Positions 1-64,000 of a stretch of 64,000 nucleotides of DNA are shown one piece after another. The notes under the pieces were generated by a model that was given only the letters and a program-made list of their open reading frames with translations, searched no databases and was not told the DNA's origin. A program made the translations under genes and the position numbers. Positions within the stretch are counted from its first letter, which is position 1, and each line of letters starts with the position of its first letter. Source of the DNA: Filosporella fistucella (lineage: Eukaryota; Ascomycota; Leotiomycetes; Helotiales); NCBI GenBank assembly GCA_030077755.1, contig JAQJZZ010000001.1, positions 1,426,001-1,490,000 on the forward strand, given 5' to 3'.

Positions 1-229
1 AGTCACAACACGGGTTGTCTCAAACAAGCATCCCCATCCCACTTGAAGTCTGGAGCTGCAATGCACAATTGCATAACGATTACACAAGATGTTGTTCTCT
101 GTATTTCTTATTCTCAAGTTGTTCTCATAAATACTGTCAGTCTTGACTATACAACTATTTCGAAATTGATGTGTGTAAGTTGACACTTACTGATATCAAC
201 ATTACCAGGATTCTTGATGCGGTGGTGAA

Positions 230-242
<13 letters not shown>

Positions 243-273
<31 letters not shown>
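243..273. repeat. Poly-T run of about 31
   Basis: Homopolymer flanked by (TA)n tracts on both sides (about 231-242 and 310-327). Length may be unreliable in sequencing. On the minus strand it would be a poly-A, so a retroposed sequence end is possible but unsupported. Confidence 0.85.
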
Positions 274-274
<1 letters not shown>

Positions 275-530
275 GATTTGCCAGGTTTCTGGTACTTTCA
301 GGGTGAGACGAATATATATATATATATCAAACGTGGCAATTCTATTCGTCAAATGAAGGGTTTTCTATGTGAGGGTGGTTTGGTGTACAACGAATTTTCG
401 GTTTTAAAGCGATGATTGAGACATGCGAGTTGCGTTTTGTTGGAAAGCGATTTGGATCCAGCAATCGTAAATGAGAACTTAATACCCATCCAGGTTTGAT
501 AGATCTTCTTGATGACGCGGTAGTCTTGTT

Positions 531-1293
531 TTACTGGCCGTCAAGCGCCGAGTTGTGTGTATTGATGCTGTTCACAATTTCTCCTGGGTTTTTAGATCCT
601 TTTAGCTGAGTCATTTTCGACTCATCAATACTTCGATATTCCTCATTTCGCGTCGCCGGTACTATGGTGGAAAGTAACATAGTTTGCGGCGCACTTTTTG
701 ATCCCATATCGTCTGTTTCAAAGATTTTTCTTTTTGAAAAATCTAACCTTATCCCAGTAGCAATCCTGGCCGCAGCTTCAAGGTGCAGTAGGAAGTACTG
801 GAAATAGTGAGGTAGTATTATCGCAAATGCCGTGGATATGGCCGTGGGTGTAGTGGTGAAATCCAGCAGATCAATATAGTACAAGTGACAGGGCCAGCAA
901 AGCAAGGATAAGGTCGGAGTCAGATATACCAGCGAAGAGTTGAGTTGTATTTTGGGGAAGAGTCGACATGAATCCTTGATCTTCTTCTAATAATTCTGCT
1001 AGGTTAGTATGGAGAAGAGATTCGGTTAGCGCTGTTAGAATCATATTTTCTGGTGAGTTGGTAGCATTGAGGGCAGGTGCGATGAATGGCAAAGCCTCTG
1101 TCGCGACAACTGGTTGAGGAAATCTGAAGCAAACGGTGTCTCTTGAGGCCTTGATTGATCCGGAAAAAAGGCTTGAAAGCATCATTGAGCAAAAAACCAA
1201 AGAGAGAGGAAATATTTTAGCATTCGGGCATGAGGCAGGGCGATTTATAATTTCTTGTAGGTAGTGAGGTAAGCTTGTCAGTTTAAACTCCAA
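531..1293 (-). pseudogene. Possible degenerate or frameshifted ORF pair, unknown product
   Basis: Two minus-strand frames (871-1293 and 531-905) overlap by 35 bases. The upstream frame ends in a hydrophobic helix-like stretch (LILALLALSLVLY). The downstream frame carries on in the same style (YYIDLLDFTTTPTAISTAF, then HLEAAARIATG). Read together with one frame change near position 890 they would give a continuous protein of about 250 residues. I cannot name a family and saw no clear splice signals at the overlap. This may be a relic or a coincidence of two open frames. Confidence 0.22.
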
Positions 1294-4200
1294 TGTTTGT
1301 CACTTGACCCTGCTGGAGTATCGCTCGATTGACAAGTAAACTTGTATTAAAATTTTGAAACACATGATTTAGCGGTCGCCAAAATGCTTCAGCTGAAGAC
1401 ACTCTTGTGGTACACCATATAACAGCTAGTTGTTGAGAAAAAGACCAAAGGTAGATCACGTGAGAGATGACAGGCTCGATTTTGCGAAGGAATAGAGATA
1501 TATATGGTTAAGAAACGAGTAATAACATGGCAGCTGCTTTGAACAGGCAAGAAATTGAAGCCTATAGAAAGATAGATACGAGGGTGCGTGGGTCGGAAAA
1601 GAAAAACCACGTGAATATTTAGTCGGCATCATTGGAGTGCAGAACTGGAAAGAGCTCTTCCTCGGCAAATTCGCGAGCAGACAAAACACAAACAATTCAA
1701 AGTTGAGATTGAGTGTATGGGAAGCTGCTATCGCGCCAATGTATACACTCAGTTGAACTTTGACTTCAAAATGTTGATTCTATGCCGCAAAAGACATTTC
1801 GATTCTGCAGCAGGTGTTGAAGGCATTTCAATGACGAAGTCTGATGTCACAGAATAAAAAGTAGAGGAACTTCGCGCAGAGAGGTTTCACTAGTGTGGTT
1901 CTCCATGTCGCTGGGCATGATTTATCAAGCAGCACATGCCAGCACCTTGGGAGCTTGGTTATTACTAGCGTTCTGGTGCAAGAATGTAGGCCATGACCTC
2001 TTTTCTCCTGTCCCCTTTTCGAACTGCCTTTTCAGACCGCAGATCTTAAGCATGAAGTTACTGTGTAATGCGGACATCTCAATTAGAATGGTATATGGTC
2101 TATAACAAGGTGGATTAATGAGCAGGAAGACATTAATCAACGAGTCAGCCCAAGATCCTTGAAATATTGCCGTAATGGAATCACAACTTGCCAGTTGAGT
2201 GATTGGCAATGATCTCAATCCTGAAAAGCGTAGCTTCATTTTCTCACCGAAGATCTTCAAATCGATAAGGGATAGATCTGCATCTAGCGGTCGGATTGGG
2301 CTGAACGACTTTTGTTTGGCAGCGGCAGATGTCTCTGGCTGCTGCCACTATTTCTTTATCACTTCCCGATTTCTATCAATGGCGATTTTCAAGCAAAATA
2401 TCCACACCGCAAACCATGAAAGAAATGAGACGTCGTCAGACAAAGCTTCTTGCCAAGGGGAGACGGCATTACCGCCAAGAGGATATTTCGGAGCGGGTCT
2501 TTGGAGGATCGCGGAAAGTGGAGCTGGGGAAAGTGGATTGAATGGATTCGAGTTTTGAAAGACTCGAAGTCGAAGAAATCTATCCCGTTATTTAATTTGT
2601 CAAGCGGCTGTCTGATGTGTTGCAGAGTTCAGACGATGCATGAAACACAGTCCAAATAGCAACCGTCTACTTGACGCGCGAAACAGGCTTGGGCCCAAAA
2701 ACATCATTTATCCTATCACATTTTGTGGGAGCTGATGTGAAATGGAGTCGTGAAGCAGTTGAGGCTCATTTCCTGATACAAAAATTGATTCACAATTTTC
2801 CTTTAAGGACGATGGAAAGGTCTTTGATCAACAGTTGAAATTAACCCGACTGCTTCACTCACACTTGGATCCTCGGCAGATGTCAATCCATCATTGCCCG
2901 TCCAAACAAAAGTTGGGCGGCTCCGATGGGGATTTCCGCTACTTTGCCATTATCCTTGGTGACCGAGATATGCGACTGTCAATATTGAATCAAGAGCATT
3001 GACAATACCCAAGAGCACCAAGAATGCAGTGCATCGATTGCGCAAATGTGCACCGATCATATTTCGAATCAATCGTCTCAAAACTTCAGTATCTCTATGC
3101 AGATCAAAACAGACCCCTAAAACAACAATGCATTGCATAAAGTCGAATCTTGGTTGAAAAGAGTACGGGATGAATGTACTGATAAGTATCTATCTCATCG
3201 GGGCAGAATAGTATTTAAGTACAGGAGGCCAAAAAAAGAAAACAGACAAGTGTCGCAGACAGGTATCAAATTGATACGAGCAACATTCAACAGGACAGGC
3301 TGAACAAGTCGTTGTTCCGACGATGAGTGCGATCAATAAGAGGCGTGATAGCTCCGGTTGATCTATTTCTGTAACATCTCGTCCGAACTCTTGAAACCAG
3401 TTTAGAAACATCAAAGTCTCTTCCACTCGGTCATCACGATATGTTATTCAAGCGCCTCAATGAGATTTGTCTGAACATCAGACAATGATCAAATATCGAG
3501 CCGTTTAAATCCACTTGACCACCGTGGCACGATTGTCAGCATCCCCCACAATACCAAAAGCAAAACACAAGCTGCCTCCAATACTTTCAAATCAGATCGT
3601 GGGTTCCCGATTGTAGTCTATCACTCCGATCTCCAACGATTCAATAATCACTCTAAGATACTTCGTCGTTCATCCAATCGAAACAAAAGCTATACTTCTG
3701 CTTCTACTAGTATGCTCAAAGCCAAAACTATAGGTACACACTTGAATATTCCGTCCACATCATACACGTGGCTGGCACACGAGACCCATCACTTTTGCTC
3801 CCCGCATCCGTGCAGATCTCCCACCAGTAAAAAGAAAATTCTCCCCGTAACATCCGGGGAGGAACAATAAAGACTGCACGTGACTCAGGGGTACCCGAGG
3901 TCAAGAGGCACAGTACCGCCACCCTTGCGACACGTAAAAATTTGTTTGAATGTTCTGGAAAAATCCAAACATGGATTTTATCCCAGGCAAAGTTGACTAT
4001 ACAAAGATACATAATTTCATTCAGTCGAAGCTGGATTGGATGACCCGGTCTTTCTTCCTCTCTGAGATATCATTTGGCCGAGCAGATTCCCACAGACTGA
4101 ATTTGATCAAGGAAGTTCCTAGTTTCCTACGAGCTGAGTTTCGTTACAGTGGAACAAAAGAGAGAGAAACGCCAATCGCTGGCAACTCCGGATATCGCAC

Positions 4201-5316
4201 AGACGCTGACATCGAACCATGATCTTGCGCAATGGGGTAACAAATCCCACTTCGGCCCACTAACCCGCATCGTGGAGCCTGGAATCCATTTTCCCCAACT
4301 TGCATACGATAACTCATTTATTTATTCTTCGCCACCAGATTTGGCGCGGAGAACCTGGCTGCAACTCTCCAGTCGCATTCAGAAATTCCCGAAGAAAGGG
4401 AACTTTGAATTTGACAGACGTTTAGGATAAATAAACCTCCCGCCTGTCACTTACGTCAAGAGTTCGAGACCTCTTCAGACGCGGGTCGGGGCGACTTGGG
4501 GGTTCCACTCAGTCACTGGGTGTGTGAGATGCATGGGAGCCAAAAGTTGTGGAACAGCACAGCTGCTGTTGGTGAAGATCGACTACAGCGAGGACGAATG
4601 AGACAATTACCATGAGAATTGACAGGCAACCTACAGGCATTCCTAAGTAGCTCCAAGCCCTCTGCAGACTGCAGGTTACTAATTCCAACGTGCATTCCGG
4701 GGATTTCATACCCTCAGACGTTTGGCGGCGGCGCTGGAAAACACTCTAATGATTATTATGATTGGGTTGGTTGCCCCTGGACAGGCATCTCGGACGGAAG
4801 GCATAACTTGAAGCGAATATCCCAATGGCAATGTCTCACTTCATTGCTCCTAAAATCCAAAGTTACAGAGGAGTCCTTCCTCTTCTGGAGATTATTTTCT
4901 CCCTCTCCTCTACTACCCTGACTGTTCTCCACACTCACACTCCAGTTCATCACATCAAAAGCCGATGCACCCATCTCTTGGAAGTGTCTGGTCCGCGCCT
5001 CAAAGTTAAGAAGGGATGGGACCCGGAAAAGTTTTCGATGCTCTGATAATCTTAATTTATTTAGACTTCTAGCTGGGTAAAGCTCGTCCCAATTCCAATT
5101 CCCAAAGCGTTGTGTTATCTCGAGTCAAGAGCAGGACTAGTGCTTATTGCTCCACTTCACGTCAAGCTATCAAGACGCTCCTTGTCCTCCTGAATTAAGC
5201 TCGAGCTGTCAAGCAAGCCACCACGTCGCCACTCTTCCTTCATAACAAGCCTCTCTCTTCCTGCTTTGGTTTTCAAGACTGCCTACCTCTAAGATTAGTC
5301 TAATACCGATTCATCG

Positions 5317-6678
5317 ATGGGGTCTTCGACGGGATATGCGAGTACATCGCTCGATCCATTACCGCTTGAGATTCGAAATGGCATGATTGCTATGGGCATC
5401 TTTGGTTTACTATCAACATTATCGACCTTGGGGCTTATGGGATTTATTACATATCGGATGGTTTTCTGGAAACGATATTACGATGCACCTATTCACAAGA
5501 ATCAAGTTTTCGTCTTGATTTACAACCTTTTATTAGCGGACTTCCAACAGGCTCTCAGCTTCTTGTTTTCATTTCACTGGATTGCTCAAGGGAAATTGGT
5601 GGGACCGAATGGAGCTTGCTTTGCTCAAGGGTGGCTAATTCAGATTGGAGATATGTCGTCGGGGTTATGGGTGCTTGCGATTGCGGTACATACATTCATC
5701 AGTCTGGTAGGACGGAAAACGATATCATTCAGAGCTTTCATTGTAGCTGTCATTCTGTTATGGCTTTTCTGTCTCTTCCTCACAGCTATCGGTCCAGTTT
5801 TAAGCCATGATGACTTTTTCATACCCAGTGGCGCTTGGGTAAGTAAAATTCCTTGATGGGGCAGAAAAAGAAGTTAACGTCCATAGTGCTGGGTTAACGA
5901 AACCCATGAACACGAACGTCTCTACCTACATTACCTTTGGATTTTCATCTCCCAACTCGGTTCTCTCGCCATCTACATCACCATCTTCTTCTCACTTCGC
6001 GGCCGTCTTGCACCTACCACTTTCAGCAACCCTTCTCAATCCTCCACCACTTCAAATGCACCTCAATTCAAATCCAACGGTCCAAGCACAACAACCACCA
6101 CCGTAATTTCCCACTCCAACGATGCCTTCACAGTCAGCAGGCAGCGAATCCTCAGAACTGCCCGCTATATGGTCGTCTACCCTTTCGCCTACGTAGCTCT
6201 CACACTCCCTCTAGCAGCAGCCCGTGTTTCCGCCATGGCCGGCCGCAGCCCCCCACTAGTCTACTTCCCAGTCGCAGGAACGCTGATGGCAAGCTGTGGT
6301 GTCGTAGACGTGATTCTCTACATCTCAACGCGCAAAGCGCTCGTACGCAGCAGTGTCGGCGTGAAAGGCAGTCGTCGCGAGAAGAGAGAGAATGAACTCT
6401 CGCGGTATCAAAGTCATGGGAATACCAGGATAGGAGGAAATGGAATCAGGATGCAGAATATGAATGGGGATGATGCAATCTTGTCCGGGAATGGTACGCC
6501 GGCGAGGAAGGGAACCATTGTGGTCAGTAAGGAGATTGTGATGAGTGAGGAGGAAAGGGGTATTGGGAGAGCTGTTGGGGAAAGGGAGGATAGTGTGGGA
6601 AGGAGTGAAAGGAGTGATAGTTTGAGGAGTTTAGTAGGGAAGAGTGAGGGGATTGGAGCGAAGAGCTGGTTGGCTTGA
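5317..6678 (+). CDS. Git3-type G protein-coupled receptor (putative carbon or nutrient sensor)
   Basis: Two exons, 5317-5838 and 5887-6678, are joined over a 48-nt GT-AG intron and give 437 residues. Seven hydrophobic segments are visible: about residues 20-45, 60-88, 108-132, 138-163, 185-210, then one beginning TARYMVVYPFAYVAL and a last one around VAGTLMASCGVVDVILY. The pattern (polar loop with NQVFVLIYNLLLADFQQAL, then CFAQGW, then GAWCWVNETHEHERLYLHY across the splice) is that of fungal Git3/Gpr1-like receptors, which signal through a G-alpha protein to cAMP/PKA at the plasma membrane. The C-terminal tail of about 110 residues is rich in Arg, Ser and Glu and should be cytosolic. The ligand cannot be told from sequence. 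The start ATG gives a short extracellular N-terminus, as usual in the family. Confidence 0.88.
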
Positions 6679-8348
6679 TTGAATCGAGCTACTTTTGATG
6701 TCCTGTGTTCTTGAGCGATGTTCTTGAGTTCTTTTGTTATGTGAATGCGCTTTCAGCGGGGGTCGTTTTGGTTGGACTTGGGTGAGGGAAAGATGGGATG
6801 GATTCTTGTATATTGTTGCGATACCCCGATTGAATTGAAAATTAATGATCTCTTTCCTATCTCCCCTTATTTCCTCAAACAACATGCACTAAATCATTCC
6901 TACATCTCTCCTTCAAAATTCTCCTCCCTTCTCGACACCAAACCGCACCTCACAATCCCCGAGAGATCCAGACTTCGTACTACGTACTCTACACCCTATC
7001 TCCCATACAAAATCCATGCAGTACCTCACATGCACATCCCATACGCACAACACTCAGGCATATCGGGATTCCTCCCAAATACCCATTCCATTTACTCCCA
7101 TACTATACCATCCACCCCACTCGGATCATAGCTTACCAAACTTTCAACTTCTCTCACCTACCTAAGTACAATACACACCCACCAACCCAATCGGAACCAT
7201 AGTACTATATAGAATCCCAAATATAGTCTAGGATAAACTCCGTTTCACCCGCTGTCAGGAACGAGAGTGGCGCTGCTTGCTGCGCCGTATTTGGACGAAT
7301 GGTACAGAGCGAGGGGTTTTATCCAAGCGAGCTGGGGTGAAAGTTGGGATTCTCTGATGTTTGGAGATGGGGTGTTTGACAGTGGGGATGAGAGTGGATG
7401 AGGGTGGGAAGATGATTCTTTGATTTATTCTCAGGTCGGAAAGAGATATCGAAATTGTATGTCTGTTTTTCGGGACCTGAAAGCGGGAATTGAATATGAG
7501 GGGTTTTGGGGGGGGGGGACCAAACAGCGTTTGTATGCAAGGGGAAACATATAATTTATTAAAGAAAATATAAATCAAATACTGCTTCCATTTCTCTACT
7601 CTATCTAGATCTAGATAACCGCTATAAATTCAGGGGAAACGTAACCCGCCTTAATCACCCTAACCCCATTTTCCATCCGTCACAAATCTCGAATTCCAAC
7701 GCAAAAATCGAAAGTTCTAGACTTTTTCCGTCTTGGTATCATATGGGTAAGCGTATCTCAGGAGATTGTGCGGCGTTGGTATGTTGGTGGCTTGCGCAGT
7801 TAGAAGGCTAGAAGCTCGTGTATCTTCTTTAAGGTGTTTGAGGCACAGAGCGTTGGTATTCTCGCTTGATCAGATAGAGAAAGATAAAGCCACTAGAAAA
7901 GGAATAGATTAAGGGGTATGGAGGAATGGATATCGAAGGTGGGGGATCACTAGACGCAAGATGCGAAGTGTGTAGCGATGAGATGGGGATATATGTCTAA
8001 AGTCGAGATGCATACGAAGCGTCATATGAGTAAGTCATGAGAGGGAACAAGAAGCGAAAATACAGATATGAATAGCGATTTCTTGATTGAGTGGTATGAA
8101 ACAACTTCAGTATCTGATTTGCTTATCGGCCCGTTGAGGTTTCCTCTCTTGGTATCCCTGGAGATGATCACTGCTTCGGGTGCTGAATGGGGATGAGCCG
8201 AGTGGTGGCTGTTTTACGGAGAGGTAACTTCATAATGGATACTCGTAGTATGCATAATGCATATGCATATTTATGTGAAAGAGAAGCGCATATGCGGTGT
8301 AACATTTATATTTGACTGTGATGCTAGAATCCAACATCATTCTGGGTG
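6679..8348. other. Intergenic, no gene recognised
   Basis: Convergent 3' region between the receptor and the GH106-like gene, which points towards it. It holds C-rich then AT-rich sequence, a run of 11 G at 7508-7518 and several short ORFs on both strands without recognisable motifs. Nothing here can be supported as a gene. Confidence 0.5.
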
Positions 8349-11300
8349 CTACAATATTACCCATTCTCTTGACTTCTCTTCTTCTTCTTCTGGAGTCGGC
8401 GAGGAGAGATTTTGTGCAACGTTCTCAGTGATGGAGTTGGAGGAGAGGAGGACTTGGGGACAGGTGAGTATCCCGATTGGTTTGACGTTGTAGTTGTCTG
8501 TCCACCAGCCTCCTTCCGCTATTGTTGGAACTTTTGTTAGTTCACCGTGCACATAATAATAACATGATTATCGAAGCACAGAGTCGGAGATTGCTGATGA
8601 AGTGACTGCCACAAGGATATTGGAAATTTGAGGACTTACTTCTCCAGATGTCAGGCCAACATGTATCGGTAATCCCGTCCACGAGATGCAAGTGCCCAAA
8701 GGCATTATATCGGTTTCCATAAGCGGTGATCGATATTTCACGTTTCTTCCCTTTCAATACTCCCAACTCAAGCTGGCGTGGTTGGAATGCGATCCTACCT
8801 AGCTTCTTGCTGGACTTCTTGTCGTGGACTGTAAGGACCGGGCTAGAGAAATCGGGTACCCATAATGTTGATTTTGTTTTGGGCTTGGACTCAGGGAGCA
8901 TTTCGGCTGCTGGTATCGTGCAATTGTAGATTATGTTGCCAACATAAAATGGGAGACCTTGATTTGTGATCCATCCCCAAGTCAATTTACTTGTGTCTAA
9001 CTCCGAAATACTGACGTCGTTTCCTTGGACGGTGACTCCAAAATCCCCTAGAATGTAAATACGTTCGATGTTTGTTAGGATACCAAATGGGAATGATAGA
9101 ATAATCGTGTTTTGACCTGCTTGAATTGTGTTGGGTGGGATAGGGACAGTACGAATTGCCTCATCCACCCACCATGACTTTTCACCAGGCTTGTTCGAAG
9201 GTGTGGATATGATAGGAGTCGCATTTATGGTTATGGCCATTGTTTCTGGATCTTCCACCGCAATATGTGTTTCAGAAGTAATGGTAAACGAGGATTTGAA
9301 GTCAAATTTCAGAACCACGTGAGTACGTGGTGCTCGCTTTGAGTTCGGTACTGCCCATGGTTGTGTCCATGCCATCCCCTTTCGTGGGATCTGTACACGT
9401 TCTCGAATCAGGTTGTCTATTCGGAGGACCTCTGTTCGTGGTGACCACTTTGTGTCAGGAAGTTGGTACGAGGCATAGTCTAGAAGGAGAACGTTGGGCT
9501 CAGAAAGGGTGACGCTGTCAAGTGTGACATGGACAGAGGTTGTCGAAGGTTCCTGTACTACGGCGAGAAGATCATCGCTGGTAGAAGGCGATGGAATTAA
9601 GTGAAGTAGCAAGCTGCCACATCCTGAGAATCTGTAAGGGAAAGAAGTCCATCCGTCACTATGATGGGACTGAAGGTCATCCTCGTCCCCTGTAAATGTA
9701 TCTAGCTTCTTAATTTGCCAAACTCCTTTCAGGCTTACTATCGTGTCGACTGGATAATTGCGATCTCTATTGCAAATGAATACGAATCGCTCATCGCCAT
9801 CCTGACGCATTTGATATAGTAACTTGTCTGCAAGACCTTGTCCAACAGTGATACGAATTTCTCTGTAAGGATTTAGAGCATTGAGAACGCTTTGTTGGCC
9901 CCAGTAGATACTCTTACTCGGCTCGATTGAGGGGTTCGCTGATGGAATCTGTGCATCCACAAATTCAGGAGCACTGCCCGCTATGATGACCTTTCCACCA
10001 GCCTTTGCAAAATCGCGCAGAATCTTCAGGGTTGTCGATCTGATCGTTCGAAGGTTGGGAACGACGACCACATCGTATTCGCATGCTCCAACTTTCAATT
10101 TGTCTCCTTTCTGTTTCCCGACTTGATTCGGCAAAAGACTTTCCGCGATGAAATCAAAATCGATAAGTCCATGAAGCAACCAATGTGTTAGATCTTTAAA
10201 AGCTTGATCACGACGGCCCAGTTCGTCCCCTGTTCCGTTTGGTCCGAAAGCAAGCCAGTAGCTCTCGATTGGATGTATAACACCTACTTTCGAAACGGCA
10301 TGACCGCGTGTCATTGCCACTCCAACACGAGCGAAATGGTCTTCAACATGGCCGTATTCTTTGTACCATGGACTTTGATAACCGATACAAGCAGGATAGT
10401 CTCTCTTCCCCTCCCCACGCATACTCACCCAAGTAAGATGGTGCACTCGAAATGTGATACCTAGCGCTGCTTGCCAATCACCACATCCTTTGTGCCCCTC
10501 AAACGTGAATGTCCAGTGAGTGACACCGTAAAGCTCACTCATGGTGCCCTTCGAACCATTCTGGCGTGATACACTAGAAGCCTGTTTGGCAGTATTGTAT
10601 TCAGTCCAATCAACGAGCAAATCCATTCCTGGCATCTGTTGATTTCTGTAACAGCGCATTGCTTCACCGAGTGCGGTACTTTGGGAATAGAGGGTAGGTT
10701 CTTCCATCATGTGCCCATCAAGCATCAGATTGTTCTTCTTGCACCATCCGGCCAATTGATCCATGAACGCAGACACAAACCTCTCACATACATGGTCGTG
10801 ATAATGGTACCTTATCAAGCTTGGATCACCATTCGGAAGATTCCAGACGAGCTGTGGTAAACCTTCCACGAGGTCTGAGCCGTACTCTTTCTTGAATGTC
10901 TTTGCTAGGTCCGTTGTCCACGGTAAGAAAATATCGTCTGAAGCTCTCGGATTAGAGAGTTGCGTTTTGGTTGCGAATTGAGGTTCATCCGTGAAGATGC
11001 AAGGAACAGCAGTTCCAAACTTGTCTCCGATTTTGGCTTTATATATTTCATGAGTTGTCTCAATGAACTTTGCAATTGCATCATGGCTGAGAGTGTCGAC
11101 ATAGGTCTGATCATTGAACCATGGCGAGCCAGGATTCGTCTCAACATATGCGTACCATACATTCCTTCCAGATTCGCCCTTTTGCAAAAGCCTGCTAGAC
11201 TTAAGGCACCCGTTTTCATCCACTACCAATGTCAGTTAGTCTTGATTTGGCTCATTGAGCCTTTCTCAGGCACGGAAACCACTTACACAGGATATCATAA

Positions 11301-11991
11301 GTCGCCAACAGATGTCCATTCTCACTTCGGCACGCTCTCGCTGTTGATGGCGTTCGATCACTGGAAAGGTCAAACTTGATCATGATGAGAGGGAGGTCCA
11401 ACAACATACCCGCCGAGTTCGATTGTACCATACAAATGCGGAGTGAATAAAATATGCTTGCCTTTATGCTCTGGATATTGTGCAATCACTTTACCTCCGG
11501 CTGCTCCTGACGGCCATCGATCATCATCATACCTTTCAATGTGTGAGCTGAGAATGAGGAAATCGAGTATGCTTCTGAAACATACAAGCATGCGAGCATC
11601 TTTTTGCTTTCGGCATATTCAACACAAGCACGAACGATATCCATAAACTCAGTTCCCATATATTCAGTGTCAAGCCCAGTACGGACATGCACTAGAGAAA
11701 TTGTGAACATGAGGCCAATACAGGGTGGTTACACTGACTATGAAACCCTCCGAGGCCCATGTCTGCAAAATTGTCGATTTCTCGCAGCATTTGATCTTTG
11801 TCCAGCTTGGTATTCCATGCCCATAGTGGGCAACCTCGATATTCCGATGTTGGACGCTTGAAAAGGTCATGGCTGAAGGGCTCAGAACTCTTTGGATATG
11901 TCAACGGATTGGGTGTCTTCTCTGAGGCTGGTTGGCCTGTAACCTCGGCTCTTTGCTGAAGTGTAGAAGCTAATGAAGACAAGTATCCCAT
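8349..11991 (-). CDS. GH106-like protein (alpha-L-rhamnosidase family), apparently intracellular
   Basis: Six exons on the minus strand: 11991-11739, 11691-11586, 11532-11410, 11360-11287, 11222-8640, 8530-8349. All introns are GT-AG (47, 53, 49, 64, 109 nt) and all junctions keep frame, giving 1106 residues. The N-terminal part carries the family's typical GLGGFHMHVRTGLDTEYMG and DDDRWPSGAAGG strings; the long central part and C-terminal beta-rich part (RYNAFGHLHLVDG, WWTDNYNVKPIGI) also fit. GH106 enzymes remove terminal L-rhamnose from plant pectin side chains or rhamnosylated glycosides. The start MGYLSSLASTLQQ has no signal peptide, so the product probably acts inside the cell on imported oligosaccharides or glycosides. 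Catalytic residues were not assigned. The last exon, with an acidic EEEEEK tract, was found by splicing from 8640 to 8530; without it the protein would end in an unrelated tail. Confidence 0.85.
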
Positions 11992-12250
11992 CTTGATGCT
12001 AAGAATATTCGAAAAAGAAGAGTGGAAAAGATTTATAATATATTATGAACGGAATAAACACATGTTAAACAATTCGAAATTCAACTGGCATTTCTCCAGT
12101 AGCGGGGATGTTTCATCTCAGATGACCAAAAATGGTCACGTGCGAGCAATTTGTGGCTTCCGCCGCGAATCGCGTCAAACAAGCTTAGAGACGCGACTAC
12201 ACTAGGCAAGACGGACGACAACATCGACGCCCACGACCTACTCCTTCATC

Positions 12251-14334
12251 ATGGCGTGTAAGTTATATGTATTAGGAAATTGTTGAATGGAAATGCTGAC
12301 GATGTCTATAGCGCGCGAGGAGCGGATGCAATCACGGCTACGAGGAGCTCAGTAAGCTATCTTCACACCCCACTTCACAAACGACTTACTGATATATGTA
12401 CAAAGGAGGCGTCAAGTTAAAGAGGTCGACTTTGACCTCGGATTTCCTGTCATTCCACCATCTGCTGACACGCCTGCCCCCCCTCTCCAACCTTCGCCAC
12501 AGCCAGAATTACCCCTTCAATCGTCATTGCTGCAAACACCTTCCTTCCCCCCTCCAAGTAACACAACCCAACAAGACCTCAATCGACCCGTTAATCATAG
12601 CGGAAATGATGCGAATATATCTGCAAAGAGGAGGAGGCTTGATACGGATATCCCACCCTCTTCGACGCGAAGCACTCGGTCACAAACTGTTCCCCGTCCG
12701 GATATCTATGCAATCGTTGAGGAGGCACCAAGCGATTCATCTATCATACATCGACCAATTGAAGAGTCTCTTCTTGAAACTACAGACGGCAGTATCGAGC
12801 AGACAGGAGCTGGAATTGAGCCGAATGATCCGGTGATAAATCAAGATGCAGCCGAGAGCATTATTGGCGATATATCGATCAATGAGTCGACTTTCGAATC
12901 GGAAGCAACGCCACAGGTCCCCAAATCACCTGTTGGACAAATGGTGGATACAGTCACAGAAAGTCCCAGAGATGCGCCAGGAAGTGGACGAAGGACACGA
13001 GTTCTCGAGGCTGGAGCAATGTCTTCAAGCTCCCGTCTTCAAGCTGCCCAAGATAGCAGCCTTCTTGAACTAGATACAGAAACTCCAGTCAAGCAAAGGA
13101 AGCGGAAGAGAGCTGAAGCCCGACCAAGATCAGAATCTCCAGACCTTTCGCAAGCTGTTGAACGGCGCTCCAGCCCAGTTGAACCGCTCGACGACGATCT
13201 CGATGAGTTATCCCCAGAACAGCCCATGAGACGAGAGAGATTAGATAGACGTCAACCTGCAGTCGAGAAGACTCAGCAAGAAAGTCCAATAAGAGAATCC
13301 GAACGGGCTGAAGCTATTGATGATCAACAGGCAGCAACTCTTCTGAGGAGGAACATCGGGCGGAGATCTTCGAAGAGGTTCGCAGAAGTATCACCTGAAC
13401 TGGACGAGGCGGAGGCACCCCCAACAAAGAAGCGGAGAGGGAGGCCACAAGTCTCCTCTAGTCCCGTGCAGCAGAGGCAACCCAAAGCAAATGCCGGTTC
13501 CAAATCAAAGCTGTCCAAAAAATCGGCCAAGAAGGTCAAACTTCGTGCTGGGAGTCCAATTCTAATCACCGTCCATCGTTTGACTAGACCTTTGGTGTAC
13601 GAGGAGGATGAAATTGACGCTGATATTCTCAATTCTGAGATACCTCGTGCCAAGCTTGCAGGTGTGAATTCCGTGGACGTATTGAGTCAAATATGCGAGG
13701 AGATAATAGGAACCGGATTGACTACTTTGGAGGACAGAGGCAACGATAGTCAGGATCCTGCTTCGAGAAGGGAACACAAGACGAAGTGGCGTGCTGTGGA
13801 ATCTTTTGGGAGGGAATTACGAACCCGTTTGCTGGAACATGTGAGTACTTCCAATGTGTCATGAAAGTACTTATTGACTTTCTCAGACTATCAACCTTGA
13901 TAATGGTCGCTCTCTCGAGCGCCGGGTCCGTGATGAACATAAAAAGAAACTCAGTCTTCGCGAGGACATACTTCGAATTCGTGCAGAACGTGAGCAAATC
14001 GCGTTGCGTACAGATGCGGTCCGCATCAAACATGAATCTGATGCAAAGAGGGTTCAGGTAAGTCTACAGCTTTAGTCATAAATCATTGCTGATATCGCTG
14101 CAGGACCGTAACACTTTGAATAGTGCATTTTATGACATAGAGTTAGCAGTAGAAGTGGGTAAAAATAATCATGATGATGAAATCGCTCAACAAGTCGGCA
14201 TGGAAGTCTTGATCAAACGTGTTGCTAGTGAGGTCAGCAACAAAGGAGACACGGGCGGCATTTTAAGGAGAATTAAGGAGTTTAATGGGTTTCTTGAACG
14301 AGCGGCATTGGCATTGGAGGCTAGGAAAGTTTGA
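12251..14334 (+). CDS. CENP-U/Ame1-like inner kinetochore subunit
   Basis: Five exons (12251-12257, 12312-12351, 12406-13840, 13887-14057, 14104-14334) with introns of 54, 54, 46 and 46 nt give 627 residues. The first two exons are tiny (7 and 40 nt) and encode MASREERMQSRLRGAQRRQV, the conserved basic N-terminus of fungal Ame1-type proteins. A long low-complexity, acidic and Ser/Pro-rich region follows, with several basic nuclear-localisation-like clusters (KRRRL, KQRKRKR, KKRRGRP). The conserved domain starts around RLTRPLVYEEDEID, then DILNSEIPRAKLAGVNSVDV, and ends in a predicted coiled coil (RVRDEHKKKLSLREDILRIR) reaching the C-terminus. In the COMA/Mis6-type complex this subunit links centromeric chromatin to the Mis12 complex. 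The family call rests on these motifs; no search was possible. Confidence 0.75.
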
Positions 14335-14757
14335 ACATGAGATACCCAACGGTCAATACGATTTCATGACGCTGCAACTTTGTGCAATCTAATGCTTTCA
14401 TCCCCAGAACCGTCGACGATGATATTTCGTAGACTTGAGCCTCTATATTTAGCGCTTACATCCCTGAGCTCAGCCTGAAAGTAGCAAATGAGCAGCCCCA
14501 GAGTTTTGTCCAGGCTCCAGCTTGCAGCAAATCAGCCTCGTCAGCAGAACACGTTACTCGTTAATGCCAAAGGTCCAGGCAGACAACTCCAGTATCACTT
14601 TCACCGATCAGATTACGAGCTTTCATCAGTGTTTCCCCCACCAAGCTATACGAATCTACAAGCAAATCACAGCAACCAGCATTAAACCATTTGTTTCATA
14701 GGTGTCTCTTCTTTTGCAATCCGTTGAAAATCTCAGAATAAATCGGTTCAAGTTACG
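14335..14757. other. Intergenic spacer
   Basis: Spacer between two same-strand genes. A 65-codon ORF (14488-14685) is present, but it has no recognisable motif and lies where 3' UTR and promoter are expected. I see nothing else. Confidence 0.5.
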
Positions 14758-16014
14758 ATGTCAACCCCGCCTCGACTCACGATCTTCAATTCAAGTCAAC
14801 GATCGGCAACTGAGGTAGAATTTTCTCTGTTCCCAAGACTACCCAAAGAGCTTCGACTCAAGATATGGAGGCATTCACTGCAACGTTCTCGCAGTATTAA
14901 GATAACTCTACTTCGACACGATCTGGAAAGGCTAGGTTACGCCGGAACCTCTCGCTCACTGAAAGCCGGCGAATACGATTATCACTATACCATCGTAGAT
15001 GGTTGCAAAGTGCTCAGCAAACTCTTTTGCGTGAGCTCTGAATCTAGGGAGGCAGCATTGTCTTTCTACCGGGTGCAAATCCCCTGCAGGCTTAATCATT
15101 TCCGTTCAGTAACTGGATGTATGTCTTACGATATAGACGAGTCGAAACCTGGAACCTTCTACTTTAACCCAGAGTACGACTTTCTCCAGATATATGCGAT
15201 GGAGCCTGTCGCGGAGACAATGGTGGACTTTCTTTATCACCTAAAAACGATCTACGATCCTCTTCATGTTGGGCTCTTGAATCTTGCTCTTGGCATCAAT
15301 GAACTGAATGCAAATGACCTCTATGCCTTGGAAGTCTCAACACTGAAACCTCATGTCAGAAATGCGTTTCTAGATACAATCGCTCATCTTGAAGAGGTTT
15401 GGTTCGTTGTCACGGAACACGCAGGACGTACCGTGAATGGTTTGCAGAGCGGATTGCTTACACGCGATGTTTTCTTCAACCGCTCATATCCAATCCATGC
15501 TCACTCGCCAGCATTTGATCGTATACCCAGGGATCCTCGAGCTATAACTCAAGATCTCAAGAAAATTTTCACTGGGACTTCGGACCCACGGGATATGGTC
15601 AGACTTTGGCATAGTTTTATAGAGAACTGGGGACTCGAGCTTCCGAGGATACAATACCGATTCCGACTTTCGTTTAGCCCAACTGGCCATCAGCTTATTC
15701 ATGATCATGAAGGTGCTAAGAGATGGCTGCGGAATGAAGACGATTTATGGCATAAAATGACTTCAAATGTCAACTCCTCTGTTTTGCAAGATGACTCGAT
15801 ACATTGGCAGACGACCGCGTCTGATGAAATATCTCAACAGAATCTTGAGAACGCTATCAAGCCTGCTTTCGGATTCTGGCTCTTTGATATAGATGCTATC
15901 GGGCCAATGCTGGAGAAAGGGGTTCCAGTTAACCAGGGATATATCAGTACGCCTAAGAGACTGGTGGATATGAGCAAGCACTGGCCTGAGCTTGCATTGC
16001 AGGATTTGTATTAG
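14758..16014 (+). CDS. 2EXR-domain protein of unknown function
   Basis: Single-exon gene of 418 residues. Residues 22-41 read FSLFPRLPKELRLKIWRHSL, the hallmark start of the fungal 2EXR domain (an F-box-like 'LP.ELR..IW' helix). The body continues with KVLSKLFCVSSESREAALSF, also typical of these proteins, which are abundant in plant-associated ascomycetes. The molecular function of the family is not known; the F-box resemblance suggests protein binding, but no Skp1 partner can be inferred. No signal peptide or membrane segment is visible. The start ATG lies just upstream of the domain. Confidence 0.8.
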   Translation: MSTPPRLTIFNSSQRSATEVEFSLFPRLPKELRLKIWRHSLQRSRSIKITLLRHDLERLGYAGTSRSLKAGEYDYHYTIVDGCKVLSKLFCVSSESREAALSFYRVQIPCRLNHFRSVTGCMSYDIDESKPGTFYFNPEYDFLQIYAMEPVAETMVDFLYHLKTIYDPLHVGLLNLALGINELNANDLYALEVSTLKPHVRNAFLDTIAHLEEVWFVVTEHAGRTVNGLQSGLLTRDVFFNRSYPIHAHSPAFDRIPRDPRAITQDLKKIFTGTSDPRDMVRLWHSFIENWGLELPRIQYRFRLSFSPTGHQLIHDHEGAKRWLRNEDDLWHKMTSNVNSSVLQDDSIHWQTTASDEISQQNLENAIKPAFGFWLFDIDAIGPMLEKGVPVNQGYISTPKRLVDMSKHWPELALQDLY

Positions 16015-16292
16015 TGATGATAAATCAGGCTCTTATCTCTGGTGAGGATGAGAGCTGGACCGTCTAAATACTCAGGCGGTACACTCTCCGAAATTTGGGC
16101 TTGAAATGTGCAGGTATACAAGTCAAGCGAGATGTTGCGAAGTTCAAGCTGATGGGAGATTCAATTTTTCTCGTTTAAAACACAAAGTCTACCCACTAAC
16201 ATCTACTGCGCAATAATAAAACCAACCTTTGTGAAACCGGAACAAATTAAGAGTCATCCATCATCTGAACCAAAGACTTGTCAGAACAGGTT

Positions 16293-17272
16293 TCAAGCAT
16301 CCACCATTTGAACCGTAACTGCACTGCCACCATTAACAGCCCCAAAAGCCAAGACTCCGGATCCATATACTCCATTACTGAAGAAGAATACACTCCGTCC
16401 GTTGGCTCCAGTACAGGCCAAATTGCCTCCAGTAGCGCCGCAAGTAGCTGGCGTAAATCCTTCCGTTCCAGGTCTCGTCGGATCAAGGAAGAAGAGGAGA
16501 TCAGAATCACCACCAAAGGACCCAGCAACGACATTAAAACAACTGCCGCCATGTAAGTAGCCGTCTGAGCCGAGCACAAATATGGATTGAGGAGAGGGGT
16601 ATCCGGCGTAGATGAAAGGGTGGCCGGTTGCACCACTGCAGTCGTCGAAGAGGAAATAGGTGTCATCCTGCATTTCACCACTTCCTTGGGCTTTGAGGTA
16701 GAATGGGGATGTGGTAGGAGTGGGGATTGTAATGGTTTTGGCTGGTGCTAGAAGGGTGGTTGTCACGGTCGTTGGCACAATCGAGATGCAGTTGCAAGCA
16801 CTTGTAAGGCGGGATGTGAGGACGGTTGCAAGAGCTGGGGTCGGATGTTAATGAGGTCTTATCGAAACCAGAATGGGGGTGGAATTCAGCATGGTTTACA
16901 TACAATTGGTTTGAAGGTTACATTGAGAAGACAGATGGGAAGGAGTAACTTGAGCCGGAATGGTGGGAAATGAAGTTGGACTCGGAGAAATGGTGTTGGT
17001 CGAAGATATTGTCCTGAAATTCTGAATTAGAACCATATGAATGTTTGAGTGTGTCATTCCCAAACTTACACTGTCTGAGTTACAAGAACAGTGGCAGTTG
17101 CTTCCAGATAGGTGCTACAGAATGCAGAAGCAACTGCTGGAGTATTGGTATATACTCGAAGACAATTATCTGCATTGCAGGCAGCTCTTTCGAGCACTGG
17201 GGCCGGTTTGCCTAGAGTGCCGGCAAATGCAGCTCCGGAGAGGAAGATGGTTTTGAAATAGGCGGAAAGCAT
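16293..17272 (-). CDS. Secreted Thr/Ser-rich cysteine protein
   Basis: Three exons on the minus strand (17272-17070, 17013-16922, 16834-16293; introns 56 and 87 nt) give 278 residues. The N-terminus MLSAYFKTIFLSGAAFAG is a clear signal peptide. The mature part begins CNADNCLRVYTNTPAVAS, then AFCSTYL, a Thr/Ser/Pro-rich linker and SRLTSACNCIS, a signature seen in many fungal cell-surface or secreted proteins. The C-terminal half (YFLFDDCSGATGHPFIYAG, ATCGATGGNLACTG) forms a Gly-rich domain with several cysteines. The function is unknown. It lies about 1.2 kb from a second gene of the same architecture on the same strand, so the two may come from an old duplication. Splice sites were chosen to preserve frame and the SACxC signature. 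Confidence 0.78.
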
Positions 17273-18443
17273 GTTGTATTGTGAAAGTTCAAGTTCTGAC
17301 GATAGATGATTGTGAATGTTGAGAAGTTCTTGTTGTTGATGGTTCATCTCCAGCGAAACAAAGAATCTACTTATACTTGAATGCTGATTTCAAGACGGGA
17401 TACTTTCAGCTAACTACTTCTTTAATGCAGTTGTCGGTATCACGAACAAAAATTCAAAACCTCTCACGGCTTTGCTGATGGTACGATTATGAGGCAATAC
17501 GAAGAAAGGCTTGCCATAAATCCCAATGAATACTGAATTTTCCTAGAATTCTGTCGACGCACATCCTTGATGCTATTTCGATGCTCGCTTGCTTCCCAAT
17601 AAAGCGCATTTCAGCATTTTCTCGAAGCCACAACTACGGCAGACGACTAACAAGTCCATTGCGGCATAATATTCCAGATATGGCGCTTCAGAAAATCAAA
17701 CAAGACAGCTGAGGGTATCAATCACGAGAATAACGATTGTCGGGAAAGCAAAGTGAATACTTCCGCGGGAGAAAAAACAAATGCTGCTTACTCACCGCTC
17801 ACATTTCAGCCCTGTCTCAGGTACGCGTTGTTCATTTGACAACGTCCCACCTCTCAGGGTCAGGAACCTCTCGAATATCACGAAATGGGTCGATGAATTC
17901 CAAAGTGGAAGTTAGATGCGCCTCAGCTTAGCCACAGCCCTCTGTTGGGTAGGCGATCTGATAACAAATGCGATGCATCTCGTGTTATGCACGCGGACGC
18001 CATAAATATGCAAAAGAGCCGAGCAGTGACCGTGGACACGGTAATAGATTATTCCAGCCACGAAACACAATGATGCGTAGTGAACGCTGCAGATAGACAA
18101 CAGCTTATTCATGCGGAAGTGTGGTGTTTGAAAATCTGGAATCCCGAATATGGGTTTAGGGGCTGGCGTGTGTTGAAGTTGGAACTGCAGCGGCTTGTTT
18201 AACCTCAGGCGTCACGACATCTTTCAAAAAACTCAGCACTTGTACATTGTAAACTTTATAGGAAATTTGTATGCACTTTCATGTCTTCTCACAACCAGAA
18301 GGAGCGGAATAAATGCTTATGCTTGCAAGAAATTGTCAATACAAGGAACCAGCCCAAAAATGGACGGAAAACCAGACAATCTCCCGAGGAAGTCCCGTCA
18401 TCCTCACTCAAGTCTGCCACATAATTCATACGTCAAGGAGTTT
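17273..18443. other. Intergenic, no gene recognised
   Basis: Region between two minus-strand secreted-protein genes; its left part is the promoter of the gene starting at 17272. Only short unrelated ORFs occur. Confidence 0.5.
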
Positions 18444-19968
18444 TCAGAACGCTAATTCAATGATCATAGCATCAAAACCAGGATTCCGTATGAACCCTCT
18501 AGTCGCTCCATTCGACTTCTGGCAGAAGCCAGTGGCGATATTGTACATAACAGCATCGCACGCCGTATTGAGACAGGAATTGACGCAAGCAGAGAAACTG
18601 TTCTGGATTGATGATCCTGTATCCGACCAGAATCCGAGCACTGCCTGACATTTGGTCACTATGGCGGCTGTAATACCAGGAATGCCGATATCATAGGGTA
18701 TACGCTGCCCATCGATGCAGTCATTTGTGCCAAATGGTGTTCCAAGTATGCCTGCTGTGGATGTCGCAGTCACTGTTGTTGAAATTGTCGTGGTTGTGAG
18801 ACTTGTGGTCGTTATTGGTATCTGGTTATTTAGAATTAGAATTGCATAACATATATATTTGAGCGGAGGGCTGAGCAAAGCTCTAGGTCTTCTCGGAGCC
18901 AGTTTGATGAAAGAAAAAGAAGCAGGGTCATCCAATGAAATTGCTTACAGTAGTTGGTATGCTGGATGTTAATGTCAATATTGTGTTTGCGGTGGAGGTC
19001 GATGTGGTAACGATCGTGTTGATTTGGGTCTGATGTAGACACGTCAGCTTGCATTCTATGCATTGAATCGTGATAAGAACGAGAAATCAGCTTTCCCACG
19101 GGCTTCACATATTCTGCTTTAGTTCTTTGATCTGATCGCGAATATTTATCTGCCTTAGGAGCTCTGGCTGCTCTCCATAAGAATTGTAAAATTGAAAAGC
19201 AACATACCACTGTAACGGCTGGAGCCGTAGAAACGGTGAAGACTGTATTGGAAGTAATTGATAGACTGCTCTTCAGGCAGCTACAAGCAGAAGTAATGTG
19301 GCTTGGTTTAGGTGAATATTGCGCGAGACAGTTTGGTCTTCCACCCGGAATTACACGAGCTCCAATATTGCGAGACTCTGGCATTTCTTCTGCATGTTTT
19401 AGGTAGACTCGTTTCTTAGGCGGTGCTACTATGGCACCGGTCGCATATGTCGTTTCAGTGACGAACGCAGTCGAAGTCTTCGTTGTTGGCTCTGTTATGA
19501 TTCTGACCAGACAATTAATAATGGTGGCTCCCTCAATCATAAATGATACACTCACTCCGTGGTAAATGCTGTAGACGTATAGGTGACTGTTATTGACTCT
19601 GTTGTAGATCTGCTCACGTTATAATCATTTCTGACGCTCACGATGTTTTCACAGCCTACGTTGTCAATGTAATATCTACATTATCAATTCGCGTTGTAGA
19701 TGTAGAGACGGTACTTCGCTTTGTTAACTTTATTCGGTTTATCATGCTGGAAGTTCACTTGCCTGGTAGGAGTGATTGTGTTTGTGTACGAGGTTACAGT
19801 CCCATAAGAGAGCACACTACTACAGAAGGCAGAACCTTGGGCAGAAGCTCCCAAAATGCATCGAAATATATTATTGCGGTTGCAAGTAGCACGATCCTCC
19901 AGATTGAAAATCCCCGCAATGACGAGACTATGCGATGCAGATGCTAAAACGAGGGATGAGATGCGCAT
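18444..19968 (-). CDS. Secreted Thr/Ser-rich protein with PAN/apple-like C-terminus
   Basis: Six exons on the minus strand (19968-19763, 19713-19660, 19609-19556, 19502-19208, 19029-18949, 18821-18444) keep frame throughout and give 355 residues. The signal peptide is MRISSLVLASASHSLVIAG; next come CNRNNIFRCILGASAQ, SAFCSSVLSYG, long Thr-rich segments and the signature PSHITSACSCLKS. The last about 70 residues contain cysteines in a PAN/apple-like spacing (KCQAVLGFWS, ACVNSCLNTACDAVMYN, GFCQKS), a fold that binds proteins or carbohydrates. Intron 1 starts with GC (gcaagt) rather than GT. Introns 4 and 5 are longer (178 and 127 nt). Function unknown; probably cell-wall or extracellular. The two 54-nt exons encode only Thr-rich repeats, so their number could vary by alternative splicing. 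Confidence 0.72.
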
Positions 19969-21140
19969 ATTGAAGAGGAGATGATGTCGTGACTTGAAAA
20001 ATACTGTATTAACAATTAAAGATTTTCAGAAAGATTTCCGTCTTTTCTCATTGTGTATTCAAAACTCATGGGACGAAAACTTCTGTAGCTGATACGTAAC
20101 GGCAGCGGAAGAGGAAAATCAGCGACCCAAATAGCTTTCGCCAGCAGCTGAAAACCAATTTTAATGACTTCGGTGCGGCAGGTGACATATTGGGTATTGG
20201 TGGCTTGCTAAGTGGAACAAAATATCGTGTCTCTGTACGGCTCGATTTTCACAAAAGAAACCTTCGCTTGTAATCGCGAATGCAAAGAGGAGAAAATTGC
20301 ATGTAAGAGCGAGCCAAGGAAAATAATGTTTTAGCCTATCCAAGCCTCTCAAGCCAATACGTACTTTGCGGAAACAAAGTACGAACAAGGCGTCCAGCTG
20401 CCGAATCATTAACGTCCATCGGAATTATCCGATTTATTTTCATCCCGGGTGCTTTGATTTTCCTTTCCTAAGGATAGGCAATGGCTTGCGTTAGGAACAT
20501 GCCGCAGCAGGCTAAGGGATGGGGCCAAGATGAATGAGTTTATACAGGTGCTGGCAGTCGCTCAGGCGGAGAGGTATATTATGTATCTTCAATGCATGCT
20601 CTGTTCTTCGGACCTTTTATTCCTTGGCAAAATAGGATTACACGACATATCGTCAGCATTAGACGTCAGGAGCATCATTTCGATCATATAAGTAAAGTAA
20701 AACCGCCCTAGGGATCATCAACTACGAATCATGATTATTTTCTTTACTACAGGCCGGTGTGAAGTCTATCATTGCTCTGGACTTGGAGGCATGTTTTTCT
20801 TCGAATTAGCAGCTCGACAAGGAGACCAGTACAAGAAAGTCCAAGCTGATAATTAGCTTGACCTTTCCACTGACCAAATTAGACAAACTCTACATAACGA
20901 GTTAGGCCCTGGAAAAACAACGCTTCGGTTTTGTTGTCAACCTGGAGAAGAAATAACTTACTAAATGATTCCACTCATCTGCAAAAGCCTTGCAGAACTC
21001 TTCAGCACAAGATACTACCTATTTTTGGCTGAGAAAGGCAAGGGAAGAAAAGATCGACCGTATTCTCCGATAATAGGGCAATTTTAACACGTTTAACATA
21101 CAAGACGACTATATTCGTGTTCCAAACATTTGCTACGCGT
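19969..21140. other. Intergenic, no gene recognised
   Basis: Promoter side of the secreted-protein gene and 3' side of the flavin monooxygenase gene. One 82-codon minus ORF (20161-20409) has no recognisable motif. Nothing else is visible. Confidence 0.5.
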
Positions 21141-23238
21141 TTATGTAATTTGGACAAGACAGCCTTCAAAGTACATCCTTACTGATTCTGTCTCCTCTAA
21201 TCCCTTTGCGATACCAACATATCCATCTGGCCGTACAACAACCAACGCTCCTTTCTCTTCACTAACTCCATAAACCCCATACGTATCTGTGCCATCAAGC
21301 AAGCCATAAAAAGACATCTCCGCGAAATCCTTGACACAAGCCGGGATATCCTCCCACTCGAAGCTGCGTTGGCGAAACGGATGCAAAACAATCAGTTCTA
21401 TAGTATCGCTAGGAAACATAGGTATGATCTTGCTGCATATATTCCCCAAAGCTATTGCTGAGACACCCTGACCTTGAATAAGGTCTTTAGTAGAGAAGAC
21501 GACAATTCGATAGCGGCCTGTAGAAGGAAGGTCATCCTGGAGATGCCTGATATTTGCGTCGGCATATCGTCTCAGAATACTGTCAAGGATTCTTCTTCCA
21601 GGCTTAATAACGCCCTGTAGATAGTCATTGCCTGTGATAGGACTTACGTTTTCGGAGGTCTTTGTTGTCATGGGCTCAACAAGTAGGCCCTGCGAATATT
21701 CAACGCCACAGCCACTCGTGAAACCGCTTCCATCACTGAAGACTCTGAGGAATTCAGAATGAGTAAGGCTTTCAACTGAATTTTCAGAGCCAATTTGACC
21801 AGAGAACATAGAGGAGAATTTTGTGTCGAATTCTATTAGTTGTTTCGCAACTGCAAGGCGCTCGTATTCAAAAGTGCTCAAGACAGTTCCAGATTGATTG
21901 TTTGTCGGAGATGGACTTAGCCCATGAAGTGTGTGTGCCAACTTCCAAGCAAGATTGTACGAATCCATCATGGACACGTTCATCCCTTGACCAGCCTTGG
22001 GACTGTGTGTATGGCATGCTATAGACTATTTAGTAAGGGAAATGTTTGGTTGGATTTGAGCTTTACCGTCCCCAACAATAAAAACTCTCTCCAGGCCACT
22101 ATCATCAGCCATAGAAAATTTTGATGTCATTCGTTGTCCAATTTGATACGCAGCCCACCAATCTACTGTTGTGCTTGGCTTTATCGAGATAGTATAAGGT
22201 GCGAAAACACGCTGTGCCTGGGTCATAATGTAGTCCAGTGTGATTGCTGCTCGTCTCTTTCCTGCTTTGATCTTGGAGAGAGGGTCGTCTGGAAAAGACT
22301 GGTCCTCCGGGACCTCCTCTTTGACTTGAACATATAGACGAGTGAGATATTGTCTGGATCCAATGCGCTCTCTCGGTATGATCATGACTGAGCCCACATC
22401 TGAGTGTATGGCACATCGCTTTCTTATATCGGGAAAATTTGTCTCGGCAACAAAATCAGCCACTCCCCATATATGGTCTGTTGTGTCGCCTTTCAGTTCC
22501 TGTCCCATTGATCGTCGAACTTGCGAATGTGCTCCATCAGCGCCTACCAAATATTTTGCTCTCACCGTTCTGCGTTGTGTGCTTCCGTCATCGCTGACTT
22601 TGTCAACCTCGATGCTGAGTGGATACTCGGAATCCTGAGCCGTGTCAATGCGAAAGCTGACAAACTTAGTAGAACGTTGAATTCTGTCTTTAGAATAGAG
22701 CCGAAGATTCTCCTCCATGATCCTCTCAATTCGGCCTTGGTGAATTGTCACTTCGTGTTTAAATCGTGCTGCTACAACGACGTCCGGCACAAAGGAAGTG
22801 CGCTCGATGCCACCTTGTGGTGTCCCTTTGGGATTCCAAAAAGCAACTTCAGACATGTGGCATCCATGATCCAGGATTTCATGCGATATATCAAGACTTT
22901 TGAGAACCTCCAGGGTACGGGGCTGTAAACCATCGGCTTGTCCAGCCTTGAGAGTGCCAGGTTTGGCGTCGAAGCAAATAATGGAGTCGCCCAGGCCATA
23001 TCGTGCCAATAATAGAGTAAGCATGAGACCAGCGGGACCAGCCTGAAGCTACCATGTCAGCATAATCCAAAGTATTTCGTGGTTTGATACTACTAACGCC
23101 TGCAACCACGACCTCATATCGCTCTGTTCCATCTTGGCTCTTCACAGGACGCGGGGTTAATCGAGGCAGTGGGCGCTCTAGAGAAGGTTGGATACGAAAA
23201 TCGCGGGAGATATCAGCGGTCTCTTGAAAGACGGGCAT
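21141..23238 (-). CDS. Phenol 2-monooxygenase-type FAD monooxygenase (aromatic hydroxylase)
   Basis: Three exons on the minus strand (23238-23098, 23042-22067, 22018-21141; introns 55 and 48 nt) give 664 residues, the usual size of fungal phenol hydroxylases. FAD/NAD(P)H motifs are all present: GAGPAG at 47-52, KYLVGADGAHS near 214, and GDACHTHSPKAGQGMN near 371, the last formed exactly across the second intron. The C-terminal thioredoxin-like dimerisation domain is indicated by YRIVVFSTKDL and LVVVRPDGYVG. These enzymes add an ortho hydroxyl to phenols using NADPH and O2. In this cluster, hydroquinone or a related phenol to hydroxyquinol is the most economical reaction (inference). It is transcribed away from the ring-cleavage dioxygenase gene; the two share a 646-bp promoter. 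No signal peptide, so probably cytosolic. Confidence 0.88.
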
Positions 23239-23884
23239 CTTGCTGGCTTGCTTCTCGGTTTTTGGGGAGGAAGCTGTCAGAGTAGCAAAATGATTGCAGG
23301 AAATCTAAATAGAAGGGAGAAGATGCAAGAACAAGGAAAGAGCCGCAACAAGAAAATGGACAATTCAATCACATCTTTTCACTCGCACACCAGAGTTCAT
23401 ACCAGCACTCGGGAGTCGGGACCCTGTTGCTAGTCACTGGATAGCATTAACACTTGTTCAAGATCGGGAACATTCACATAACTGCACCCCAGCCCAAATA
23501 ACCGCCTTGACTTTGCCCGTGGCAGGTGCACACATCGCGAATCTGGTGATCATGGAGTTCCCGGCTTGGCCGGGTAGAGAACTCGGAGGCACAAGTTCTT
23601 CGGGTAGCGAACGGATCGAGTACATGATAACACGCACGTGACTCGGAATACCAACAATCGACCATAATCTAAGTTCTTCCTGTTTTGCGTCGCTCTCTGC
23701 CGGATGCGAAACTAGAGTTCCTATCATCTGGGTGCCGGTGCGCTGTTCTGATCGTTAAATTCGATATGGGGGTTCGGCCGTGCGGTGAACTTCATTCAAG
23801 TACATACCTACCTTAGTCTCTCTAATCTTGCTCGCCCCAGAGTGACAGCTTAAATCGCCGACCATCAACAACATACCGGTCAAA
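23239..23884. promoter_or_regulatory. Divergent promoter between hydroxylase and ring-cleavage dioxygenase
   Basis: The 646 bp separate the start codons of two head-to-head genes that should act in consecutive steps. A TCGGAAT element lies at 23643-23649; further CGG triplets occur nearby (for example about 23565 and 23770). Such CGG-type sites are what Zn2Cys6 regulators bind, and one is encoded in the cluster. No experimental or statistical support is available from the sequence alone. Confidence 0.5.
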
Positions 23885-25023
23885 ATGGCTTCATCGGCAA
23901 TTTTACAGCCAGCAAGCAAGGACTTAACGATCGAGAATATCACACAAAACGTCCATCTCATCAATTCACAATGCGGGGATCGGAGGTTGAAATACCTCCT
24001 CGAGAGACTTGTGCTTCATATGCATGACTTTGTGAGGGAGACGAGATTAAGCACTGATGAATGGATGACGGCTATAGAATTTCTAACAGCTGTAGGACAG
24101 ATATCTACAGCAGTCCGTCAGGTTCGTTCTCTTAAGTCAAGTCTAGAAGACTGAAAATACCCTAACATCCTTAAAGCAACCTCATCTAATTTTCATCAGG
24201 AATTCATTCTCTTGAGTGATGTTCTGGGTGTTTCGCTGCTCGTGGATTCTGTAGACCACCCAAAACCAAATGGCGCTACAGAAGGGACAGTTCTTGGACC
24301 TTTTCACACTCACGAAGCTTTGCCAGTCGCCAATGGGGATGCTATTGCATCTGATCCAGATGGTCAGCCATGTCTCGTTTTGTGCAATGTATGCGATACA
24401 GATGGCAAACCGATCGCCGGTGCCAAGATAGATGTATGGGAGACGGACTCCAAAGGGTTCTATGATGTACAGTATGCAGATCACAAGGGACCTGATGGTC
24501 GGGCCGTTATGACAAGCGATGATAACGGCTTTTTCTGGTTTAAAGCAATAGTCCCTGTTCCTTATCCTATTCCACATGATGGTCCGGTAGGAAAGTTGCT
24601 GAAACGACTTCATCGCCATCCTTATCGCCCAAGTCATATGCATTTCATGTTTGCGAAAGATGGCTATGATCCACTTATAACGTGAGCCTTGGCATACAAT
24701 CCTCTATTCATTGTATAAAAAGACATACATTAACCGTCATTTTGAATAGTGCCCTGTACCTTCGCAACGACCCTTACGAGAATTCTGATGCCGTTTTTGG
24801 GGTAAAGACTTCATTGGTAGTTGATCTTGGAGAGCTCAAAGATGAAGCACTAGCCAAGAAGTACGATGTCAAAGTTGGGTGTTCGACTATTGAATACAAA
24901 TTTGTATTGGTGTCAGAAGCTGCTGCGCTTGAGTTACGGCTGCGCAAGGCGTCGGATGCCATGAATGCACAGGGCAGAAAAGTCGTTTTTCTAGGTGGAC
25001 TGCCGGTACCTGACGTTGATTAA
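23885..25023 (+). CDS. Intradiol ring-cleavage dioxygenase (hydroxyquinol or catechol 1,2-dioxygenase)
   Basis: Three exons (23885-24121, 24200-24681, 24750-25023; introns 78 and 68 nt) give 330 residues. The N-terminal helical domain is followed by the catalytic beta-sandwich. The non-haem Fe(III) ligands can be placed at Tyr167 (SKGFYDVQY), Tyr201 (VPYPIPHDGPVG), His225 and His227 (YRPSHMHF). GTVLGPFHTHEA is the conserved loop before them. The enzyme opens an aromatic 1,2-diol between the hydroxyls. Because a maleylacetate reductase gene lies 3.6 kb away, hydroxyquinol to maleylacetate is more likely than catechol to muconate (inference). It shares a promoter with the flavin hydroxylase. 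There is no signal peptide, so it should be cytosolic. Confidence 0.9.
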
Positions 25024-25917
25024 AACGCGCATATTACTTGAAGTAGAGGACAACCTAAAAATATTTTTTCAATATTATTGTCTTCTTGATCAAGAACGAA
25101 AAGCACGTGAACTTTAACTCTGTTAAGCTAGATATCGTATTGGGATCAAAAGGTAAAGGTGGATTGTTCTGTGCGAGTCTATATATGAATAAAGTAAGTG
25201 GGAGGGCTCTTACTTGATTAATAAGATTGTTTGTTAATTACGAATAGGCCAGAATTCAGCTTTTAATTGACCTACCAGATTACTAGTACACCTTATTCCT
25301 ATTCTATATTCCAACATATCTAGCTTAATGACCTAATAATAAGTTACACGATATGATTCTGCGCATAAGGTTATGCTGTCTTGTTTTGAACTATTCATAA
25401 TTCTGCCAACTATAATCTGCCTCAGATTTGATAGATAAGATTCAAGATTTAAATGCCGGTGGCATCCGCCAGACCTTACTCCCGAACTCTGAATGTTCCA
25501 AAAGTGCAGTACCCGGAAATTCGGAATGCGTCCTGATCCGGAGGACACTTCGGTACTATTGTATGTTTGTATGCTCTTAAAGCTTTCCTGACTTTAAATC
25601 GTGCAAGTTCCGAAAGCCATTTGACAAGAGTCTGACGCAATAGCTATTGGCCTCCCAGTCGTCCGAGCATAGCGCAAACGCGTCGTAGAGATATGTGCGG
25701 ATAGTGGAGATTGTTACAGCCGCTCACCCCAGGGCGAGAAGTTCTGCAAAGACGTTGTCGGCAATCTCGAAATATTTTCAACCCATTGCATCATTTTTAT
25801 TATTATTTACAATTCTTATTCCCAATCTATCCCCTTTCATCCATTACTCTTCCTCCAGTCCCCAGAATTTTCTTCTTACATTCAACTCAAGCTGAAGTTA
25901 TTCATCATTGCCCTAAG
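25024..25917 (+). promoter_or_regulatory. Spacer and promoter of the Baeyer-Villiger monooxygenase gene
   Basis: The first part is AT-rich 3' flank of the dioxygenase. Closer to the monooxygenase are CGGAAAT (25514-25520), TCGGAAT (25521-25527) and ATCCGGAG, a cluster of CGG-containing sites. No gene is recognised; a short minus ORF (25333-25548) is not convincing. Confidence 0.4.
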
Positions 25918-28122
25918 ATGTACATGCCAGGTGGTCCTGTCAAATCATTCGACATGAAGGGCGATTTCAAGCATGTCCAAGTGATTGAACCTGCCTTAGA
26001 GCAAGAGACCGCCAAACAAAATTCTGAGGACAACAAAGCCCATTTACAGAACGGGTATCCAGTTAGAGATGACCGCCAAGAGACGACTCAAACGGAAATT
26101 AAAGATGCCCCGGTGGAGAATTTTAGACCCATGAGGGTTATCGTCATCGGTGCCGGATTTTCTGGAATATACTGCGGTGTCAGAATTCCTGAAAGACTGC
26201 GTAACGTTGACCTCTGCATTTATGACAAGAACTCTGGAGTTGGAGGGACTTGGTTCGAGAATAGGTACGTAGTAATCAAGTAAGATATGGTATTGAGGAA
26301 GTCATGTTAATCACGGCAGTACTCAGATATCCTGGATGTGCTTGTGACATTCCATGTAAGCGGCGGGCAATAAACGCAATTACGGATACTTACCCGTGTA
26401 AGTGCTAATAGATGATTCTAGCACACTCTTACCAATATACTTTCGCACCGAATCCCAATTGGACCAAATTCTACGCTGAATCGAGCGAAATCCGTGAATA
26501 TCTCGAAGACGTCGTGAAAAAGTATTCTGCAGATAGGTTTATCAAGTTATCGCATCGGGTGAAGGATGTTGAGTGGCAGGAAGGACTGTCAAAATGGTGA
26601 GTATTGCTTTATGATATGAAGGAACGTCTGCAATAGTACTTCTAGCTAACATATCAGGTTTGTGACTGTAGAGAACCTCGTAACCGGAGAAATATTCCTA
26701 GACAAGGCAGATGTTGTGATAAGTGCGCGTGGAACACTTAACGATATATCCTGGCCTGAGATTCCTGGATTGAACGATATGCAGATCCCCGTTATGCACT
26801 CAGCAGCCTGGAATCAAGAGTTTGTGCTGTCCATTCCATGATATAATGACCAAGCTGATGAAGTATCTGAAGGCAGGATTTCCAAGGAAAGCGCATTGGC
26901 ATAATAGGGGGTGGCAGCAGCGCCATTCAGATTATTCCGGCATTGCAGAAAGTCAAAGATACACGCCTCACATGCTTCATAAGAAGTAAAACTTGGATTT
27001 CGAGACCTTTTGGTGACCATGTTATGCAGCAGCTTGGTTTAGACAGTATTGAATGTAAGTCATTGGAGCCTTTTTATAATACCATGCACTGTACTAATAT
27101 ACACAGTCACACCAGAGCAAAGAGTTCGTTTCGCAACGGACCCAGACTACTACCTTAACTTTCGAACAATCATCGAACGAGACGCCAATTCAGTACATTC
27201 TTTAACGTTGAAGGACTCAGAAATGCAACGTTTCGCACGAGATGATTTCACTAATCTCATGCGTGAACGTCTTGCTAAGAAACCGGAGATCTTTGAGCAC
27301 CTTCTACCTGACTTTGCCGTTGGTTGTAGGCGGCTGACACCTGGCCCTGGATATCTCGAGGCACTTGTCGAAGATAACGTGGACCTCGTCAAAACCCAAA
27401 TCGCAAAAGCCCACGCCACTGGTCTCGAACTGGAAGATGGGGGTAAATTAGACTTTGATGTTCTAGTTTGCGCGACCGGGTTTCGAACATCAGCTCCCCC
27501 ACCATTTCGTGTTGCAGGTATCAATGGTCAGACGATGGCAGAAAAATTTGATCCTTTCCCCAAAACATATCTTTCACTTGCCACTGATGGATTTCCAAAC
27601 TATTTTATGATGCTTGGCCCAAATGCGGCAATTGGGACTGGCCCACTTACGACAATGATGGAGATGGGCGGAGACTACATTATTAAGTGTATTCGAAAAC
27701 TTCAAAAAGAGAATATCGCCAAGATGGAAGTCCAGAAACGCCGAGTCAAAGATTTTTCAGCGATAGTAGACAATTACTTCAAGCAGACTGTTTATCTGGA
27801 CAAGTGTAGTAGTTGGTATCGCAACGCTGGTGGGAGAGGTGATCGCATCTCTGGTCTCTGGCCAGGAAGCGCACTACATGCCATGGAGACATTTCGGTCT
27901 CCTCGTTGGGAAGATTTCGATTATGTCTATATGGGCGAGGAATATGGCAGCGGCAAAGAAGTCAACAGATTAAATTGGCTTGGGAACGGATGGTCGATTG
28001 CGCAAACGGATGGTGAAATTGGGGAGTTGGCGCACTTCTTGCAACCTGGGCTCATTGATATTCCTGCGGAGTCCTTTCCGGAAGAGACAAAGATCTATAA
28101 GCAGCGTCCGTTTTCCCACTGA
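25918..28122 (+). CDS. Baeyer-Villiger-type flavin monooxygenase
   Basis: Six exons (25918-26264, 26327-26355, 26422-26596, 26658-26819, 26873-27054, 27107-28122) give 636 residues. The 29-nt second exon encodes only part of YPGCACDIPSHSYQY. A first Rossmann motif is GAGFSG (78-83), then GVGGTWFENRYPG; the second is GKRIGIIGGGSSA (243-255). VCATGFRT is the usual C-terminal ATG motif. The N-terminal extension of about 70 residues resembles that of aryl-ketone Baeyer-Villiger enzymes. The family fingerprint FxGxxxHxxxW is altered to MQIPVMHSAAW: His231 and Trp235 are kept, the Phe and Gly are not. The intron at 26820-26872 could alternatively use a GT six bases downstream with an acceptor at 26876; the protein would then differ by a few residues. 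Expected reaction: ketone to ester with NADPH and O2. Confidence 0.85.
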
Positions 28123-28666
28123 GCATTTTTCATAATCTGAGTATGCAATATATATCTGTATCTATTGTTCTTATTATCTCGTTCATCAAATATCAGTCCA
28201 AATAAAAGTTCAAATTAGGGATATCACTGGAGATGCTTGTTACCACATTAGCATTTGCTCCAAGTAAAGCGAACTAGTCCAGAGATTCACACCAGTTTGA
28301 GTTTTCATGAATTCTCACTGCCGAGCACTCCGTTGAACCGGTGCAACTGTTACTGAAACTCATAGTACTGGGTACAAAATGTATACTGGATTTTCGGAAT
28401 TTATTTCGTGCCTGAGATACATAAGCTTCCGAATTATTGATAGTCGCTGGTACTTTGTTGAAGCGATGCCGTCTTTCGGATCTGGTGCAGGTTGGGGTCT
28501 TCCACTTCCACCTGCATCTCAGGGGTCACATCCGAAGTCTCAGCCATTTGGTTGCGTGGTCCGCGATCACTTCAGTCGTCGTGCTTGGCGATCACACTCC
28601 TCATCTCACCTCGCCAGCTCCAACCCCAAAACGTAGGTGCTCTTTTTCGAATATCCGTATTTCATA
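28123..28666 (+). promoter_or_regulatory. Spacer and promoter of the maleylacetate reductase gene
   Basis: It contains TCGGAAT at 28394-28400 and CTTCCGAA (CGGAAG on the other strand) at 28426-28433. Short ORFs overlapping the following gene (28379-28818) are out of frame with it and show no motifs. Confidence 0.4.
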
Positions 28667-29801
28667 ATGGAGATCATGAGAAATTTCGTTTACAATGCTT
28701 CGCCCGTACGAGTGATCTTTGGCAGCGGCACGATCAATGCGCTGACCGGAGAAATTTCGCGAGAAAACCTTGTGGCACCGTTGTTAATCTCGACTCCAAG
28801 GCAGACGGATTTAGTTGAGAAGGTGAAAACCAATCTCGGCGGGATTGTGGTGGGCGTTTTCATGGACGCTGCAATGCATACGCCCACAAATATTACTCAG
28901 AAAGCCGTAGAGTATGCTCAGTCAATCAAGGCAGACTCTGTTATATCGATTGGCGGCGGGAGTACGGTGGGGCTAGGCAAAGCAATTAGTATACGTACTG
29001 GGCTACCACATATCTGCATTCCAACAACATATTCAGGGTCCGAGATGACTCCGATTCTTGGTGAGACTGCAGATGGGCAAAAAACGACCAGAAGTGATCC
29101 TAAAATTCTACCGACAACTGTGATATATGACGTGGACTTAACTTTGACACTTTCACCTAAGCTGAGCGCTACGAGCGGAGTCAACGCAATCGCACATTCT
29201 GGTATGTCTTTGTAGGATCAAGCATGATTTGAAAGAGGCTGATATAGACCCAGTCGAGGCGCTCTATGCTCAAAACACCAATCCAATTATTACTCTTCTC
29301 GCTTTGGAAGGAGTAAAAGCGCTTGCAGAATCACTCCCTATCATTGTCGTCTCCCCAGGTGATATTGTTGCGAGAACAAAAGCTCAATATGGAGCATGGC
29401 TATGCGGATTGTGCTTGGGATCGGTGGGAATGGCTCTCCACCATAAACTATGCCATACTATTGGTGGCAGCTTCAACATGCCTCATGCGGAGACGCATAC
29501 CATTCTCCTTCCTCATTCATTGGGATATAATGCACCCAAGATTCCCGAGGTCATGAAAGAACTTGCAAAGGTGCTACCTGGGAGCGAGGGGGATGCGATT
29601 CATGGCCTCAACCTTCTCCTGGCCAAGTTGAATGTGACGAAAGACTTGGAGAGCCTCGGCTTCCACGAGGATGACATCGATAAGGCCGCTGTAATTGCGG
29701 TCAAGAACCCATATTACAATCCACGAGTGGTTGAGATCGGACCCATCAAAGAGCTGATAAGGAGAGCATATGCCGGTGAGGAGGCTCGAGTAGACCTGTA
29801 G
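28667..29801 (+). CDS. Maleylacetate reductase (iron-type alcohol dehydrogenase family)
   Basis: Two exons (28667-29201, 29254-29801; 52-nt intron) give 360 residues, the normal length for maleylacetate reductases. Visible motifs are VRVIFGSGT near the N-terminus, ISIGGGSTVGLGKAI (nucleotide binding), CIPTTYSGSEMTPI, SGVNAIAHSVEALYA (formed across the splice), and HHKLCHTIGGSFNMPHAETH. These distinguish it from ordinary iron alcohol dehydrogenases. It reduces maleylacetate to 3-oxoadipate with NAD(P)H, the last specific step of the hydroxyquinol branch before the 3-oxoadipate pathway. Its presence beside an intradiol dioxygenase and an aromatic hydroxylase is strong contextual support. Start chosen at ATG 28667; a second in-frame ATG at 28676 (MRNFVYN) is equally possible. 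Confidence 0.9.
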
Positions 29802-30310
29802 ATAGACATATAGAAGCAATATGTGACTTATTTGTTATTAGATTCAATGATCTGTGCAAGATGTATACATAGTATAGACGTACTGTACACGGACAATATT
29901 CAAGACGCGGTGCCTAGGAAAATGGAAGTGGTGGGAGCTGTAAATATGTATCAAGGTAGATGTCACATGCTCTAGCTCACCGATGTGGTGACTAAGCAGC
30001 ACTCCCCGAACGCAGTTTCCACTATTTGCCTCTAGCGCAGAAGCTAGCTTACCGTACCTTAGGTACCCCGCACTCGGCCGGATTTAGGATTAGCGTAGCT
30101 AGACCCCCTCGATATATAACGTATATACTAAACCCTTTCGTTCCCGTCCTTCTAGATGGATGTTGACTAAGGTACGACGCTGGTACAAAGTACAAGTACA
30201 TGCTAGTGTGGTGCTTGCTGCCTTATAATTGATCATTTCTTCTTCATAGACACCTCAGGCTTTCTAGCTTAACTAGCCTCCAGCTGGTAAGTACCTTCGA
30301 GGGCAACAGT
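29802..30310 (+). promoter_or_regulatory. Promoter region of the cluster regulator gene
   Basis: No ORF of interest. It contains a CGGCCGG stretch (about 30076-30082), GTACCTTAGGTACC palindromic sequence around 30053-30066 and AT-rich sequence near the gene. No further feature is recognised. Confidence 0.35.
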
Positions 30311-32570
30311 ATGCCACGCAATAAGGTGCATCCGCTCAACCGGAAGCGGACTGCACAAGCTTGCAGCAGCTGCAAAAGACGAAAGGAGAAATGTGATGGC
30401 GAGAAGCCATGCAAGAATTGTAAGACTCAGAAGAGAGGCCACTTGTGCCAGTATACAACGAGTCAAAAATCCACAGGTCCGCGCTCGACTCGTCCGCTTT
30501 TGCAAGCTGCGAATTCGCCCCTAGAATCCTCATCGAGAGATATTTTGGCTCTTCTGGACAATGGAATTGATGAATACTCGCAATCTGAGGCCAGTAGATC
30601 AGGCTCTATCGCAAGCACAACGTCAGCACCAGTCCCAAAATTCTCCAGAATGCTTCTTGGCAGCAACGGGGGGTTCAGTAAGTGCTTTCGCTACCTCCAG
30701 AATGACAATTCTGATACGTTACACAGTATATATTGGCGATTCTGCTTCATTGTCCTTCCTACAAACCATCAGACGAGCAGTCATTGAGATTTCTGGACCC
30801 TGCGATTTCACTACCGATTCACTGCGCCATCAGATGCTCGAGACCACCTCAACTACGCGTTTTGTTGATCGAGTAGAGCCTCAACCAAACCTCTTGACAG
30901 CTCTGCTACTAGTGGATAAATACATGGTAGCGGTCAGCGGCATTCTCGACCTCTTCGATAGAGCTTGGCTTGCAGATCAGCTTCCAGGATGGATTGCAGA
31001 CTCCAACCGCAGACAACTGCCTAATTCGCCCGTCATTTATCTCGTGTTTGCCATCGGAGCGTTGAGTGATTCGCAGAATAATGAAGATGAGGAACTGGCT
31101 GAACAGTACTTTGGATACGGTCGACAGCTGTCAACTGCGAACCTCATGGATGAGCCAAGCCTGCTAACGGTTCAGGCTTTCTTGCTTATCAGCTACTATA
31201 TGTTAGCCTCGTGTAGAAGGAACGGAGCATTTATCAATTTAGGGGTAGCGGTAAGAGCAGCCTACGCGCTCGGAATCCATAGGCATGAGGCGAATGTGGC
31301 TTTTGTAAAACATGAGGGACTCAATCGGGAACGGGCATGGAAATCGTTGCGAGTATGCGATCTATTCCTTAGCGCCTCAATGGGGCGTCCTCTTGCAACC
31401 TCAGAAGAGACCTGTAATATTCCTTGGGCCTTACTCGAATCCACAGATGGCCGCGAAAACTCTTCCGTGAAGGCTCAGGTGGCGTCGGCGATTTTCCGAA
31501 TATGCCATGTATTTGAGCGTGTTCTCACGGAAGTTTACTCGAAAAAAGCGCTTTCGATAGAGCTAGCTGCAAGTATATCACAGCAGCACAGAGACTGGAC
31601 CAAAGAGTTGCCTACAATGCTGAAGGTCGATGGTCTTTCCGATAACGTTCAACCAAACAAGGCTGCCATATGCCAGACGCTGGGGTCCAGTATTGTCATC
31701 ATGGCATACTACTACTCAATCATCCTCTTAACCAGACCATTCCTCACTTTCCTAGTGTGCACCCGCTCGGAATTTGCAGGCCCCACTAACGCTATCACGG
31801 AGCCAATGTCAAATATTGGCACCTATTCGGATGCTTGCGTCGACTCAGCCATTAAAGGGGTAAATATTGCAGAAAAGGTGGTTTTCGATGAGTCAATGCC
31901 AAAAAGGCAACCACTTATCGTCAACAGTGTATTCATATCTACGCTATGCCTAGGTATGGCTTCTTTTAGTGACTACGATCGTCGTGGGTGGCCACTCATT
32001 CCCACAATGGACTCAGCCATTGCAATTATGGAGCGCCTAGGTCAATTTGACCCTTTATCAGCACGATACGCACAGATCTGCAGATATTTGCGACAAGCTG
32101 CATATCAATACATGCGAAGGAGGGATGTACAAATTTCAGAGTCAAGCAGCCAGGCTGTGCAGAAGATATTTGGTGACGTGCAAGCTGGCGTGGTCGAGAC
32201 AGCACAACCAACAGACCCACCCACTTTTCGAAGTCCTGCGCCGAGAAGGAGCCAATCACTTCAATTGGAACCTTTAATCCCAAATGCTTACGACCTTAAT
32301 TCCGCCCTCCACGAATCCATGAACAGCTCGGCTGGTTCGTTCGCTACGCCGATAGAAAACGACGCAGAGTTTCACTTTCAAGATACATTTCACATGGATA
32401 ATATTCTCTCATTGAGTGGTGGGGATTCTATTTCTGATGCAAATAGCATCGCATTTGGAGAGCATGTACCCTTGTTCTCTTTACGAAATCATTTTGCGAT
32501 GGGTGCTTATGATGTTTCAAATCAACATCTGGATTTACCCGACTGGACTGTTAATATGACCGTGGATTGA
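30311..32570 (+). CDS. Zn2Cys6 transcription factor, probable regulator of the catabolic cluster
   Basis: Two exons (30311-30677, 30727-32570; 49-nt intron) give 736 residues. The binuclear zinc cluster has cysteines at 18, 21, 28, 34, 37 and 46, with the basic stretch CKRRKEKC. The join restores NGGFIYIGDSASLSFLQTIR, a segment typical of fungal regulators just before the fungal-specific transcription factor domain. That domain is seen in LISYYMLASCRRNGAFINLG, AVRAAYALGIHRHEA and NRERAWKSLRVCDLFLSASMGRP. The gene sits in the middle of the aromatic catabolic genes, which makes it the likely pathway-specific regulator (inference). The inducer is unknown. Nuclear location is expected. Confidence 0.88.
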
Positions 32571-32970
32571 AATGATACCCAAAACACAAGTCTTGGCATG
32601 ATTACAATCATAGCATGAATACCATAATTACGTGGAACATATAGGTGTATTTGCGGTACAATCTTGACGAAAATACGGCTTCTCTTGGATGCTTGAATAT
32701 TGGAATGGCAATAATAGAATATAGCCGAGAACAGCCCAACAAACCGTAGCCATCGAGCTTGGTGTCTCAACTCGCCGCTGCTAGAAAGATTTCAGAATAT
32801 CGATGTTATTAGCTAGGGGCATAGTCTAGATCAGGTCTTCCCAACCACCCCTGATAGAATGGGAGGGAGAATACTGCAGGGCATTCATGGAGAGGACAGA
32901 GGCGACATGAAAGGGGAAATTGCGGCCAGATAGGTTGAAGAGTAGATATACAATAATATGCCAAACGTTT
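32571..32970. other. Convergent intergenic spacer
   Basis: About 400 bp between the 3' ends of the regulator and the VAO-like gene. It should contain both polyadenylation regions. Short ORFs here are unconvincing. Confidence 0.5.
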
Positions 32971-35005
<2,035 letters not shown>

Positions 35006-35719
35006 ATTGAGATTGAATTGCTAGCCAGTGATGGGACTTGCGACGTTGTTTGGTACTGCGTCTGGCGTTTTGGGTTTGATTGATGGTCTCAAAAAGTGTG
35101 AATATCTTGTGTTGACACAATGTGGCTGGACGTTCCCAATTGCTGTATATAGCGACAGCAGTGGTTTCTGGGGCTTTGGCTTTGGCTTTGGCTTTAAATC
35201 CTATTATGCAGAATGAAAAGAGCGGAGTAAGAGAGCCAAAAGTACTGGAAGGGGAGAAGGAAATAATGGCCCCGCAAACGTGTAGACAACACCGGAAGGT
35301 GTACCGGAAGACGTACGGAAGTCTCCCTCGCATATCTCAAAGGCGATCACGAGACAAGATTTGTAGTCTGGGGTAAAGGAACCATGGGGAAAGTGAAAGT
35401 GAGCCGGGGTGAAAGTGGATTACTAGCAGAACATACTCAACGAAACCTTGCAATTGATCTAGCCCCAAATTCGCGTAGCAAGCCGGAAGGCAAGTTGGTG
35501 CTCGTTGTCACACGCTGGATGTCTATCCGGAGAGGTGGTTTCCTGTCAGGCTCGCCCGTAAAAGTAAACCGAAGGCAATGGCCGTGTATCTTTTTTCAAT
35601 TGTTCTTGAATCCAGCCAGCCCATCGTTCCATTTTAATATACTCGTACGGCAGAAAAATCAGAAACGGTGTAATTCACATCCATTGCATTGTATCGCAGA
35701 AGCAAGAAAGTACCATCCA
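35006..35719. promoter_or_regulatory. Divergent promoter between VAO homologue and alcohol dehydrogenase, with repeated CGGAAG
   Basis: The 714 bp between the two start codons contain three CGGAAG elements at 35293-35298, 35305-35310 and 35316-35321, spaced 12 and 11 bp, so they lie on about the same face of the helix. The first two belong to a 12-bp near-repeat (accggaag plus four bases). A fourth CGGAAG is at 35484-35489. An open frame runs in from 35384 in phase with the dehydrogenase, but it adds 112 residues without family character and is probably chance. Confidence 0.55.
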
Positions 35720-36841
35720 ATGGCTAGACAATTACAATCCAAAGCAGTGGTGGTAATTCCCACTCCCGGATCACCACTAGAAATACGCACAAGAGAAGTT
35801 CCCCTACCAGGACCTGGATGCATCAACATTGCGGTTTTAAGGGCAGGAGTCTGCGGGACGGACATTCACATATGGAAAGGAGATGAGCCTCTCTCCGAGG
35901 CTATGGTTCTTGGGCATGAAGGACTTGGTCGTGTCATTGAACTGGGAGAGGGTGTCACGACAGATCACGCCGGTGCTTCTCTACATGTTGGTGACGTTGT
36001 CTACTGGAATCCTATCCGGCCTTGCAATGCTTGCTACAGTTGTACCGTCGTCCAAGACCTCACCGCTTGTGAAAACGGAACATTTTGGTCGCCGGCAAAG
36101 GATGATATTGTTTGGGCAAGCTATTCAGAAATTGCCACGTTGATGCCGAATAATTCGTTCTACCTCGTTGACTCGACGGTGCCCCTTGATGCATATATTG
36201 CTCTCGGGTGTGCTCTGCCAACGATGCTCCAAGCAGTCGAGAATCTGGGAGGGATTAAGTCCGGATCTAGCGTAATTGTTCAGGGAGCTGGTCCCGTGGG
36301 ATTAGCAGCTATAATGCTGTGCAAGATTGCTGGGGCAGAGCATATCGTCTGTATCGAGAGTAATGCTGCTCGAATTTCACGAGCTAAGACATTTGGAGCC
36401 GGACTGTTGGTAAATTTCCACGAGGATGGGTTGAAGAGCAAGGAGGCAAGAAAGGCACACATTGCTCAAGCAGTGGGCAGAGTCGGCGTTGATCTGGTGA
36501 TCGAGTGTAGCGGTAACGCAGCTGCGTTTGAGGAAGGCATGGGCCTGTTGGGGAGAAATGGACGGTATCTGCTTGTAGGAACCTGGGCGGGCACAAACAC
36601 AGTGCCCATGTCTCCGTTTCACATAGTCCAGAATGCTTTGAAGATAATTGGGTCAACTTACGCTTCGCCGTCAAGCTACTATCATGCGGCGAAAATCGTT
36701 AAAGCAAATTGGAAGAAGTTCCCGCTTGTAGAGTGCGTTACTCACAGGTATGAATTGGCAGATGCCCAGGAAGCGCTGGAAGCCGTTGCTGCAGGCCAGG
36801 TCGTCAAAGCAGTTGTGTATCCCCAGGGAATAGAAAATTAA
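35720..36841 (+). CDS. Zinc-dependent medium-chain alcohol dehydrogenase
   Basis: Intronless, 373 residues from ATG 35720 (MARQLQSKAVVV). Catalytic zinc region: Cys45 in AGVCGTDIHIWKGDE, then GHEGLGRV with His66 and Glu67. The structural zinc loop reads CNACYSCTVVQDLTAC. The NAD(P) Rossmann motif is GAGPVGLAA. The frame stays open upstream to 35384, but the family N-terminus starts here. Given the VAO homologue on the other side of the shared promoter, oxidation of a 1-(4-hydroxyphenyl)alkanol to the matching aryl ketone is an attractive role (inference). General alcohol or polyol oxidation cannot be excluded. Cytosolic. Confidence 0.88.
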   Translation: MARQLQSKAVVVIPTPGSPLEIRTREVPLPGPGCINIAVLRAGVCGTDIHIWKGDEPLSEAMVLGHEGLGRVIELGEGVTTDHAGASLHVGDVVYWNPIRPCNACYSCTVVQDLTACENGTFWSPAKDDIVWASYSEIATLMPNNSFYLVDSTVPLDAYIALGCALPTMLQAVENLGGIKSGSSVIVQGAGPVGLAAIMLCKIAGAEHIVCIESNAARISRAKTFGAGLLVNFHEDGLKSKEARKAHIAQAVGRVGVDLVIECSGNAAAFEEGMGLLGRNGRYLLVGTWAGTNTVPMSPFHIVQNALKIIGSTYASPSSYYHAAKIVKANWKKFPLVECVTHRYELADAQEALEAVAAGQVVKAVVYPQGIEN

Positions 36842-37890
36842 AGGCTCGAATGAAAATAAGGAGCATCTTCTACATAGTACACTACAAGAGTGGCTTGCTT
36901 TCTTACTTCGCGGTGCCTTTGACTTATTGCATCTTTTTGTAGGGCTTTATTGAGGAACAGCTGGCAAATGAATCCTCCATTATCGCCTAGAATAGAGACC
37001 CCGACCTTACATCCGCACCCAGACCGCGACGAAGCCATTCAAATAACCTCATAAGCGCCAAACTCTTGCCTGAGGTTACTCCCTCAAAATTAAAAGGAGG
37101 AGGAAGTCTCCGCATGTGCTTTATTTCCCTTGAGATTTCGTTCTTTTCATTGAAAAGGCGTGGGGAAAAGGAAGTGAAATCAACATCTTAGCACTGTATG
37201 GTTTACTCGGGAGTATTAATACTAATTAATCCTTCAGTCACACGATGAATCTGTCCTTATACCCTCCTTAGGGCTTGTTGAAAAACGAGGATAAGTCCCA
37301 AACTAGGCCTCGCTTAGGATCAGGACATAGACATACACCTGTAACATTTGTCCACCTAAGCGAGTGATTTAGGGGAGAGCATGGGGATAACCCTTGGGAA
37401 ATCGCTTCATGATCCTAGCATACCAAGAAAATCAAAAAGCTTATCGCTAGCTGGCACTAGATAGCCTGATATAAGTTCCTCAATGAATGTCCTTCATGCA
37501 ATGTATTTGCCGTTCATCATCCCCGAGGACAGAATAACCGATCAGGCAAATTCGACGGCAAATGAAAAACAATATAAACTTTCGATCGAGATTGAAACGA
37601 CTTCCATATCTCATGAGGTCAACGTAAGCGCTGTGAAACATCTAAAAGAGCCTATATCATAGCTGATATAAGTACATTGCCATTTCAAGCTTCGAAAACT
37701 AGCTTGCTGCAAAGTATCAAGTGGTAGGGAGGGGTTACATGCGGAGGATATGCTGACTTGGGAGATAACTCCATATTTGCAGTGACATAGACACGCGTCA
37801 AGATGTTAAACTTTTTTCCCACTGTCATCTCATGTTTCCTTGAAATGGAACTCCTGTTCTACGGTGTAACAGTAGAGCATCCATCTCAAA
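36842..37890. other. Intergenic, no gene recognised
   Basis: About 1 kb of AT-rich sequence between the dehydrogenase and the lipase gene. It holds the lipase promoter; no CGGAA(G/T) element was seen here, unlike the promoters further left. No convincing ORF. Confidence 0.5.
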
Positions 37891-39324
37891 ATGTGTTTTC
37901 TGGCGAGTATTATTCTCGTTTGGGGCATCATCACAGCACATGCATTAGCCAGTCCACGTGGGATTTTTCCACGGCAGCTCAACCTAAATGCCACCATCTC
38001 GCTCCCTCCACCCACGCAAGATCCATGGTATCACCCACCTCAGAATTGGACCCTTACAACTCCAGGCACAGTACTGAAAACACGGAATCATGCCTACGGC
38101 CAGATCAACATAGGTCACTGCAATGATACATTTCAAGTGCTGTATACAACCGCAGACAGCAACAACAACCTCTCCTGGGCAGTGACGACAATCTTCATCC
38201 CTACTTCTCATACTCTTTGTAATTCCACCAACCTAGCAGCGTGCTCCCACGCTATAGTCTCTTACCAAGTTCCATACGACAGTGCTGATCCAGACGCTAC
38301 ACCCAGCTATCTCTTACAATGGGGCGAGCCATATGGGGAGATGAATGATCTGCTCGCTCGCGGATACTTTGTCGCTGTGCCAGATTATGAAGGGCCACTT
38401 GGCTCTTATTGCGCAGGAGTGCAAGCAGGACATGCGACGATAGATGGTGTACGTGCTGTACTTCAAGTTGCACCAGATCTCCGAATGCAGACGGAAAAGA
38501 TAAAAGTTGCATTGTGGGGATACAGTGGTGGTGCACAAGCTACTGAATTTGCTGCTGAATTGGCTGGGATGTATGCCCCTGAGCTAAAGGTGGCGGGCGC
38601 GGTGGTGGGAGGACCATCGCCGAATTTGACAACCGTAGGGGAGAAGATGAATGGGAAAGATACTGCTGGATTACTCATAGCAGGAATCGTAGGAATTACT
38701 TCTCAACATCTTGCTGCGAGGGAATTCCTGCTGAGTCGCTTGCACAAAGAAGGTCCTTATAACGCCACCGCGTTCATGTCTGCCACTACGATGAGTGGAG
38801 TACAGGTATTGCTTGCATTCATGGGTCAGGATGTGTATAAGTATTTCCTAAACGGGAGCGCCGACTTGTACGCTCCTATCATGCAAGAGATGACGAATAG
38901 AGACGGAGTAATGGGGTACCATGGCACGCCAAATATGCCATTCTTCCTCTACAAGGCTGTCAATGATGAAATGAGTCCCGCGAACGAAAGCGATATCCTT
39001 GTTGATGGATACTGCAAAGCAGGAGCCAATATTTTGTATCATCGGAATACGATTGGAGGGCATAACCAAGAGTTATGGGATGGGAGAGATCGAGCATTAA
39101 GATTCTTGGGTACTGTGCTTGATGGTACATCCGTTTTAGAGGTGCCAACCAGTGGATGCTTGACGGTGAATGTTACTGTTGCGAGCAACGTTACTCTGTC
39201 AGCTAATGGAACAATCTTGGTCGAGCCTCTAGATGTGAGGGTTTTGGAGAATGGGACGATAGTGCTTGCACATGACGTCGTTTCAAAAGCGGCCAGGAAT
39301 AAGCTTGGGGTGTTGTTGAGATGA
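37891..39324 (+). CDS. Secretory lipase/esterase (LIP family)
   Basis: Intronless, 477 residues. The signal peptide is MCFLASIILVWGIITAHALA. The alpha/beta-hydrolase nucleophile elbow is WGYSGGAQA with Ser212. It is preceded by a family-typical run: YQVPYDSADPDATPSYLLQ, GYFVAVPDYEGPLGSYCAG and GVRAVLQ. Acid and histidine candidates are in NDEMSPANESD and NTIGGHNQELW. Several Asn-X-Ser/Thr sites and paired cysteines fit a secreted glycoprotein. These enzymes hydrolyse triacylglycerols and other esters outside the cell. The gene lies next to the aromatic cluster, but its promoter lacks the motif shared there, so it may be an unrelated neighbour or the source of esterase activity for the pathway. 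Confidence 0.9.
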   Translation: MCFLASIILVWGIITAHALASPRGIFPRQLNLNATISLPPPTQDPWYHPPQNWTLTTPGTVLKTRNHAYGQINIGHCNDTFQVLYTTADSNNNLSWAVTTIFIPTSHTLCNSTNLAACSHAIVSYQVPYDSADPDATPSYLLQWGEPYGEMNDLLARGYFVAVPDYEGPLGSYCAGVQAGHATIDGVRAVLQVAPDLRMQTEKIKVALWGYSGGAQATEFAAELAGMYAPELKVAGAVVGGPSPNLTTVGEKMNGKDTAGLLIAGIVGITSQHLAAREFLLSRLHKEGPYNATAFMSATTMSGVQVLLAFMGQDVYKYFLNGSADLYAPIMQEMTNRDGVMGYHGTPNMPFFLYKAVNDEMSPANESDILVDGYCKAGANILYHRNTIGGHNQELWDGRDRALRFLGTVLDGTSVLEVPTSGCLTVNVTVASNVTLSANGTILVEPLDVRVLENGTIVLAHDVVSKAARNKLGVLLR

Positions 39325-39990
39325 GATAGAGGTTGTCGGGATCCTAACTGAACTCAATATAACAACTAATAAAGAGAATGTATATCAAGCTTGAAATATT
39401 GACCATGCGAACCATAGATTCTGAAGTGTTCCAGCAGAATGTTTCTAGCCCCCGCCCCCTGAATTTAGCGAAAGCTAAGGGGGCAAGCACGGGCATCGAG
39501 GCCAGGGAACCCGAGGAGCTAATATTTGAGGGAGGACAGTTGACTGGCAACTGACATGCGCCATGAAAGAAATATTTTTAAAAGTTGTGATCTGAGCAAA
39601 GTTCGCTCTTCGTGATTAGCCGTTGTTGTTCCTTGAGAATAATCACCTCGTTCCGTGCACTCACTAAGCCATGACAATAATGACACATGCTATCGATCAC
39701 CCCGAAAAGAACACAGAAGGATGAATCACGTGCATCGAGGGGTAAATGCGGACATCTTTCCGCGACGTGGAGAAACGATTCACACGTAGTGGGGCAGTTC
39801 GGAGAAAGACTACCCCGCTATAAACCTCAACATCACTTCATCCACGCTAAGCTTTTCTCACAGTGGCAATTGTGATTAAATATAGACATACAGTAGCCAA
39901 GATTTCTAGTTTCATTGCATTCTTCTTGTTCCGAACATCTCAAATTCAGAGAGTCTCCAAGTTGTGAGATATACCCACCTCCAAACCATC
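39325..39990. other. Intergenic spacer and promoter
   Basis: 3' region of the lipase and promoter of the tartrate dehydrogenase-like gene. Two TTCCG elements (about 39650 and 39930) are present; nothing more is recognised. Confidence 0.45.
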
Positions 39991-41457
39991 ATGTCGCCAT
40001 CCTCAAACCCCCCCATTCCAAGCTACCGTATTGCTTCTATACCAGCAGATGGCATCGGACCAGAGGTTATTCAAGCTGGTATTGCCGTCTTGAAGCAGCT
40101 TTCAACCACCCTCGGCACTTTCCAGCTCAAATTTGAGGAGTTCGATTGGGGGTCTGATCGCTATAAGAAGACTGGGAAATATTTACCCGATGACGCATTA
40201 GTAACACTAAAGAAATTTGATGCTATCCTCTTCGGAGCTGTTGGTGCACCTGGTATGTTGATTTCTGTCGAATCCCCTTGTTTTAACGCATCTTAAACGA
40301 ACAATTCTGAAAATGAGTAGATGTACCTGATCACATTTCACTATGGGGTCTCAGATTAGCAATCTGCCAGCCATTACAACAGTACGCCAATGTACGCCCA
40401 ACAAAAGTTTTCCGTGGTACCTCGTCACCGCTACGTAATTGTAAGGCAGGGGATCTCGATTGGGTCATTGTTCGCGAGAATTCAGAAGGCGAATATGTGA
40501 GTGTCAGAATCTTGCAGAATTGTTCCCACTTGCAATGCTTTGTCGGAGTTGTTACACCAGAACAAGTCTACTTGAGAAGTTCTTGTCTGTCCTCAAACAT
40601 TGATTTTATGAATGACTGACTTCGAGTTATTGATTTGTAGGCTGGCCACGGCGGACGGTCTCATGTTAACAAGCCTTGGGAGACAGCTACCGAAGTCTCC
40701 ATCTTTACACGTCACGGAGTCGAGAGGATTATGAGATTTGCATTTGAACTGGCTCAAAAGAGGGAAAAGAAGCATTTGATTGTTGTAACAAAGAGTAATG
40801 CACAGCGAAACGGAATGGTACTCTGGGATCAGGTTGCTAAGGAGGTGGAGAGAGATTTTCCAAATGTTAGAGTGGAGAAGATGTTGGTTGATGCTATGAC
40901 TACGAGAATGGTGCTGAAACCAGAGAGTATTGACACTGTTGTGGCGACTAACTTGGTGAGTCTCCTAGCACTCGTTCTCTGTGACTTGATGTTGCATCTC
41001 GGTTGAAATAGAGGACTGCACTGACAAATGCAGCACGCCGATATTCTGTCTGATCTCGCTGCAGCGCTTGCTGGCTCAATTGGTATCGCACCAACCAGTA
41101 ACTTAGATCCGACTAGAGAGAACCCATCTATGTTCGAGCCAATTCATGGTTCTGCTTTTGATATCACTGGAATGGGAATTGGTATCCTTCTTTCCCCTTA
41201 GTCTGTCTTGTATACCTTTCTAACGTGAGGCAGCTAACCCCGTGGCTACATTCTGGACAGTAGTCGAAATGCTGAAATGGCTAGGTGAGGAAAAAGCAGG
41301 TGAGCAGTTATTAGATATAGTGGAAACTGTATGTGAGAATGGTATAATGACTAAGGATCTTGGTGGGAGTGCTACTACGGCTGAGGTTACCAATGCGGTA
41401 TGCATTGAGATTGGGAAGAGACTAGGGAGGAAGAATGTCTCAAGTGGACAGAGCTAA
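39991..41457 (+). CDS. Tartrate dehydrogenase/decarboxylase-like enzyme (isopropylmalate dehydrogenase family)
   Basis: Five exons (39991-40252, 40321-40496, 40641-40955, 41034-41181, 41234-41457; introns 68, 144, 78 and 52 nt) give 374 residues, the family size. Motifs: [31 protein letters not shown] (made by the first splice), [14 protein letters not shown] (second splice), [14 protein letters not shown], the metal-binding DAMTTRMVL and [13 protein letters not shown], and the NAD-binding [14 protein letters not shown] and IANPVATFW. The [13 protein letters not shown] and GHGGR signatures point to tartrate dehydrogenase/decarboxylase rather than leucine biosynthesis. It oxidises tartrate or D-malate with NAD. 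Cytosolic. Confidence 0.85.
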
Positions 41458-42042
41458 ATGTGCGAAAGCTGCTTGAAACTCTTTTCTTCGAACCATTTTT
41501 CAATGTGATTATAAAAATATTTATTCACCTCTGGAGAGAATTATACATGAACACAATTTTCCTCGCTCGAGAATCAAGTGTCCCAAGTCAACAAAATTGC
41601 GTGGACCAATTGTCCCTTGCATCAAAGTTGCCAATTTGTTAAGCCACGAAGGTAAGAAAATCAAAAAAGAGCATAAGACGTGCTTGGGAATTCCGAAAAA
41701 GGGATGTGCTTTATTTGAGGCTTGCAGCTGAGGTGGGGAGACTCCAGGTTTGTGGCGCTGATCTCCCAACAATGTTGGTCATCACAAACAAACTTCTTAT
41801 GTCTCTACCTTGAAGAAATAGATTTATATGGAAGGCTGCCTCAAATAGACATTCAAGGGCATTTTGTATGTGACTAGGCGGATGTTTTCTGAATCTGAGC
41901 TGTGCAGGATGTTTAGAGAAGTGTCTTAACCATGAACTTCCAGCTCTCCGTATCTGTATAAAGGAGAAATCTGTCTCTTCTCCTTTCCCGGAAGTAACTA
42001 ACTTCATAACATATGTTTTGGACATCACGATCTCAACCAACC
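41458..42042. other. Intergenic spacer
   Basis: Contains the 3' region of the preceding gene and sequence upstream of the small cysteine-rich relic. A TATA-like tract and pyrimidine-rich stretch (about 41953-41988) look like an intact fungal core promoter in front of that relic. Confidence 0.4.
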
Positions 42043-42540
42043 ATGCACTTCACGAACAAGTTAGTTGCGATGGCCGCACCTGTCAAGATATGCTAACTGA
42101 TCCTAATAATTGCGGTAGATGTGGCAATGTGGTAAGTTGTCTTATGTTTGACCTTTCATTTATAAGCCCAACACCCACATTCTAATCATCGTCAGTGCTC
42201 ATCTGGTGTATGCCAAAACGGACACTGCTCTGCTCCTACTTGTGATGGGTTGACATGTGCCAGCTTGAACAATTGTGCATCTCGTTGTTTCTGTTTCGCA
42301 GCAGCAAATAGCATCTGATTTTGCAGCCCCAATGTAGCTTGTGCGCCACTACCTGATTGCTTTTCGAATCTTGATTGCGCTGAAGGCACTGTATGCGCTA
42401 CTTGCACCTGTTACAGTAGAAATTTTTGTTTGCAATCCTGTTCGGGGAGTCTTGCTCAGACGTTGTCTATTGACGCCAGTGTCAACGCTTCGTCTATCAA
42501 TGAGTCTGGCCTATTCACAGGAGGAGAACGTTTAAGTTAA
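42043..42540 (+). pseudogene. Broken gene for a small secreted cysteine-rich protein
   Basis: Two blocks, about 42063-42131 and 42196-42540, join over a canonical intron (gtaagt to gtcag). They read SCDGRTCQDMLTDPNNCGR and then CSSGVCQNGHC, TCDGLTCASLNNC, FCSPNVACAPLPDC, DCAEGTVCATCTC. This is the pattern of fungal secreted proteins with many Cys pairs. Two faults are visible. The in-frame codon 42316-42318 is TGA, although the same frame continues with cysteine-rich sequence for 74 more codons to TAA at 42538. The nearby ATG (42043, MHFTNKL) is in another frame and is not followed by a signal peptide, as if the signal region had been partly deleted. I call it a pseudogene; stop readthrough is a remote alternative. 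I give no reconstruction. Confidence 0.6.
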
Positions 42541-42702
42541 GGTGAAATCATGTCAAACCTTACGAAGCAAGGCAGGAGTCCTAGGGAAAATACGAAGTCG
42601 CAATTTTGATGGCCGCTCTGAGCGTGCATTGCTATATCCAATATATAGTCTATTTGCAGAACGCATCATTTCTTCCCGCATTGATTTCGATTTGAAACTC
42701 GA

Positions 42703-44005
42703 TCATGCGGCAACGAGCACCCCCCTATATCTTAACTTGCCCTTATTTAACTTCTCCAACACTTCCGTCATGCCCTTCTCTGAGAACTCAAATGTCTCGA
42801 TAACGGGTCTAACACCAGTCCGAGCAGCAAACTCAAGCATATCTGCGTGGATGCCCCGCGATGCTACGAGAGAAGACTTGACATTGTAGCAATCGAAGAA
42901 AAATGGGAAGCTCCTGTGGGATTAAAGTTATCAGATGTGTACTAGAGACAGAAGAAATGTGGAGACTCACGGAATCTCAAGCGGCTCCATTGGTGCCGCG
43001 AGAGCAACGATGCTGCCTCTGCGAGCGAGCACTTCTTTCTTCATAACCTGAAAATATCAGCGATCGTTTTGTAAAAGTTTGACAGCCATACTTCGACCAA
43101 TCCGGGTACTTGTTACTAGTGACAATCAAGACATCAACCGGCTTTGACACTTTCTCCGGCTCGCTCAGCAAACAAAATTCGGTTGCACCGAAGCCTTTGG
43201 CTTCAGCCTCTTTGTCCTTGCTCGTAGAGAACACGACAGTATCATAGCCCATTTTGGCAGAAAATTGAATAGCGAGATGACCGAGGCCGCCAATTCCGAG
43301 GATACCGACCCTATCGCCCGTTTTTGTGTGGGTACGGATGGCATTGTATACAGTTGAACCGGCACATTGGAGTGGCGCCGCATCGGCAGAAGAGATGGAC
43401 GGCGGAATTTTATGGATGTAGGTTTCTATTCCAATGTCTGAGAATGGAATTAGCCCACTTACTGGAACCAGTAATGGAGTCCGAAAGATGAAGGGGAAAA
43501 TAGCTCACAATAATCACCAAATGTACCATTGTTAAAGTCGCCTTCGCCATAGATGGTACGCTCGTAGCAGCTCATGTCATCTCCTCGAAGGCAGTATGCA
43601 CAATGCCCACAGCTCTATGATAGGTTTAGTTATGTTCGTTCAAACACTATAGATGGCTGCTTACATTCCTCAAGTAACCTCCTCCAACACGGTCGCCCAC
43701 TGCTAGCTGAGTGACTTCACTCCCTATACTTTCCACAATGCCTAGTTGCAAATGTCAGTTCATGGAACAGATTCAATGATGGTTGCAGAGAATAAGGCTG
43801 GGAACGAGGAACACAACAGCAACACACCTACGCCTTCATGGCCAAGAGACAATCCAAAACCTATCATATGAACATCGGTTCCGCACACAGACGCATGTGT
43901 GATTTTGACAAGCACTTCTTTTGGACCAAGGGTGGCGGGCAATTCGGCTGGGACTTTCTTTACAGCGCCTTCGATCCCTCGATATACAAAGTTCTGGGTC
44001 GCCAT
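42703..44005 (-). CDS. Cinnamyl-alcohol-dehydrogenase-like zinc dehydrogenase, frame problem at one intron
   Basis: Six exons on the minus strand: 44005-43828, 43741-43665, 43614-43509, 43437-43092, 43047-42971, 42913-42703. Motifs: SVCGTDVHM, GLSLGHEGVG, the structural-zinc loop SCGHCAYCLRGDDMSC, and GILGIGGLGHLAIQ. The end is FFFDCYNVKSSLVASRG, then TEVLEKLNKGKLRYRGVLV. All junctions keep frame except the one between exons 4 and 5. The obvious donor (AA|gtatgg, phase 2) and acceptor (ttttcag|GTTATG, needs phase 0) do not fit and would create a stop. An acceptor further on (43018, ctcgcag) restores the frame but drops about ten conserved residues. So the gene is either slightly damaged or spliced unusually. 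The family reduces aromatic and other aldehydes with NADPH. Confidence 0.68.
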
Positions 44006-44894
44006 TGTGGTATCCTGTTGTGTAGCAAAGATTGAAAAGAGACCGCAATGGGCAGGTGTGGAAATGGCTGGGAAGAAAGAATGATCCTCAAAGAGGAGCA
44101 ATTGTCCTACTACTTATAGAGACGCCAACAGACATTACGTCCCAAGACATCGACTGAATTAAATGAGAGCCGCAGCTGCAACCGCAGCTTTACTAACAAT
44201 GAGATTGTGACATTGATCACTATTCGTTAAATTAATTTTGTTCCCACAAGCAGACGTACCACAATGCAGAATGATTACGGGTCATGATTCCATTCATTCC
44301 AATCGGTGTTCACAGAGCAAGCCTTGTAGCCCATCCACGACCTTCAGCCAACCATGGAGCTTGACGAAGCTGTATCAAGCTGTTGGAATGCAACTGTAGA
44401 ACGTGTAAGACGTTAATCATCGAGAGCGTACACGAGAATGGAGCGACATTGCGAGCTGAGTAATCCCACACAGTGTATCTCTTGGAATAGACAAAATGAT
44501 TGGAGAGAAGGTTTGCTGACTGCGGCGACCAATGAGAAGTGGCCTAGCCTGCATAGCGCTAAGCTCCATGTATGAGATGCTGCACATAGGTAATGATGAA
44601 AGATGGGACTAGTAAATAAATTGGATAGTGGTGAAATATCGAGGACTAAGTTTGACGCTGAAAATGATCATAAAATCTAAAACGAAATGCTGATTCAGGT
44701 ATCGTGCAATAAAATCCGCCGGGATAATTATGGGTATCATCATTCGTTATGTCCAAATCATGGATGTCCCACTCAGTATAACACATCGCCCTTTGTTTGT
44801 CCTCATCAGCATCTTTTCCATGCTCGAAATCGAGGTGGATTATCCACCTGCATTTTCCCGGATATCAAGGCAGGTCGACACTTATCTCAGAATG
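44006..44894. other. Intergenic, no gene recognised
   Basis: Promoter side of the dehydrogenase gene, followed by the 3' side of the F-box gene. ORFs on the plus strand over 44687-45245 are antisense shadows of the acidic F-box protein end. Confidence 0.5.
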
Positions 44895-45849
44895 CTAAGC
44901 ATCTTCATCGTGGCTGTCTTCGTCTTCCCATTCGTCGTCTTCTTCTTCTTCTTCTTCCGAGTCCTCCTCGCTCCCTTCACTCTCGTCATCACTGAAGTCC
45001 TGGTCTTGACACTCGTCTCGGAGCTGTTGAAGCTGTTTCAAGGCTTTCAATTCCATCGCTTCATCCCCATCACGCCCAAAATCCCACTCCGTCCCATCTT
45101 GATCCTGGTATTGCTTCTTTATCCTCGCTCTTCTAGCCAACTTTCTGCCATCCTGGTCATCATCTGCGAAAGCATAAATGGCTTTAGATATGACCTCCAT
45201 TGGGTCCATTTCACGCCTATCCACCTTTCCCTTGAGCTCCGCTAACCAAGCTTCCTTGTTCTGGGCAACTTGTGTGGTAAGCTTGCGGTAGAGTTGTTCT
45301 TCTGCGTAGAACGCAGTAAAAAGTTCATGCCAATTACAGGATATCTCCAGCTTATCGGCATTGAATGAGAGGGCCGGTATGGGGCCATCATTGATATTGA
45401 GACGTATTTGTACATAGTGTTGTGGAGACTCCAAATCTACACTCCGTATATATGCTCCCAGTCTTTTCCTTATCAGCGATAGAAGATCATCTGGTATGCC
45501 TTCGTTGCTATTAAATATGGCAATATTTTTGTCGTCTGAAAGTGTCGAGAATTCGAATTCGGCGAGAAGAGGGAGTTGCTGGGCGATATCATATTCAGCA
45601 GAAGGAACGAATGTTCCTGCACTATTAGCAGATGGCCCGTATAGATATTCCAAACTTACCAAGATAAAATCCAATTCTCGCCTTTGTCAGATGCCGCTCC
45701 CGAAATATTGATTCTGCTGCCTCTTTGAATGTACTGCACACATGGCGGCATGTCATCCATAGCTCTGGCAGATCCTCATCGCTCCTAAATGTCTCCAGGA
45801 CACGAATCCAGAGCTCATTCGGCAGGAAAGGAAGGGCTTTCGTAGCCAT
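44895..45849 (-). CDS. F-box protein with acidic C-terminus
   Basis: Two exons on the minus strand (45849-45660, 45616-44895; 43-nt intron) give 303 residues. Residues 6-22 read LPFLPNELWIRVLETFR, followed by LWMTCRHVCSTFKEAAESIF, a standard F-box fold that binds Skp1 in SCF ubiquitin ligases. The middle region has no recognised repeat. The C-terminal about 35 residues are almost entirely Glu, Asp and Ser. The substrate is unknown. The acidic tail suggests a nuclear or chromatin contact, but this is a guess. Confidence 0.78.
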
Positions 45850-46400
45850 GACAATAATTGCGGTCTGCTACGGTGCAAGATATCGATGTGATAGAAGATA
45901 AGATGGTGCAGCTACTACAATAACATCACGCCGAGGGAAGTGAAGTGTGGGGAATTGGCGAGCTTCGGAAACTCCAGGGAACGCGTCTGCTAACACGCGC
46001 CTTTTTGCGCCGTGAACATTTTGTCACTAAGTGAAAACTTAAACACAACCTCATCATTCTTTTCGATGCTGAATCTTGATTTTTGATCTATGTCAAGCTA
46101 CGTTCTTTGAATTATTTCATAACATCATTGTTCCGAACTCTCTCTGCCTCGAGATCAAGTTGCTGAGCAGTCGAAAGTGTCGCTCCTCAATATGCAATAC
46201 ATCAGTCTCATGGAGTCACATATTCTGCCCAGTTGGCGATACATATGATTCAGGACTACGCAGCCACTTCAAATTTCCTCTGCAAACAGAAATGACGCCG
46301 GGTACATATTCGCGAGACCCACTGGCATTCTGCAAATTCACTCTTACCAATTTCAATTTGATTTGACGGCTGCCATCTGCATCTTCAAAGCCTTCACACT
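45850..46400. other. Intergenic spacer
   Basis: Upstream of the F-box gene and downstream of the decayed gene on the same strand. One 96-codon plus-strand ORF (46076-46366) has no recognisable motif. Confidence 0.45.
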
Positions 46401-47902
46401 CGCCCGTGCCTGTACGATCATGTAGTGGGCTGAATCAAGCCAAACAAGATCGTCAAAATCAAAACGAGGAACGCGATCCAGAAATTAGCCCACTCCCTCC
46501 TATTCCTGCGGTCGTGCCACCACTGATGGCTCGGACTTGTCGTATGCTTCTTCGAGATTTAAGAGGCTCTCGCCAATATGAGATTTCTGAGATGGAGAGA
46601 GATGTTGTTGGGAGACCGCCACCTAGTGGGTCGATATAAATTTCTTGGTCAGCAGCTGCGGCGATACTTTTCTAGAGCCAGCTATGTGATCGTATGTCTG
46701 CGCGGGGGAAAAGAGAAGCAAGTGTTCAGAGGGTTTCCTCGGCGAGGCCATCTGGAAGATACTCACTGATTTCATGAGCCATGATGACACTCGCTGACGC
46801 TACAGATGGTTCCTTTCAGTCAAATTTTCGACAATCGAGGCGGAATGGAGCACCAGAATTTGCCCTCCATTGTTTAAAACCATGTGGTCTGCGATGTTGT
46901 AAGTCCATTTTATTCGAAAGCCACCGAATTGTACTAGATTGAATATCGTCAGATGCGGAGAGAGGTGGCGATGCCCATAGTGAGGCTGCGTGGGCTCCGG
47001 AACGAGTCTTCAATTACGGATGTAGAGGGCTTGTCATCTGGCCAGTGAATCTGTAATAGTGTTTACACGAGCTTTTAAATTTATCTTAAAGGGAAATAAC
47101 TCAGAATTTTCATTATACCCGTTGCGGGAGGAGGACCTACCATTGTCTGACCTGGAGTAAAGGTGTCATATCCAGCCAGACTCGAAATCAACCAAAGACG
47201 AATTGCCAAGTCGAGCGATTTGTCAACTTGAGAGGAGCGGCATGATCGAAAGTTAGGAGCCGCAGTAAGGAGCTTAGCTCGCATATCAGCTCGACTGTCG
47301 AGTTTTTGCTGCTTCAGATGTTGCACAATGTACAAAAGATCTTTTTAGGTGGTGATTGCGTGGTCCATAGGAAGCTGCCCTGCACAAACACTTCCCTGAA
47401 AATTTGAAATAGACTTCGTAATTAGAACTTTTAGCACTATAAAAGCAATTGTGAGAAATATTCTGCATAAGCTGGCTGGATACACACTTGGCGGGGTGAT
47501 CCCAGAATCTTTCTGCTATCAAGTTTCTCAGCGACGCGGGCAATGACCTCGAACTGCCTCCACCAAATATAGGAGCATCCAAAACATTCGAGGAATTCAT
47601 TACAGGAAGTCAAGCTAGATCCTCTCATGGAAGCGTCGACGGCACACACTAGGATCGAAATGTGAAGCTCAAGAATCAAATCATGAAAGTAGCTGTGTGT
47701 AGTGGCTATGCGAGGAGGCCGACTCTCACCGAAGAAGAAATTGATTATACACAGCCCAGAAGTTCTCAAATAATTGCCTCATTTTGAATCGACGCCTGTC
47801 TTTGTTGGTGCCACAATATGCGTGTTGCAAGCAACCGAAAGGGAGACATGACCCGACTTCTTCTTCGATGGTGTAAAGTTCTCCCCCCGAGAAGAAATTC
47901 AT
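46400..47902 (-). pseudogene. Decayed gene of a fungal C-terminal-membrane-anchor protein family
   Basis: Fragments in all three minus frames line up in the order expected for one protein. From about 47902: RQLFENFWAVYNQFLLR; then IFGGGSSRSLPASLRNLIAE; across a plausible intron, KEVFVQGSFLWTTQSPPK; then QHLKQQKLDSRADMRAKLLT, KSLDLAIRLWLISS, IHWPDDKPS after an intron (47051-47140), NLVQFGGFRIKWTYNIADHM, SEYLPDGLAEET, and finally QWWHDRRNRREWANFWIAFL continuing into a membrane segment (46430-46534). I know this layout from large uncharacterised fungal proteins, but cannot name the family. At least four frame changes and stops between fragments show decay. No intact ORF remains. Confidence 0.6.
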
Positions 47903-48138
47903 GTCTGATATATCTTACTTGACGACTATCGACCCAATACGTCTGCGACAACGAAAACAACGACCTCACCCTCGAGAAATCTCGAAGGTAGTCTGAGGGA
48001 AAGCTTGAGAAATGCCGTATTTGAGGAGAGTGTACCTCGCCAGAATAATCTCCACTTCCCCGAGGCTATGGGAGTAGACCAGTGCTTCTGCTGACCATGA
48101 GAATAGATATACATGCTGTTTCGGGCGAGAATGGCCAC

Positions 48139-48717
48139 CTAAAATTCAAGGCTGGAAGATATGGGACTTGAAGCCTGAAGGAACTGCCGAGAAGCTCTGG
48201 AACAGTCGACTATTTTCCTACACCAGAGATCTCGTTAACAACACCGAGACAAAGTCTGAAGTAGAAGCCGCTGTTCACGCATGGATGATCGGCAAAGCAG
48301 AGACTCATGCAAGGCCAACTGTCGTGATATTTAGCACATCATAGAGGTTCAGAGGAGATGCAAGAACATCCATCTTGAAGAACGGGTTTCTGGTACGTGG
48401 GTTCCGACCGGAACTTGAACGCCGTTGATGAGATATGATCGACTACGTAGGCAAAGCACAACTTTGGCATCAGGATTTTGTCAGCAGCAATATGCAAAGA
48501 TAGCAAGAGATATGTCTTTCTGGCTAGCACAGAGTCTCGTAAATCTGAAATTCTTGGTGTTCGGATATGTGTCCCTTTCCAAGAGGGCGAAAAATGGCAA
48601 GTGGCAACCAGTGGTGGTACTGTAGATTTCGATCTTGTGCAAGCTGGAGGCGAACGTCATATTCAGGGGTACGGGTTGACGGTTCCTCCATATTTCATTC
48701 GGCGTCTCAGAGGTTGA
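48139..48717 (+). pseudogene. Decayed fungal gene with ATSGG...YGLTVPP-type segment
   Basis: Plus-strand fragments read KPEGTAEKLWNSRLFSYTRD, then HARPTVVIFSTS followed by TAG, and after further stops GVRICVPFQEGEKWQVATSG and HIQGYGLTVPPYF. The order (a 'RPTVVFF' segment, then 'A..GG', then 'YGLT..HPF') recalls a common uncharacterised fungal protein type. In-frame TAG and TGA codons interrupt it. It lies head to head with the relic at 46400-47902. Which family it came from cannot be settled without a search. Confidence 0.42.
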
Positions 48718-49454
48718 CACATCTCGAGAACTAGCATCTCCAGTCGTGGTGAGGTAGATTACCAAATCTTTACACCAGAGTACTGTTTGAGTACTATAGG
48801 TGACAAGGGGAAAGCCATCTGGCGCACGATACTTTCTATAGCCCAAATGCCAATTTCTGAAGATGAAATCTAACCCTCTGATGGGCTATAGAGACAAGCG
48901 TCATAAATTCACATTATTTGTTTAGCAAGTTTGATAATAACGACAAATATAACTACCTTCTTTTTCTGGGGAATTCCACGCATACTGTCGTGAATCTGCT
49001 GTGTCTCTTTGCCTTCGATTTTGATTATGCATGTGGATTTAGCTGCGCGATAAAGCTTCCGTTTTGATACCTATTACCTAAATTGGGTTTATTCCTACAA
49101 CCGACTTCTTCGGCTCTTTCTTAGAGGACGAATCATCAATGTACCTCGTGAACTCCTTCGGAAGTTATTTTACGAAAGCTGTGCGGGTCGAATACAGGTT
49201 CGAGTAACCGTATTCCCGGTCCCCCTCCGAATATTTCAGATTTTGTTGGAATTGTATACGAGTATTATTAGCGAGTATCCGAAGATCGAAACTGGTGGAG
49301 TATTTACATCACGTTCTGAATCCCGCAGTCTTTAATAAAAGCAAGCACTCAGTCGCACTTGCATCTCGTTCTCGTCCGAAACTTTGGCATCAAATCAGGC
49401 TTCCTATTACAGCATCCTCCGTTTCCTTGGTATATACAAATCCCGGTTAACACC
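48718..49454. other. Intergenic, no gene recognised
   Basis: AT-rich sequence with short ORFs only. The stretch near 49190-49230 has a GGTTCGA box, but no tRNA-like stems were found around it. Confidence 0.45.
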
Positions 49455-49937
49455 ATGATCACTCCACAATCCCGTCTACCACTAACCCTTATACGCTCCG
49501 GATCGTCAATAATCGCATTAGGAATATTTGTTGGCTGCCTTGTCCCTATTACAACCTATCCCCGTCTGGGAATATCAGCACACATTCACTTCCTACTCGA
49601 AGGCATTATGATTCTCTCCGCTGGCGTTCTACTTCATGTAGCACCTATCAACCATACCAACCCACAAAAGGCTACCAGACCTCATCGTCTAGCTGACACG
49701 TTAGATCCTTGGCAAGAAAAGCTGATTTACTGGGCGTTCGCATTGTCTTGGCCCTTGTTAATTGCTGAAGTCTTCAACGCGTGGTGGGGAACGGTGGGGA
49801 CGTTGCCAACTGTCGCGGAGGCCGCGGGTGTAGTGGGCAGGGCAAGGTGGTGGCAGGAGTTTGTGATGGGCATAACACACTATGTGGCGGTGCCCCAGGT
49901 TGCTGTGGTTTGTAAAACACTGGCTAGTAATCTATAG
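49455..49937 (+). CDS. Small integral membrane protein, hydroxylaminobenzene mutase/styrene-oxide isomerase-like
   Basis: 160 residues from ATG 49455. Four hydrophobic segments are visible: GSSIIALGIFVGCLVPIT, HFLLEGIMILSAGVLLHV, IYWAFALSWPLLIAEVF and a last one beginning near FVMGITHYVAV. The order, with GISAHIHFLLEGIM and a Trp-rich third helix (AEVFNAWWG), resembles bacterial hydroxylaminobenzene mutase and styrene-oxide isomerase. These are small membrane enzymes that rearrange aromatic substrates; fungal members are uncharacterised. The 3' end is uncertain: a GT near 49911-49918 could splice to tatgcag at 49969, replacing the last residues with a different tail. Role unknown. Confidence 0.62.
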   Translation: MITPQSRLPLTLIRSGSSIIALGIFVGCLVPITTYPRLGISAHIHFLLEGIMILSAGVLLHVAPINHTNPQKATRPHRLADTLDPWQEKLIYWAFALSWPLLIAEVFNAWWGTVGTLPTVAEAAGVVGRARWWQEFVMGITHYVAVPQVAVVCKTLASNL

Positions 49938-50804
49938 TTGGACTATTGCTAACGAAGCTCGTATGCAGTGGCCGATAATTGTCTATAAGCTGTTTTCGGA
50001 GTGTGAGATATTTGCTGAAGGCTGAGGTCGAGACGAGATGAGAAAGTTCAAGATTTCAACTGCTAGAATCCCAATCTGGTGAAAATGATGAGGAACCGAA
50101 GCAGATCACAAGTCCCAGAATCCAAGATATATCACATAAGGAGCCAGCAAGAAATTATATGTAGTATAAAACCAAAGACCTCGTAATTTCCACTCAATAA
50201 GCCATATTTCGAGCCCCTCAAGCGATAAAATATCAAAAACTTCCCGCTTTAAATATCTTTAAAAGATTGAATACGTAATGATGTAATTGGAGATGCTAAG
50301 CTGGGCTATGAAAATTTACTCGATGTGCGGTGATCTGGATGCGTATTCTTGAGAAGGATTGATAAGATGAGAAACTAATAAATTAACATATCGAGAGACT
50401 GGATCTAGAAAGAGAGAGGAACGCAAGGAGAGAGCAACGCCTTTTGTATAGCTTCTGAATGGAATAACCAGATTTACAGCATTATACAAGGTCAATGCAT
50501 CATGATCAAGACTTCGCGGACATCGAACCAGGTGGTTGATGAAGTGAATTGATTGAATCGCCCAACGGAGAGATTTCACTGATTGGAGACAGTACTAATA
50601 TGATCGACTCTAACATCGACTGGATACTGCACCTTCAGGCGGTTCTCAGACTTATTGATAGCATATCGTTGCATAAAAATGTAACTATTAAGTGCTCTTT
50701 TCATGTACTCAGGTTCGTGCTCCCCCAACTTGCCGACAGTCCTACTTGCACAACTAGCAGATCTGTTCAAGGTCCACGAACAGTTCCTTGATCCATCGTA
50801 TTGA
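49938..50804. other. Convergent intergenic spacer
   Basis: AT-rich sequence between the small membrane protein gene and the 3' end of the minus-strand regulator. No supported gene; ORFs at 50316-50791 overlap on both strands without motifs. Confidence 0.45.
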
Positions 50805-53051
50805 CTACTCAGAATATTGATGCCATTCCGGCATATCGCTTCGCAGATCTACAGCCCAGGAAGCATCCAAGCCAGCCAAAGAAGTGAGAGGCATTGTCCA
50901 GTCTGCCCAGTTCTCCGTGAGACACGGATCTGAGACATGAACAGGCACCAGGCTGCCTCCATCATTTGGAGGAACATCTCCAAGCAGTGTCGCATTCTGC
51001 TCTCCAAGATCCTGCTTAAGAATCTCTCTAGCAATAGCCTGAAGCTCTTGAACATTAGTAGCCGCACGAGGCCACGCTTTAGCCAAGGATTTGAGAAACC
51101 CAACCATAAGACGGAGCTGGCCTCGAGCGATTGAGAGCTTTTGGCCTGCAAACAGAAACTTGCATGCAGAAAGTAATGGGATGGCACCTTCGTTCACCAT
51201 GCATATGGCGAATGGGCTATGCTGAAGTGGCTGTGATGGGAGGGCTATCAAACGTATCTGAGATTCGATTGCTTGAAGACATCGCGTGGTGTGTACCAAT
51301 ATTGATTCTTGTATGGGAAGTAGAGGTGGTGGGCCATTCGTGCAGGTTGATAAGCGCTCGAGAGGGTTGAAATGAAGCTGAGAGAACGGTCGGTGAAGCA
51401 CAATGGCCGTTCTAGGAAAGTAATTAGGATCATACTTCACGGATGTCAAATAGTGGTAAAAAGGAGAACTTTAGTTTCTTGGATCCATTTTGGCCATAAC
51501 CAAATATACTATTAGAGTACGGGCATCACTGAACTTGGTTGGAAGACTCACGTGCTGAGTAGCATTTGGGCCTGAAACATCAGCTCGTCCATCTGACCAT
51601 CTGCATCTACAATTTCTCGCTTGGAATCGGGAAGCAAAAGCTGCCAACCACTGTAGATGTTAGAGCTGCTCCTAGGACAATGTACATTATTTTTTAGGAA
51701 GTTTGGAGTCCGTGACAGGCTTTGGTCCCCCACCAGGTGATGAATGTTCTAAAAGGTAGAAGGGAAGATCTGGAATTGCTCACTCAATAATAGCATCTAC
51801 CTCCGCAAGGATCTTGGAGGAGTTCCAACATGATATGTCTGACGGGACAGTCGTCGTTGCTGAAGCTGCACAACGAGTGGCACCTATGAGGTATGCGAAG
51901 GAAGAGTATATTTCAGTCTCGTGGGCAAATTCTCGTTTCTCAAAATCTAGGATCGTTTTTGGAGTTGGAATCACCTGCATCATTTACAACACACTATTTC
52001 AGCAGAGAAGTGATTAAGGGTAATTTAGAGGCTAGAAACTCACCCCCGATTGATATTGTGACTCTTCACAAGGAAGATCGACAGAGACATCCAGGTCACG
52101 AGTTGCAAACGTGGGCTCGCGTCGGATGGCTGCAAAGATAGCATTGGCGATGTAGACTTGCCACCATGACCGTCTCCAACTCTCTTCTAACACTGCAATA
52201 CCTTCGCCGTTCGCTACAGCAAACTGACGACAGTGCATGCCCAGGGCAAGAGAAAGACATATAGCCGCTTCCATGTGCACTTGGGATTGTGTCTTGTCGC
52301 CAACCCAGAAAAGGGCTATTGAAAATATGAGATGGCATTGTACTAAGAAGGGATTCGAGAGGTCATTCTGGGCCTCGGTGATGGTGCTTCTCGCCAAGTC
52401 ACATAGACTAGAGGAATGGTCAGGTCCGGCGAACAGAGATCCAACGAATCGCATTACTGAGATGAGTGGAGCCATCCTTTTCTGATGAGACTCATCTAGG
52501 TACAGTTCTTGTATATATCGCCATGGTAATAAGCATGGATGACAAACGTGAAAGTATCTGTAATAATAGTTGAGGTAAGGACAATCGGCTATGTTCAACG
52601 TTTCAGCGCGAGGTTGCCCCGAGGTGCCAACCTCGGTCCTGCATTCCACTAAAGGTAGCAATTGAGAATCCCCGGAGGGTTCGGATTCCAAGTCCTGTTC
52701 ATCTAAGCCTGGCATAGGAGTGTGAGACAGAGTCTGTGATGTTGATATCGCTGTTCTCGTGGTTCTCGAAGTGGAAGATCGGGTTCCAGAAGCGAGGCGG
52801 ATTTGCCGGGCTTCCAGTTGCGCTTTGGACAGACCCCCTCTTCGTGATTTGGCATATTGGCACTGGGTATCATCAGAGACACATCGACCACATTTTGGCT
52901 GTATAGCATCACATCGAATGTGCTGATGGTAGTAAGTTATCAGCATATGGGACTAAGGTTGGGTATCAACCTTGTTTCGACACGAGATGCAAGCTGCGGA
53001 TACCCGAGATGTTTTCTTTGATGATGAGGGTATCTGCTCTGTTTGATTCAT
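50805..53051 (-). CDS. Zn2Cys6 transcription factor
   Basis: Five exons on the minus strand (53051-52971, 52922-52044, 51974-51784, 51671-51552, 51411-50805; introns 48, 69, 112, 140 nt) give 625 residues. The zinc cluster is split by the first intron: CISCRNK joins HIRCDAIQPKCGRC, with cysteines at 21, 24, 31, 38, 41 and 48. The fungal regulator domain follows (YLNYYYRYFHVCHPCLLP, CHLIFSIALFWVGDK, ICLSLALGMHCRQFAV, RRSWWQVYIANAI). Late exons restore SGWQLLLPDSKREI and, across the last splice, TTAIVLHRPFSQLHFNP. Targets are unknown; neighbours are the small membrane enzyme-like gene and the divergently transcribed AIF-like reductase, with which it shares a promoter region. Confidence 0.85.
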
Positions 53052-53716
53052 ATTGGCGAAGAAGATGTGAGTGTGTTCACAATTGAAGACACATCAGTAA
53101 TGGCGAAGACTGTCAACAGCGGCTGTCATTCAAGGCGCACACCTGTGCACCGATTACTACGATTTTCGAGATATCGAGCCTCTGATCTTATTATTGATAC
53201 CGGACCTTGATTGGTTGTTGCGGGTCAAAGCGATTGAAGGTAGGAAGTACCTTAACAGGTGTTGTGTTCGATTGTAATGTCCATTTGAGTAGGGTAAGGT
53301 AACTAGAGAGCTTCAAGATTTTGGTTATGCTGACTAAGAAATTCATAGGTACAGACAGTATGGGTAAATGTAATAAAACCGGGAGCCCGCAGACCGGGTT
53401 TCCGGCTATCCAATTTGGTGCGACTCGATCAGCTGATGAATACAGAACATCATGACCAGTTTCGAGTATAAGGTATAGCATTCCAAGTTTTCTAGGTTAC
53501 GGCACTTTCGTGTCAAGCTCTCTGATCTGACAATTTCTAACACAAATTTATAAAATTTCGCAACCCCTTCGTGCCACTGGCAACGCAGCACCAATACTTC
53601 AAAGATTTGTCATTTCAACGAACTATCTTGAATACCATCTGAGTCTCAGATCTCTTGATTCTTGGGTCTCTTGATTCTTGGGTCTCTTGATTCTTGGGTC
53701 TCTAATCTCCTTCACA
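53052..53716. promoter_or_regulatory. Divergent promoter of regulator and AIF-like reductase, with 16-bp tandem repeat
   Basis: 665 bp between head-to-head start codons. Three perfect tandem copies of ctcttgattcttgggt occupy 53652-53699 and end 17 bp before the reductase ATG, so they are probably in its 5' UTR or core promoter. No gene is recognised. Confidence 0.5.
53652..53699. repeat. 16-bp tandem repeat, three perfect copies
   Basis: Three identical copies of ctcttgattcttgggt immediately upstream of the AIF-like reductase start codon. Perfect identity suggests recent expansion. Confidence 0.92.
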
Positions 53717-54997
53717 ATGACTCAAAGAATCGTTGTGGTCGGAGCTGGATTTGCCGGCATGTGGAGTGCGCTAGCTGCGAGACGCTTGATCACATCGAGC
53801 TTTGAAAATTGTGGCCCTGATATAGAAGTTGTTGTTATTGCTCCAGAAGCTAGACTGGTTATAAGGCCACGGCTCTACGAGGCCGATCCTGCCAGCATGA
53901 ACGCCCCTCTAGGAGCCCTATTCGATGCCACTCGAGTGAAGTTCACCAAAGGCATGGTCAAAACCATCTCCCCAGATAAACATGAGTTGGCTTATATCGA
54001 TTCCACCGGTACGAATTCTGTCCTATCTTACGGAAAACTCATTTTGGCAGCTGGTAGTTGCTTGCAGCGCCCTGATATCCCCGGACTTGCCTTATTCGCC
54101 TTTGATATCGACCAAATTGAGGCCGCGACTAAGTTGGACATTCATTTGAAGAGCCTCTCTTCTGTCAAACCCAGTACGGCCCGCAATACCATCGTCGTTT
54201 GCGGTGGTGGCTTCACGGGAATTGAGCTTGCAGCTGAGTTGCCAGATCGGTTACGCAACATCTTTGGTCTAGATGCCGACATTCATGTGACGCTTATTGA
54301 ACGAGGGGACCAGATTGGTCAAGCTTTAGGACCAAACCCAAGACCAGTCATCATCCAGGCTTTAAACGATTTGGGTGTTGAGGTGAGGCTCGGTGCAGCT
54401 GTTACTGAGGTCGATGCTGGTGGTGTTATTCTCGATACTGGGGAATATCTCAAGGCCATGACTGTTGTTTGGACCGCTGGTGTGGTAGCGAACGAGCTCA
54501 ACAAACAGATTCCGGCCGAAAAGGACAGTTTTGGACGCTTGGTTGTGGATAAGTGCCTACGTACTTTGTCCGATAAAGATATCTTTGCAGCAGGAGACGC
54601 AGCGTTCGCGGCCACTGACGATGTGGGAAACTTCGCTATGATGTCGTGCCAGCATGCAATGTCACTGGGCAGGTCGGCAGGTCACAACGCAGCAGCAGAT
54701 CTGCTAGGCATAGACAGTATTCCCTATCAACAGCCCGAGTATGTGACCTGTCTTGATGTTGGTTCCTTCGGTGCTATCTTCTGTACTGGGTGGGATCGAA
54801 ATGTGATGTTCCAAGGACTCCCGGCGAAGCCCATCAAGCAGTTCATCAATGGAACTTTGATATATCCGCCGAAACCTAATGCAGAAGAAGCATTTGCTGC
54901 GGCTGACCCAGTCATCTCGGATGTCCCGATTGCGAAGCAGCTCCAACAAGCCATGAACTTAGGAGGTACTGTAGCACATGGGGGAACGAACCAATGA
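53717..54997 (+). CDS. AIF/NDH-2-like FAD pyridine-nucleotide oxidoreductase
   Basis: Intronless, 426 residues from ATG 53717 (MTQRIVVVGAGFAGMWSA). The two Rossmann motifs are GAGFAG near residue 9 and VVCGGGFTGIELAAE in the middle, and IFAAGDAAF is the third FAD contact. The layout matches type II NADH dehydrogenases and AIFM2/FSP1-like reductases, which pass electrons from NAD(P)H to a quinone. No mitochondrial presequence or C-terminal membrane helix is obvious. Upstream frame extension (53678) lacks an ATG. It is followed 195 bp later by the convergent end of a second Zn2Cys6 gene. Substrate unknown; a quinone is plausible. Confidence 0.85.
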   Translation: MTQRIVVVGAGFAGMWSALAARRLITSSFENCGPDIEVVVIAPEARLVIRPRLYEADPASMNAPLGALFDATRVKFTKGMVKTISPDKHELAYIDSTGTNSVLSYGKLILAAGSCLQRPDIPGLALFAFDIDQIEAATKLDIHLKSLSSVKPSTARNTIVVCGGGFTGIELAAELPDRLRNIFGLDADIHVTLIERGDQIGQALGPNPRPVIIQALNDLGVEVRLGAAVTEVDAGGVILDTGEYLKAMTVVWTAGVVANELNKQIPAEKDSFGRLVVDKCLRTLSDKDIFAAGDAAFAATDDVGNFAMMSCQHAMSLGRSAGHNAAADLLGIDSIPYQQPEYVTCLDVGSFGAIFCTGWDRNVMFQGLPAKPIKQFINGTLIYPPKPNAEEAFAAADPVISDVPIAKQLQQAMNLGGTVAHGGTNQ

Positions 54998-55191
54998 GCT
55001 CAGACGACTGTAAAGGGAAGTCTGTTCAAGCGTTAGGTACCGATTCAACAGATCTAGAAGATATTACCAATATGATCAAATCAATTATGTGGATAAAGTC
55101 ATAGCGTATATGTAAAAGTCTTTGGTCTTCCGTACGTGTATATACTTGCCCAACGTCGAGACGCACACTTGAAAATTGTAATCTTGATTGC

Positions 55192-56953
55192 TCATCGAGC
55201 AATGACAGCTCCTACCTGTTCCAACGTTATTCCAGTATGAACATAGTAATCCACAGTTTTCCTCCTCGTAATAACTACATCCGAAGTCCCCGATGTGCGT
55301 TGTTGACACTGTATTTCCACAATCCTCCTCTTCATATCAATATCAAAATTGGTGGCTCGTATCCTTGCCCATCCAGGCACTTTCCCGTTCTCCATATATT
55401 CCTCTTCGAACTCTCTCAAAGAGTCAATTACCAACCCAGCAAACACGCTATCCCAAACACCTTCTCTTCTTGGGTATCTAAGAAGGAGAGAGATGGCTCG
55501 TCGTCGTAAGATCGGGTCACGACACTTGTGTCCGGTGAACCAAAGGGGAATAATTATCGCGGAATCAAAGCAGAATTTGGGTGCTCGGGAAGAAGATGGT
55601 GAGCATTCCAGAAGAAGTTCGGAAAGATCCACAATATCTTTATATATCTCATAGTAAGCATCAAACACCAGCTCATCTTGAGCGAGAGATTTGACCGTTC
55701 CCATGTATGTCGCTTTCATTTGCAGCTCCAGGGTAATAGCCGCTTTCCTCTCGTCGAGGCTCTTGAACTTATGGCCCGTTTTCAAAGGAGTAAACGCTGC
55801 CATCCAACTATCCAGACTTTTTGTCAATGATGCTTGTGCCTCAATAATCTCAGGAGGTATAATGCCACCGGTTGCTCCAGCATTATACGCGCCAGTCAGA
55901 CTACTGGCTCGTGCTATACGCGGCACACCTTGATAGACAAATGTCACTGCAAATCTAACAATGGCGCCGTAATAATCACCAGCTTCAGCAAGATTGTTAA
56001 ACACCTTTGGCATTCTTGTGAGACTCGATGGAACTGTGATTTTCAATGGCGGGAGCGGTGTAGGTACGGCTGATGCAGGAAGTTTGTCCTTTAGCGGAGG
56101 CGGAGGCGGAGGCGCCCTTAATTGAATAGATAGACGAGTGAAAACGTGCGACAGAACGTTTTCATCCTCACTAGGAGGCGGCAATGCAATACCCGTAGAG
56201 CTTTTCTGTTGATACCTCTCTTTCCACTCTTTCAACAACCTCGTCCCAATCCTGACTTGCTGCACAGCAACCTCATGATTCCCTACCCAACCCTCGAAGG
56301 AGAGAATAACCAGAGAAGTAATCAAAGCCGCTCTGAAATCTTTTCCTCCATCTGTCTGCGCATACTTGATTGCTCGAGCATATTCTTTAATCGCGAATTG
56401 ATAGTGCTGGCTAGCAGGTTGATGGGACACAGCCTGTGCTGTCATATCCAACGCACCAAGCGCGATCAAAGCATGTTTTATGGAATCTCGAGCTTCACAT
56501 GCTTGAAGAAATATCGTGCGCAGCTTTCCCATTTCTACATTTGGGAATATCTCATATGCTGTGTTTGTACTGAACACTTCGAAATATCTTGACTCCGCGG
56601 CATTTTCGAATCGTGATAAAGAAGGTTCTTGGGGAAGGAGAGGTCGGGTCTGTGTCGAGGTGCTTGTGGTTTTGGGGAGCAGAATTGCTTTTTGGTGTAC
56701 GAACTCTAGTCGTTTGGCGCTTCTCTTAGGAGGGGCGTATCCATCGCAATGGATCCCGAATTTTTCGCATCGTAGACAGAATGGCCTCCGTTCATCGCAT
56801 TTCACTCGGCGGACTCTACCATGCAAGGTTAGAAAGCTTATTATACGACTTGGAGGGGTAACCTTACTTGCAAGTCACACATCCACTTTTCACTTTGGGA
56901 TGCGAGCGTCTGTTCACAACGGGCTTCTTGGGCGGTACTGAAACCACATGCAT
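55192..56953 (-). CDS. Zn2Cys6 transcription factor (C6 type with DUF-like fungal domain)
   Basis: Two exons on the minus strand (56953-56868, 56815-55192; 52-nt intron) give 569 residues. The intron splits the zinc cluster: SGCVTCK joins VRRVKCDERRPFCLRC, with cysteines at 25, 28, 35, 42, 45 and 52. The rest follows a well-known type of fungal regulator: SRYFEVFSTNTAYEIFPNVE, CEARDSIKHALIALGALDM, HYQFAIKEYARAIKYAQ, LVILSFEGWVGNHEVAVQQ, a Pro-rich linker (PPPPPPLK) and PLWFTGHKCRDPILRRRAI. Target genes are unknown; the closest gene is the AIF-like reductase, tail to tail. Confidence 0.87.
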
Positions 56954-59090
56954 AATTTTTCAGCCTTGCCCGAAGGCAGCTTTGCGGTTCGAGGGACATT
57001 GAAAGACTAGAATCTGGAGATAATGAAACATTGAAGTTGGATCTGGTTGAGCTTAGCCCATTATGGGATTTAGTGCTGACTAAAGTAGATACTATAAATA
57101 TCCTCATCGCTTCGGAGGTCGATCACAGGTAGCTATTCCTCAATTTCTCAGCATTATCTTGCTCGAATTTTTTGAAAGTCCTCTTAATGATATCATTGAC
57201 ATATCTTTACTATTCTAGTTTGAAGTTCTTGTTAACTTTCATTATTTCCCAATCTCAACTATAAAGAAGCACCAAATTTTGGGTACCACGAAGGTAAAGT
57301 GTCTTCGACTGCGATAACACTCATACAACTCATAAGCTCAAAATTCAATTAATGTCAAAATAGTTTCACTAATCCACTGCTTCTCGTTCCGCTGTTCCAT
57401 TGGCTGGGTGGCGGTATTGGTTCTAGTAGATGTTTTCAGTGCACCATATCAAGTCGTACTAGAATTTGAAGAGATGTTCAAGCTTTGAATCATGGAGGCA
57501 TCATATTGTGTAAAACACCAAAAGGACTTCGTTACCTAAACATATTACGAAGCATATAATTTTCCACTTTCAGCTGTTGTACTTGGTGCTTCAAAATTGC
57601 AATTCCCGAATTTAGCTCGCAAAGCTGCACCCTCAGCTGTTTTGATACCTCCTCCTATGAAGCAAGCGCGCTCTATCTTCAAATCTCTAACGTTCGTCAA
57701 TTCGTCACTGTCGGTACGTGCGTTGAGAAGTCCTATTTCGTGTACGACGCCTCTATGAAATGATCAGTAAACAATTTTAAAAGTGTTCACTAATTTATCA
57801 ACTGAATGCGGTTGGTCGGACGATCCCTTGAGGTATGGGTTGCATCTCTTGGCCTTCCTGCAACTTTTGCAACCCAGCCGATGGGCTCGTTCGGCGATGG
57901 CTAAACATTACCCACTCGGAATGAATCTACCCCGCTGCTGAATGATGAGTGATCGCGACGGTCAAAGTAAGCGTGGTCTTCGAAGGTCTGCTGATATTAA
58001 TGGTGGTACCACATCTCAAGTAGAAAGTGGTTACGTCAAAGTCAAGGTTGTCGTTTCCAATGAAGGCTCCTGCTTCATGGGCGTCAGGGGCCAGGACACT
58101 CATATCACTCATCATTGCTTCATCCATGAAACCCTCGGGTGGCTGTGGCCGATCGAATAAGTTTGTTCTAGCATCAGATACAGGACGTTCCATGATTTGG
58201 AACACATTGAACAAAAGCATTCCTTTACACTAGAATGAGGAGAGCGAGATCGAGATCTGGGCGTATGGGCTTCTCTCACGTGGATATTCCCTTCTTTCGA
58301 CTTCTACTTCTCAGTATGGAAATTGGAGGGTAGGTCCAGCAGAGGAATTGGATCTTTTCCGAATCAGAACGCGAGGCGTGGCTTAGAGTGTGGACGAGGC
58401 CACAATCATTTCTTTGTTCTTAGCATGATCCTCCGTCGCACACGCGGATATGATTCCAAAAACCTTCTATTCACTTGGTTTTGGAAACGTAGATTTCAAA
58501 AGACAGGGAATTCATCGAAGCCTTGAGGACAAATCAAAAACCCAAATCACAAAGGAGCTCAAATATTTGTCGAGGAGCTTCTGTTGGCTTTCAACAATCC
58601 CTTCCCATTCCTCTTCGCCTTCCTTAGGCTTCTAGAAAATCTCCTCAGTGACCCATATTCGTCTTCTAGAAGAACTTAGATCAACTCAAGTCACACGAGT
58701 GTGTAAATAGAGGAGAATAATACTGAGGATCGTCCCACACATCTTCAGGTCAATGCTTGCAAGACTATGTCGAGGTAGTGAAGAAGACATCATCATGTGG
58801 CGTAACATCTTGTACCCCCGAGCTAAAAAAGTCTCCGGAAGTCCCAGAATATCTAAGAACAGGTGATTACTCCTCTCCTAATGCGTTAATACACGCCAGG
58901 CAAGAGATAATTCGCAGTTCCCATCCTGCCTTTTAGAACACGACAACTCTCTCACCCAATTCCTGTCATTAATCCTGCAACATACGTGCAAAGCCTATCA
59001 TAAATCCATTTTGATCGAAAATCCAGATGTTGTCAGCCATAATCACGTACTTTCGAGGTCTTCGGCGAACTAGTCAGATGTTCGATGTAA
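56954..59090. other. Intergenic, no gene recognised
   Basis: About 2.1 kb. A 97-codon minus ORF (57927-58220, MERPVSDARTNLFDRPQPPE from its internal ATG) looks protein-like but matches nothing I know. Other ORFs are short. The left end is the promoter of the regulator gene. Confidence 0.4.
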
Positions 59091-59882
59091 TCAGAGCACT
59101 TTTGGTAATTGCAGAAGCAGCTCGCCCAACTCCCGCTGAGTATTCCATGTCTTGACTTGGGCCGTGACCTTTTCAGATTGCTCTTCTGGGTCGATCTTCG
59201 CTTTTTCAATAAGCTTCTGAAGCGAATAGCCGTTGCGGGCGAGTACGAGATCTGGGGGCGAAAGGCTGAGGCTAGGGCAGAGGTCATTGGAACCATCACC
59301 AACGTATATTGTACGCACATCACCTGCATTATCGCTAAGGTCCAGTTCCTGCCTGGCCCTTTTTAAAATGTTACTTTTGCACATATTGGCGTTGCATTTT
59401 CTTTGGCAGTCGTGCGATGCCGATGTTGGCTGATAAGGCTCGACATAAATGACATCCTCGGTCATCCATCTTGCGGGGTTGGTATATACTTCATCGAAAA
59501 TGCCCTCGCTCAGACCATTGGCCTTCAAGATCTCGTCGATAAAAATCGAATTGGCGTCCGAGAGGATAATTAGCTTAAGGGATTGACCTTGCCTGGATCG
59601 TAATTCCTCCAGTGCCGAGACGAGAACCGGGTCCATCTTGACATCGTGCATATACGCAAGTACGTCTGCTTTGCTATAGCCTTCTTGTTTGGCTAGATCA
59701 GCGAGCTGGGTCTGCATGATTTGAGTCCATCCAAGTCCTCCTTGGCGCAAAGTGGTAAATCGTTGCCGGAGTGGCTGACCATATGGCAGCTTGTCGAATA
59801 GCACGAGATCGGAGTTAGTGTCGATGAGTGTACGGTCAAAGTCGCACGCTACTAATAGGAGCTGATTGCCTGTAGTCTGCAT
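59091..59882 (-). CDS. PHOSPHO-type HAD phosphatase
   Basis: Intronless, 263 residues from ATG 59882 (MQTTGNQLLLVACDFDRTLI); an upstream in-frame ATG at 59963 would add 27 residues without family character. HAD motif I is ACDFDRTLIDTNSD with the nucleophile Asp14. Motif II is LIILSDANSIFI. Motif IV is TIYVGDGSNDLCPSLSL, which is diagnostic for the PHOSPHO1/PHOSPHO2 subgroup. The segment YQPTSASHDCQRKCNANMCK holds the conserved cysteines of this group. Known members cleave phosphoethanolamine, phosphocholine or pyridoxal phosphate; the substrate here is unknown. Confidence 0.87.
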   Translation of the reverse strand: MQTTGNQLLLVACDFDRTLIDTNSDLVLFDKLPYGQPLRQRFTTLRQGGLGWTQIMQTQLADLAKQEGYSKADVLAYMHDVKMDPVLVSALEELRSRQGQSLKLIILSDANSIFIDEILKANGLSEGIFDEVYTNPARWMTEDVIYVEPYQPTSASHDCQRKCNANMCKSNILKRARQELDLSDNAGDVRTIYVGDGSNDLCPSLSLSPPDLVLARNGYSLQKLIEKAKIDPEEQSEKVTAQVKTWNTQRELGELLLQLPKVL

Positions 59883-62211
59883 TGCAGGAAATTTGCTTTG
59901 TTGGTAATGAATAATTCTCTGAATATAGCGTATCAAATAGCCTTCATAAGACAATAATGTCATGAGAAGTAAAGCTAAAGGCTCTGCTTAAGGCATCAAA
60001 ATGATGTGTGATGTGTGAAAAAAGGACGGGGGTTGGAATTAGACTAGCTATAAGAGGTTAGTGTCTCTTGAATTACTGGTCCAAAATAATATCAGGGAGC
60101 ATTTGCAACTAAAGCCGATTGAACTTTACTATAAAACTTGACAAAACTGATATAAGGGAAGAGAGGTTAGATTAAGTGTAATTGGTTAAAAAGCAAGAAG
60201 TGAAAACATGCAACGATGTAAATCTTGCTCAAGATAATCAGGCCTGCTCAGGTGAGTTGCTCGGGGTGCTCAGGCTACTCAGGCGAATTGACTGAGCCGA
60301 AGGTAAGCCAAGGGTGATTAGCGTCTGAGCAGGAGCAGCAAGCTTAGGTCCTCTCTCGTGCCTTCATATATATATATCTAGCCAGCTCTTCAATTTGAAA
60401 TTCAGTTTTCCTTCTATCCTCATCTTCAATCTTGACTCCAGGTTCTGTCATGTCCAGGGAGTAAGCTACATATTCTTCCAGGTCGTCATCTTTGAGGTGC
60501 GGTTTGTGGGGCTTGTAGGTTTTTACCAAGTACCGCCCACCCGGCGAGCCTCCCCCCATCATCCTCTTACCCCTGCCCACTCACTTATGTATAAACGCCC
60601 ACCGTTTGAAGATCTTCATGCGTGCAGATCATGGGTTGTCAATTCTTCGAAAACGCGAACGTTAGAGCCCCCAGCGATCGCATTGCTGATCGAGTATTTC
60701 GATCAAAAGACTCTCCTACTCACCATTTATTCACTTCTGCAGTACCTTTACATTACTTCCAAACCCGACATTGATTACGTCATCCAGCTAAGAAGTCCAT
60801 ACATGCCTGCCGAAATAGGAACCGGTGATCTGTGGTAGGAGGACGAACTGCGAACCCCTCGAGCCTCGAGAAAATAAATCGATGAAAATGAAGGAGGTTA
60901 ATGAGGAGTTTTTGTGGTCCATTGATCGGCAAGAACCACTTTCCATGTATTTCAACAGCAAATCGACGAATGCTACCTCCTGTTCTGGCAAGGAAGTGGG
61001 GAAGATGGCTATTGCTCCTGCTCGGAAGGCTGAAGAGATAGAATACGAGCCTAAATATCAGGTACCACAATCGAGGTCAACTAATGCGAACGTGCCTTCT
61101 TGACTTCGACCGGAAAGATATTTTCAAATGGGATAAAGGGGAACCGGTCAGAGCTGTGGTGATAAATGTCGAAAAATAAAGGACCGACAAGACAGCGGTC
61201 AGTTTTCAAGGAACTTGAACCTTGATTATCAGAATTCTGCATTATAAATCACCTCTGAGGTACAAAATTTGCTATTAGGACTTTGGATACTAGTTTCTAT
61301 AGCAAGGGTCGTGGCCGATATGGAAAAGGTACGAGCAGGACCGCCGCAGACGGAGAAAGCGCAGGAGAAGAATCATATGCTGAGTTGGAGAGCTGGGTTC
61401 TCGACTTGAAAATACCCCACCCCCCATTAAGAACTAGAATAACGAGAAGTTATTAGCTTGGCCTAGGCTAGAGGCGAGCAACTACGCAGTCTAGAGGCAG
61501 TTGTATATCCGAGACACAGAGAGTTGGAGCTTTTACATTTGACAATCTTGCGTTTTCATCTATCAGCGAACTTGGTATTAAAGATAAAAGGGGTACATGG
61601 TAGTATGGTAACCAAGAATTGTGGAATATAATGAATAAAGTCTTTTCTTAAATCATAGCGAAGCTTCACTAAACTTTTATGAAGGAATTTTAGATTTTAA
61701 CCTTGCAGATTAAAGCAATGACATCTAAAACTCTAGTGATTCATTAATTATCCTTACTCAGTCAGTTGCTTCATGGCTTATTCTCGTCCTTCCAAGTAGA
61801 ATTGTCTCGGAACATTCGTTCTCCAACGTCACTTCAAGTTTATCACGAGAATATAATGCTCAAGAAAGACGGCCAAGTGGGACGAGCAATAAGTTTTTGA
61901 TTTGATTGTTTCTACTTTCTTTTCATATAGATACGACAGACTGCATCATGTAGCTTGGAACACTGAATTTGACCAGACCCAAAACCAGGCGACCTCTCTG
62001 TGCAGTCACAAATCACTGCCAAGCCTCAGGGCCACCTGGGTGTTTTAAGAAAAAAACTCTACCAATGAAAACAGCTCAGAAACAGAACTTATAAGAAGAT
62101 TCCCTATTTTAAATCAGCCGAAAAACAGAACGAGAGTTTTGTAGCACCAAGGGCGAAAATAAGAACTTACAATTTTGCCATTGATATTGTGTTGTCGCAG
62201 CGTCACATCTC
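59883..62211. other. Intergenic, no gene recognised
   Basis: About 2.3 kb with low coding potential. A repetitive CTCAGG-rich stretch lies at 60239-60290. Overlapping ORFs on both strands at 60344-61103 have no recognisable motif; the minus one (60344-60580) is charged and ends ELARYIYMKARERT. Sequence from 61400 to 62200 is AT-rich. Confidence 0.4.
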
Positions 62212-62628
62212 TTAAACGAGACGGATTTCAGCTTGAACGAAAGCACCCGGAGCACACCCTGCTCCAAAGGTTACACCATTCTGGGTGTCTGCTATGCCGA
62301 GAGGGGTAGTCTTTTTGGTTGATCGATTTTCACACCGACGAGTAATCGCATCGACACAGCACGCGTCGAGACGAGCCGAAATAGTGCATGCCGACTGGCC
62401 GCCTTGAGTATTTTTGGCCTGGAAGGCATGAGTATCGTCCTCACACGCATTGCCAGTCTTGAAGCGTTGCCCTTGTGCTAAAGTGTCGTCACCACCAAGT
62501 ATAATACAGGAGTTGGCGCTGGCAACACCGCAATTATCATTGCCGCCGGTTTGATCCCAGTCAAGCAGGCCCTGGCCACAGGCCAGTGTGGCAGAGAGGG
62601 ATATAATAGCGAGAATAGATACTTTCAT
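62212..62628 (-). CDS. Small secreted cysteine-containing protein
   Basis: 138 residues from ATG 62628 (MKVSILAIISLSATLACGQG, a typical signal peptide). The mature protein has cysteines in NDNCGVASANSCIILGG, GNACEDDTHA, SACTISARLDACCVDAITRR and GAGCAPG, enough for several disulfides. No family is recognised. Size and composition are those of secreted small proteins that include host-interaction proteins, but nothing in the sequence proves such a role. Single exon as read; the stop is TAA at 62212-62214. Confidence 0.68.
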   Translation of the reverse strand: MKVSILAIISLSATLACGQGLLDWDQTGGNDNCGVASANSCIILGGDDTLAQGQRFKTGNACEDDTHAFQAKNTQGGQSACTISARLDACCVDAITRRCENRSTKKTTPLGIADTQNGVTFGAGCAPGAFVQAEIRLV

Positions 62629-63711
62629 GGTATACACTGAAATGAGACGTTAGTACTGTTGAGCTTTCCGGTAGAGGGGCTTTTGATTGTTCTCACTGGT
62701 GGTATTTTATTTGCCAACAAGCAAGAAATGAGTATTGTAGTGAGTAGGCGGCTGGGCTGGGCGAGAAGATGAAGAGATGAGAAGATGATAGAATTGTGAG
62801 ATTGAATCCGTGGGTTCAGCCAAAGTATTTATCTTGACGATGAAGGGAGTTAACAAACCATCTTCGTTTTCGGTGTCTATTATTACACCAAAACACCGAA
62901 TACGCTAGGAAAGTCTTGATCTTTTATCCCAGTCATCTCTCTGTTGTACACATCGTTAATAGTTTACCTTATGATCTCAAATCCTCAAATGGCGTTTGAG
63001 TAGGGGTGCGTTTGAGTAGGGGTGCGTTTGAGTAGGGGTTCGTTTGAGTAGAGGTACTTTTGCATTGTTAACAAGCCTTGTGGCGTAAGTCTATGCGCTT
63101 CAGGGCAATTTACTCCCTAACGAGCTCTACAAGAAAAAACCAAGTTTTGTAATATTATAATTCTATATATAAGATTTGTATGGTATACACTATGGCTTCT
63201 TGTTAAATATTATCTACAGTTATAGTTCGGAAAGACTTATCGTTATTTTAGAATTAGCAGGCGAAAAGGGAGAGCTTGGATTTCATCGCTTAAAAAATAG
63301 CCTGAAAATACCACGAATCACTGCTAAATGGCTGTAAGGCCTGTGTATACTTTCGGGAGCTCACGCTTGAGCCAAGTTACAGCATAGTAAGCGAAAGTCT
63401 TAAATATTCAATAGCATGAGTTGTTTAGGACTGCGCCATGTGCCCCTTGTTCATTGGCATTTCTTCGAAGACGGAGAAAAGTTTAAATCGTATGGGCAGA
63501 CTTGGCATACCACTTCTATCCTCCTAGTGAAACTCATAATAGAGGCTCGCTATCATTTTTGCGTTCTATCTTATTCGCTTTCTCGGGGAATCAACGGGGA
63601 ATTCAAGTTCTGCTTCAAGATAGCGCAACATCTATGTGAAACATACGAACATCAACTATTAGCGATCGCAACTTAGGTTCAAAATAATGGATAAATTAGT
63701 GAAGCTTAAAC
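62629..63711. other. Intergenic with 16-bp tandem repeat
   Basis: Promoter of the small secreted gene, then AT-rich sequence. A plus-strand ORF (63416-63676, 86 codons) precedes the open frame at the right edge but has no recognised motif. Confidence 0.45.
62993..63056. repeat. 16-bp tandem repeat, four copies
   Basis: Copies of cgtttgagtaggggtg at 62993-63008 and 63009-63024, then two slightly changed copies at 63025-63040 and 63041-63056. A minisatellite about 365 bp upstream of the small secreted-protein ATG. Confidence 0.9.
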
Positions 63712-64000
63712 ATGATTGATAAGATCACCTTAGCCCAGTCCCAAGCTCCCCCTCTGACATCCCTACAGGTTAGATTAACTGATTCTTCACTTGAATGCTA
63801 TCCTCAAGTATTAGAGGTATTGTGCTTGACCCATCGGTTAATGTCGCTTGGTAGTATATGCTTGGGACTATTGAACGAGCTACTGAGCGGCCTTATTCCA
63901 TTTCTTGTATACTTCCTTGCGAGCCGTTCCACTTCAAATAAATTAGAGGAATTAACTAGAAAACTTCGATTAGTCCTTGAAATGTTTCGCTCATTTATTT
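63712..64000 (+). CDS. Open frame running off the right edge, unknown
   Basis: From ATG 63712 (MIDKITLAQSQAPPLTSLQV) the frame stays open for 96 codons to the end of the window. It includes a hydrophobic segment (LSGLIPFLVYFLASRS) followed by a charged helix (NKLEELTRKLRLVLEMF). Codon use is unusually TTA- and AT-rich compared with the genes to the left. I do not recognise a family. It could be the start of a real gene, part of a mobile or organelle-derived insert, or chance in AT-rich DNA. Confidence 0.28.
   Translation, partial: MIDKITLAQSQAPPLTSLQVRLTDSSLECYPQVLEVLCLTHRLMSLGSICLGLLNELLSGLIPFLVYFLASRSTSNKLEELTRKLRLVLEMFRSFI

Follow-up and report, generated by a model that had tools for sequence, protein, structure and literature searches.

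Introduction

4-Alkylphenols are lignin-derived and plant phenolics, one of which, 4-ethylphenol, has been studied in a strain of Aspergillus fumigatus that we take to be ATCC 28282. In this mould, as related in a review, 4-hydroxyphenyl acetate is hydrolysed to hydroquinone, which is converted to 1,2,4-trihydroxybenzene and then to maleylacetate (Jones, Trudgill and Hopper, 1994, via PMC3727088). Degradative gene clusters of aromatic catabolism in which a vanillyl alcohol oxidase (VAO) is the core gene have been described in fungi (Gluck-Thaler and Slot, 2018, via PMC10735191), and the natural role of fungal VAOs is still termed proposed (PMC12909556). The locus presented here, in which a VAO gene lies beside those of a zinc alcohol dehydrogenase (ADH), a Baeyer-Villiger monooxygenase (BVMO) and hydroxyquinol enzymes, is in our opinion somewhat more probably than otherwise a regulated cluster with which this fungus would degrade 4-alkylphenols (e.g. 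4-ethylphenol) via hydroquinone.

A locus of seven adjacent genes

Positions 21141-36841 of the window (the whole 64,000-nucleotide stretch of DNA that was analysed) hold seven adjacent genes, which are intact as spliced models with every intron GT-AG. The original observation of seven adjacent recognisable genes is borne out; all of them lie in that span and are open after splicing:

21141..23238, minus strand: gene A, phenol-hydroxylase-type FAD monooxygenase, 664 aa; exons 23238-23098, 23042-22067, 22018-21141; FAD_binding_3 (PF01494) and Phe_hydrox_dim (PF07976)
23239..23884, no strand: region between divergent genes A and B, putative shared promoter, 646 bp from the gene models
23885..25023, plus strand: gene B, hydroxyquinol-type intradiol dioxygenase, 330 aa; exons 23885-24121, 24200-24681, 24750-25023; Dioxygenase_N (PF04444) and Dioxygenase_C (PF00775)
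25918..28122, plus strand: gene C, type I BVMO, 636 aa; six exons 25918-26264, 26327-26355, 26422-26596, 26658-26823, 26877-27054, 27107-28122; NAD_binding_8/FMO-like
28667..29801, plus strand: gene D, maleylacetate reductase, 360 aa; exons 28667-29201, 29254-29801; Fe-ADH and ADH_Fe_C
30311..32570, plus strand: gene E, Zn2Cys6 transcription factor, 736 aa; exons 30311-30677, 30727-32570; Zn_clus (PF00172) and Fungal_trans (PF04082)
32971..35005, minus strand: gene F, VAO, 587 aa; exons 35005-34478, 34415-34343, 34293-34058, 34002-33904, 33851-33666, 33612-32971; FAD_binding_4 and FAD-oxidase_C
35006..35719, no strand: region between divergent genes F and G, putative shared promoter, 714 bp from the gene models
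35720..36841, plus strand: gene G, zinc ADH, 373 aa, intronless; ADH_N (PF08240) and ADH_zinc_N (PF00107)

Stop-to-stop ORFs of at least 120 aa within the span are exons of these genes or antisense to them. Each of the seven has at least one Pfam family above its gathering score, and the enzyme assignments made earlier hold; NCBIfam matches to the proteins of B, C, D and G (four of the seven) all fell below the cut-offs. Gene E would regulate the cluster. Enrichment of spaced CGG/CCG patterns in the five promoter regions was not convincing (45 patterns against 300 shuffles; best uncorrected p 0.013 by hits and 0.007 by regions), and no 7-, 8- or 9-mer was common to five, four or three of these regions, respectively.

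A probable lower half through hydroxyquinol

Considered alone, the narrower proposition that the cluster channels a phenolic via hydroxyquinol to 3-oxoadipate is very probable, and subfamily matches lend good support to the ring-cleavage half that had been predicted (hydroxyquinol to maleylacetate to 3-oxoadipate). Gene B, which would open the ring to give maleylacetate, is nearer to hydroxyquinol than to catechol enzymes, with its five top PDB matches (305-221 bits) including the hydroxyquinol 1,2-dioxygenases 8r2w and 1tmx, while the best catechol dioxygenase scores 118 bits. Its iron ligands, two tyrosines and two histidines, sit exactly where they had been placed (Tyr167, Tyr201, His225 and His227). 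Gene D, which would reduce maleylacetate to 3-oxoadipate, is led in the PDB by the maleylacetate reductases 3hl0 and 3w5s (366 and 364 bits), followed by 3jzd (360 bits) and 3iv7 (256 bits), which are annotated merely as iron-containing alcohol dehydrogenases, and a methanol dehydrogenase (116 bits). No second copy of this reductase was found in the genome, where a single further match (on C12) is 31-39% identical over partial stretches.

Gene A would supply hydroxyquinol from hydroquinone. Its top PDB match, 8R2U (361 bits), is the hydroquinone 2-hydroxylase TvMNX3 (PMC12915361), with phenol hydroxylase (1PN0/1FOH) close behind at 341 bits. A hydroquinone 2-hydroxylase is proposed for gene A, whose substrate may be hydroquinone rather than phenol.

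A proposed upper half with two atypical enzymes

Gene F scores 854-860 bits against Penicillium VAO entries, is 63% identical to P0181 (P. simplicissimum VAO), and keeps the catalytic residues as H439, D179, Y117, Y520 and R521 (in the reference, the covalent FAD His422, the base Asp170 and the phenolate triad Tyr108/Tyr503/Arg504). It has D474 where the characterised P. simplicissimum VAO has T457, a position at which Thr is usual and not required for membership. Asp occupies position 457 in all nine members of the gene F clade and in 15 of 121 sequences overall, while Thr does so in 98 of the 121. An acidic residue at this position is already known, since Glu is noted at 457 in clade II of an earlier classification (PMC10404669); what appears new, from the aligned sequences, is a clade with Asp457 throughout. 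The P. simplicissimum enzyme is active on 4-ethylphenol (3.8 per s), and fungal VAOs described so far mostly halt at the benzylic alcohol (PMC12909556), which leaves a task for an ADH. Gene F would thus hydroxylate the benzylic carbon of a 4-alkylphenol, and gene G, for which the closest solved structure is 1vj0 (162 bits) and the second-best genome location is 30% identical, would convert the resulting 1-(4-hydroxyphenyl)alkanol to a 4-hydroxyaryl ketone.

The top PDB matches of gene C are steroid MO, CHMO and PAMO, and it carries the marks of a type I BVMO, i.e. the first Rossmann motif, [A/G]GxWxxxx[F/Y]P[G/M]xxxD and the conserved Arg, which we take to be the equivalent of PAMO R337. GxGxxG, Asp and Arg are kept in gene C and in 21/21 clade homologues (the second Rossmann motif is gapped in at most three of the 21), and gene C retains the family Asp, Arg and His. 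Its fingerprint departs from FxGxxxHxxxW[P/D], reading MQIPVMHSAAWN, in which N replaces P/D as well. The H and W of the fingerprint persist in all 21 clade homologues, 20 of which have lost the F and G, while F and G are both present in every one of the 99 other listed homologues (loss 0/99). A BVMO clade lacking F and G is, as far as the alignments indicate, likewise new here.

Named relatives of gene C among the 120 listed are fungal and 40-73% identical. Plasmid sequences are 29-34% identical (best 15 of 364 records) and are annotated merely as monooxygenase or oxidoreductase, or unnamed. P0040 of Exophiala jeanselmei, a 57% relative, is probably one of the BVMOs from strain KUFI-6N, presumably a cycloalkanone oxidiser. 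Bacterial HAPMO has an extra N-terminal domain. We infer that gene C may act on the 4-hydroxyaryl ketone, inserting oxygen beside the ring and so forming a 4-hydroxyphenyl ester.

The missing esterase

An esterase encoded elsewhere would then hydrolyse this ester to hydroquinone, as no gene for an intracellular esterase was found among those of the cluster. The neighbouring gene is an unlikely candidate:

37891..39324, plus strand: LIP-family secretory lipase, PF03583 168 bits

It was set aside because it looks secreted, and is probably extracellular, on account of a hydrophobic N-terminus judged by eye from the sequence. A hydrolase is joined to some gene-A relatives in Fusarium (five of 120 listed); it has one weak match in the genome (33%, E 4e-5), and this hydrolase could equally be an enol-lactonase. 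The earlier description of the route as complete was therefore too strong. The ring-cleavage half stands, and the VAO-ADH-BVMO order is chemically coherent. What the sequences show are the enzyme families, the catalytic residues and a partial co-location in other fungi, whereas every substrate (those of BVMO and hydroxylase included), the sequence of upper steps, the esterase and how the genes are regulated are inferred.

Co-location in other fungi

Co-location in other fungi was found for the three genes that were followed (VAO, BVMO and gene A, in rows compiled manually from homologue lists, 120 listed per gene). Same-species pairs within the query's clades share a contig in four of five cases, compared with one of 39 other pairs, or one of 47 when eight further pairs are included, which makes chance an unlikely explanation of the cluster. 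Two of the three are joined on one contig in each of four other species; other moulds, it seems, retain parts of this gene set as a group. Locus-tag distance was obtainable in Clonostachys chloroleuca alone, where VAO and a gene-A homologue are 11 tags apart; the other contigs are 1.5-4.6 Mb long. Botrytis and Microdochium also have members of the gene C clade, although the VAOs listed for them (P0145 and P0189) carry Thr457, and in Microdochium the clade BVMO is on different contigs from the listed VAO and gene-A relatives. The query stands beside Talaromyces and P. waksmanii in the BVMO tree, with firm support (100/99), and in the VAO tree, with weaker support (91/91); the BVMO tree suggests transfer between fungal classes.

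No second cluster was seen around the other genomic copies over the distances covered. Within 17.5 kb of a further VAO gene on C4 (56-74% identical, Thr457), none of the remaining six genes has a homologue, and the same holds for the other two hydroxyquinol-type dioxygenases (C10 and C12) within 7.0 and 9.5 kb. As for a bacterial counterpart, a BVMO, maleylacetate reductase or gene-A homologue was found in none of 21 VAO-type loci (several of them short) at E 1e-8; six have a Zn-ADH (26-29%) and two a distant intradiol dioxygenase (26-28%).

A bolder reading, which we hold to be somewhat unlikely, is that of a dedicated, horizontally exchanged alkylphenol-mineralising cluster composed of two co-inherited atypical enzyme clades, in which (i) VAOs with both Asp170 and Asp457 (hence with an additional acidic residue close to the benzylic carbon) would show shifted stereochemistry or over-oxidation to the ketone and (ii) BVMOs would work without F and G of the fingerprint. 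If this is true, such BVMOs would escape motif searches. Clear targets for enzyme assay are the VAO clade with Asp457 and the BVMO clade with its depleted fingerprint.

Alternative readings

The locus could be a mixed one, in which genes A, B, D and E make up a lower pathway for hydroquinone and hydroxyquinol, next to an independent VAO, ADH and BVMO with unrelated substrates, such as a cyclic ketone or a phenolic ether. The solved relatives of gene C are indeed steroid and cyclohexanone monooxygenases, and Botrytis and Microdochium, where members of its clade are present too, have listed VAOs with Thr457. However, the shared contigs in four other species, and the agreement of the BVMO and VAO trees on Talaromyces and P. 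waksmanii, make such a patchwork unlikely. Decidedly unlikely as well is a pathway for p-cresol or 4-hydroxybenzyl alcohol, in which VAO and ADH would yield 4-hydroxybenzaldehyde, and the BVMO an aryl formate and hence hydroquinone, with the lower half unchanged. HAPMO attacks 4-hydroxybenzaldehyde, and formate esters hydrolyse easily, which would account for the missing esterase. Against this, the BVMO would be unnecessary, and a simpler fungal route from 4-hydroxybenzaldehyde to 4-hydroxybenzoate is available. In favour of this reading, 4-hydroxybenzyl alcohols are well-established VAO substrates (PMC12909556).

Two further readings are highly improbable. Bisphenol-like or benzylphenol substrates could be turned by VAO into a benzophenone and split by the BVMO to hydroquinone, the order proposed for bacterial bisphenol F degradation, and VAO has some activity on bisphenol F, but a very poor one (0.2, compared with 508 per mM per s for BpfA; PMC12507022), and no cluster gene is assigned to 4-hydroxybenzoate, the other product. 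Just as remote is a phenol-degradation locus in which gene A would make catechol, despite the 341-bit match to phenol hydroxylase and the many relatives (among 120 listed homologues) annotated as phenol monooxygenase, for gene B does not score as a catechol dioxygenase, it is partnered by a maleylacetate reductase, and no muconate cycloisomerase gene was seen in 21141-36841. The 4-alkylphenol reading is the one that we favour; what speaks against it is the lack of an intracellular esterase in the cluster, the closeness of gene A to phenol hydroxylase, the negative promoter-motif result, the Exophiala relative of the BVMO, the separate contigs in Microdochium and the composition of the bacterial VAO-type loci.

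Comparison with known systems

To our knowledge, the 4-hydroxyacetophenone pathway of Pseudomonas fluorescens ACB has no VAO. It runs from the ketone to 4-hydroxyphenyl acetate and hydroquinone, as proposed here, but hydroquinone itself is then ring-cleaved by a hydroquinone dioxygenase (PMC3727088). The white-rot 4-hydroxybenzoate pathway provides, in TvMNX3, the best solved match of gene A, whereas its upstream step is a decarboxylating 4-hydroxybenzoate 1-hydroxylase (PMC12915361), none of which is assigned in this cluster. The hydroxyquinol cluster of Scedosporium apiospermum has maleylacetate reductase and hydroxyquinol dioxygenase genes adjacent, as here, but with a CoA-transferase and a P450, and VAO, BVMO and hydroxylase are not reported alongside in that account (PMC8283699). 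The clusters of Gluck-Thaler and Slot (2018) have the VAO core in common with ours, whereas BVMO and hydroxyquinol genes are unmentioned in the source through which their composition is known (PMC10735191).

A fungal cluster that unites VAO, BVMO and hydroxyquinol genes did not emerge from the titles and abstract openings of the papers listed (up to 20 per search), and the 2018 clusters are represented second-hand. The original statement that none had been described can thus be kept for the gene cluster, but not for the chemistry, as the hydroquinone route for 4-ethylphenol in A. fumigatus was published in 1994. The route is not new chemistry: its part from hydroquinone to maleylacetate was already reported there and matches what is proposed for this cluster, with the difference that it was reported as biochemistry, with genes unnamed in the review (PMC3727088). 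None of the named representatives among the homologues listed for BVMO, VAO and gene A (120 for each) comes from A. fumigatus, which may therefore use unrelated genes. The present locus nevertheless gives fungal VAOs a concrete pathway setting, and supplies candidates for the genes behind a fungal route described as biochemistry in that review (PMC3727088).

Cluster layout

Pfam backs seven of the seven enzyme and regulator assignments of the original prediction, and all seven spliced models are intact.

Genes of the cluster (each a spliced model, intact)
Gene A, 23238-21141, minus strand, phenol-hydroxylase-type FAD monooxygenase
Gene B, 23885-25023, plus strand, intradiol dioxygenase
Gene C, 25918-28122, plus strand, type I Baeyer-Villiger monooxygenase (BVMO)
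Gene D, 28667-29801, plus strand, maleylacetate reductase (MAR)
Gene E, 30311-32570, plus strand, Zn2Cys6 regulator
Gene F, 35005-32971, minus strand, VAO
Gene G, 35720-36841, plus strand, zinc alcohol dehydrogenase

Two pairs are divergent, A/B with 646 bp and F/G with 714 bp between them, and the surrounding genome amounts to 45.8 Mb in 19 contigs. This is a real and probably functional catabolic cluster, and its assignment to 4-alkylphenols, which would be degraded via ketone, ester and hydroquinone to 3-oxoadipate, is likely.

Elsewhere in the window there are (i) a large minus-strand ORF (8542-11235) with a weak match to GH106 alpha-L-rhamnosidase (31.7 bits, cut-off 29), (ii) an isocitrate/isopropylmalate dehydrogenase family gene (39992-41006) adjoining a secretory lipase gene and (iii) a block (52032-56874) in which a pyridine-nucleotide-disulphide oxidoreductase gene (53675-54997) lies between two likely Zn2Cys6 regulators, one recognised by Pfam (52032-52952) and the other by eye (55192-56874).

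The lower half of the proposed route

The iron ligands of gene B are exactly those first claimed (Tyr167, Tyr201, His225 and His227). Its top five PDB matches score 305-221 bits, two of them being named hydroxyquinol 1,2-dioxygenase, against 118 bits for the best catechol dioxygenase. Gene D, which matches PDB maleylacetate reductases at 366 and 364 bits, is the sole MAR gene found by a genome search, the one further match (contig C12) being limited to partial stretches of 31-39% identity. The genome encodes two further hydroxyquinol-type dioxygenases, with 61-63% and 54% identity to gene B, and no MAR or hydroxylase homologue was found within the 7.0 and 9.5 kb examined around these loci (L034 on contig C10 and L031 on C12, respectively). 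The best PDB match of gene A is 8R2U (361 bits), the hydroquinone 2-hydroxylase TvMNX3 (PMC12915361), but because phenol hydroxylase comes next with a nearby score (341 bits), its putative substrate is inferred from the neighbouring genes.

In 5 of the 120 listed relatives of gene A (P0265, P0276, P0284, P0296 and P0337), all from Fusarium, the hydroxylase is followed by an alpha/beta hydrolase, either truly fused to it or merged with it in error, which hints that an esterase or enol-lactonase gene may lie nearby in that genus.

The upper half of the proposed route

Gene F shares 63% identity with Penicillium VAO; His61, Tyr108, Asp170, Tyr187, His422, Tyr503 and Arg504 are conserved in it, while Asp replaces Thr at position 457 (P. 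simplicissimum numbering). Across the query and 120 listed homologues this residue is Asp in 15 and Thr in 98; Asp457 occurs in all nine members of the clade of gene F (support 98/98) and in six sequences beyond it, and at least four changes of state are needed on a 29-row VAO tree. An Asp170Ser/Thr457Glu variant of VAO, both changes of which are seen in the alignment in PDB chain 1e0y, inverts the stereochemistry of 4-ethylphenol hydroxylation. Position 457 lies near the benzylic carbon of the substrate, and variants with inverted enantioselectivity are mentioned in the same source (PMC10404669). An alcohol dehydrogenase adjoining a VAO makes sense because the alcohol is the usual end product of described VAOs (PMC12909556). 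Gene G is without close copy in the genome (the next best-scoring place is 30% identical). A second VAO (L030, contig C4, ~1487594-1489553), 56-74% identical to gene F, has Thr457, and no homologue of the other six cluster genes occurs within 17.5 kb of it.

The Asp, Arg and His typical of type I BVMOs are conserved in gene C. The F and G of the fingerprint FxGxxxHxxxW[P/D] are lost in 20 of the 21 homologues of its clade, where Ile replaces G and Met, Ile or Leu replaces F, the lone exception being a metagenome protein (P0016); both are kept in all 99 other listed BVMO homologues.

Co-location and origin

Homologues were taken from three proteome searches (each the best 120 of thousands, with one name per 90% cluster) and tabulated by hand, clade membership was read from trees, and a shared contig together with locus-tag distance served as a proxy for synteny. 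Among species present in two lists, both proteins fell in the query's clades in five same-species pairs, four of which share a contig: BVMO and gene A homologue in Talaromyces stipitatus and Ilyonectria destructans, BVMO and VAO in Penicillium waksmanii, and VAO and gene A homologue in Clonostachys chloroleuca (11 tags apart). The fifth, T. marneffei, was scored as a miss and is apparently listed from two assemblies. Of other same-species pairs, 1/39 lies on one contig (in Leptodophora, at a distance of 98 tags; Fisher p 0.0002), or 1/47 with eight further pairs added (p 0.0001), figures that involve pairs related by descent, with strain identity confirmed for part only, and contigs several Mb long, so that any single pair is modest evidence. 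Microdochium trichocladiopsis departs from this pattern, its clade BVMO lying on one contig and its listed VAO and gene A relatives on others.

The cluster BVMO falls together with its T. stipitatus and P. waksmanii homologues (support 100/99), and a grouping with Botrytis, a group picked after the first tree, is rejected (p 0.0002). Support is weaker (91/91) for placing the cluster VAO beside those of Talaromyces and P. waksmanii, and the sequence nearest to it by path and identity is from Amorphotheca (79%). Nine further loci of the genome with similarity to VAO, BVMO or hydroxylase were compared with 360 listed proteins: the C4 VAO and the C6 and C3 BVMOs are closest, among these, to Leptodophora, Acephala, Cadophora, Drepanopeziza, Mollisia, Lachnellula, Venustampulla and similar fungi, which we read as helotialean affinity, and the remaining six have distant matches only, uninformative on affinity. 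For the cluster BVMO, transfer between fungal classes, into a presumably helotialean host, is the simplest reading; duplication and loss may also account for its placement.

Separately, the Talaromyces proteolyticus BVMO (P0004) sits in a 12-row fork (100/100) whose remaining rows bear Sordariomycete names, possibly another transfer.

Comparison with known systems

The original prediction knew of no described fungal cluster uniting all these steps, and a literature search of titles and abstract starts found none joining VAO, BVMO and hydroxyquinol genes; no word starting Baeyer, acetophenone or ethylphenol occurs in the main text of FAMeDB (2026), a curated resource on aromatic metabolism in fungi. 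The chemistry itself is not new: a hydroquinone route for 4-ethylphenol has been published for A. fumigatus (as reviewed in PMC3727088). As a class, fungal gene clusters built around a VAO core gene are already known (PMC10735191). Nor is it unprecedented for a BVMO gene to accompany aromatic catabolism in a fungus: Aspergillus terreus has one in its 3-hydroxyanthranilate cluster, which serves a different pathway (PMC7842363).
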